From Candidatus Methanoplasma reticulitermitis (GTDB lineage Archaea; Thermoplasmatota; Thermoplasmata; Methanomassiliicoccales; Methanomethylophilaceae): a stretch of DNA of 42,033 nt. The position numbers and the translations under genes were made by a program. This document shows, piece by piece, positions 1 through 42,033 of the stretch (its first letter is position 1; the number at the start of each line of letters is the position of its first letter). The stretch covers positions 1 to 42,033 of the forward strand of contig JAITTK010000105.1 in assembly GCA_031287135.1 (NCBI GenBank), read 5' to 3'. The notes under the pieces are model-generated. The model was given only the letters and a program-made list of their open reading frames with translations. It did no database searches and was not told the DNA's origin.

Positions 1-620
1 CATCGAAAGGCCTCCTCGTGATGTCATATGCTCTGCCGGTCGGCATATACTCCGGTTCAGACGGGGACGTGCTCTTCAAATGGCTCGCCGCCGGCGGAAG
101 TCTTTATTGGATGTCATCCCCGATAGGCATGTTCTACCGCACGGAGGACAGGCTGTCCGAAGTGGGGAATGCTCAGGAACTGTTTTTCGGGGAGGAATGC
201 GTCAACATGGATTTCGCGGGTCCGGCACTGTCCGTGATAGAGGATAACGGGTTCACGGACGCCCTCTGCCTGAAATGGAACCGAGTCCTTTACGGGATCA
301 AGCCGCTTGATACGGAAGGTCAGATATCTACGGGTTTTTCCCATGAGGGTTATTCCAGTGTGTCGATGGTGCCGTTCGGTGACGGTATGATATGCGTCGT
401 GGGAGGGGACTATGACAGATACCAGTGCGATGACGTATCCCAGATAATAGCATCGGGCCTGTCATGCCATTCCAAGATTCTGGAACATAAGTCCGGAACC
501 GTCACGAGAGGTACTGTGAATATGATATTCGACAGGCCGTCGGATGCGGGTAATCTATCGCTATATTTATCGATCGGGGGTTACTACACGGTTTTCGGGA
601 GGGCGTTCCATGCTCAATGA
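1..620 (+). CDS. Unrecognised protein, 5'-truncated by window edge
   Basis: The frame is open to the left edge (codons before the GTG at 18 read S-K-G-L-L), so this is the C-terminal part of a longer gene and not a 200-aa protein starting at 18. The visible part opens with a hydrophobic strand and a segment 'WLAAGGSLYW', reminiscent of the GATase/ThuA-like fold in which a 'GG.LYW' loop follows a beta strand. That is resemblance only. No membrane segment is obvious in the rest. The stop (TGA) overlaps the start of the glycosyltransferase gene by 11 bases, so the two are probably co-transcribed and translationally coupled. I do not recognise the family. A role in surface glycan or membrane biology is suggested only by the neighbour. 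Confidence 0.6.
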   Translation, partial: SKGLLVMSYALPVGIYSGSDGDVLFKWLAAGGSLYWMSSPIGMFYRTEDRLSEVGNAQELFFGEECVNMDFAGPALSVIEDNGFTDALCLKWNRVLYGIKPLDTEGQISTGFSHEGYSSVSMVPFGDGMICVVGGDYDRYQCDDVSQIIASGLSCHSKILEHKSGTVTRGTVNMIFDRPSDAGNLSLYLSIGGYYTVFGRAFHAQ

Positions 621-2016
621 TATGGGTTCTCCGATCTTTTCGCTGAACTCGCTGATAAGGCATCCGGTGTTTCTGATAGCCGTTGCGGGCATAATGATAA
701 GGTTATTCATCTTCCCGTTCGCCGAAGTCGGTTACGACTCGGATTTCTGGGCGACGATAATCAGGAATCTGGAAAGCGGTGAGGGACTTTACGGACTCGA
801 AGGGTATTACTATTCCCCGGTGTGGGGGTATATCCTCTCATTCGTGTCCGTGATACAGGAGTCTTTCCTGAACATCGATGTCATGGGCCTGAGGGTCCAT
901 GAGGCATTCCCGGTCGAGTCCTTCACGGAATGGTTCTTCACCGCGACGGTGACATCGGTCAAATTCAATTTCTGGATCAAAATCCCATTTCTGATAAGCG
1001 ATCTGTTGGTTGGTTATCTTGTGTATTGGATCATCAAAGACAAGACCGGGGATATGAAGAAAGCGACAATAGGATTCGCCTTATGGTTCTGCTGTCCCCT
1101 CGTCATCTGCGTGACGGCGATATCGGGGATGTTCGATACATTCTCCGTGCTGTTCACGTTGCTTTGCATAATAATGGTTAGGAAGGATAAACTCTTCCTC
1201 TCTGGGTTGCTCCTGTCTTTCGCGGTGCTGACAAAATTCTTCCCCGCATATCTGATATTCATACTCTTGGCATATATAGTCATGAAACACCGCGATGACG
1301 GCAAAGCGGTGAAGTCGGTTATCATCTCCGCCGCTGGTGCGGCTGTAGGTTTCATAGTGCTCATGGCACCGGTTGTGGCCGAGGGCAATCTTTCGGAAAG
1401 TCTTCTTTTCATAACGACGAGGGCGGGCGGTGATGCCGTCACTCTGTTCGGGGAGATAGCATCCAAGGGAGCGGTGCTCATGTATGCGCTCGGAATACTG
1501 GTCTCCTTGATACTGGCATTCCTTCTGACAAAGAAGGACAGGGGCGAACTCGACGATTCTTTTTTCAAGTACATGCTATTGATGATGGCGTTCGTTTTCC
1601 TGTATCCCCCGACTCCCCAGTATCTGGTCCTCCTGATACCGTTCCTTGTTATGTACATGGTAATGCGGGACTGGAGATTCAAGTGGTGCTGGCTGCTGAT
1701 CTCCGTCGGAGGGGCGCTGCTGATACTCAGCGGCAATTTCGTACTGTTCCTGTCGTTGGGTGCATTCACGGACATAATGTCTTTGGATCAGATAATGTCG
1801 GCTGTGGATTGGTTCCAGGCGCCTTTGTTCTCGGAAATCTCCCCTAGGCACATATTCTACTATTCGTCCGGTATAATCCAATATCTCGGTGTGGTGTTGA
1901 TATCTTACATATTCCTCAAAGATATGTATACAGGCCGCCGCAGTGAGGGGAACGGATCAAGAGCCAGCGGTTTCAGCCTATCGCGTTTTTCTTCTTGTAA
2001 ACAACCGAAAGTATGA
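610..2016 (+). CDS. Multi-pass membrane glycosyltransferase, GT-C-like
   Basis: About 468 aa with some ten hydrophobic segments. It resembles the GT-C superfamily (PMT/PIG-M/GT87-type mannosyltransferases), membrane enzymes that use polyprenyl-phosphate sugars. After the first transmembrane helix comes an extracytoplasmic loop with an acidic motif, 'GYDSDFW', the usual site of the catalytic Asp in this fold. Further on, 'LLLSFAVLTKFFPAYL' matches a segment often seen in PIG-M/GT87-like proteins. The track start at 544 is too early: ATG 610 is preceded by a GGGAGG-like ribosome binding site at about 597-602 and overlaps the upstream stop. The 3' end overlaps the convergent gene by 44 bases. 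The likely role is building a lipid-linked glycan or N-glycan for surface proteins, and a flippase lies nearby. The precise donor and acceptor are unknown. Confidence 0.7.
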   Translation: MLNDMGSPIFSLNSLIRHPVFLIAVAGIMIRLFIFPFAEVGYDSDFWATIIRNLESGEGLYGLEGYYYSPVWGYILSFVSVIQESFLNIDVMGLRVHEAFPVESFTEWFFTATVTSVKFNFWIKIPFLISDLLVGYLVYWIIKDKTGDMKKATIGFALWFCCPLVICVTAISGMFDTFSVLFTLLCIIMVRKDKLFLSGLLLSFAVLTKFFPAYLIFILLAYIVMKHRDDGKAVKSVIISAAGAAVGFIVLMAPVVAEGNLSESLLFITTRAGGDAVTLFGEIASKGAVLMYALGILVSLILAFLLTKKDRGELDDSFFKYMLLMMAFVFLYPPTPQYLVLLIPFLVMYMVMRDWRFKWCWLLISVGGALLILSGNFVLFLSLGAFTDIMSLDQIMSAVDWFQAPLFSEISPRHIFYYSSGIIQYLGVVLISYIFLKDMYTGRRSEGNGSRASGFSLSRFSSCKQPKV

Positions 2017-2551
2017 AACTTATCGCAATTATTGCAAATGTGAAGATGACCGTGAAGAGTGTGGCCTCGCCGGTGCCGAAATAGCCGAAGAAGAAGTCAC
2101 TAACCAACAGAATGACCCCGTATTTTGCCACACACCCTATCACAACATAAAGGAGGGATTTCTTTATGTCCCACCCCGCAATCTTTATGAACGCGCCGCA
2201 GAAGGGGAACATGGGTGCGATACGGTTGAGGAGAATGAGCCTTTCATCACCCAGAACAAGGAAACCGATGTATTTATTGACGACTTTTTCTATCCTTTTC
2301 GGAATCTTCACGTGCCCGACAATGAAGTACAGCAGGGCGACCCCCAGGATCTCCGCGATTATCGCCACGGCCAGCAGTTCCAGGCCGAAAGACATTTCTG
2401 GCCGATGTCTGAACGAAAGGACGAAAAACAGTTCCGGGAGGGTCGGGAAAACGAGCGCGTCGATGAAGAAGATGAGGAATACGCACAGAAGTATGCCCAA
2501 CTCCCCGTTCGAACCGAACAGACCGTAGATCCAATCACCTATGTTGAACAT
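1973..2551 (-). CDS. Small multi-pass membrane protein, VTT/DedA-like
   Basis: 192 aa with about five hydrophobic segments. The middle contains 'RIAPMFPFCGAFIKIAGW', which has the form of the conserved R-x-x-P-x-x-x-x-x-x-x-x-G motif of the VTT (DedA/SNARE-associated) family, and the N-terminal part has 'FIDALVFPTLPELFF', like the re-entrant loop of that family. DedA-type proteins are proposed lipid or undecaprenyl/polyprenyl-phosphate flippases. Near the glycosyltransferase and flippase, a carrier-lipid recycling role is possible but is inference. The start codon ATG 2551 has an AAGG about ten bases upstream. Its last 44 bases are shared, antisense, with the glycosyltransferase gene. Family assignment is moderate because I judged it only by eye. 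Confidence 0.6.
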   Translation of the reverse strand: MFNIGDWIYGLFGSNGELGILLCVFLIFFIDALVFPTLPELFFVLSFRHRPEMSFGLELLAVAIIAEILGVALLYFIVGHVKIPKRIEKVVNKYIGFLVLGDERLILLNRIAPMFPFCGAFIKIAGWDIKKSLLYVVIGCVAKYGVILLVSDFFFGYFGTGEATLFTVIFTFAIIAISFILSVVYKKKNAIG

Positions 2552-2932
2552 ATTCAGTTTCCTTCACTTTTGCGGGACCGTCCGCGCGGGCATGCTCGGC
2601 GCCCCGATTATCTTCCCGTGCCCGTCACGAGACCGTTAAGCTCAATTCGGATATTATCTTTATCGGGGCCTTCATGCTGAGCGGGGACGGGGAACGCATG
2701 CTCTCCGGGCCGGAACCGGCGGGAGCCGTCACGGCATATCCGAGGGCGTTCACGCACGGAATGCACCATATGCGCATGGCCGAACGCGTTGTAAATCGGC
2801 CGCTCAGGCAATTCCCGAAGGGTGCCCGACCCGATGCCGGACCGCGTGAACAACCGCATGTCCGCACAAGTCGGTTTATTTCGGCACATGCAGAGTCATC
2901 GCAGGTTATGCCATAAATGTTTTCGTGCTCAC
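2552..2932. other. Intergenic region between divergent genes, nothing coding seen
   Basis: This GC-rich stretch separates the minus-strand VTT-like gene from the plus-strand flippase gene. ORFs called here (for example 2608-2889 and 2625-3029 on the minus strand) have no recognisable domain, no good ribosome binding site and random-looking composition. It presumably holds the promoter of the minus-strand gene; a weak AT-rich patch lies around 2648-2668. I see no tRNA or repeat array. Confidence 0.5.
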
Positions 2933-2943
2933 GGTTAAATAGA
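2933..2943 (+). promoter_or_regulatory. Putative TATA box for flippase gene
   Basis: The sequence 'ggttaaataga' lies 38-48 bases upstream of the GTG start at 2981. An archaeal TATA box fires about 25 bases downstream, which would leave a leader of under 20 nt containing the 'ggaaaagg' ribosome-binding-like stretch. Confidence 0.45.
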
Positions 2944-2980
2944 AACATCAGATAGTTCGTACCTCTATTCGGAAAAGGTA

Positions 2981-4549
2981 GTGGAATTGACAGAGGCCGA
3001 ACACAAAGAATTCTCAAAGTATCTGGCACCGAACATGGTCACGAATGTCATACGCACCGTGCTGACGGCCCTGCTAGGTCTGCTCCTCGTACCGTATTTC
3101 ATCGACGAACTGGGCAGTGCGGTCTATGCGATACTCCCTCTGGCAACCTCCGTCACATCATATGTGCTTGTGGTATCCGACGAGGTCACCAATGCATTCT
3201 CCAGATATCTTGTCATCTCGATCCACGGGGACGACGAAAAGGAAGCGGGCAGGGTATACACCACAGCGGTCCTCGGATTGGGAAAGGTCATCCTCACAGT
3301 CGCTCCCGTCGTCGTGATACTGTCTCTTGCATCCCCGTATGTATTCCAGATCGGTCCGAGTTCCGTCGCGAGCGTGCAGATGATGTTCCTAATGATACTC
3401 TCGTCGGCTCTTCTCCTGTCGTTCTCGTCCTGCTTCAACAGCATCTACACGGCGTTCAACAAGATGTACATACTCAACACGATAAGGAGCATCCACATAT
3501 CGCTCCAGGTGATCCTGACGGTAAGCTTCTTCGTCATGTTCGGACCGTCGCTCGAGATGATAGGTCTGGCATATGTGATCTCCGGCGCAGTGTTCCTGGT
3601 GATGGTGTTGGTGTCGACCAGGAGGGTCTGTCCCACCCTGAGATTCGACCGTTCGTCGTACGACAGGGCACTTCTGAAGGAGATGGGCGGCATCGGTGTA
3701 TGGTCGGTCATGAACAGGGTGGGTTTCCTCATGCTGATCCAGGCTTCCATGATAATGGTGAATATATTCCTGGGGACGGAGGAACAGACGGGGTTCGCCA
3801 TCGTGGCCACCATGGTGTCGATGACGAACACCGCATGCATAACGATAACCGCGGTCATAGCGCCCTTCCTTTTCCGCAGTTACGCCAACGGCGACCGGAA
3901 GAATCTGATCAGGATATCGAGGGTCTCGATGAAATTCATCGGACTCGTCATAGCATTCCCCATAGCTTTTCTGTGCGTGTTCTCTCCGCAGATACTCACC
4001 GTATGGGTGGGCGAATATTATTCGGATCTGTCCGGGATCGTGTTCATAATGTTCCTTGTCCAATCCGCGGTCTGCGCCGTCAGCGTCCTGGAGACCATAC
4101 CCGTACTGTATCTGAAGATAAGATCCGTTGCTTTATTCACGCTGTCGGTGGGATTCATGAACATAACGTTGACCGCCGCCGTTCTTATGTTCACCGACCT
4201 GGGCACCTTGGGCGCGGCCATCGTCTGGACGGCGGCGATGTTCGTTCTGAATGTCCTGTTCTATCCTTATGTGATAGCAAGGATGACCTCTTCCGGATGG
4301 ACCGAATTCCTTAAGCCCATGATACCCGGGCACATCGCGCTCGTCATATGCATGGCTGTCGGATTGATCTCATCCCGATACATCACCCTGCCGGCAACGT
4401 GGTCGGCGATACTATCGGTCTTTTTTGTCGCATATGCGGCCTATGCGGTCGTCGCCGTTTCGTTCGGGCTCAGCCGCGATGACAAGGACTGCATACGGAG
4501 CGTCATGCCGCAGTCGCTAATGAGGATAATGCCGCGCTGGATGCTGTGA
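2981..4549 (+). CDS. Polysaccharide/oligosaccharide flippase (MATE/Wzx-like)
   Basis: 522 aa with about fourteen predicted membrane helices and very little else, the size and layout of Wzx/RfbX-type flippases (MOP superfamily). The N-terminal part 'LAPNMVTNVIRTVLTALLGL' followed by 'VPYFIDELGSAVYAI' resembles the start of archaeal and bacterial polysaccharide biosynthesis proteins, in which a small residue-rich helix precedes 'LG...YG'. It would move lipid-linked oligosaccharide across the membrane. The GTG start fits a TATA box at about 2935. It stands alone in its operon but is near the glycosyltransferase, consistent with S-layer or adhesin glycosylation. Its last about 40 codons have a degenerate second copy at 4876-5001. 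Confidence 0.75.
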   Translation: MELTEAEHKEFSKYLAPNMVTNVIRTVLTALLGLLLVPYFIDELGSAVYAILPLATSVTSYVLVVSDEVTNAFSRYLVISIHGDDEKEAGRVYTTAVLGLGKVILTVAPVVVILSLASPYVFQIGPSSVASVQMMFLMILSSALLLSFSSCFNSIYTAFNKMYILNTIRSIHISLQVILTVSFFVMFGPSLEMIGLAYVISGAVFLVMVLVSTRRVCPTLRFDRSSYDRALLKEMGGIGVWSVMNRVGFLMLIQASMIMVNIFLGTEEQTGFAIVATMVSMTNTACITITAVIAPFLFRSYANGDRKNLIRISRVSMKFIGLVIAFPIAFLCVFSPQILTVWVGEYYSDLSGIVFIMFLVQSAVCAVSVLETIPVLYLKIRSVALFTLSVGFMNITLTAAVLMFTDLGTLGAAIVWTAAMFVLNVLFYPYVIARMTSSGWTEFLKPMIPGHIALVICMAVGLISSRYITLPATWSAILSVFFVAYAAYAVVAVSFGLSRDDKDCIRSVMPQSLMRIMPRWML

Positions 4550-4709
4550 TGTTTCCGCATCATTTTGGTGGTCTAGCGGTAGCTGATGAAGTTTTTTGGC
4601 TCTATCAGAAATCGAGTGGATTTGAGAATCTGATTTATCCTTCGATGCCGGAGCCGTTCCATGTGTTCATGTTTCCTCCTCTCTTGCTGGGCTCGGCGAT
4701 CTCGGTGCT

Positions 4710-4737
4710 CCTCTTCGATGAATTCGAATCGAAGAGG
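4710..4737 (+). other. Perfect 10-bp stem-loop downstream of flippase
   Basis: CCTCTTCGAT and ATCGAAGAGG form a perfect 10-bp stem closed by an 8-nt loop, 160 bases after the flippase stop. No T-run follows, so it is either a transcript-end structure or a relic. The 66-aa ORF at 4546-4746 that covers it has no recognisable content and is not called. Confidence 0.6.
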
Positions 4738-4875
4738 ATCGGATGATACGGGATAAGCGGGGAACGTGATGTGCAATGAATCTGAGGATGGATATGTGCG
4801 GAGTGTTCGCCGGGTAAGGAAGAAGATGGAACACGGACACAAAACCATCCCTTTCCGCCCTAACGGTTTGCGCTG

Positions 4876-5001
4876 ATGATATCCCGTTGCGCATATGCGG
4901 TTATCGCCGTTTCGATCGGGCTCATCCGCGATGACAGGGACCGCATACGGAGCGTCAGGTCTCAGCCACTTATGCGAAATATACCCCGCCGGATTTTGTG
5001 A
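4876..5001 (+). pseudogene. Remnant of a second flippase C-terminus
   Basis: Translating from 4891 gives AYAVIAVSIGLIRDDRD followed by RIRSVRSQPLMRNIPRRIL and a TGA. It aligns without gaps to the last 35 or so residues of the flippase at 2981-4549 (AYAVVAVSFGLSRDDKD, then CIRSVMPQSLMRIMPRWML, then TGA). The body of the gene is absent: upstream of 4876 the sequence does not resemble the flippase. This is therefore a degenerate 3' fragment left by an ancient tandem duplication or by recombination between paralogous flippase genes. The track ORF at 4895-5113 is a shadow of this in another frame. The amino acid changes are mostly conservative, which suggests that the donor paralogue was once functional. 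Confidence 0.8.
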
Positions 5002-5073
5002 CCCGGTCTATATCTGTGCAACGGATATGCACCGGATCATGTCATGTCAGGTTGCGTTCCGGCATGCGCATAG

Positions 5074-5083
5074 GCATAAATAC
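5074..5083 (+). promoter_or_regulatory. Putative TATA box for ribosomal operon
   Basis: The sequence 'gcataaatac' lies about 80 bases before the L7Ae start and would place transcription start near 5105-5110. That leaves a leader of about 50 nt, long for an archaeal mRNA, which contains the structured element described next. Confidence 0.5.
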
Positions 5084-5123
5084 TACGATGAGATAGCTCG
5101 CACTGCTCTTTAAGAGCCGATGA

Positions 5124-5153
5124 ATGATGACGGTGTTTAGCACCGGAAAGAGG
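5124..5153 (+). promoter_or_regulatory. Kink-turn-like element overlapping L7Ae RBS
   Basis: The leader carries a perfect box-C-like AUGAUGA (5124-5130), then a CGGTG/CACCG stem (5131-5135 with 5141-5145) with a 5-nt loop, then GA (5146-5147) on the 3' side. G5129-A5147 and A5130-G5146 can form the tandem sheared pairs of a kink-turn, with GAU as the three-base bulge. The 3' flank is the AGAGG ribosome binding sequence. The outer canonical stem is very weak (only U5125-A5148 pairs). L7Ae is the archaeal k-turn-binding protein, and autoregulation through k-turns in its own leader is known in some archaea, so this may be a feedback site. That role is inferred here. Confidence 0.4.
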
Positions 5154-5161
5154 TAATTAAA

Positions 5162-5527
5162 ATGTCGGTATTTGTGAAGTTTGAGACACCCAAGGAACTT
5201 TCAGACAAAGCGTACTCCCTCGCCGAGATAGCAAGGGACGGCGGAAAGATAAAGAAGGGAACGAACGAGGTAACGAAAGCGGTGGAGCGCGGAGACGCAG
5301 CCATAGTCATAATGGCCACGGATGTCAGCCCCCCGGAGATACTCGCGCACATCCCCGCGCTCTGCGAAGAGAGGAACGTGGTATATGTCTATGTTCCCAG
5401 CAAAGCGGAACTCGGAAACGCCATCGGTCTCGAGAAGCCAACGGCTTCAATAGCGATTGTCGATGTCGGAAAAGGAAAGCCGATCTGCGATGAGATAGCC
5501 CAGGCAGTCAAAGCGCTGAAGAACTGA
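5162..5527 (+). CDS. rpl7ae: Large subunit ribosomal protein L7Ae
   Basis: 121 aa, the normal length for archaeal L7Ae, with the diagnostic '[12 protein letters not shown]' RNA-binding segment and the following '[15 protein letters not shown]' and '[12 protein letters not shown]' stretches. It binds kink-turns in 23S rRNA, box C/D and H/ACA guide RNAs and RNase P RNA, so it serves both ribosome and RNA modification machinery. The start ATG 5162 has an AGAGG ribosome binding site 8 bases upstream. It is first in an operon with S28e, L24e, NDK and aIF5B, a gene order conserved in many archaea. The leader holds a possible k-turn, suggesting self-repression. Confidence 0.97.
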
Positions 5528-5538
5528 TGGTGATTTGA

Positions 5539-5754
5539 ATGGTAGACACAGACAGCATCCCCTCAGAGGTTGTGGAGATAATCGGCCGCACAGGGATGAC
5601 TGGTGAGGCCACTCAGGTAAAGGTCCGCGTTCTGGATGGACGTGACAAGGGAAGGATCATCACCAGGAACATAATGGGTCCGGTAAGGATGGGCGACATA
5701 CTCATGCTCAGAGAAACATCCAGAGAAGCCAGGAAACTTGGAATGGGCAGGTGA
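5539..5754 (+). CDS. rps28e: Small subunit ribosomal protein S28e
   Basis: 71 aa, full length. It shows the family pattern '[22 protein letters not shown]' in its first half, then '[21 protein letters not shown]', which is the near-invariant C-terminal S28e signature. It is an S1-like OB-fold protein near the mRNA exit of the 30S subunit. It starts 12 bases after the L7Ae stop and its own stop overlaps the region used to start L24e, so the genes are tightly coupled. Confidence 0.97.
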
Positions 5755-5759
5755 TTTTG

Positions 5760-5978
5760 ATGGTTGAGGTAAGAAAATGTTCGTTCTGCGGCGGCGACAT
5801 CGAACCCGGGACCGGGAAGATGTACGTCAAGAAGGATGGGACCATACTGAACTTCGATAACAACAAGTGCTACAAGAACATGGTCGAACTCAAGAGGGTC
5901 GCCAGGACCACCCAGTGGACCGAGAAGGCAGCGGTCGAGAAGGCAGCGCGTCTCAAAGCGGCAGAGAAGAAGGAGTGA
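5760..5978 (+). CDS. rpl24e: Large subunit ribosomal protein L24e
   Basis: 72 aa from ATG 5760. The track start at GTG 5751 overlaps the S28e stop and is less likely. The zinc-ribbon part '[20 protein letters not shown]' is typical, as is '[10 protein letters not shown]' further on. L24e normally has four zinc-binding cysteines (C-x2-C and C-x3-C, the second pair in 'FCSSKC'). Here the second pair reads 'FDNNKC', so the third cysteine is aspartate. Zinc may be bound by Cys3-Asp or lost. The lysine- and alanine-rich tail is an ordinary archaeal extension. Confidence 0.96.
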
Positions 5979-5982
5979 TGGC

Positions 5983-6438
5983 ATGGCCGCCGAGCAGACA
6001 TACCTCATGGTCAAACCCGACGGTGTCCAGAGGGGACTCTGCGGGGACATCATATCCCGCTTCGAGAAAAGAGGTCTCAAAATCGTCGCAATGAAATTCA
6101 CGGTCATAAAGAAGGAGACCGCCGAGAACCATTACGGCGAGCACAAGGGAAAGGGGTTCTACGACTCGCTGATCTCATACATCACATCCGGCCCCGTCCT
6201 CGCGATGGTGCTGGAAGGCGATAATGCGGTATCGGTTTGCAGGAACATGATGGGCAAGACGAACCCCCAGGAGGCCCCTGTCGGAACCATACGCGGTGAC
6301 TTCGCGATGGTGACCGGGATGAACCTGATACACGGTTCCGACTCCCCCGAATCCGCGAAAAGGGAGATCTCGCTGTTCTTCAGGCCAGAAGAGCTGGTGG
6401 CATACAAGAGAACGGCAGACGAATGGATTTACGAATAA
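5983..6438 (+). CDS. ndk: Nucleoside diphosphate kinase
   Basis: 151 aa, the standard length. It transfers the terminal phosphate of ATP to NDPs and dNDPs through a phosphohistidine. The start '[14 protein letters not shown]' is the family signature. The active-site region '[16 protein letters not shown]' contains the catalytic His117 and the conserved GSDS. '[21 protein letters not shown]' is also typical. It lies four bases after L24e, a linkage common in archaea, and ends in TAA. Confidence 0.97.
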
Positions 6439-6475
6439 ACCCTTTCAATCCCGGCATCTCTGTGAGTGTGGTAGG

Positions 6476-8221
6476 ATGGCGATAAGGCAACCGGTGGTCA
6501 GCGTACTTGGCCATGTGGACCATGGCAAGACTAAACTCCTCGACAGGATCAGGGGCACGTCTGTACAGTCCCGTGAGGCCGGCGCCATCACCCAGCATAT
6601 CGGGGCGACGGAGGTGCCGATAGAGCACATCTACAAGGTCTGCGCCTCTTTGATAGGAAAGAAAAAGTTCGATGTCCCCGGGTTGCTTTTCATCGACACG
6701 CCGGGGCATCACTCCTTCGTGACCCTGCGTGCCAGGGGAGGCTCCCTTGCCGATCTGGCCGTACTCGTCATAGATATAAGGGAAGGCATAATGCCGCAGA
6801 CGATCGAGTCCATCAGGATTCTCAGGCAGTACAAGACCCCCTTCGTGATAGCGCTGAACAAGATAGACACAATCCAAGGCTGGATCCCGGAAGACGGCAG
6901 GTCCTTCATAGAGTCCGAGAAGCATCAGCAGGCGCATACGATGGATGCGTTCAATGATAAGATGTACACGGTCATATCACAGCTTTCGATGGAAGGCATA
7001 TCCGCCGACCGTTATGACAGGATAGATGATTTCACGAAGACCGTTGCGCTGGTACCGATCAGTGCAAAAGAAGGGGAGGGTATACCGGACCTTCTTCTGA
7101 TGCTCATAGGATTGGCACAGCGTTTCCTCGAGCAACAGCTCGAGAAGGGAGAAGGGCCCGGCAAAGGGACGATCCTCGAGATAAAAGAGGAGAAGGGCCT
7201 CGGCAAGACCATGGATGTGATACTCTATTCGGGCACGCTGAAGAGAGGGGATACGGTGGCCCTCGGTACGAACGGGGCGCCCCACATAACGAAAGTGAAA
7301 GCGATACTCAAGCCGAAGCCGCTTGATGAGATAAGGGACCCGCGCGACAGGTTTGACTCTGTCAGAGAACTGCATGCCGCCGCGGGAGTTAAGATTTCCG
7401 CCCAGAGCATGGACGGGGTGATCGCGGGCGCACCGTTCGCGGTCGTGAAAGGTCCGAACGATCCGGCGATCAACGACCTGACGGAGGACTCATCAATAAA
7501 GATCGAAACCGCCGATAACGGGATAACGATAAAAGCGGATGCGATAGGATCGCTCGAGGCACTGGCATTCGAAACCAAAGAGGCTGGGATACCCATCCGC
7601 AAATTCGGTGTGGGCGACATCACGAGAAGGGATGTGGTCGAAGCGGCATACGGCGACAAGGCGAACAGCGTGATCCTCGGGTTCAATGTCTCCATGATGA
7701 AGGATGCGGAGGCCGAGGTCGGGAATCACAGCGTGAAAGTCCTGACCAACCAGATAGTGTACAGACTCATCGAGGATTACGTCGAATGGTCGGAGGAATC
7801 CAAAAGGAAGACCGACACTGACAAGAGGTCGGAGTTCTCGTTCCCGGCTAAATTCAGGATACTCCCCAACTGCATATTCAGGACCAGCAAGCCCGCCATC
7901 GTCGGGGTCAGGGTTCTGGCCGGGAGGATAAGGCTGGGGGAATACCTCATAGGTACCGACGGCAGGGATGCGGGCAGGATAAAGAGCATACACACGGGAG
8001 AGGATGCCCTCAAAGAGGCGAAACAGGGCGAAGAGGTAGCCGTGGGTATCGAAGGGGTCACAGCCGGGAGGCAGATCAACGAGGATGACATATTGTATGT
8101 GAATCTCGTGGGATCGGCCGTCAAACAGCTGGCCGCCGCGGACCTCACGGACGACGAGAAGCTGGTGCTGGGGGAAACGATCGAGATAAAGAGGAAGGCC
8201 GAGCCCTTCTGGGGTATGTGA
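6476..8221 (+). CDS. infB: Translation initiation factor aIF5B (IF-2 homologue)
   Basis: 581 aa, the usual archaeal length, without the long N-terminal extension of eukaryotic eIF5B. The GTPase domain is complete: GHVDHGKT (about 12-19), DTPGH (about 74-78) and NKID (128-131). Domain II follows ('GKGTILEIKEEKGLGKTMDVIL'), then the alpha/beta/alpha domain III and the C-terminal beta barrel that contacts initiator tRNA ('IVGVRVLAGRIRLGEYL'). It promotes subunit joining in translation initiation. It starts 37 bases after ndk and is followed one base later by the isomerase gene, so it is probably in the same transcript. Confidence 0.97.
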   Translation: MAIRQPVVSVLGHVDHGKTKLLDRIRGTSVQSREAGAITQHIGATEVPIEHIYKVCASLIGKKKFDVPGLLFIDTPGHHSFVTLRARGGSLADLAVLVIDIREGIMPQTIESIRILRQYKTPFVIALNKIDTIQGWIPEDGRSFIESEKHQQAHTMDAFNDKMYTVISQLSMEGISADRYDRIDDFTKTVALVPISAKEGEGIPDLLLMLIGLAQRFLEQQLEKGEGPGKGTILEIKEEKGLGKTMDVILYSGTLKRGDTVALGTNGAPHITKVKAILKPKPLDEIRDPRDRFDSVRELHAAAGVKISAQSMDGVIAGAPFAVVKGPNDPAINDLTEDSSIKIETADNGITIKADAIGSLEALAFETKEAGIPIRKFGVGDITRRDVVEAAYGDKANSVILGFNVSMMKDAEAEVGNHSVKVLTNQIVYRLIEDYVEWSEESKRKTDTDKRSEFSFPAKFRILPNCIFRTSKPAIVGVRVLAGRIRLGEYLIGTDGRDAGRIKSIHTGEDALKEAKQGEEVAVGIEGVTAGRQINEDDILYVNLVGSAVKQLAAADLTDDEKLVLGETIEIKRKAEPFWGM

Positions 8222-8222
8222 T

Positions 8223-9308
8223 ATGGCAGACAACGCCAAATGCCGTTCTGATCCTGAGCACAGCAGCATGTCCCACGAGATATACAATTTCGTGGAGGAT
8301 CTCAGGGATGCCATCAAGGTTCCGATAGATATCAACATCAGTTTCAACAGGATAATGATATGCGGCATGGGCGGTTCCGCGATAGGCGGCGACATAATCA
8401 AGGACTGTGTCATAAAAGATTCCAGGCATCCCATAACCGTTCAGAGGTTCCCCGAACTCCCGAAATGGGTGAACGAAAGCACATTCATAATAATATCCAG
8501 TTATTCCGGGAACACCAGCGAGACCCTCTCCATGTATCGTCAGGCGGTGGAGAAGAACTGCCCGATCGTGATAATGACATCCGGCGGAGAATTGGAAAGG
8601 CTAGGCAGAGAGAGGGGCGACACAATAGTCATGATGAAGCCCGGCTTCCAGCCGCGAAGCGCGCTGGGACTGAGCCTGGGTTATTTGGCTGTCATCATCG
8701 ATGCCACGTGCGGCACGAACTGTGTTCAGGATATCAGGAGGATGCTTCCTGACATGTACAGGCTGAGGGACAAGCTCAGCAGCGATAAGAGCGAAGCCTG
8801 GAAGGTAGCAGATGACATAAAGGGGCGCATCCCCATAATATATTCCACGGCCGGGATATATGCTTCGGCGATGAGGTGGAAGAGTCAGATCAACGAGAAC
8901 TCCAAAATGATGGCCTTTGCCGGATCCGTTCCGGAGTTCAATCACAACGAGATAGCGGGATGGTCGGAGGGGGAACTGAGGAGCAGATGCATACCGATAT
9001 TCCTCTATGAGAGTTCCGCGCACAAGGCGATCAGGAGGATGGCCGATGCATCGATGACGGCCCTGAAGAAGTACGGTCAGGATGTGAAGGTCGTCAGGAT
9101 AAGAGGCAAGACGCCGCTTCAGAGGACTCTCAGGGCAGTCATGATCGGTGATTATGTCTCATTGTATCTGGCACATCTCCAGGGCGTCGATCCCATGGAT
9201 ATAAAATCGATAAATGAGTTCAAGACCCGTCTCGACCTGGTGATCTCTCCCATGAAATATGCTGGCAGATCCATGAAGAGGAAGAGGCCGAGAGACAAAC
9301 ATTTATAA
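8223..9308 (+). CDS. Bifunctional phosphoglucose/phosphomannose isomerase
   Basis: 361 aa, slightly longer than the family norm because of a basic tail (RSMKRKRPRDKH). It has two SIS sugar-isomerase domains. The first has 'CGMGGSAIGGDII' (about 48-59) and 'SSYSGNTSETL' (about 92-102), which bind the sugar phosphate. The linker has 'VPEFNHNEIAGW' (about 236-247) with the catalytic Glu and His of the archaeal PGI/PMI family. It interconverts glucose-6-P, fructose-6-P and mannose-6-P, feeding gluconeogenesis and mannose-based glycan synthesis. It begins one base after the aIF5B stop. The TATA box of S6e lies over its stop codon. Confidence 0.93.
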   Translation: MADNAKCRSDPEHSSMSHEIYNFVEDLRDAIKVPIDINISFNRIMICGMGGSAIGGDIIKDCVIKDSRHPITVQRFPELPKWVNESTFIIISSYSGNTSETLSMYRQAVEKNCPIVIMTSGGELERLGRERGDTIVMMKPGFQPRSALGLSLGYLAVIIDATCGTNCVQDIRRMLPDMYRLRDKLSSDKSEAWKVADDIKGRIPIIYSTAGIYASAMRWKSQINENSKMMAFAGSVPEFNHNEIAGWSEGELRSRCIPIFLYESSAHKAIRRMADASMTALKKYGQDVKVVRIRGKTPLQRTLRAVMIGDYVSLYLAHLQGVDPMDIKSINEFKTRLDLVISPMKYAGRSMKRKRPRDKHL

Positions 9309-9310
9309 GG
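9298..9310 (+). promoter_or_regulatory. Putative TATA box for S6e operon
   Basis: The sequence 'acatttataaggg' overlaps the isomerase stop codon and sits 34-46 bases before the S6e ATG, so it would start a transcript near 9330. An AGGTG ribosome binding site at 9332-9336 follows. Confidence 0.5.
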
Positions 9311-9343
9311 GACACCATAATAAGGCGGTTCACAGGTGTTCAA

Positions 9344-9751
9344 ATGGTAGAATTCAAAGCCATCGTAAATGATGTAAAGACGGGCAGATCCTACAACGTG
9401 ACTGTCTCGGGCCACCACGCGAACTCTCTGAATGGTAAAAACATCGGAGAGATCGTGGATGGTATTTTTGTCGGTCTCCCGGGATATAAACTCAAGATTA
9501 CCGGCGGGAGCGACGGCAACGGTACCCCGATGAGGGCCGACCTTCCCGGGCCGAAGAGAAAAAGGCTCTTACTCTCAGAGGGGCTGGGCTTCCATGAGAA
9601 GTACCCCGGGGAGAGAAAGAGGGTGTCAGTCCGCGGATCGACGATATCGAACGAGATCGTACAGGTAAATCTCGCGATCACCGAGTATGGTCCGAAGTCG
9701 GTGGAAGAATCCTTCGCGCCGGCCGAGGGAGCCACCGCGGAGCAGCACTGA
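9344..9751 (+). CDS. rps6e: Small subunit ribosomal protein S6e
   Basis: 135 aa, normal for archaeal S6e. It carries '[19 protein letters not shown]', the signature '[25 protein letters not shown]' region, and '[14 protein letters not shown]', all diagnostic. It is a 30S subunit protein. The ATG is 7 bases after AGGTG. The last base of its TGA is the first of the aIF2-gamma ATG (TGATG overlap), so the two are translationally coupled. The S6e to aIF2-gamma order is conserved in many archaea. Confidence 0.97.
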
Positions 9752-10986
9752 TGAAAGTTCCCAAACAGCCCGAGGTCAACATCGGCATGATCGGTCACGT
9801 TGACCATGGGAAGACAACCCTCACAAAGGCGCTCTCCGGAGAATGGACAGACCGTCACTCCGAGGAGATAAAGAGAGGGATATCGATCAGACTGGGATAT
9901 GCGGATGTCGCATTCTACAAGTGTCCGGTTTGCGAGGGTTCCGCCGCCTATGGCACATCCGCCAAATGCAAATGCGGGGAAAAGGCCGAATTCCTGAGGG
10001 CGGTGTCCTTCGTGGACGCACCGGGGCATGAGACCCTGATGGCGACCATGTTATCAGGCGCGGCTCTCATGGACGGTGCATTGCTTCTTGTGGCCGCCAA
10101 CGAGAAATGTCCTCAGCCGCAGACGAAGGAGCACCTTATGGCCCTGTCCATAATAGGCATCGATAAGATCATAATCGTCCAGAATAAAATCGATATCGTC
10201 ACAAGGGAGCAGGCGATCGAGAATTACAGGCAGATCAAGGAGTTCGTGAAGGGGACCATCGCGGAGAATGCACCGATAATCCCGGTCTCCGCGAACAGAG
10301 GAGTAAACATAGATATGCTCATCGAGAGCATAGAGGGACACATAGTATCCAAGATCGAGAGGGACCTGACCGCACCTCCGCTCATGCATGTTGCCAGATC
10401 TTTTGATATAAACTCTCCGGGCACCGTACCGAAGGACCTCAAAGGAGGGGTCATAGGAGGTACGCTCATCCAGGGGAAGCTGAAGATAGACGATGAGATC
10501 GAGATCGTCCCGGGAAGGAGGGTCGAGATCGCGGGCAAGCCCACTTATGAGAAGATATCCGCCAAAGTGACGTCCCTTCAGGCCGGAGGGAAGAGCGTTA
10601 AGGAGGTCCTGCCCGGAGGTCTGATAGCCATAGGCACGGGATTGGATCCGTCCATAACAAAATCGGACGGTCTCACGGGAAGGGTCGTGGGTATTCCGGG
10701 CAAGCTGCCCCCGGTCGTCCATGATTTCATGATGAGGACGACCCTTCTGGACCGCGTTGTCGGTTCCTCGGCCGATCTGATCGTCGATGAGATCAAGAGC
10801 AATGAGCCGCTCATGTTAAGCGTGGGTACCGCGACAACGGTAGGCATCGTGAAGAGCGCCAGGGCCGGGTCGGCGGAAGTGGTTCTCAAGATACCGGTAT
10901 CCATCCTGCCCGGACAAAGGGTGGCGATATCCAGAAGGATCTCCAATAAATGGAGATTGATAGGTTACGGGATAATTGAGCAGTGA
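9751..10986 (+). CDS. eif2g: Translation initiation factor aIF2 gamma subunit
   Basis: 411 aa, full length. The GTPase motifs are GHVDHGKT (15-22), DAPGHE (89-94) and NKID (145-148). A zinc knuckle typical of the gamma subunit lies between them (C58-x2-C61, C73-x-C75). The segment '[27 protein letters not shown]' is nearly invariant. Domains II and III follow, with '[21 protein letters not shown]'. It delivers initiator Met-tRNA to the small subunit. Its stop lies just before the start of the PIN-domain gene, the arrangement seen in many archaea. Confidence 0.98.
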
Positions 10987-10990
10987 ACTC

Positions 10991-11350
10991 ATGCAGACCG
11001 TGGTCCTTGATACGAATGCGCTCCTCATGCCTTTTGAGATAAGGATCAATCTGGACCTTGCACTGAGGGACCTGCTCGGGGATGTGAGATGCGTGGTGCC
11101 CGGTCCGCTGATCGGGGAACTCAAACGTCTTGACCATAAATTCGCCAGGGCGGCACTGGAACTTGCAAGGAGATACGAGATAATCCAGACTGCCGTTGCC
11201 GGTGATGATGCGGTCATCGAGGCGGCCCTGATGACCGGAGGATATATCCTCACGAACGACAAGGATCTGAGGGCGAGGGCCAGAGAACGGAAGATACCCC
11301 TGATCTATCTCCGTTCCGGCAGTCACCTCGTGATAGATTCCTTCAGATGA
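10991..11350 (+). CDS. PIN-domain ribonuclease, Fcf1/Utp24-like group
   Basis: 119 aa from ATG 10991. The track begins at an upstream TTG (10976), which is less likely because 'MQTVVLDTNALLMPFE' is the usual family start. PIN acidic residues are visible: D7, E43, D72/D73, and D90 with D92 in 'LTNDKDLRARA', so the metal-dependent nuclease site looks intact. Its position straight after aIF2-gamma is conserved in archaea, and related eukaryotic PIN proteins process rRNA. A role in rRNA processing or quality control is an inference from context. The gene has no antitoxin partner, so it is not a typical VapC. Its last eight bases overlap the convergent marker 8 gene. Confidence 0.9.
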   Translation: MQTVVLDTNALLMPFEIRINLDLALRDLLGDVRCVVPGPLIGELKRLDHKFARAALELARRYEIIQTAVAGDDAVIEAALMTGGYILTNDKDLRARARERKIPLIYLRSGSHLVIDSFR

Positions 11351-12170
11351 GAGGGTACGGGGGGATATCGGGCCCGCTCCCATCCGAGAGATCCCTGTTT
11401 ATGTCCCTGAGCCGCATCCGGATCAATTCCTTACCTTTCTCGGATATTCCGTACACGGGTATCTTGTTGCCTGCGATGAGCGGGTCTCTTCTCCCCGATT
11501 CCTCTCTCATACATTTGGAAGCGCACGCGGTCACGATATCACAGACATCGAATGCCGTGCGTGCGTCCTCCTCCGAAGTTCCCGAGGTATGGACGGCTAT
11601 GATCACCGCACCGTCGCCGAATTCATTCCTGATTGTGACGGCATCTCTCATCGAGACGACGGTAACCGCAACACGATCGAAACCCATCGATTTTGCTTTC
11701 CTGATCCCACTTACGGCATCCATCGAAGCGGTGTCGGGGTCGAGGACGTTCTCCCTCCCCACTCCGTCTATGACTCCCGGTATGGGCGATGTCTCGCAAA
11801 GTCCGGAGATCCTTCCTCCCAGACCCTGTACGATCTCAGGATCGGTTACCACTACGGTGCCGCAGCCGTCAGCCGCGATGACGGCCGCATCGAGCGTTCC
11901 GTGTTTCAGAGCGGAACTCAGGATCTCGGATATCCCGAAAGATAGGAAATCCTTCATCCTCACCTCTCTGTTCTGGGAGCACATACCGAATGATCTGATT
12001 CTGAACTCAGCGTTTTTTTTCACGATGTCGGGCGTTATCTCATCGATGTCCCTGTACTTCTTGAAGAGAGGACAGAACTTCACCTCGGGTTCGCCCACTT
12101 CCACTACCTTACCGTCCTCTATGACCACTCTGGTCATGCCCAGGCATCTCATCACGTGACGGTCGGTCAT
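11343..12170 (-). CDS. Methanogenesis marker protein 8 (DUF2099)
   Basis: 275 aa. The N-terminus 'VVIEDGKVVEVGEPEVKFCPLF', the segment 'FGMCSQNREVRMKDFLSFG' and 'AADGCGTVVVTDPEIVQGLGGRISGL' match my recollection of methanogenesis marker protein 8, found almost only in methanogens and relatives. Its function is uncertain; several conserved cysteines suggest metal or cofactor chemistry. The C-terminal half, 'IPGVIDGVGRENVLDPDTASMDAVSGI', looks like a small nucleotide-binding fold. It overlaps the cyclophilin gene by 4 bases (ATGA), so the two are co-translated. This is the best single indicator in the window that the host is a methanogen. Confidence 0.88.
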   Translation of the reverse strand: MTDRHVMRCLGMTRVVIEDGKVVEVGEPEVKFCPLFKKYRDIDEITPDIVKKNAEFRIRSFGMCSQNREVRMKDFLSFGISEILSSALKHGTLDAAVIAADGCGTVVVTDPEIVQGLGGRISGLCETSPIPGVIDGVGRENVLDPDTASMDAVSGIRKAKSMGFDRVAVTVVSMRDAVTIRNEFGDGAVIIAVHTSGTSEEDARTAFDVCDIVTACASKCMREESGRRDPLIAGNKIPVYGISEKGKELIRMRLRDINRDLSDGSGPDIPPYPLI

Positions 12171-12649
12171 GTCTCGGTTATCTCCGCTCTGATGATCCTG
12201 ATATCTTCCGCGGGACGGTCGCCGCGATCCGTTTCGCAGTTGCCTATCCTGTCCACCACATCCATCCCATTAACGACCTGTCCGAACACAGGATGGGCGT
12301 ATGGCGTGCCGGGATTCTCCCTGTCAAGGTAGCAGTTGTCCACCGTGTTGATGAAGAACTGGCTGCCTCCGGTGTTCGGTCTGCCCGTATTTGCCATCGA
12401 TATCGTCCCGCGGACATTGGAATGACCTTTTCCGAACTCATCCTGTATGGTGTATCCCGGACCGCCCCTGCCGGTACCCTCGGGATCGCCGCCCTGTATC
12501 ATGAAATCCTTTATGACCCGGTGGAACACCGTATTGTCGTAGTATCCCTGACTTACGAGTTTCATGAAATTGCCGGTTGTTATGGGCATATCGTCATGCA
12601 GTTTCAGTTCGATGTCTCCCGCGGTCGTGTGAAGCACCACTTTTACCAT
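12167..12649 (-). CDS. Cyclophilin-type peptidyl-prolyl isomerase
   Basis: 160 aa, a compact cytosolic cyclophilin without signal peptide. It contains 'FHRVIKDFMIQGGDPEGTGRGGPGY', the catalytic Arg region, and 'GTISMANTGRPNTGGSQFFI', which matches the cyclophilin signature. It catalyses cis-trans isomerisation of X-Pro bonds. A TATA-like sequence about 25-30 bases upstream and the absence of a clear ribosome binding site suggest a leaderless mRNA. It is the first gene of a two-gene operon with methanogenesis marker 8. Confidence 0.95.
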   Translation of the reverse strand: MVKVVLHTTAGDIELKLHDDMPITTGNFMKLVSQGYYDNTVFHRVIKDFMIQGGDPEGTGRGGPGYTIQDEFGKGHSNVRGTISMANTGRPNTGGSQFFINTVDNCYLDRENPGTPYAHPVFGQVVNGMDVVDRIGNCETDRGDRPAEDIRIIRAEITET

Positions 12650-12670
12650 GAGTGCTGGATTGGTTTTTCA

Positions 12671-12683
12671 CATAAAAATCTAT
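12671..12683 (-). promoter_or_regulatory. Putative TATA box for cyclophilin-marker 8 operon
   Basis: On the minus strand 'agatttttatgtg' is centred about 28 bases from the ATG at 12649. Transcription would begin at or next to the start codon, a leaderless arrangement. Confidence 0.45.
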
Positions 12684-12951
12684 TACCGCATGGAACACGA
12701 AATCGAAAACATGCAACGGAGAAGCCCGGTCGATATGTTCGGTGTCGCCGCAATCAATACGGTGTTTACAACCCCGAATACTTTGTTCGTCCAGGGTCTG
12801 TTCCGTGCAGTGACTGTATCGCCCGGAAGGTATAGTTACACCAAAACGGGTCGGTCAAATATTTTTTTATGTTGTAAACCGATTTACATGGTTTGAGCGC
12901 ACTTTGCATCCCTTTGCTGAATGCATTAATAAATCGATGGAGTAAGTCATA
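12684..12951. promoter_or_regulatory. Divergent intergenic region with giant-gene promoter
   Basis: No supported gene lies here; the 82-aa and 180-aa ORFs in the track have no recognisable content. An AT-rich TATA candidate 'aaatatttttttat' at 12857-12870 would give a leader of about 60 nt. A GGAG at 12939-12942 is placed correctly for the ATG at 12952. A second AT-rich motif at 12927-12935 is too close to the start codon to act as its TATA box. Confidence 0.4.
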
Positions 12952-15900
12952 ATGAAATTAGATTCAGATAGAGGCGGACGCGCATCCGCATTGGTTGTGG
13001 TCATAGTCGTACTGATGATGTTGGCGGTCCCATTCACCGTGATGTCTTTGGGGGAAGGACGGCAGACGGAGGCTTCGGACACTTATGACGTAGGTTATTA
13101 TTCGGACGGCATACTGTTCAACACTGTCAGTTATGGTTCGGAAGAGGATCCCGAGGTGAAGTTCGATCCGATACCGCAGAAAGATGACAGCGTTTTCCTG
13201 GGATGGAGCACCGACAGTGCCGCGACCGGGGCAGATTACACGGTGTATGGCAGCAGGTCTTTCGATCCATCAAACGCGGACAGGCTGTATGCGGTATGGG
13301 GTCAGATAGGCATCGATGCAATGTTCGAGATGAGCGTTACGGATCTGGTCATCACATATTCCAACGGCATTTATTCTGTTAACGGTTCACAATTAAGCGG
13401 CAATTACATCAAGATAACGGGAGCATCGGCTACCGTTGAGAACAGCGGAAGGATAATTGTGCAGAGCACGGCAGCCGCAGGGTCTGCTGATCAGCTGTAC
13501 ATCCTGATGGACGGTCTGGGGCTGACGCGCCCCAATAATGCGGGCGGGGTGATCGACATAACTCCGGGCTGTTCGGTCAATCTGCAGTATTCCGGTAAAA
13601 ACGAGTTCAAACTGAATGTCGGCGGCAATGCGGCAGCGACCGTCACGGCCGTGATCCGTGTTTCCGGCGATACGACATTCGTGCTGCAGGGACAGGGCAA
13701 AACATCGGGAGACAACGGCCCCGGTCTGCACATCGATGTGAGGGCAACCCGCGGTCATACGGCAGTGTCCGGAATAGGGGGCAACGGTACCATCTCCGGA
13801 ACAGCGGAGAACGGAGGAAACATCCAGATCGAGTCCGGAAATCTTGAGATAGACCTTTACTGCAGTTCCTATTCATGCATGACGGGTATAGGCGGCGGAG
13901 GCAGCGGTGATAGCGGCAGCGTCTCAGGCAGCGGCGGGAACATAACGATCAACGGCGGCAGTACCAGGATAAGTACGAGCGGAACTTACACCGAAAGCAC
14001 GGCAATAGGCGGAGGGGCGACCTCGCGCGGGATTCCCGGGAGCAGCGGGAATATAAGCATCAACGGCGGCAAGATATCGATCATCCAGGAATCCAGAACA
14101 GTCATGTTAAGCGGTTCCGGTATCGGAGGGGGAGGAGGATACAACCAAGGGGCCGGCGGGATTGTTGATTCCATCGTCATAAAGAACTCGGATATATCGA
14201 TAATACAGAATGGTGACGATATCGTGACAGGTGCGGGCATAGGCGGAGGAGGGTCATACAGCGCCTCTTCGCCGGGCATCATGGGGCCGATAACGATATC
14301 CGATTCGAATATAGTCATAAAACAGATCGCGCAATCGTATATGGTGGGCGCGGGCATAGGCGGAGGAGGAATATACAGCAGATCCAGCGGTTCCGCGGGT
14401 TCCGCGCAAGTGGTTATCGAGAATTCATCGGTGGAGATCGATCAGCTGTCGGAGTACGTGTGCGGTGCGGGTATAGGCGGAGGAGGGTCATACAGCGGAC
14501 GCGGCGGATCGGCGGAGGTATCCATATCCGATTCAGAGATATGCATCAATCAAGTGGGTTATCTGGCATCCGCGGGCATAGGCGGAGGAGGGGTCAGATC
14601 GGGATCGGCCGACGCAGGAAACGGTACAGTGACCATAACCGGAGGTATCGTCGAGATCAACAGAGAGACGGACACGGGACGCTGGGGGTTCGGTGCGGGT
14701 ATAGGCGGAGGCGGACAGGGCATAAGCGGCAAAGCCGGGTCCGGCACAGTGACCATGAATGATGCAACGGTGCATGTTACCAATAAGCATGGTAACAACG
14801 GAGGGACCTACGGACTGTACGGCGCGGGCATAGGCGGAGGAGGAACTTGGAACACACAAGGTGCCGGGGAAGGCACGGTGGTCATAAACGGCGGAGACGT
14901 CAGGGTATCCGCTACCTCGGGGAACGCGAAGCTCCGCGGTGCGGGCATAGGCGGAGGAGGTTCGAACACGTCCACGGGTGCATATGGTGACGTGACCGTG
15001 ACGTCGGGTTCTGTGACAGTGACGATGTCGTCCCCCAACGGGATGAGCGGTGCGGGCATAGGGGGAGGTTCCAACCAGAACAACGCTCCGACAGGGGATT
15101 ACATGCAGACCAAGGTTTCAATCAACGGAGGGACGGTCACGGTGAACAGACTCGAAGGTACTCTGTACGGCCAGGACATAGGAACCGGCGGGACCCTGGA
15201 CAACAACAGCAACATCATATCCGCGACGGTGAACGGGGGGTCCATAAAAGTCACGGGAGGGGAAGGAGGTAACAACCTGTATCTCGGACCATCGTATCCC
15301 GGTTCCCGTCCCAAAAACACACCCGTCAGTTCAACCGGTCCGTCCGAATACGTCAACAAGACGGTGGTCGGTCTGGCACCCGGAGACGTTGTCATATCGG
15401 TCCTCGTCAGGGCGGACGGAGTCAATAATCTCATCGGCGGAAGGAACTACGATCTCGGATACAGGTATCACGACTTCGGCATAAACGCGAAACACGAAGC
15501 CGACAACGATCTGTATGTCTACCTTCCGTCCAATACCGCAAACCACAATGACGTATCCGTCGAGGTATCGGATGCCGGAGAGGTGAAATGGTTCAGATCC
15601 GACTCCTCGGATGCAAGAACCAACAATGCGGCGAGAATGGACGCGACGAACACATACTATCGGGTTAACTACAGTCTGGGGAACGGACTGATAAACCGCG
15701 AAGATATAGTCCACGTGAAATCCGGCCAGGCGGACGCGCTGATCGAGACGCTGTTCGTCTACGACACATACTCTTACGGCGGTTATGTCGCACCTCAGAA
15801 CATCTCCCTCGGGATGTACGACGGTTCGGGATATGTCGGACAAAGCGATTATGAGTACAGCACCCAGTGGACGGGCGAGGGGACCTCGGCCGACAGGGAA

Positions 15901-16449
15901 GGGGACCTGACATTCCCGCTCGAGAACACGGTATCCATAACCGGGAAGTTACTGATATCCGCGGAAGGGAAACAGAAAAGGACGGTATCATACATCGATG
16001 AGAGAGGTATCGTGCCCACCGGAAACATAACCGCGGCGATCGACGACAAGATATACGTGGGCGACGGGTCCGGCTTCGACGATACGGACTTCGAGATCGG
16101 CGGCTGGCTGTTAAACGGTTCGGCTGATAACACATACGATCCCGGGGATGAGTACACGGTGGTGGGCAACACCTCATTCGTCGCGGTCTGGAATCAGAAA
16201 GTCTGGAATATCAAATACGAGTTCGATCCTTTCGCGGTATCGCTCGACGACGGATTCAACGGCGACCCTCCCGATAAGGTGCTGTCCGGAGAGGTATGCT
16301 ATTTCGTCATCAACCTGGATGTGCTTCATGATCTGGAAAATACACATGTGGCCGTCAGTGGAGTGAGTGCGGCACCGATGTTGACCGCGGACGCGACGAA
16401 CCCTCAGAGGATCCACGTGTACATATACGGTGTGTCATCGGACATATAG
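12952..16449 (+). CDS. Giant surface protein, N-terminal part up to in-frame TAG
   Basis: 1165 aa. A signal peptide is visible (about 13-35, 'VVVIVVLMMLAVPFTVM'), closely resembling that of the 3053-aa protein at 29092-38253. Next comes one Listeria-Bacteroides/InlB B-type repeat (about 45-122, ending 'RLYAVW'). A glycine-rich solenoid follows (about 160-710) in which 'GAGIGGGG' recurs about a dozen times every 30-50 residues between short beta strands, suggesting a right-handed beta helix. After it come beta-rich modules and a second 'FVAVW' repeat. The ORF ends at TAG without any membrane anchor, in the middle of a beta strand, and the same frame continues for 1633 codons. It is probably exported, surface-exposed and adhesin-like. 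Start: ATG 12952 with GGAG upstream. Confidence 0.85.
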   Translation: MKLDSDRGGRASALVVVIVVLMMLAVPFTVMSLGEGRQTEASDTYDVGYYSDGILFNTVSYGSEEDPEVKFDPIPQKDDSVFLGWSTDSAATGADYTVYGSRSFDPSNADRLYAVWGQIGIDAMFEMSVTDLVITYSNGIYSVNGSQLSGNYIKITGASATVENSGRIIVQSTAAAGSADQLYILMDGLGLTRPNNAGGVIDITPGCSVNLQYSGKNEFKLNVGGNAAATVTAVIRVSGDTTFVLQGQGKTSGDNGPGLHIDVRATRGHTAVSGIGGNGTISGTAENGGNIQIESGNLEIDLYCSSYSCMTGIGGGGSGDSGSVSGSGGNITINGGSTRISTSGTYTESTAIGGGATSRGIPGSSGNISINGGKISIIQESRTVMLSGSGIGGGGGYNQGAGGIVDSIVIKNSDISIIQNGDDIVTGAGIGGGGSYSASSPGIMGPITISDSNIVIKQIAQSYMVGAGIGGGGIYSRSSGSAGSAQVVIENSSVEIDQLSEYVCGAGIGGGGSYSGRGGSAEVSISDSEICINQVGYLASAGIGGGGVRSGSADAGNGTVTITGGIVEINRETDTGRWGFGAGIGGGGQGISGKAGSGTVTMNDATVHVTNKHGNNGGTYGLYGAGIGGGGTWNTQGAGEGTVVINGGDVRVSATSGNAKLRGAGIGGGGSNTSTGAYGDVTVTSGSVTVTMSSPNGMSGAGIGGGSNQNNAPTGDYMQTKVSINGGTVTVNRLEGTLYGQDIGTGGTLDNNSNIISATVNGGSIKVTGGEGGNNLYLGPSYPGSRPKNTPVSSTGPSEYVNKTVVGLAPGDVVISVLVRADGVNNLIGGRNYDLGYRYHDFGINAKHEADNDLYVYLPSNTANHNDVSVEVSDAGEVKWFRSDSSDARTNNAARMDATNTYYRVNYSLGNGLINREDIVHVKSGQADALIETLFVYDTYSYGGYVAPQNISLGMYDGSGYVGQSDYEYSTQWTGEGTSADREGDLTFPLENTVSITGKLLISAEGKQKRTVSYIDERGIVPTGNITAAIDDKIYVGDGSGFDDTDFEIGGWLLNGSADNTYDPGDEYTVVGNTSFVAVWNQKVWNIKYEFDPFAVSLDDGFNGDPPDKVLSGEVCYFVINLDVLHDLENTHVAVSGVSAAPMLTADATNPQRIHVYIYGVSSDI
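13770..15075 (+). repeat. GAGIGGGG solenoid repeats, first giant gene
   Basis: About twelve imperfect coding repeats of roughly 90-150 bases, each centred on 'gcgggcataggcggagga' or a variant (G-A-G-I-G-G-G-G). The glycine turns are nearly invariant at the DNA level whereas the intervening strands differ, as expected for solenoid turns under structural selection or gene conversion. Confidence 0.85.
16447..16449 (+). other. In-frame amber codon inside giant ORF
   Basis: The TAG separates 'YGVSSDI' from 'VFISVDPIEF' with no frame change: 12952 and 16462 are in the same frame and the frame stays open from 16450 to 21351. The strand motif spanning the TAG (S-S-D-I-x-V-F-I-S-V) has counterparts elsewhere in the downstream part, such as 'SGDVEVTIE' and 'SGTISIYV'. 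A single change from GAG would explain it, as would decoding as pyrrolysine if the host has that system, which is common in Methanomassiliicoccales. No downstream stem-loop was identified. Confidence 0.9.
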
Positions 16450-16461
16450 GTCTTCATATCC

Positions 16462-19400
16462 GTGGATCCGATAGAATTCACCATAATCCTGCCCGTTGAT
16501 GTGACCGGTCAATACGAGATAAATCTCCAGGAAAGGGTGCATATTGTGGAGAGCGGCGGCAGTCTGGTATTCGAGATAAATTCGATCGGGCCCGTCAGTA
16601 ATCTCAGCGTGAAGATTTCACGCAACGGAGGTCCGCTGGATGATGTGCGGTTGAAGCCAGACGGTGACTATAAGGCGACGTGTTCTCTTATCAACATCAC
16701 ATACAATGCCAGGATCGTCATATTCTTGGATCAGGTGACCCTGAGACTGCCGGAATCCGGCAACAATGCCGGATTCGTCACATATCCGTCAGGATTGAAG
16801 ACGATGGCTGCAGGATCGGATTTCCAATTCTGGATAATGGTTAACGAGAACTACGACCCTTCCACCCTCATCGTGAAATTCATCAACGACTACGTAGTGT
16901 CCTCGGAAACACTGCCGAATCCGGTCCCGGACCAACACGGCGTCTATGGCTACAGTGTAACGGTGCAGGACCATTCTTCGGTGGAGGTCGAAGTTCAGAA
17001 AATGAAGCACCGGTTCAAAGTCCAGGGCGGCATGGGATACAAGCTCTACAGCCCTCTCGATCCAACCTCGGAGGTCAATGAGATAGATCAGGTATACGAT
17101 CGCGGGACGATCCCGGCCTTTTTCATAAAAGTCGAGGACGGTTATGACATAAACGAATTCAATGTGCATACCACACCGTCGACGGCGAACAACGGGACCG
17201 TGACCCGCGGATCGAACAACCAGTACGGCTGGTACTACTATGTATCCGATTTCAGTGGCGATGTGGAGGTCACGATAGAGGCCGGCAAGCTGAGGCATAC
17301 GGTCGTGGTTCTGTCGGGGGACGGGTTCTCCACGGACCCGCTTCCGGGAGTGTACAGATACGAGGCGGATTCCAGGATCGATGTGACCGTCCATGCCCTC
17401 ATGGGCTATGACATAAACTCCGATGAGGTCTCGGTGAGATTGATATGGAGCGGCGGGGAGATAGACTTCGAAAGGGGAACGCAAACCGCGAACACCTTCA
17501 GTCTGGATGGGATAAACGGATCAGGGACCATATCGATATATGTCCCGAAGATGACCTATTCGATATCATATTCCCCCAACGGGGGCCGGGGAACGCTTCC
17601 GGACACGGCCATCGTGGAGTATCAGGGGTCGTACACCGTATCGTCCGCAGCGAGTCTCGTCAAATCGGGATACACGTTCGGCGGCTGGGCATCTTCGCAC
17701 GATGCATCATCCGCAGACATGAGCAATGTCCGTCTGGACAACATAAGCAGAAACTACATCCTGTATGCATACTGGGTACCGATCAAGATAACCATTACAT
17801 ACAATGTGAACGGCGGGACCGGCGAAGCACCCGTATCGACAGTTGTCGGCGTCGACTATTCCGACAGTACCAGTTTCGTTGCGGCCATGAGGCCGGCGGG
17901 GATGGTGTTCGGAGACTCGTCATTCAGCAACTGGAACACCAGTCCGTACGGTTCCGGGGAGATGTACGTGCCCGGCAGCACGTACAGTCTGCCGACAACC
18001 GAATACACGACGCTCTACGCCTGGTGGACGAACTTTGTCATATTCACGGGCAATGCGGAAGGCGCGTCGATCGTGCCGCCGATAATCGGTACCGTGGGCG
18101 ACAATGCGTTCAAATTCCCCGAGGGACCGACGCATCCGAAAGGATTCACATTCGTCGGTTGGTATGACCCCTCCGTTCCGAATGTGCTGTACGGGGCGGG
18201 CGATATACTCGAGATACCGAGTCAGAGCATCGCATACTATGCGGAGTGGAGATGGGTGGACGTGAACACCGACAACGTGGATGAGGGGATCTTCGATTTC
18301 GTCGGAGATGTCCAGATCCCGGAGAACGGATCGTATGATTTCGAACTCACCGTCAAAGACGGACACACGGGAACGTATGATGTCATGGTGACCAATGACG
18401 TCCTCGATTGGGGAAATCCCCTGATCCCCGTCACGATAACGGGTAACACGGCGAGTTTCTCCGTGGCTGACTCGGGCACCGGCACCCTGTATATCAAGAC
18501 CGAGTTCAAAACGACCGAAGTTACCGTGACGTTCGACCCCGGAAACGGGGTGGAAACCATAAACGGCAATTCATCCGGTTCCATATCCGTGGATTTCAAC
18601 GGTGATTTGCCGTTGACGTACGCATACGCCCCGGGATATGACGGCGCACCGGTCGAGCTCATATACTCGACCGACAACGGCATCAGCTGGACGGTCCTGA
18701 CGGGGAACACTATAAACAACATAACGGTCCCTCTGACAGTATCCTCGACCGACATATACACGGTTTCCGTCAGACAGACTATCGGCACAACGATCACGGG
18801 GGACGGTTTCGTGCTGAAAGGGTATGATTATGAATTCACCGTCACGGTCCAGGAAGGAAGACTCGCGACCGCAGGCTTCGGATACACTCCGCAGTCCTCG
18901 ACGGCTTTGTCCGCCGAGCCGGGGACTGCGGATAGGTTCGTCGTGAATGACGTCGGGGCAGGCAACTCGACCGGCGGATACACGCTGTATGTCGAATCGG
19001 GCATGATCGAAACATATGCCGTGGATTATTCGGGGGTCATATCCCTGGACCCGCTGTTCTTCATGGGAGCGGACTTCGTCAATTCCGGAAGCGATTACAC
19101 CTTCGTCGTCGGTCTGAAAACAGAGTACGAGGGCCTCGGAAGCACTTTCGCGGTCAAATACAGAATCGGCGTTTCGGGAACGGAAACCCCCGTGAACACT
19201 CCCGAGTACACAATAGAGGCGTCCCTGATCCACGATACGATCTATATCTGGGTCGAAGAGAACGATCTCTATCTGCCGGTTATCCTGGCAACCCCCGGCA
19301 ACGGAGTGGATGCCATTGCCGTCGATGCGATGGACGATGGCAGCGGAGGGTACAAAATAGCGTACGGGTCGACACTGACGATAACCGTCTCGATGTCGTC

Positions 19401-21351
19401 CGGATACGACGGGGCACCCGTCAGGGTGTCTTACAGGTACGACGGAGGGCCGGAGCAGTTCGTCAGAATGTCCGGGCAGTCCGTTGCTCTGGCCGGCATC
19501 CATGCGGGGATAACCATCTCGACCGTGGATATCTACAAAGCGGACAAGACGACGCATGTATCGCCGAGTGTGACGCTCAGCGGAGCGGACTTCGTCATCG
19601 CCGGGGACACTTACACGGTGAACGCGACATCAGGCCTTTCTGGCGTGAACCCGATTGTCGTATACGGGTTCAACGAAACCGATTGGATCCCGATGGTATT
19701 CGCCAACAACCAATATATGACGGAGGCAGTGTCCGGCACCGGATACACCCTGTTCATAAAAGCGGACCCGGGAGTAACGTATGCCATAGATACGACCGGC
19801 ATGGATGAGTATGAGGCACTCGTATTCTCCGGGAACAGCTACGTACCGGCCGGTTCCGATTACACGTTCACCGTTGTCCTGAATTCCCCCGGTTACACGG
19901 GGATGTTCGTGACGGAGTACTCTGCGGACGGAAAGATGACGTGGATCGAACTGATCCTGGACGGATCCGACAGCGGTGTCGTCACCGCGGCACAGATAGG
20001 GACGCCGGCAGACGGTACGCTGTACCTGAGGGCGGTCAACCACTCGTCGGACCCGCTGATGGTGCCGGTGACCCTGACACTCGGCAACGGTGTATCGGCG
20101 GTCAATGGATCGTACACCGTGCTGATGGTGCAGCACGGCACCTTGAATTATCAACTGACGGCGGAGATGTCTCCCGGATACACCGGGGCATCGGTCGTGT
20201 ATTCGTACACGGCGGACGGGGCGACGCACCCCGTCACCGGCGGCGGGATACCGTCCGTCGTCACTGCGATGACCCTCTACACGGTACCCATCTACAAGGT
20301 GTCCTACAGCTCTGTACGCGGCACTTCCCCATCGGCGGAATTCGTTATCGAGGGAGGATCGGTGACCACGGCGGCGATGTCCGATATCGGCACTCACCGT
20401 TTCTATGGTTGGAGCATAGACAGTTCCGCCCAGTATATCTCGTACGGAGCAGGGATAACGTATCCCGTGAGCGAGATGGCCCCGGGTTCATACGAGATAA
20501 CGCTCTATGCATTCTGGATCGATTCCTCCGGGACAGAGATATATTTGATCTATGTGTCGAACGGAGGGAGCGACAGCATACCGAGAGTGGGATACAGCGC
20601 GGGAGAATATGCTACTGTGACCTCGATAATACCGACAAGGTCCGGATACATCTTCACCGGATGGCTGGGCGAGGACAACAGAAGATACGCGGCGGGCAGC
20701 AGTATACTCATGAACGACACATTCGTGCTTATCGCCCAATGGTCCGAGGAGATCGTCAATCAGACGTTCACCATAACGTCCGCAGCCGATCCGGGTGCCG
20801 TGATATCGCCGGCGGGAAATGTCACGGTCGGCATATTCGGAAGCGTGACTTTCGAATTCTCGGCCAAGGAAGGATATTCACTGTCCGATATCATAATCGA
20901 CGGGGTGAGCTATCCGCAGTTCGCGTCCCTGGGACACTATACGTTCGAGAATGTGATCGGGGATCACACGATAGAGGTAAAGAACGTAAAAACGACGATC
21001 GTCCTGGACATAAGCATCGACGGAAACGGCAGGGTCGAATACAGTGTGAACGGCGGCGGTTTCGAGGAGTATTCGGAACCCGTCACAATGGCCGCGGACG
21101 TGAATGTGACACTGAGGGCATATGCAGGCAATGGACACCACTTCGTAAACTGGTCAGGCACGGCATCGGGCAGCGACTCCGAGATACAGATACTGAATGT
21201 GCGCGACTCGATACAGATGAATGCGGCATTCGAGGAGAACGGTCTCCTGTCCGGTATTTCAGGCATGTTCATGTGGTTGCTGTTGTTATTGCTGATTCTG
21301 CTGGTGATCGCAATGATCCTGATATACTCACGGGACCGTTCGACGCAGTGA
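16462..21351 (+). CDS. Giant surface protein, C-terminal part after TAG
   Basis: 1629 aa from GTG 16462, in the same frame as the preceding ORF. It has no signal peptide and only a weak AGGT upstream, so independent initiation would leave it in the cytoplasm. It is built of many beta-sandwich modules: an early set ending in 'V-E-V-E-V-x-K-M-K-H'-type strands, InlB B-repeats near residues 370-600 and 1355-1430 ('GYTFGGWAS', 'GYIFTGWLG'), modules starting 'TLGNGVSAVNGS' or 'TPGNGVDAI', and a final divergent InlB repeat ('GHHFVNWSGTASG'). One transmembrane helix follows (about 1598-1622, 'MFMWLLLLLLILLVIAMILIY') with a short charged tail. It is best read as the anchor half of one protein of about 2799 aa, or as the inactive remainder of a broken gene. 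Confidence 0.8.
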   Translation: MDPIEFTIILPVDVTGQYEINLQERVHIVESGGSLVFEINSIGPVSNLSVKISRNGGPLDDVRLKPDGDYKATCSLINITYNARIVIFLDQVTLRLPESGNNAGFVTYPSGLKTMAAGSDFQFWIMVNENYDPSTLIVKFINDYVVSSETLPNPVPDQHGVYGYSVTVQDHSSVEVEVQKMKHRFKVQGGMGYKLYSPLDPTSEVNEIDQVYDRGTIPAFFIKVEDGYDINEFNVHTTPSTANNGTVTRGSNNQYGWYYYVSDFSGDVEVTIEAGKLRHTVVVLSGDGFSTDPLPGVYRYEADSRIDVTVHALMGYDINSDEVSVRLIWSGGEIDFERGTQTANTFSLDGINGSGTISIYVPKMTYSISYSPNGGRGTLPDTAIVEYQGSYTVSSAASLVKSGYTFGGWASSHDASSADMSNVRLDNISRNYILYAYWVPIKITITYNVNGGTGEAPVSTVVGVDYSDSTSFVAAMRPAGMVFGDSSFSNWNTSPYGSGEMYVPGSTYSLPTTEYTTLYAWWTNFVIFTGNAEGASIVPPIIGTVGDNAFKFPEGPTHPKGFTFVGWYDPSVPNVLYGAGDILEIPSQSIAYYAEWRWVDVNTDNVDEGIFDFVGDVQIPENGSYDFELTVKDGHTGTYDVMVTNDVLDWGNPLIPVTITGNTASFSVADSGTGTLYIKTEFKTTEVTVTFDPGNGVETINGNSSGSISVDFNGDLPLTYAYAPGYDGAPVELIYSTDNGISWTVLTGNTINNITVPLTVSSTDIYTVSVRQTIGTTITGDGFVLKGYDYEFTVTVQEGRLATAGFGYTPQSSTALSAEPGTADRFVVNDVGAGNSTGGYTLYVESGMIETYAVDYSGVISLDPLFFMGADFVNSGSDYTFVVGLKTEYEGLGSTFAVKYRIGVSGTETPVNTPEYTIEASLIHDTIYIWVEENDLYLPVILATPGNGVDAIAVDAMDDGSGGYKIAYGSTLTITVSMSSGYDGAPVRVSYRYDGGPEQFVRMSGQSVALAGIHAGITISTVDIYKADKTTHVSPSVTLSGADFVIAGDTYTVNATSGLSGVNPIVVYGFNETDWIPMVFANNQYMTEAVSGTGYTLFIKADPGVTYAIDTTGMDEYEALVFSGNSYVPAGSDYTFTVVLNSPGYTGMFVTEYSADGKMTWIELILDGSDSGVVTAAQIGTPADGTLYLRAVNHSSDPLMVPVTLTLGNGVSAVNGSYTVLMVQHGTLNYQLTAEMSPGYTGASVVYSYTADGATHPVTGGGIPSVVTAMTLYTVPIYKVSYSSVRGTSPSAEFVIEGGSVTTAAMSDIGTHRFYGWSIDSSAQYISYGAGITYPVSEMAPGSYEITLYAFWIDSSGTEIYLIYVSNGGSDSIPRVGYSAGEYATVTSIIPTRSGYIFTGWLGEDNRRYAAGSSILMNDTFVLIAQWSEEIVNQTFTITSAADPGAVISPAGNVTVGIFGSVTFEFSAKEGYSLSDIIIDGVSYPQFASLGHYTFENVIGDHTIEVKNVKTTIVLDISIDGNGRVEYSVNGGGFEEYSEPVTMAADVNVTLRAYAGNGHHFVNWSGTASGSDSEIQILNVRDSIQMNAAFEENGLLSGISGMFMWLLLLLLILLVIAMILIYSRDRSTQ

Positions 21352-21470
21352 GGATCTCGAGGGACGGGTCTCGCATGAACGGAAAGGACAGGGTCCGCAG
21401 GGAAAAATCATATTCGTCCTCGGTCGAAGGGAGGGGTTCCGCGGGAACGGAGACCTGCCGCATGTGAGGC

Positions 21471-21517
21471 GGCATGGCACCCCGGACCCGTCTCCCGGTC
21501 GGGACGGGGGCCATGCC
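21471..21517 (+). terminator. GC-rich stem-loop after first giant gene
   Basis: GGCATGGC pairs with GCCATGCC, and inside it CCCGTC pairs with GACGGG around a ten-base loop. It lies 120 bases after the giant gene stop. It is a candidate transcript-end structure, although no T-run follows directly. Confidence 0.45.
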
Positions 21518-21570
21518 GTACCGAGGTATGCGGCCGGCAGGCCGGCAACGCAGCACCGTTGAACAAAACC

Positions 21571-21586
21571 GCTGTCGCAAGACAGC
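21571..21586. terminator. Small hairpin with GNRA loop between convergent genes
   Basis: GCTGTC-GCAA-GACAGC is a perfect 6-bp stem with a GCAA tetraloop, placed between the ends of the giant gene and the minus-strand transporter. T-rich sequence follows it on both strands ('ccttattttc' on plus, 'ggttttgttc' on minus), fitting a bidirectional terminator. The remainder of 21352-21653 has GC-rich palindromes and no gene. Confidence 0.45.
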
Positions 21587-21653
21587 ATAACCTTATTTTC
21601 CGACACACAGGGTTTATGTAATGTGCCCTCATCCGAGCCGATCGGGGATGGGG

Positions 21654-22940
21654 TCAGCCCGTCAGGATCAGAACGCCCGCGGCGATGAGCAGGGTGATCG
21701 ATGCGACCGGGATACCGATGAGCGCGAACTTCCAGAAATCGAACGATATGCCGTCGGCCGCCGAGCGCTCGGTCACTATAACATTCGCCGCCGAACCTAT
21801 GAGCGTCGCGTTGCCCGCAAGGGTCGAGGAAGCGGCCAGGGCTAACCAAAGCGCCATATCGCCAGCAGGCAGCATATCCGCTATCATGACGGTTGCCGGC
21901 ACATTGCTCACAAGGTTGGACAGTATGGCGGAGAATATCGTCACACCGACCACCGACGGTGTCTCCCCCTCCCCGAAGCCCGGAAAGAGCGAAGCGATCT
22001 GATCCAGCAATCCCGATCCGGACACGCCCCCTATGAGGACGAAGAGACCGATGAAGAACACCAGTACGCCCCAGTCGATCTTCTTGGCCACCCAGACGAT
22101 GTTCCCGGGTGATTTCGACATCACGACGGCAAGTGCCGCTGTGCCGGCCGTCATCGCGATGACGTAAGTCTCGATGCCGATCATGTCCGAAACGGCGAAT
22201 CCGATCAATGCACCGAGGGTTATCGTCACGGTTGCCCGGAGTCTGATTCTATCGACACCGGGGTCGGGATACTCCTGTCCGACACAGGGTCCGGATGTCA
22301 GGTTCTTCCTGAATATAATGCAGATCAGCAGGAACGCGACGGGAAGACACAGGATGGACACTGGGATAGTGTGCATCGCGAAATCAGCGAAGGGGATCCC
22401 GGCCTCCGATGCGATATACGCATTCTGCGGGTTCCCTATCGGGGTGATGAGACTGCCTATGTTTGCCGAGAACATGACTCCGATGAGATACGGTATCGGA
22501 TTCGCATTCGTACTCCTGCAGCACTTTATGACTATCGGGGTGAAGATAAGGACTATCGCGTCATTCAGGGCTATGGCGGAAAGGACCGCACAGACGATCA
22601 TGACATATGCGAGCAATCTCACCTTGTTGCCGGAGTGTCTTACGAGTATGCCGGACACGATCCCGAAGAACCCTGAGAACTCGAGGCCGATCACGAGCAT
22701 CATCATGCCCAGCAAGAGGAGTATCACGTCATGGTTTATGAGACCGGGAACATCGCCTGGGGAGACTATTCCGAAGAGGACCATCAGCGTACCGCCCGCC
22801 GCGGCGGCCGCCCCCCTACCCGCCCTGATCCCGGGAAGGTTCCTGAAAGAGATGAGGGCGTATGTGAAGACGAAGATCGCGGCCGCCACAAGAACAGTGT
22901 TCAGAACCATGCGCCCCGTAACCGCACGGAATCTCGGCAT
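21654..22940 (-). CDS. ArsB/NhaD-superfamily anion transporter, possible arsenite exporter
   Basis: 428 aa with about eleven membrane helices. It belongs to the ion transporter superfamily (ArsB, NhaD, SLC13). Two inverted halves are visible: the first with 'ALNDAIVLIFTPIVI' and 'ANIGSLITPIGNPQNAYIA', the second with 'ILSNLVSNVPATVMI' and 'AGNATLIGSAANVIV'. The paired N-P or N-x-P loops are the substrate-binding re-entrant segments. Lying head to head with an ArsR-ArsM gene, it may export arsenite, but the family also contains transporters of other anions and of sodium. The start is uncertain: ATG 22940 has no ribosome binding site, whereas ATG 22910 has a GGGG upstream and an AT-rich box at a suitable distance. 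Confidence 0.8.
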   Translation of the reverse strand: MPRFRAVTGRMVLNTVLVAAAIFVFTYALISFRNLPGIRAGRGAAAAAGGTLMVLFGIVSPGDVPGLINHDVILLLLGMMMLVIGLEFSGFFGIVSGILVRHSGNKVRLLAYVMIVCAVLSAIALNDAIVLIFTPIVIKCCRSTNANPIPYLIGVMFSANIGSLITPIGNPQNAYIASEAGIPFADFAMHTIPVSILCLPVAFLLICIIFRKNLTSGPCVGQEYPDPGVDRIRLRATVTITLGALIGFAVSDMIGIETYVIAMTAGTAALAVVMSKSPGNIVWVAKKIDWGVLVFFIGLFVLIGGVSGSGLLDQIASLFPGFGEGETPSVVGVTIFSAILSNLVSNVPATVMIADMLPAGDMALWLALAASSTLAGNATLIGSAANVIVTERSAADGISFDFWKFALIGIPVASITLLIAAGVLILTG

Positions 22941-23026
22941 TGATTAATTTTTCCGTCGAGCCCGTATGGCGCATCCATCAATGCCATGTATGTCCGGATC
23001 GGGACAGAGATATGCTTTGCGGCTTT

Positions 23027-23057
23027 GTTATAAATACATAAATGATCATCTATATGT
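23027..23057 (+). promoter_or_regulatory. Promoter and possible ArsR operator
   Basis: A TATA box 'gttataaatac' (about 23027-23037) would start transcription near 23058. Just downstream is the 8-bp palindrome ATGATCAT (23042-23049), flanked by the slightly off-centre arms ACATA (23036-23040) and TATGT (23053-23057). ArsR repressors bind dyads of this size over promoters, so autorepression relieved by arsenite is plausible. The assignment rests on position only. Confidence 0.4.
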
Positions 23058-23072
23058 TACACGGTGTGCGGA

Positions 23073-24527
23073 ATGGATGAGACGAGGGTGTTCAGGGCGC
23101 TCGGCGACGGGAACAGGGCAAAGATAGTCAGCATGCTGACCGAGGGGGAGATGTGTGCATGTGAGATCCTGCTCCGTTTCGGTTTCACGCAACCGAACCT
23201 AGCCTATCATATGAAGACACTTTGCGACAGCGGTCTGGTCAGGGGCAGAAAGGAAGGCAGATGGATGTATTATTCGCTGTGCCCGGATGTCATCGACGGG
23301 ATCGGGAAGATGATGAACGCGCTGAGCGGCGGAAAGGGAGGGATCCATACGGACGACGGAAGAAGGGATAGGATACGGGAAGACTACGCATCGATAGCCA
23401 GGAAAGGCGGCGCATCATGTCTTTGCGCAACGAATGCATACGGGCGCGAGGATCTGGAGTTCATCCCCGCCGAGGTGATCGGAAGGAATCAGGGATGTTC
23501 CTCGCCTCTCGCGGATGCGAAAAGATATCTGCGGCGGGGGGACACGATAGCGGACCTCGGATGCGGGGCAGGGCTGGATGTCTTCATCGCCTCCAGGTAC
23601 GTGGGGCCGGAAGGAAAGGCGATAGGCATAGACATGACACCGGAGATGCTGGAGGTCGCAGACAGGGCGAAGGGGGAAGTATCATCCGTGCTGGGATACG
23701 ATAACACGGAGTTCTTCCGGTCATTCATCGAGAAGCTCCCTCTGGAGGATTCATCGGTCGATGTGGTCATATCGAACTGCGTCATCAACCTCTCATCCGA
23801 CAAAGGGGCCGTATTCTCCGAGATATTCAGGGTGCTCAGGCCGGATGGGAGATTCATAATATCAGATGTGTTCTCCCTCGACCCTCTTCCGGAGTACATG
23901 AAGAACGACAGGGATCTCATAAGCCGATGTTTCGGTGGAGCGATGCTGATCCCGGACCTGTACCGTATCGCGGGAGAGGCCGGATTCACGGGGATACATC
24001 CGGTCCATACGGACAGCTATTCCCGCATCGACGGGATGGATTTCATCTCTGCGACGTATTGCGGCAGCAAACCGCATCCTCCCGGCGATGACGCCGGGCG
24101 TTTCACGGCGGTACTGATCGGGCCGCCGTCGAAGGTCGCGATCGAGACGGGGGACGTGTTCGTGAGAGATGTGCCAGCCGAGGTGGAGGCGTCCGTAGCC
24201 GAAATGCTTCGCGGGGATGCGTACAGCCGGTATTTCAGCATATATCGGGACGGTGTCCCCGAGAAGACGGAGGGTGTCAAGGTGCTGCCTGTGCCTGGCC
24301 CCTGTGTGTTCACCGGAAAATTCGCGGTCCCCGTCGGACCGTTTCCGGTGTTCGAGGATGATGACCGACATGTATACAGACTCGGGAAAGCGCTGGAGAT
24401 ATGCAACAAGACCGAGAAGGTTCTCAGCGATCCGTTGTATGGCGGACTGGTGATGATCACAGACCGTTCGGCCGGAAGGGCCGTGGACGCCGCAGAGACT
24501 TGCTGCGGTCCAGAGTGCAAATGCTGA
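23073..24527 (+). CDS. ArsR repressor fused to arsenite methyltransferase ArsM
   Basis: 484 aa from ATG 23073 (track start GTG 23064). Residues 1-90 are an ArsR-type winged helix with the arsenic-sensing motif 'MCACEILL' and recognition helix 'TQPNLAYHMKTLCDSGLV'. Residues 105-330 are a SAM-dependent methyltransferase: 'DLGCGAGLDVF' is motif I, and all four cysteines typical of ArsM are in place ('GASCLC', 'NQGCSSP', 'ISNCVINL', 'SRCFGGA'). A C-terminal domain of about 150 residues ends in the cysteine-rich tail 'CCGPECKC', common in ArsM proteins. It should methylate arsenite and may repress its own promoter in the same chain. Divergent from an ArsB/NhaD-type transporter. Confidence 0.9.
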   Translation: MDETRVFRALGDGNRAKIVSMLTEGEMCACEILLRFGFTQPNLAYHMKTLCDSGLVRGRKEGRWMYYSLCPDVIDGIGKMMNALSGGKGGIHTDDGRRDRIREDYASIARKGGASCLCATNAYGREDLEFIPAEVIGRNQGCSSPLADAKRYLRRGDTIADLGCGAGLDVFIASRYVGPEGKAIGIDMTPEMLEVADRAKGEVSSVLGYDNTEFFRSFIEKLPLEDSSVDVVISNCVINLSSDKGAVFSEIFRVLRPDGRFIISDVFSLDPLPEYMKNDRDLISRCFGGAMLIPDLYRIAGEAGFTGIHPVHTDSYSRIDGMDFISATYCGSKPHPPGDDAGRFTAVLIGPPSKVAIETGDVFVRDVPAEVEASVAEMLRGDAYSRYFSIYRDGVPEKTEGVKVLPVPGPCVFTGKFAVPVGPFPVFEDDDRHVYRLGKALEICNKTEKVLSDPLYGGLVMITDRSAGRAVDAAETCCGPECKC

Positions 24528-24861
24528 CCGCATAAGGATTCGGAAAAATCGTTCGGCCGATTCTCTGGGATTCAGGGAGTTTGTGCGGAATTGGCTTCAT
24601 TGTGTTATTCTTATGCGTTGGAAGTCTTAAAGCTGTCAGGATACAAAAATTGTCTCCCGGAAGTGAGAGTTTCCGCAAAGACGTGAAAAGATTTGAAATG
24701 GATAAAGACACTTTGTAATCAACAACCATCAGCTATCTTTTGAAACGCCGAAAAAACTTTTCGTTACAAACCCGCATTTGACACTTACTGACTCACGTGA
24801 TATCTCCCGGCCGGTATTCTTTCGGTCCGAACGGAAACGCTGGCAATGAGGCTGAAGATCG
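24528..24861 (+). other. Intergenic region, no supported gene
   Basis: This AT-richer region lies between the arsenic gene and the broken acetyltransferase. One frame before a TAA at about 24719 reads 'FRKDVKRFEMDKDTL', faintly like a YafQ/RelE toxin start, but it is too short to call. The 90-aa minus-strand ORF has no recognisable content. Confidence 0.35.
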
Positions 24862-25433
24862 ATTGATGGCATCGTATCTCTTGCCGATTTATTGGATGCA
24901 AGGGGAGAGTCGTCCGTTCTGAATTTTCTGGATACTTTCAGGTGTTCCCGTGATATGGAGTTGGAGATATTTCTCCGTCAGAAAGCAGTATTTTACGAGA
25001 AGCGCGACAGATCCCGTACTTTCCTGAAAGTAGTCGATGGCAAGATAGTTGCGTATTTCTCTCTGGCATTGACCGTCATCACGGAAGGTAAGATCACATC
25101 TAAAATATCAAATGGTCTCAGGAGAAGAATGGATTTCCATGGCGATTCGATAAATTCATTCCTCCTTGGCCAATTCAGCAAAGCCGATGGCGTGAAGCCG
25201 GGAATAGGCCCGGATCTCATGGCAGATGCGCTCAGTCTCTTCAAGGATGCGAAAGCCATCGTCGGATACAGGGTGTCGCGGTAGACTGCAAGATGGAATT
25301 GAAAGGATTCTATGAACAGTTTGGATTCAAGGCCATAAGCGACATGGATTCCGGAACGGAATTATGCCGCATGGTTCTGATATTCCCGGATAAGAAAAAG
25401 TTAGTGTCCCAATATACACCGCAGACACCATAG
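24862..25433 (+). pseudogene. Frameshifted GNAT acetyltransferase, toxin-like
   Basis: The first frame (24856-25284) gives 'IVSLADLL...DTFRCSRDMELEIFL', then 'SRTFLKVVDGKIVAYFSLALTVI', the beginning of a GNAT fold like that of TacT/AtaT-type acetyltransferases. Near 25268 ('tacagggtgtcgcg') the reading frame shifts by one base. The next frame gives 'GVAVDCKMELKGFYEQFGF' and 'ELCRMVLIF', which is the expected end of the same fold. Restoring one base would join them as roughly 'GYR-x-VAVDCK'. No ATG start is available; initiation would need TTG 24892 or an earlier lost codon. No intact antitoxin was found upstream. It is likely a decayed toxin-type gene, or a one-base sequencing error. Confidence 0.75.
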
Positions 25434-25607
25434 CCCCTGCCGCCAATAGGGGATGTCGCTCCCTGCACAGGTGCCGGACACACCCGGATTTCGAATACTC
25501 GACCGATCGGCCGCCTCACCCAGAGCCTCATGGGTCTCTTCCCCTGCATCATCTCGGATAAAACCATCCGTTTCGGACTTCTGCCCCCGTGACGATGCCA
25601 ATAATCC

Positions 25608-25620
25608 AAATGCATATATC
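25608..25620 (+). promoter_or_regulatory. Putative TATA box for CBS-protein operon
   Basis: 'aaatgcatatatc' lies 24-36 bases upstream of the ATG at 25644, so the mRNA would be nearly leaderless. The preceding 170 bases after the broken GNAT gene contain a short CCCCT/AGGGG hairpin around 25434-25452 and nothing coding that I can support. Confidence 0.4.
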
Positions 25621-25643
25621 TTCATGGACGCATCCGGAATCCG

Positions 25644-26126
25644 ATGAACGAACTCCGTGTTAGGGATCTAATGACCACTCAGGTATTGACGGTCAAACCG
25701 ACAGACACCATAAAGCGTGCGACGATAAAGTTCGCGGTAGACAATGTCACAGGCGCACCGGTAGTCGATAACAGGAGCCACGTCATAGGGATGATCACGG
25801 AGAATGATATCCTCGGGCTGATCCTGAAACATCAGGAACGGCTTGACAGAGATATGAATCCCCATTCTCTCCTCAGCCTGCCGATGGACGGTGATGCCTC
25901 GGATGCCGCCGTCGCCGACGCGAACAAGGTGATATCGGAGATGAAGGTCGAGGACGTCATGGTGAAAAGCGTACTCACGACATCTCCCGATGAGAAGATC
26001 GTCGAGGCACTGAAGAAGATGATGAAGCTCAACGTGAACCGTATCCCCGTTTTGGAACAGGGGGTCCTTGTGGGTATCTTGTCCAGATCGGATATAATAT
26101 TCTATATCTATAAGAAGAAGGTCTGA
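25644..26126 (+). CDS. Two-CBS-domain protein
   Basis: 160 aa consisting of a tandem pair of CBS domains (a Bateman module) and nothing else. The first covers about 1-70 ('VRDLMTTQVLTVKPTDTIKRA', 'GAPVVDNRSHVIGMITENDIL'), the second about 100-158 ('VEDVMVKSVLTTSPDEKIVEAL', 'VNRIPVLEQGVLVGILSRSDII'). Such modules bind adenosine nucleotides or SAM and act as energy or cofactor sensors. The partner protein is unknown. It is followed seven bases later by the metallo-beta-lactamase-fold gene, so the two are probably co-transcribed. Confidence 0.93.
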   Translation: MNELRVRDLMTTQVLTVKPTDTIKRATIKFAVDNVTGAPVVDNRSHVIGMITENDILGLILKHQERLDRDMNPHSLLSLPMDGDASDAAVADANKVISEMKVEDVMVKSVLTTSPDEKIVEALKKMMKLNVNRIPVLEQGVLVGILSRSDIIFYIYKKKV

Positions 26127-26132
26127 GGCCAG

Positions 26133-26894
26133 ATGTTCGAGGTCCACGTCCTTGCCAGCGGAAGCGACGGGAACTGCATCGTCATCCAGCATGACGACGA
26201 GGCGGTGATGATAGATGCCGGCATCAGCTGCAGGAGGATAACCGGGCTGATGGAACAGGAAGGCGTGGAGAAGAAAGCGATCAAGGCGCTTCTTGTGACG
26301 CATGAGCATTCGGACCATATATCGGGCGCAGGGGCGGTGTCGAGGAAGTTCGGCATACCCGTCATGTGCAACAAGGCGACGTTCGACTGCAGCGGCATAA
26401 GCAATGTCGAATATGCGGAGATAGCGACCATGGGGTCTTTCTGCATAGGGGAAATGAACATAACCCCCCTCCCCACATCCCACAACGCGGCCGAGCCCAA
26501 CGCGTTCATGGTGGAGGCGGAGGGAAAGAAGATACTGGTCGCGACGGACACCGGAAAACTCACATTCCAGGTGGAACACGCGCTGGAAGAGGCGAACATC
26601 GCGGTCATAGAATCCAATTACGACAAAAAGATGCTCGCGGATGGTCCGTATCCGCAGTACCTCAAAAGGCTCATAGCGAGCGACATGGGACATCTTTCGA
26701 ACGTGGACTGCGCCGGAGCCATAAAAAGGACCATGAATGAGAACAGGCAGATATTCCTGGCTCATCTCAGCAAAACGAACAACATCCCGGATGTTGCAAG
26801 GGACACTGTGGCGGAGATAACCGGGATGAAGAGGATGCGTATAGACTGTCTCGAGTTCCGCGGTGACACAAGGACCCTTAAGGTCCGGGGTTGA
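26133..26894 (+). CDS. Metallo-beta-lactamase-fold hydrolase, YycJ/WalJ-like
   Basis: 253 aa. The metal site 'VTHEHSDH' (H57, H59, D61, H62) is intact, and the later ligands are visible in 'PTSHNAAEP' and 'ATDTGKLT'. The start 'VHVLASGSDGNCIVIQ' and the region 'HLSKTNNIPDVARDTV' match the YycJ/WalJ group of MBL-fold proteins, thought to be nucleases or phosphodiesterases. It is cytosolic, with no signal peptide. Its last 17 bases overlap the convergent GINS gene. Confidence 0.9.
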   Translation: MFEVHVLASGSDGNCIVIQHDDEAVMIDAGISCRRITGLMEQEGVEKKAIKALLVTHEHSDHISGAGAVSRKFGIPVMCNKATFDCSGISNVEYAEIATMGSFCIGEMNITPLPTSHNAAEPNAFMVEAEGKKILVATDTGKLTFQVEHALEEANIAVIESNYDKKMLADGPYPQYLKRLIASDMGHLSNVDCAGAIKRTMNENRQIFLAHLSKTNNIPDVARDTVAEITGMKRMRIDCLEFRGDTRTLKVRG

Positions 26895-27621
26895 TGACGA
26901 CCGCTTTATCCCTGTTGATGAGTGCCGCGGCCATTGTCTTGGGCATCCTCACGATATCCTCTTTGGAAAGTTTGTAATTCCTGTCCGGACCCGAGAACGG
27001 CGGAAGATCTTCCAATACTCTGATCAGTATCAGTTCATCATCGCCTTTCGGACATTCCTCCGATGGCCCTTCGGACTGTACGTCGGACACTTCCTCCGGG
27101 AGCCGCTCCGGATCGGGAACAGGCTCGATAATCTTCTCGGCCGTGGGTTCTTCTGCTATCTGTTCCGGCTCGGTCGTTTTCTTTCGGACGGGCTCCGGAT
27201 CTATCTCGGGTATCTCGTATTTCCTCTTCCCGCTCAGCCTGTCTGTTATGTTCACGTGTCTTCGGGATATGTTCAGGATGTCCTCGTAGTACTCCTTTTC
27301 CTCGGGCGTAAGGTTTTCGAGCACATTCTGCCCGCCCCTCGCCCCTATCAATGCCAGAGACGCGATCTTACCCATCCTGATCTCGGTTATCTCCTTTGAC
27401 ATGGACGCCGCTTTCTTGCGGCGTTGATTGACCCCTTCACATATGATCGAGTCCGGGTCTGTGGACAATTGTTTCTCATATTCTGACCTGATCTCCAGTA
27501 TGAGTCCGGCCATCGCGGAATAGAGATCCCTTCTGACGGCCGATAACGTGGGGGACTTCTTTTCCATGCGGTATATTGCACCGAGGTCCTCGAATGATAT
27601 AGGATCAGAATTTTTCAGCAT
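26878..27621 (-). CDS. GINS complex subunit Gins51 (Sld5/Psf1-like)
   Basis: 247 aa from ATG 27621, which has a GGAG ribosome binding site; the track start at 27717 is too early. The alpha-helical A domain occupies about residues 1-140 ('RDLYSAMAGLILEIRSEYEKQL', 'TPEEKEYYEDIL'). A low-complexity acidic, proline-rich linker follows (about 150-200). The small beta B domain is at the end ('RVLEDLPPFSGPDRNYKLSKED', then 'MPKTMAAALINRDKAVVI'), the best-conserved part of archaeal GINS15/51. It works with MCM and Cdc45/RecJ homologues at the replication fork. Ends in TAA. Confidence 0.88.
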   Translation of the reverse strand: MLKNSDPISFEDLGAIYRMEKKSPTLSAVRRDLYSAMAGLILEIRSEYEKQLSTDPDSIICEGVNQRRKKAASMSKEITEIRMGKIASLALIGARGGQNVLENLTPEEKEYYEDILNISRRHVNITDRLSGKRKYEIPEIDPEPVRKKTTEPEQIAEEPTAEKIIEPVPDPERLPEEVSDVQSEGPSEECPKGDDELILIRVLEDLPPFSGPDRNYKLSKEDIVRMPKTMAAALINRDKAVVINPGP

Positions 27622-28121
27622 ATGCTCTCCGGTCTTCGTGCGGGAATACGGTCCCACGTAAAAAGACATATCTGTTCCGACTACCGTCATGATATACCAA
27701 ATAGCTTTCGCCCGCATACTGCGATATGCATTCTCCCGTTCGGGATATGCCTTCGTTCCACTGTTGAGGTGCCCCGGGAGCTCTGCGGTCGTTTAGGATG
27801 CATATCTCTGTCGATGGATGTAATGAACGCTCATCCGCCGACGGACAAAAATGATAATGCCGTTTCATATTGAAGGCTGATACGGCCGCAGATGCCATTG
27901 GCTTGTTATATTGTCGGCGCGCCCGTGACGGACGCGAGGGCGACTTCGTATCTCGATGATGGGGCGCAAGGTTGTTGCCATCATATGTATGTGTATGTAT
28001 GACCCAGATAAATCTTTAGATGATCCGCGTATCCGATCCGGCGTTCACCGGGTTCGATGAGATTGAAGCCGACCGTACCGCATGAACCCGTACAGTTACA
28101 TTGCGATGTCGGCCGCAGGCT
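27622..28121. other. Intergenic region with a 10-bp inverted repeat
   Basis: 500 bases without a supported gene; track ORFs here lack domains. GATTGAAGCC (28061-28070) and GGCTTCAATC (28118-28127) form a perfect inverted repeat with 47 bases between, the second arm covering the last codons of the DUF6273 gene. It could form a transcript-end structure for that gene. No tRNA could be folded from the 'gggttcgat' at 28050. Confidence 0.4.
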
Positions 28122-28676
28122 TCAATCCTTTATCCATACACAAGGGCGCACGCCAACAACGTCAGTACCTATTTTCATCCCGTCATGGATGTGACCCGCC
28201 GCGTTGACAACAACCGCCCCGCCTGCGTAAACACTTTGTGAACGCAGCCACCAATAGGCATACCGTTCAGCCTTGTGTATCCAGAGGCGTTTCATCGCAT
28301 ATTTGGTTTTTATGGTCTGTCTGTCGCCGTCATTTTTGAAATATGTCTGAGCCTCCTCGGCACTCAACATAAAAACCTTGTCTTCCGTGTTTCCGCCCGC
28401 ATTGTTCACATGCTCCGTCTCCAATATCGCTGATTTCTCCTTTTCGTTGAATGCGGTATTGAAGAATTCTGTGTTGAGCCATTTGCGTACGCCGCTTTCC
28501 GCCCAGTTATTGGCCGTGCCGCTGTCAAACGGGAGCCGATCCAAGACGAATTCGCTGATCAATAACACGGCGCCGTCACGTCTGTCGAGAACGCGCCACT
28601 GTATGGGTTCGATCGCACCTTTTTTACTTTGCGGAAAATTTCCGAACACTCTGTCATTAACCATGATAATTTCCAT
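28122..28676 (-). CDS. DUF6273-domain protein
   Basis: 184 aa, essentially a single DUF6273 domain: 'FGNFPQSKKGAIEPIQWRVLDRR', 'LISEFVLDRLPFDS', 'WAESGVRKWLNTEFFNTAF', and near the end 'YWWLRS' and 'VGVRPCVWI'. This domain is a beta-rich module of unknown function, common in gut Firmicutes proteins. No signal peptide or anchor is present in this ORF. The start is ambiguous: ATG 28676 has GAGGAG almost touching it, ATG 28664 has it 13 bases away. The gene overlaps the upstream exported-looking ORF by 20 bases in another frame, suggesting either coupling or an old frameshift that separated a signal sequence from its domain. Confidence 0.75.
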   Translation of the reverse strand: MEIIMVNDRVFGNFPQSKKGAIEPIQWRVLDRRDGAVLLISEFVLDRLPFDSGTANNWAESGVRKWLNTEFFNTAFNEKEKSAILETEHVNNAGGNTEDKVFMLSAEEAQTYFKNDGDRQTIKTKYAMKRLWIHKAERYAYWWLRSQSVYAGGAVVVNAAGHIHDGMKIGTDVVGVRPCVWIKD

Positions 28677-28941
28677 TCTCCTCTGGGGGATAGCGTGATG
28701 AATATGAAACTTCGAACTCCGATTTAACCGTATCTAGTATTATGCCAGCAATACCGTTCACAAAAGCCGTCCGTTGTCTGTTGTTGTCAGTACACTGCAC
28801 ACTGCCCGTTCCGGCGTGATCGTCCATATTCATTGTGACTGTCTGCGGCACGGAATCGAAGCTGTCGCTCGTTCCTGCGCAAACACCCAAAGCCTCCACG
28901 GCCGCGACAGCTATGGACATCAGGACCGCCATATGCAACAT
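28657..28941 (-). CDS. Small exported-looking protein overlapping DUF6273 gene
   Basis: 94 aa. The first about 22 residues are hydrophobic ('MAVLMSIAVAAVEALGV'), like a signal peptide with a poor basic n-region, followed by 'CAGTSDSFDSVPQTV'. A cysteine directly after the hydrophobic stretch could be a lipid attachment site, though the lipobox is imperfect. The start ATG 28941 has a good ribosome binding site (AAAGGGAG, about 4 bases). The rest is polar with no known domain. It ends in TAA inside the DUF6273 gene. It may be a real short secreted protein or the N-terminal part of a frameshifted secreted DUF6273 protein. Confidence 0.5.
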   Translation of the reverse strand: MLHMAVLMSIAVAAVEALGVCAGTSDSFDSVPQTVTMNMDDHAGTGSVQCTDNNRQRTAFVNGIAGIILDTVKSEFEVSYSSRYPPEENGNYHG

Positions 28942-29003
28942 TTGCTCCCTTTCATCCGATCATATTCCCACTTCTGCGGAAACCGGTGTTCCCGTGCGTG
29001 ATT

Positions 29004-29032
29004 CCCCCCCCCCCCTTTGAGGAGGGGAGGGG
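29004..29032. repeat. 12-C homopolymer with adjoining G-rich arm
   Basis: Twelve consecutive C residues (29004-29015) are followed after a short gap by AGGGGAGGGG (29023-29032), able to form a C/G hairpin. On the minus strand it lies about 60 bases past the second giant gene stop and about 60 bases before the 94-aa ORF. It may be a terminator-like structure. Tracts of this length are prone to slippage. Confidence 0.75.
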
Positions 29033-29091
29033 TTGTAAACGGGTTCTGAAAAAGTTTTGAAATGTGGGATTCGATGAATCCCTTCACGATA

Positions 29092-32000
29092 TCACTGCAC
29101 CCTGATCATCAGGGTGTCTGTGACATCATCTCCCGGAATCTCGTATACATCATCTTTCCGAACAGGCTCCTTCCACACCGTGTTGTCGCCCGTGCGGTAT
29201 GCGAGGGTTCCCTCTCCTTCCACGGAGAACATGTAAGGGCGGTTGGCCCGTGCCTTTTTCTTTCCGATGATGGTCGCGTTGTCGCTGTCTATCTTGACCA
29301 CGTCTACCATACCTCTGGAGAGCGAGGCCAGAAGTATCATGAGCAGTCCGATCAGCAGAATGGACAGCACGGCTATCATCAGGATTATGAACATGAGCGA
29401 TCCGAAGAAGTCGTCACTGCCGGGATTGACCGGAGCCGCCTTGAATACAAGGGTCTCGGTCACACTGCCTGTCACATCCATTATGGATACTCTGTCATCT
29501 GTGCCGTACACGCTGCCTTCCCATCTCTCGACGGCGTACCCGTCCGTCGGTACCGCCAGCAGGACTATGTCCGCCATCGGGGTCAGCTCCACGCGTCCGT
29601 TGTATCTCGTGAACGTCTGTCCGCCGTCCTGGCTGTACATAACATGTCCTTCGCCTCCGACGACGGTGACGTCGAGGTATATGCCGGTTTCGGCCGCGGT
29701 CACGACCATCGCATGGTTGGACATGACACTCAAGAAAGTGTAGCTGCCTGCCGCCACCAGGTCAGGGCGGCTGATTCCGTCTATCACCACGCCGACCACC
29801 TCGTATCCCGGTTCTGCGGTCCATGACACGGTGTGATTGCTTCCGGCAGGCACGGGCCTTGACCCGCTCGGGTCCACGGACACTCCCGGCCCGGCAGTCG
29901 CCGTGACGACATACCCGCTGGACGGGGGCGGCGAGAATTTGACCTCTATCATATGGTCCGCGTCAACGTTGAAGAACACGTAGTTATCCATAGGCCCGAT
30001 AGACACGTTGTCGACGATCACATCGATCACGTGGGAACCCGTACCCGGGGTGATCACGAACGTCTGATCATGGTGTTTCTCGATGAAGACCGACCCTGCC
30101 GGGGATACCCATCCGTTCCCGGAGATGATCGTCGTTATGGTGTATCCATCGACATGGAACTCCGCCGTGACGAAGCTCGGAACCGTGCCTACATCGAAGG
30201 TCTCGGGGTTGTTCATTCCAGTTACCGCGCCCGTCCATCCCACGAAGTCTCCCTGCGTATTCACCGCAAAGATCGTAAGATGGTATCCGTTCGGCACGGT
30301 CAGCTGGCTGGAGGGGAAGTTGTGCCACACCCCTTCATGATCGAACTGTATGTATCCGGTTCCGTTCCCGATGGTCGACGCGGTCACCGAAGTGACGCTG
30401 CCGTTCAGATAGAACCATGCTGTGATGCTCTTCTTCCCGTCGATCAGGAGGTTCTGTTGCGCAACTATGTCCGAAAGATCACCGGTCCACCATACGAAAG
30501 AACTGCCCGATGCAGCCAACGCCCTGACCATGAGATCGCCGTTCGGCACATTCACCGCCGAATACGGCAGATCATGCCAGACGCCGTCCCTCTGCACGGA
30601 GACGGTTCCGTCGCCGTCGCCATCCATGTCGACATCCAGCGTCGATATCTTCGAATTATCGAAGAACCAGGCTTTGATGCTCTTGTTCCCGTTTACGTTC
30701 AGGCTCTCGCTGGCGTTGAGTGTCGTGAGGTCCCCGGTCCACCATATGAAGGTGCTGCCGGATCCGGACGTCGCGACTATGTCATACACGACTTTGGGGA
30801 GCCTTGTCACAGTTCCGTAGCTGAATTCCATGAGCGTTCCGCCAAACTCGTATTCCACCTTGCCATTCCCTTCCCTCGTTACGGTGACGTTCGCGAAATC
30901 CGAGCTGGAATAGAACCAGACTATGGCATCCTCGCCACCGTCGATCGCAAGGTCCTTCGGGTTATCGGTGCCTGTGAGGTCACCGGTCCATGCGAAGAAC
31001 GTTCCGGACGATGCCGCAGCCCGGAATGTAAGATTGCCCTTGGGCACATTCACCGCACCGTACGGGAGGACGTGCCAAGCCCCGTCCCTCTGCACGGAGA
31101 CGGTCCCGTCCCCGGTCCCGTCCTTCTGCACAGTGAGCTGAGCTATGTCGCCGTCGGCGAAGAACCAGGCTTTGATGCTCTTGTTCCCGTTTACGTTCAG
31201 GCTCTCATTGGCATTTAGTGTTGTGAGGTCCCCGGTCCACCATATGAATGAGTTGCCGGATGATGCCGTGGCGGTTATGCTGAGATTGCCTCTCGGTATC
31301 TCCGTAGCAGTCCCGTAGACGAACTCGTACGTCGAACCGTCGAATACATACTCGACCTTGCCGTTTCCGTCCCTTTCGACCGTGATGAATACCAGATCGC
31401 CCCCGTTGTAGAACCAGGCTTTGACTGTTTTGTCACTGTCGATGGTCACCGTCTCGCCTGCGTTAAACGAGGTGAGGTCCCCCGTCCACCTGTAGAACAC
31501 ACCCGTGACGGCAACGGCCCGGATGTTCAGGACGTGGTTCTCCGGAATCCACTTCCCGCCGGACGGAACGTCGTACCAGACCCCACCGTACTGATACTGG
31601 GCCTTTCCTGACCCGGTTCCTCCGTACTCGGCGTTTAACATGTATGCCGTGTCGGGCGATCCCCCCGGACCGTCGTTGAACTCGAACACGGCGGATGCGG
31701 TGACGTTGTGGTTCACGGTTATCGTCGCTGTTGCCGACACGGCACTGCTGAACGATACGAGGTCCCCCGATGTCCCCGCCCACCAGATGAACAGGTAGCC
31801 TGCGGTGCCGTTGGAGGTCTTGACCTCCACCTGCTGGCCCGCGGGTACGGTCATACCGCCGGCCGGGAACACAGTCCAGACATTGCCGCTGTTCCAGTCC
31901 ATGTACTCCACCGTCCCTCCGTTCGTGGCGGAGAGGTTAAGGGTGTATGTGCTGCTCTGGGTGAATTCTGCATTCACTGTTTTGTCAGTATCGACCGTTA

Positions 32001-35000
32001 GTGTCTCGGGATTGGTCTGTCCGGAAAGGGCCCCGGTCCAGCGAATGAATTCACCAGTTGTGGCCACTGCCGTCAGCGACAGTACACATCCGTTAGGGAC
32101 CGTTATCGGTCCAGCCGGGAAATCCTGCCAGACCGAGTTCTGATAGAACTGTACCTTGCCTGAGCCGTTGCCGGACGCGGTCGTCGTCACGGCATATGTG
32201 CTATCAGAGAACAGAGCTGCGACCGTTTTATCGTCGTCCGCCGTCAGAGATTGAGGATTGACATGGCCGCTGAGGTCCCCGGACCACCAGATGAACACAT
32301 TGCCTACCGGGAGTACGGACGGTATCGCTTCCAGCGACATGACCGAGTTCGTGGCGATGTTCACGGGCGTTCCGGGGTATAGGAAGGTGGTGCCGTTCAC
32401 GGTTATGTCAACGGTACCGCTGCCTGTGACGGAAACCGTGAGGGTCTTTCCCCTGTCGGATCCGGTGTAGTTGGCCGAGACGGTCTTGTCGGAATCCACC
32501 GTCAAGGCCGGGGCCGGGTTGGCCGCGCTCGAGATGCCGCCGGACCAGTATGAGAATCTGGCTCCCGTCGGGGATGCCGAAGACTCCAGGATGACGGACG
32601 TACCCGTGGCAATATATATCGGATTCAGATAATCGAATGTTATCGCACCCACCGTCAGAGTGACGGAGCCTCCGTTATCGTTCACCGTCAGGATTTTCCC
32701 GTGACCCAGGTCCGTGAACACGGCCTTCTCCGTGTGATCCCGCCCGAAACTGCCGATCGTCAGCGGATTGGCCGAGCTGTTCACGGTTCCTTCCCAATAC
32801 GAGAAGTTGGAGCCCGCTTTGCTAGCGGTCAGCACGACCTGCGACCCGTTCGGGACATTGACAGGCAGGGTTCCGTAATCGAATGCGGGTATCGTCCCCA
32901 CTCCGACGTTGACGTTCCCGCCGTTCTTGTCCACGGTCAGTATGCGCACGTCCGCCGTGGCGTGGAACCAGGCCGTGATCGACTTGTCCGAATAGACGCC
33001 CAGGGTGTGCTGGGGCCCGTTGCCGATAAGGTCGCCGGACCATGCCACGAACGAACTGCCGGGATCAGGGACCGCCTTCACATCCAGGTCCGAATCTCTC
33101 TGTACGGTCAGCGTCCCGCCTGAAGGGAATGCCTGCCAGATGCTGTTCTGGTAGAACTGGACCGTACCGCTGCCCGACACCGCCGAGGTGACCGTGTATG
33201 TTCCGGATGCGGTGAACTCCGCGTCCACCGTCTTGTCGGATATGATGTTTGCAAGCGTCTCCGGGTTGGTCTGACCGGAGAGACTGCCGGTCCACCAGAT
33301 GAATGCGTCCGACGGCGATTTCGGAACGGCTATGAACTCCACGTCCTTTCCGGCCGCTATCGGTATTACCGCTCTGTTGGACGAGGGGGCGCCCGTGCGG
33401 AAGACTGCTCCGTCTATCAGTACGTCTATGTCCCCCGATCCGTCGCCGAGCGTCCCGAGACTGAGGTACACCGCCCCGCTGAGCGGGACGAACCATGCGT
33501 TGACCGTGTAGTCCGGAGATATGCCAGTATGAACTGTCACGCCTTCTTTGTCCAGGCCGGATGCCGCTCCGGTCCATCTCGAGAAGACGTATGAACCCGG
33601 TGCGGCGACGAGCCGTACGGTGGCCGAGTCGCCGGCCGCCGTGACTATATCGGCGGCCATGCCGGCGAAGGGTCTCCCGTTTATCTTATATTCATAGGAA
33701 GCGCCGGGGACCGTGCCGCCGGTGGAGTCATCGTAGGACTTCACGTAGACGGTGACCGAGTTCGCGGTCAAGACGAACACCGCGGTCAGATCATGCGATT
33801 CCGAAGGGAGCGAACCGATCCATGCCGCGGTGCTGTTCCCGTTCACCAGTCCCATCCACGTGGAGAAACTGTGTGTGGAGGGGATCCCGCTGTGGACCTC
33901 CATGCTGACCGAGGTCCCGGAGGGGAGGATGAGCATGCCCGTCGCATAACCCACCTCGCTTCCGATGGTATACTTGAACACCGCACCGGGGATCCCGCTG
34001 TAATTGGTCCCGTCCCATTCGTCCGTCTGAAGGTTGACGACGGTCTCCGCGTTGTGCGGAACGAATATCGCTTTGATATGCACCGTTTGTGACAGGACGC
34101 TAACGTTCAGAGTGATGGTCCCGCTGTTGGTGTTCCCGATGTTCTGATCGTCGGTCACCCATCTGGAGAATGAATAGCCTCCGGAAGGAAGGGTTGTTAT
34201 GGTTATGTTCCTGTTCGGCGGCATTGCGTCGGATTCTCCGTGGGCAACCCTGTATGTGTTCCCGTCATAGCTGTATTGTATCACCTCTCCGAGCATCGGT
34301 TTTTCGGACCCGCCTTCGATATATACAGCGTCGAATTCCACCGTGAGCCACTGGCTGCTGCTGTAATAGTATGCGGTGAGGACCGGAGCCGTATTGACCC
34401 CTATCGGCATGACCACGGTATCCGTTGTGGGACCGCCCAGTATCTCGGATCCATTCCAATGGTCGAAAATGAAGCCGCTGGGGGAATCGCAATGCGTGAA
34501 CCCTACGTCATATGTCGTCGACGATCGCGGGAGGTGGAGCGTGGAATTCATGGAAGTCCACGCTTTCCCTTCGCCCGGGATCTCATAGTATATGTTCGAA
34601 GGCACGTGCACGCCGGGAGATGTCGCCATCCTTGCGCTCAGGGCAAGGGAGACGTAATCCCCGTTGGCAAGGAAATGCGCCACGGACTCTTTGTCAGTGT
34701 CCATGACCGTGCCTGTCACGGTAGGCTCGCCTGACCCGGTGACCCCGGGCCCTTTCAGGTCATAATCCGTGGTCCATCTGGAAAAGACATAACCGCTCTC
34801 CGCGTTCGCGGTGTAATCCACGTACGTCGTCGGATCCGTCCATATGATGCCGGTGCCGCTGACGAGGGATACGGGGCCGTACCCGCTGTACGTGCTGCCT
34901 CCGTCGGTGCTCACGCGGAACTCGAAGGTTCCGGCGGCAGCCGGGTCCGAAACGATGGTCAGGCCCACACCCGCACCCGTCGTGAAGACAGCTTTGACAT

Positions 35001-38000
35001 AGGTGTTATCCAACGTAGCGTTGAACCCGAGCGGGTTGAACGTGCTGACGGTGTCCCCGTCCCAGTCCCCCTGCCAATACGAGAATTTATTGTTTGTCCC
35101 CGTCGCCGCCGCGGTAAGTGCCAGAGTTGTGTTCTTATCGAAAAGCAGCACTTGGTCGGAAGAGAACTCGGGACTGATGTTCACCCTTTCCGAGGCGGAA
35201 TAGACGGCCGACACGGCGGTCTTCCCGGCCCCGGCGAACGACAGATGCAGCCTCACGGCGTCGCTGGAGACGTATGCTTTGTATTCGGTGTTATGATTCA
35301 GCACTATGTCCGTGATTGTATCTGAGATGTAGCCTCTGGTTCCGTCGGACCAATGCAGGAACTGATATCCCGAGGTCGCGGTTATCTTCACCCCGACCTT
35401 CTTCCCCAGGTCCACCATGACCCTTCCCCCGTAGTCCGTCCACGGTCCGTTCTCGATATTGTACTGCAGATCTCCTCCGCCGGAGTCATTGATGTCCAGC
35501 TCCAGAACGGCGCCCCACAGGGCCGTCAGCGTCTCTGACGTCTCCCTCAGAACCAACGGGTCCTCCAGGAAATACCTCTTTCCTTGCGAGTCCTGCCATC
35601 CTATAAGCTGATAATCCTGGAATACCGTGCTCCACCCCCATGAGGCGGTGGGCTCGTTCAGATTGACTAGGTATCCTATACCTGCATGCAGCGTCTTCAC
35701 GGAGTTGTTGTGGCCGGACACCGGGTCGTGGAAACTCAAGGTGGCGGTCTCGGACGACCCGACGGCGATCACGAGCTTACCCGTCACAGGCGCCGTCATG
35801 GAGAACGGCGAGGTGCGGCGTGTACTGTCCCAGTCGGGGTTGTCAGGGTCGTAGGCCGGGACCAGTGCATATGTGTACGGCTTGTTCTCGGACAGCGGAT
35901 ACCATGTGTCCGTAGTGCCGTTGCTCTTGTACATGTACAGATATCTCAAGGTGCCCTGCAGGGTGTGCGAGGAGTCACTCGTGAATTCCTGCGAGAAGAA
36001 GGAGGCCGAATCGCTGTAGTGCACTATGTCGTGCGTGCGGTCAATCCCCTGTGCGAGTTTGTAGATGATACGGTAGTACCTGCTGTATCCTCCGCTGACC
36101 GTGGTCCCGTTCGGGATCGCTGGGTCGTTGCCTCTGACCGCGGTTACAGTACCGCTGTTGCCGGACGATGTGTAATAATTCACGAATCCCGTCTTTCCGT
36201 CAGTTTCGACCGATATCCCGTTCGGATCTGACGCCTGGGCCGCCGGAAGATACAGGTAGAGCTTGGTATCCTTCGCTGCCGCGCCGAGTTTGTGAGAGGA
36301 TGTTATGCCGAAATCCGAATAATACGGGGAACCGTTCTTCAGCCAGCCAGAGGCGGCGGCCCTCTTCACGAACACCGAGGCCGAATCGCCGGTATCGGGC
36401 ACCGTGGTCTTGTACAGTGCGTTGCCCTTGGAGTCCTTGGGTGACGACAGGGTTCCTCCGTCACTTCCGGTGAGCCTTATCGATCCTCCGTCCACGGTTG
36501 CGGAGTTGGTAATGTTTCCGCCTCCGCCTATGTCCTGGCCGGCGGACCCGGCCCTGTTGACCGTCACGGTACCGCCTGTTACTGTCACGGTACCGGCCGC
36601 GCCTTTGTTGCTGTTCGCCGAATGTCCGTACCCGCCTCCGCCTATACCGGCGCCGGTGAACTGATCGCCAGAGCGAGCGGTCATGTCGACGTATACGTTG
36701 CCGCCCGAGATCGTGACTTGGCCTGTGTTCGGATTCGAACTGCCGCTCTCGCCGGATCCGCCTCCGCCTATACCGGCACCGCTGCTCTTTCCGTTGTTGG
36801 TGTTGCTATGCTTCTTGGAGACCGAGACGTCACCGCCGGTTATGGTCACAACTCCTTCGCCTGCAGTCCCGTTACCTTCGATACCGCCTCCGCCTATACC
36901 CGCACCGTATATGCCCAGAAGGTATCCCCGGCTGATATCGCCCATCTGTATCTTCACGGTCCCGCCGTTTATCGCGACGTTCCCGTCCCCGCCGTTACTG
37001 CCATTGTATGATCCTCCTCCGCCGATCCCGCTGGCGGGCGTTCTGTCCGTGGTTATGACCGAGATATCGACAATCCCGCCGTCGATCGTTACGTTGCCTT
37101 TCCCCCCCCTACCATCCCACGAACCGCCGCCGCCCATACCGGACCCGGTAATCTCCTCGTTATCTGCGGTGTTTGAAGAGAGGTTGATGTTTATGTTCCC
37201 GCCTTTGATGAAGACATTCCCATCCCCGGCGGTCCCGTTCCTGCTCGCCCCGCCGCCTATCCCCGAGGAATTCACATACTGCCCGGCAATCGTTATTGTC
37301 GTCGTCCCTCCGTACATGTATACTCCTTTGGCATCCCCGGCGTAGCCGAAGGTCGACCCGCCTCCGCCTATCCCGGAATAACATGTGCCGCCGCCGACCG
37401 AACTTCTCATACTGATCGTCAGTACTCCGGACTCGACCTGTATGTTTCCCGCATCAAGGCCGTTATTCTTGCCCGGTGCTCCACCGTCGTTTCCATTCCC
37501 GCCGATCCCGGCACCTCCGGAATGGTCAGCCGTGGAGGTTTTCTGAATCGTCAGAGCAGAATTTCCCTGCCCCTGAAGTATGAGGGACGCTCCCCCGGAC
37601 ACATGGATAACAGCATTGTGATTGGAGTTTTCAATGAAATCGTTGCTACCGGCATACTGCATAACGACATTGCCGTTCCTTATATCGAAAACCGACCCGT
37701 TCGACGAATTGTTCGCACGGAGGTCCTGAACGAGGACATGCACCTTTCCGGAACCAACATCGATCTGAATCCTGTTGTTGTTCCCTCCGCCCTCTATTAA
37801 AATGTACTTTCCGGCGTCTCCGCTTCCGATGCTTGTCGTTGAAATGGAGCTTTGGTTACTCAGAGTTATTTTTCTATCATACTGCTTCCAGCATGCATAC
37901 AGCGTCAGGGACGCCGAGTCAACGGTCAGAGTCCTGCTGTCCCAATTGCCGATCTCGGATTCAAAATCCGGGGTATTTCCAGAAGTTAACGACCAGCCGG

Positions 38001-38253
38001 TGAAGAAATAGCCGGCGCGCTGAGGTATGTTCTCGAACTGAACCGTATATTCCTCATGCAGCCCGCGACTGTAGGACGGCTGGGCTCCCGGCCATGTTCC
38101 GCCGTTTGCATCGTAGATTATGTTTCCACTCGGTTCGGCGGAGGAATATTCTCCGCCGAAGTTGATCGCAGTAAATGGAACCGCTATCATAAGCAATATA
38201 GCTATAGCTACAAATGCTGATTTGCGCCCATCGTCCTCTAATCTAATATTCAT
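29092..38253 (-). CDS. Giant surface protein with beta-helix and InlB-type repeats
   Basis: 3053 aa. The signal peptide (about 11-32) shares 'GR-[KA]-SA' and 'M-x-AVPFT' with the giant ORF at 12952. A Listeria-Bacteroides repeat follows ('IIYDANGGTWPG', 'GYFFTGWSL', 'LTLYACW'), then a glycine-rich solenoid with nine or so 'G-x-GIGGGG' turns (about 245-590). The remaining about 2000 residues are some twenty divergent InlB repeats of 70-85 aa with a 'F-x-x-W-T/S-G-D-L' core and 'DKTVxAxF' end. One transmembrane helix lies near 2945-2970 ('LMFIILMIAVLSILLIGLLMILLASL'). Unlike the first giant, an 80-residue cytoplasmic tail follows ('VVKIDSDNATIIGKKKARA'). Probably an anchored adhesin. ATG 38253 with GGTGAT upstream. 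Confidence 0.9.
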   Translation of the reverse strand: MNIRLEDDGRKSAFVAIAILLMIAVPFTAINFGGEYSSAEPSGNIIYDANGGTWPGAQPSYSRGLHEEYTVQFENIPQRAGYFFTGWSLTSGNTPDFESEIGNWDSRTLTVDSASLTLYACWKQYDRKITLSNQSSISTTSIGSGDAGKYILIEGGGNNNRIQIDVGSGKVHVLVQDLRANNSSNGSVFDIRNGNVVMQYAGSNDFIENSNHNAVIHVSGGASLILQGQGNSALTIQKTSTADHSGGAGIGGNGNDGGAPGKNNGLDAGNIQVESGVLTISMRSSVGGGTCYSGIGGGGSTFGYAGDAKGVYMYGGTTTITIAGQYVNSSGIGGGASRNGTAGDGNVFIKGGNININLSSNTADNEEITGSGMGGGGSWDGRGGKGNVTIDGGIVDISVITTDRTPASGIGGGGSYNGSNGGDGNVAINGGTVKIQMGDISRGYLLGIYGAGIGGGGIEGNGTAGEGVVTITGGDVSVSKKHSNTNNGKSSGAGIGGGGSGESGSSNPNTGQVTISGGNVYVDMTARSGDQFTGAGIGGGGYGHSANSNKGAAGTVTVTGGTVTVNRAGSAGQDIGGGGNITNSATVDGGSIRLTGSDGGTLSSPKDSKGNALYKTTVPDTGDSASVFVKRAAASGWLKNGSPYYSDFGITSSHKLGAAAKDTKLYLYLPAAQASDPNGISVETDGKTGFVNYYTSSGNSGTVTAVRGNDPAIPNGTTVSGGYSRYYRIIYKLAQGIDRTHDIVHYSDSASFFSQEFTSDSSHTLQGTLRYLYMYKSNGTTDTWYPLSENKPYTYALVPAYDPDNPDWDSTRRTSPFSMTAPVTGKLVIAVGSSETATLSFHDPVSGHNNSVKTLHAGIGYLVNLNEPTASWGWSTVFQDYQLIGWQDSQGKRYFLEDPLVLRETSETLTALWGAVLELDINDSGGGDLQYNIENGPWTDYGGRVMVDLGKKVGVKITATSGYQFLHWSDGTRGYISDTITDIVLNHNTEYKAYVSSDAVRLHLSFAGAGKTAVSAVYSASERVNISPEFSSDQVLLFDKNTTLALTAAATGTNNKFSYWQGDWDGDTVSTFNPLGFNATLDNTYVKAVFTTGAGVGLTIVSDPAAAGTFEFRVSTDGGSTYSGYGPVSLVSGTGIIWTDPTTYVDYTANAESGYVFSRWTTDYDLKGPGVTGSGEPTVTGTVMDTDKESVAHFLANGDYVSLALSARMATSPGVHVPSNIYYEIPGEGKAWTSMNSTLHLPRSSTTYDVGFTHCDSPSGFIFDHWNGSEILGGPTTDTVVMPIGVNTAPVLTAYYYSSSQWLTVEFDAVYIEGGSEKPMLGEVIQYSYDGNTYRVAHGESDAMPPNRNITITTLPSGGYSFSRWVTDDQNIGNTNSGTITLNVSVLSQTVHIKAIFVPHNAETVVNLQTDEWDGTNYSGIPGAVFKYTIGSEVGYATGMLILPSGTSVSMEVHSGIPSTHSFSTWMGLVNGNSTAAWIGSLPSESHDLTAVFVLTANSVTVYVKSYDDSTGGTVPGASYEYKINGRPFAGMAADIVTAAGDSATVRLVAAPGSYVFSRWTGAASGLDKEGVTVHTGISPDYTVNAWFVPLSGAVYLSLGTLGDGSGDIDVLIDGAVFRTGAPSSNRAVIPIAAGKDVEFIAVPKSPSDAFIWWTGSLSGQTNPETLANIISDKTVDAEFTASGTYTVTSAVSGSGTVQFYQNSIWQAFPSGGTLTVQRDSDLDVKAVPDPGSSFVAWSGDLIGNGPQHTLGVYSDKSITAWFHATADVRILTVDKNGGNVNVGVGTIPAFDYGTLPVNVPNGSQVVLTASKAGSNFSYWEGTVNSSANPLTIGSFGRDHTEKAVFTDLGHGKILTVNDNGGSVTLTVGAITFDYLNPIYIATGTSVILESSASPTGARFSYWSGGISSAANPAPALTVDSDKTVSANYTGSDRGKTLTVSVTGSGTVDITVNGTTFLYPGTPVNIATNSVMSLEAIPSVLPVGNVFIWWSGDLSGHVNPQSLTADDDKTVAALFSDSTYAVTTTASGNGSGKVQFYQNSVWQDFPAGPITVPNGCVLSLTAVATTGEFIRWTGALSGQTNPETLTVDTDKTVNAEFTQSSTYTLNLSATNGGTVEYMDWNSGNVWTVFPAGGMTVPAGQQVEVKTSNGTAGYLFIWWAGTSGDLVSFSSAVSATATITVNHNVTASAVFEFNDGPGGSPDTAYMLNAEYGGTGSGKAQYQYGGVWYDVPSGGKWIPENHVLNIRAVAVTGVFYRWTGDLTSFNAGETVTIDSDKTVKAWFYNGGDLVFITVERDGNGKVEYVFDGSTYEFVYGTATEIPRGNLSITATASSGNSFIWWTGDLTTLNANESLNVNGNKSIKAWFFADGDIAQLTVQKDGTGDGTVSVQRDGAWHVLPYGAVNVPKGNLTFRAAASSGTFFAWTGDLTGTDNPKDLAIDGGEDAIVWFYSSSDFANVTVTREGNGKVEYEFGGTLMEFSYGTVTRLPKVVYDIVATSGSGSTFIWWTGDLTTLNASESLNVNGNKSIKAWFFDNSKISTLDVDMDGDGDGTVSVQRDGVWHDLPYSAVNVPNGDLMVRALAASGSSFVWWTGDLSDIVAQQNLLIDGKKSITAWFYLNGSVTSVTASTIGNGTGYIQFDHEGVWHNFPSSQLTVPNGYHLTIFAVNTQGDFVGWTGAVTGMNNPETFDVGTVPSFVTAEFHVDGYTITTIISGNGWVSPAGSVFIEKHHDQTFVITPGTGSHVIDVIVDNVSIGPMDNYVFFNVDADHMIEVKFSPPPSSGYVVTATAGPGVSVDPSGSRPVPAGSNHTVSWTAEPGYEVVGVVIDGISRPDLVAAGSYTFLSVMSNHAMVVTAAETGIYLDVTVVGGEGHVMYSQDGGQTFTRYNGRVELTPMADIVLLAVPTDGYAVERWEGSVYGTDDRVSIMDVTGSVTETLVFKAAPVNPGSDDFFGSLMFIILMIAVLSILLIGLLMILLASLSRGMVDVVKIDSDNATIIGKKKARANRPYMFSVEGEGTLAYRTGDNTVWKEPVRKDDVYEIPGDDVTDTLMIRVQ
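30544..31540 (-). repeat. Two 498-bp in-frame repeat units within giant gene
   Basis: The segment starting 'gaagaaccaggctttgatgc' occurs at 30661 and 31159, exactly 498 bases (166 codons) apart, with 48 identical bases and only five mismatches in 90. 'ccgtccctctgcacggagac' recurs at 30584 and 31082 with the same spacing. Each unit holds two InlB-like modules. This is a recent in-frame duplication or conversion. Outer limits are approximate. Confidence 0.85.
36505..37515 (-). repeat. GIGGGG solenoid repeats, second giant gene
   Basis: About nine coding repeats seen on the plus strand as 'cctccgcctat' variants, each encoding G-[AS]-G-I-G-G-G-G at the turn. It is the same architecture as 13770-15075 but with fewer turns and different strands. 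Confidence 0.85.
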
Positions 38254-38314
38254 GTCGAATCACCATCTTTAAATGAATTAATATGTAATTGATATCGAAG
38301 AATTTAAATCAGAT

Positions 38315-38328
38315 GTTATATAAATATG
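38315..38328 (-). promoter_or_regulatory. Putative TATA box for second giant gene
   Basis: On the minus strand 'catatttatataac' lies 62-75 bases before the ATG, giving a leader of about 40 nt with a 'ggtgat' ribosome binding site close to the start codon. Confidence 0.5.
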
Positions 38329-38716
38329 TATCTCGCGTACAGTCATATATGATTTTATTTATATCATAATATATAAGATGGGTATTATACATACACTATT
38401 TATTTGATTGTCGCAATGTTTATGATGAAAAGTCAAAACCGAATACTGCCATCATCCATGGAAAAATGATCACGTATGCGATTTGCCCGTTCCGCCGCGA
38501 CGGGGATCGAACAATCATGGGATTCTGCCGCACTAAACGCCGAAACGCAAGGCAATACGTATTTACGGATAAGATGGCACCCGGCATGGAAACACCGCGG
38601 GAATGCTTGATAATAGAGAATACAGGGGCCGATAACGGCGTACCTGGGCGGACATGAACATCAATGGGACGTATGCGACCCGCAACGTTCCCACTCAAAT
38701 CCGGGAAGACCGTTAA
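38329..38716. other. AT-rich intergenic region at island border
   Basis: 38329-38420 is extremely AT-rich with several TATA-like motifs and a TATGAT/ATCATA inverted repeat (38348-38353 with 38363-38368). 38421-38716 holds only unconvincing ORFs (92 aa minus, 63 aa plus). On the minus strand, 38512-38492 reads 'gttcgatccccgtcgcggcgg', resembling the T-loop to acceptor end of a tRNA. The 5' half of the T stem is missing, so it is not a functional tRNA and could at most be an attachment-site relic. Confidence 0.4.
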
Positions 38717-40468
38717 TCATTGAAGTTCTTTTTTCAATTGTTCGAGAATCAGACGTTCACGTGCTTCCAGAAAATTCGGAAAGTTCTCGAATGAGATATC
38801 GACATCGGTCGGCATCAGATGACGTTGGCGATAGGCATCTCTCTCTCTCTTCTGATCCCCGGAGATCGGTTTCAAACCACTCCTTGAAATCTTTATCGCT
38901 TTTCTCAATATTCGGGATACCTTCCAAAAGTTGCAGATTGCCAATGCGGTCTCGTTTATCGATAAACTCTGCATCGTGCTCGTCCGATATGCCTTTGGAG
39001 CGTAAATGATTCTTAGTAAACCTGCTTCGCGGGAACATATGATCAACGTGGAATTTGTTGCGCATATCCGCCCACGGACAGATAACGGACAATATGACCA
39101 AGGTATCGCGGTCACCGTATTCTTTCCACAGAAGATTATTAAAATCATCTTCCGTGAACAGCAGCGTACGGTTCGTTCTTTTGAAATGCTCAGTGATCTT
39201 TTCAGCCGGGAATCCCTCCGCACCACACTGCCCGATGATGTCTCGAATAGGCTTCAGAAAACCGTCCGGCTCCAAACTGAAAACCTTTTTTAATAACGAG
39301 GATACAAACCATTTTTTGATGGCCCTCCTGTCTGCGGCTGTTGCTGCCGAGGTGTCAAAATTATTCGGTAAACCGATGGTTTTCAAATAATAGGCGATCG
39401 GGATAAACAAGTTGTTTGACGTGATGTTCTCCCGACTGAATCCGAATCCGCTGACAAGCGCGACCGCGCCGCGAATCGCTTTCATGATGTTATCCCATTC
39501 GGATTCGATCTTCAGCATATTTGTTCGATCAAAATTGTCCACCTTGAACCTGATGTCCCGCATATCGCAGAGGACGAGGCAGGCCTTCAGGATAATATCT
39601 CTGTTGATGTTGAACCCGTGCCCGATTCCGTTGATCTCGTCAACGAATCCCGTTATCTCTTCCCGCGCATCCCGATGTTCCCATTGTGCAGTTGCGAAAG
39701 AGAGCAGGAGGTCTGAATGGGAAAGGGTTGTTCCGCCGCTATTCAATCTGATGAAGATGTTCAGAACCTTGTCCAACTCGGTGTTCTGCTCCAAATAATA
39801 GCTGATGCTCCGATTGACGTGAATGACCTTGTGTAAACGGAACAACGTCTTGCTTGCCAGACTGCCCCTTTCCTTGTCCGGGTTTTGCATGATCCCGGCA
39901 TCTGAGAGGTAATCATTAACTTCGTATTGCTCCCTGAGATCAAGAATATCGCCTACACGAAACCAATGATGATCGTCATCCGCTTCCTTTGCATCACCTT
40001 CGGTCAAAAAAGCGAAATCGTATTCCGGATCTTCGCCGTCTGACTTTGACAGAAGATTCAGATAGAGTCGCTTTTTTGGGAATGCGCTCGAATCATTCCA
40101 CCGTCTGTGTGGTATCTTTGAAGCATAAGAACCTTTGAGCGCAATGTAGAGCGAGGTGAGCCGTTGTTGACCATCCAGAACAGCCATGACACCATTGTTG
40201 CCGCCGATATCTGCAGGCGGATTGTGACGTTGGTTTTTTTCGTGAAAATCGCGAATGAACTCATAGAATTTGAACTCGGACATTTTTTCTTTCGGCACCT
40301 TCCAAAAGAGAAATGAGTTAATCGGATAGTCGCGCATCAGGCTGTCGAACAGTCCGATTATCTGTTTCTGACTCCACACGAACTCGCGCTGTATCGACGG
40401 CAACAGATAGTTTTAGCGTGAATATCGTTGATTATCTCCACAATCGTTAAAGGTGTTTGGAAAGCCAT
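38717..40468 (-). pseudogene. DUF262/DUF1524 (GmrSD-like) gene with two frameshifts
   Basis: The main frame (40403-38757) has DUF262 features: 'LPSIQREFVW', 'VLDGQQRLTSLYIAL' with the D-G-Q-Q-R motif near residue 80, and 'FIRLNSGGTTLSHSDLLLS'. Near residue 452 comes the HNH-type DUF1524 motif 'HVDHMFPRSRF'. The natural start is ATG 40468 after a GGAGGAGT site and reads MAFQTPLTIVEIINDIHAK; one A missing from the A run at 40412-40415 breaks it from 'YLLPSIQREF'. Near 38842-38853 a GA repeat shifts the frame again: the true end, 'RDAYRQRHLMPTDVDISFENF' to 'LEQLKKELQ', continues to a TGA at 38717. One added A and one added GA would restore about 583 codons. Type IV restriction-like nuclease, disrupted or phase-variable. 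Confidence 0.85.
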
Positions 40469-40492
40469 TTTCGGTACTCCTCCGTAATTTCA

Positions 40493-41140
40493 TTACCCCC
40501 CAACCGGGTTTTGTACCAGTAACTCGGAAACGAGAACAAGGTCTTCCTCACTCAATGGAGTTTTATACAATCCCCTCACCTGCCACAAACCACTATCCCT
40601 TATTTCCTCTACGGGGCTATGCAAACCAAGCCACTCTGCCGACGGATGGCACTTATTGCAACTTGAAACCGTTCCGATCATTCGTACTTTAAAATATAAT
40701 CTATCTTCCTTCGCAGGTATGTTGAATAAACAAAAACTAAAGTTGCTTTGTATGTAGGATGATATTTGCTTCTCAATTTCAGCTTCGAGTTCAGAATTGA
40801 TGCGATCCGCGTAAAGTTCCTTATTCGCTCTTGCCGTGGTGTCCAACTCCCATGTTGCCAGGTATGGGTTTTCGTTTCGATTCAAAATACATCTTCCTAT
40901 GTTCTTGCGAAAGATGCTTCTGTTTTTGTTTTCTTCAAAGTGCTGATGAATCCTATTTCCAAGCTGCTTGTCACCGGTATTTGTTCCGATGAGCACTATC
41001 CTATCACCTTCATGCGCCGTCTCTCCCTTTTCAAACATGATATAAATGCCGTTGTCGGGGATCGATTTATAGCCCATACCAAAATCAAAGCGTTTGCCGC
41101 TCCGCATGAGTGTATGTAATTGCGCACACAGATCGGGCAT
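40493..41140 (-). CDS. GIY-YIG-like nuclease-fold protein
   Basis: 215 aa. The N-terminal part has the order of elements expected in a GIY-YIG domain: 'NGIYIMF' (30-36), then 'RIVLIGT' (47-53, in place of YIG) and 'LGNRIHQHF' (60-68) with the conserved arginine position. The C-terminal half is charged and helical, including 'KCHPSAEWLGLHSP', and is not recognised. It overlaps the stop of the DUF6884-like gene by one base (TAATG) and ends 24 bases before the DUF262 start, so all three form one operon. It may cut or bind nucleic acid in a defence role. The assignment is by motif only. Confidence 0.65.
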   Translation of the reverse strand: MPDLCAQLHTLMRSGKRFDFGMGYKSIPDNGIYIMFEKGETAHEGDRIVLIGTNTGDKQLGNRIHQHFEENKNRSIFRKNIGRCILNRNENPYLATWELDTTARANKELYADRINSELEAEIEKQISSYIQSNFSFCLFNIPAKEDRLYFKVRMIGTVSSCNKCHPSAEWLGLHSPVEEIRDSGLWQVRGLYKTPLSEEDLVLVSELLVQNPVGG

Positions 41141-41547
41141 TAGGCATTCTCCTTATAGAATGCCAATTGTTCACCGATTCGCATCCCCAAAAGCGGCACG
41201 TCGACATGTTGAAGATGCCCAACGAGATACTTCCTATATTTTTCGCCAGCCAAGAACACGAATTCATCATTTTGCAAATCTGTCTTTTCCGCAAGCGAAA
41301 CGAGAACCCCGTCCGCCCACTTTTTGACTTCGGCCGCAGTTTTATTGTTAAGCGTTTCGTTATACGGCTCAATACTGTCGTATTCCTCGAGTAGTCCGTA
41401 CTTTGCAGAGAGGATAAACACCCTATCCGCATTTAGTTTTTTAGCGTACCTGTACGCACCTCTGAAAAGCTGACTGATGTACATATCTTTCGCAGTCGAA
41501 GGAACGTCACGCTTTTTAGCTACGCATGAAATAAGAACGATTCGCAT
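41140..41547 (-). CDS. DUF6884-like protein, first gene of island operon
   Basis: 135 aa from ATG 41547. The track start at 41754 adds 69 residues of low-quality sequence with no domain, and 'MRIVLISCVAKKRD' is the family-like beginning. Other recognisable parts are 'DMYISQLFRGAYRYAKKL', 'VFILSAKYGLL' and 'PYNETL'. This layout (I-S-C-x-x-K-K, then S-A-K-Y-G-L-L) recalls DUF6884 and the related DUF5591/YaaA-like folds, which occur in nucleotide- and base-modification settings. The enzymatic activity is unknown. Joined by a one-base overlap to the GIY-YIG-like gene, it is probably part of a mobile defence or modification unit. Confidence 0.7.
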   Translation of the reverse strand: MRIVLISCVAKKRDVPSTAKDMYISQLFRGAYRYAKKLNADRVFILSAKYGLLEEYDSIEPYNETLNNKTAAEVKKWADGVLVSLAEKTDLQNDEFVFLAGEKYRKYLVGHLQHVDVPLLGMRIGEQLAFYKENA

Positions 41548-41704
41548 ACCATCACATCTTGTCGATGAAGTAAGCATTTGTCTAATATATGTATATATTT
41601 GAAGCACAAGTTTCCTTTTGTCTCGGCGGAAAAACAAACGCGAACACCTCCGCGATGATAAACACCCGGGTCGGGTTCGCATCCGTTCGGTATGGCGGGC
41701 CTGA

Positions 41705-41893
41705 AGGGATTCTTTAAGATTTATATCAGAAGATGGCAAGTTGCAGACAGCCAAATTAAATTTTGTAGATTACGACAGGGATTTAGCATATCAAGCAATA
41801 CAAAATAAGAACCCAATACGTCTTAAAGGTAAACTTATAGGAAATGGAAGATCAAAATGGATCGAGAATCCATTTGATTTGGAAATACTTTGA
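41705..41893 (+). pseudogene. C-terminal remnant of an unrecognised gene
   Basis: After a TGA at 41702 the frame reads 'RFISEDGKLQTAKLNFVDYD' and continues to 'RSKWIENPFDLEIL' and a TGA at 41891. The even, protein-like composition suggests it was once coding, but there is no start codon, and the sequence before it belongs to the flank of the minus-strand operon. AT-rich codon use differs from the housekeeping genes. I do not recognise the family. It is likely a gene end left by a rearrangement. Confidence 0.5.
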
Positions 41894-41896
41894 GGG

Positions 41897-42033
41897 TTAT
41901 GCGAATCGCGGATTCAAACCAGATTCTTGGCCAGAGCCGATGTATTTCTTGGTCTCGTCCACGGACTCATGACCGTACAACTCGGACAGTGTGTTACGAT
42001 AAGAGGAAACAATGGTGGAACAAGAAAGTCGAC
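41897..42033 (-). CDS. Tyrosine recombinase C-terminus, cut by window edge
   Basis: Only the last about 45 codons are in the window (TAA at 41897-41899). They read 'YRNTLSELYGHESVDETKKYIG', where G-H followed nine residues later by Y matches the 'LGHSSISTTQ-Y' end of the tyrosine recombinase catalytic domain: the second conserved His and the nucleophilic Tyr. About 15 residues after the active site complete the protein. The remainder lies outside, so it cannot be said whether the gene is intact. Its presence supports the view that 38.3-42 kb belongs to an integrated element. Confidence 0.55.
   Translation of the reverse strand, partial: RLSCSTIVSSYRNTLSELYGHESVDETKKYIGSGQESGLNPRFA

Follow-up and report, generated by a model that had tools for sequence, protein, structure and literature searches.

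We find that the locus analyzed here consists of a conserved two-gene module, A–B, and an unrelated type IV restriction gene, C. A and B form a conserved partnership that is often translationally coupled and sometimes fused, a conclusion strongly supported by comparison across genomes. We give roughly even chances to a reading in which their products form a two-component DNA nuclease used in restriction, with A reading a base, B cutting, and C acting separately. The original prediction had the two small genes process DNA as part of a compact three-gene defense cassette; a DNA-processing, defense-type role for the pair is plausible, whereas the three-gene cassette fails on co-occurrence.

Locus layout and state of the window copy

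The window, 42,033 nucleotides long, is an entire contig of a 1.22 Mb genome (118 contigs, 85% complete). Gene A (41140..41547, minus strand) encodes a 135 aa DUF6884 protein of the YaaA-like ‘cantaloupe’ superfamily (PDC-M57A), gene B (40493..41140, minus strand) encodes a 215 aa protein (PDC-M57B) predicted to be a GIY-YIG-like nuclease, and gene C (38717..40468, minus strand) is a BrxU/HEC-05-type GmrSD (DUF262 + DUF1524) type IV restriction gene with two frameshifts. The sequence confirms the tight minus-strand coupling that had been described: the stop codon of A and the start codon of B overlap within TAATG (41138..41142, minus strand), with the single base 41140 common to both genes, and 24 bases separate the stop codon of B (40493–40495) from the ATG of C (40466–40468). 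This gap contains the ribosome-binding-site-like GGAGGAGT (40476..40483, minus strand) ahead of C.

Two further elements of the original description, AT-richer DNA and a neighboring tyrosine recombinase end, also stand. The GC content of the A–B–C region is 43–47%, compared with 51–60% in the remaining window. At 41900..42031 (minus strand), a 44 aa fragment cut by the contig end is probably the C-terminus of a tyrosine recombinase; it found no match in a Pfam search but is 59% identical over 22 aa to an open reading frame of a related genome (G189), which shows the HTLRR...GH...Y motifs of a tyrosine recombinase. Directly upstream of A, an AT-rich stretch (41568–41611) shares 89% identity with another site of the same genome (G000:C57:23647-23688), also upstream of a gene. 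We rejected this 44-base match as an attachment site; it resembles a shared AT-rich promoter, and the repeat is possibly a shared promoter element or an insertion trace.

The reading frame of C is broken twice. In the first frameshift, an A run at 40411–40414 is one base short, and in the second the frame changes at a (TC)6 tract (38838–38849), with the longest intact piece spanning 38757–40403. Two homologues (L142 and L143) read unbroken through both sites, and the N- and C-terminal reading is found in the other frames of C. The frameshifted gene therefore probably yields no functional product here. In B, three residues depart from positions that are otherwise nearly invariant among 97 sequences: L50, N54, and K151 replace R (94/97), H (91/97), and E (94/97), respectively. 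Apart from L060, a misaligned fusion whose deviations in B were ignored, the members in which such changes are equally or more numerous are fused or distant. Because C is broken and B carries three unusual residues, the window copy looks decayed, and the locus may be decaying in this genome. The adjacent 3053-codon gene contains no frameshift. Poor assembly throughout is therefore disfavored, although quality could be lower at the contig end.

We note two features of the remaining window. The gene that adjoins the island (29092-38253, minus strand) encodes a 3053 aa protein, either secreted or in the membrane, whose InlB B-repeats are divergent (Flg_new_2, 5.8e-29). A long surface-type protein (12952-21351, plus strand) is interrupted by a single in-frame TAG at 16447-16449, after which the same frame resumes; the source genome encodes mcrA and a pyrrolysyl-tRNA synthetase, and in view of the latter this codon may be read as pyrrolysine. 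Together, the two genes make a methanogen of the Methanomassiliicoccales the most likely source.

Separation of C and conservation of the A–B pair

Gene C was originally read as a DUF262/DUF1524 nuclease. The assignment to the GmrSD type holds, while the double break in its frame had gone unmentioned: Pfam returns GmrSD_N at 3.1e-30 and GmrSD_C at 1.6e-4, just under the cut-off, and C matches PADLOC HEC-05 at 9.5e-208 and, along almost its full length, the BrxU structure 7p9k at 1.5e-126. HEC-05 has been equated with BrxU (PMC11411939), an enzyme that cuts DNA with modified cytosines (PMC12409352) and acts alone (PMC11411939; PMC12409352). Gene C shares with BrxU/HEC-05 the DUF262 and DUF1524 regions in one protein; it differs in its two frameshifts and in its position beside A and B, since BrxU/HEC-05 is a single-gene system unlinked to them.

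In the window, the tight spacing and the ribosome-binding site before C would suit a single defense system of A, B, and C with the GmrSD/BrxU enzyme as a third effector. The co-occurrence that such a system implies was not found, as C-like genes are present in 0/102 B loci examined and neither A nor B lies beside any of four BrxU-like genes examined. Among plasmids, C-like genes occur on 410, whereas B-like genes occur on only 7, all haloarchaeal, and BrxU, as noted, functions by itself. Given the absence of C at B loci and of A and B at C loci, we reject the three-gene system as exceedingly improbable. C is a type IV restriction gene in its own right: it lies in the same island as A–B but is not part of their system. 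The original prediction could not match the cassette to a named system; its parts correspond to the catalogued PDC-M57A/B and HEC-05 (= BrxU).

The partnership of A and B, by contrast with that of either gene and C, recurs widely. An alignment-based scan of bacterial and archaeal genomes returned 267 relatives of B, of which 80 were retrieved, and the locus set also includes loci from a phylum search, plasmids, and viral contigs; scanning genome contigs with the B protein alone had returned no relatives. In 70 of 95 distinct B loci, drawn from many bacterial and archaeal phyla, A is adjacent or fused: canonical A lies directly upstream of B in 61, directly downstream in one, and is fused in eight (seven in A–B order and one in B–A order). 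The A–B fusions read cleanly through both domains, and where the genes are separate they most often overlap by 4 or 8 bases.

In nine further loci that lack canonical A and are not counted among the 70, the adjacent or fused partner of B is YaaA, DpdC-like, or a divergent DUF6884 protein. Ten other partners were run against Pfam; that of L049 had previously been counted as adjacent, which leaves nine. The partner matches YaaA (PF03883) above the Pfam cut-off in L021, L026, L027, L056, and L072, matches DUF6884 or YaaA at weaker scores in L020, L091, and the fused L023, and is a DpdC match in L019 (3.3e-36). Several of the YaaA- or DpdC-type partners are missed by the PDC-M57A model. These nine loci with other YaaA-superfamily partners suggest that the kind of partner is conserved despite the change of family. 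In roughly twelve B loci, no partner of the YaaA superfamily is seen.

Pairwise distances of A and B are correlated (r=0.55, against a maximum of 0.28 in 1000 permutations), and the two closest relatives of window A, L033 and L034 from Bacillota MAGs, are also those of window B. The distribution of AB is patchy (13/390 genomes of the phylum), and DNA resembling the Haemophilus AB pair is absent from E. coli genomes.

Variations on the arrangement were also observed. In two Bacteroidetes loci with a YaaA-like partner, the gene directly downstream of B encodes another GIY-YIG protein, this one classical (L056:8640-9506 and L072:1896-2762), which suggests a three-gene variant. L022 and L023 carry a YaaA-superfamily domain fused at the C-terminus of B, together with a nameless extra N-terminal domain of ~110-130 aa. 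One genome holds two copies, ~13 kb apart, of a distant A–B pair (L024 and L025; G168:C1, 644.8 kb and 657.9 kb) with repeated surroundings and identical match scores.

Predicted activities of A and B

The DUF6884 assignment of A, made in the original prediction, is secure by Pfam (PF21818, 3e-44, 150.9 bits against a cut-off of 30), and A matches PDC-M57A at 4.1e-53 over residues 2–134. It carries the CxxxK motif at C8/K12 and LSAxxG at 46–51, and it retains all residues with 90% or higher conservation among 63 sequences. Similarity to YaaA and DpdC is weak (DpdC via PADLOC, 5.9e-06). A is thus a full-length member of the DUF6884/YaaA/DpdC superfamily with both motifs, but one tied to a nuclease-like partner, whereas YaaA is a stress protein and DpdC a DNA base-modification enzyme. 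Many phage records encode DUF6884 proteins; no phage record encodes B. A YaaA-like ‘cantaloupe’ fold with a probable DNA-binding cleft has been described for DUF6884, and the CxxxK and LSAxxG motifs are named there (PMC11701544). Sequence searches of the PDB with A and B profiles returned chance matches only.

Gene B matches PADLOC PDC-M57B at 8.8e-85 over residues 1–206; run alone against Pfam, it has no significant match, the best GIY-YIG hit (E 0.25) being below thresholds. Its motifs comprise G31-x-Y33, xIG at 50–52, R63, H67, and E123, and the GIY residues (G31/Y33), R63, H67, and E123 are kept in 94–95 of 97 sequences. In the AlphaFold2 model of B (pLDDT 91.3), GIY and xIG lie on a beta-hairpin; R63 sits on the helix that follows, another helix comes next, and E123 is on a later helix that precedes a strand. 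This is the order of a GIY-YIG domain. With GIY-YIG nucleases (the UvrC N-terminus, YhbQ, and GIY-YIG restriction enzymes), B therefore shares the positions of GIY, R, and E and the strand and helix order. It differs from them in its sub-threshold Pfam score, in R-I/V-G in place of YIG (94/97 sequences, with L-I-G in window B), and in the additional SIFRKNxG and WLG motifs, which are also nearly invariant among the 97 sequences.

In a profile comparison by hhalign, B aligned with a mixed GIY-YIG profile built from other genomes at P=5e-5, and the motifs fell in register; an unrelated family gave 0.02, and a smaller GIY-YIG reference set gave only 0.04. Foldseek found no significant match of the B model in the PDB or in viral libraries, with GIY-YIG proteins among its weak viral matches. 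The A–B fusion model (AF2, pLDDT 92.9, pTM 0.72), which does not fix the relative placement of the domains, also lacked a significant Foldseek match in the PDB, with no recognizable YaaA among the matches. The structure searches thus speak neither for nor against the fold assignments. From its motifs, model topology, and profile comparison, we regard B as a probable divergent GIY-YIG domain, consistent with its original naming, and assign it a nuclease activity with moderate confidence.

Defense context and proposed mechanism

PADLOC lists A and B as the phage defense candidate PDC-M57. The window genes match both models, are adjacent, and agree in A–B order; they differ from the catalogued candidate in the three replaced residues of window B, and in related loci the partner of B is of the YaaA or DpdC type. 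We found no paper on PDC-M57 and no published experiments on A, B, or the pair. Type I restriction-modification subunits flank AB in 6 loci, and in Methanosarcina (L035) AB is inserted between hsdS and hsdR. Such subunits account for 7/128 immediate AB neighbors and for 0/128 genes in random regions of AB-carrying genomes. Most AB pairs are surrounded by ordinary genes with no clear defense island, and the raw PADLOC tallies are noisy in both the neighbor and the random sets; consequently, we consider the association with defense present but modest.

The conserved partnership suggests a common site of action for A and B on a single substrate. We propose that A would bind DNA and read or flip out a specific base that is modified, damaged, or abnormal in some other way, and that B, as a GIY-YIG-like nuclease held by A, would cut the DNA at the base that A reads. 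The most likely use of such a nuclease would be the restriction of foreign DNA. The cutting by B, the supply of the target by A, and the defensive purpose are each inferred here. A base-reading A with a cutting B is the simplest model because YaaA relatives bind DNA lesions or act on a DNA base and because B is nuclease-like. Restriction glycosylases, which make abasic sites for later cleavage (PMC10273834), offer a conceptual parallel only.

The same features could also describe a housekeeping repair pair with no part in defense: A would locate a damaged base or abasic site, and B would nick the DNA next to it. In fact, the mostly ordinary neighbors of AB fit such a role, and YaaA is a stress-linked DNA-binding protein. 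Similarly, the DUF6884 protein YfjM is reported to be one of the proteins that bind abasic and RNA-base lesions (PMC11701544). A housekeeping function accords poorly, however, with occurrence in only 13 of the 390 phylum genomes and with nearest relatives (L033/L034, Bacillota) from another domain of life, and both the insertion beside type I genes and the PADLOC listing look like accessory defense. We therefore regard DNA repair as a rather unlikely explanation.

Alternatively, A might modify bases in the manner of DpdC while B restricts unmodified (or modified) DNA, which would make the pair a miniature modification-restriction system. The distant similarity of A to DpdC and the DpdC match beside B in L019 point in this direction. 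DpdC itself acts on a 7-deazaguanine base in DNA, converting dPreQ0 into dADG (PMC12839542). However, A (135 aa) spans only part of DpdC, and clustering of the AB neighbors revealed no recurring base-insertion family of the DpdA/DpdB type, without which the modifier would have no substrate. This renders the modification-restriction reading improbable. Even less probable is an abortive-infection pair acting on RNA or tRNA: toxin-antitoxin systems often take the form of compact, overlapping gene pairs, but fusions in both orders are ill-suited to a toxin and its antitoxin, and the known DUF6884/YaaA relatives act on DNA.

Returning to the base-reading nuclease, the parts of the locus are already catalogued (PDC-M57 and HEC-05/BrxU), and the window locus is partly broken. 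What we did not find recorded is a constant nuclease that occurs with differing YaaA-superfamily partners, several of them outside the PDC-M57A model. A–B is widespread in bacteria and archaea, yet no published function was found for it. The fusions and the exchange of YaaA-type partners provide a testable idea, namely that DUF6884/YaaA proteins direct a nuclease to an abnormal base; if true, modification- or lesion-dependent restriction would gain a further, compact type. More tentatively, the constant GIY-YIG-like nuclease and its interchangeable DNA readers (DUF6884, YaaA, DpdC-like, and divergent DUF6884) might constitute a family of base-guided restriction systems. The choice of reader would then determine the modified or damaged base at which cutting is triggered, and the YaaA superfamily would gain a general role as modules for the recognition of flipped bases.
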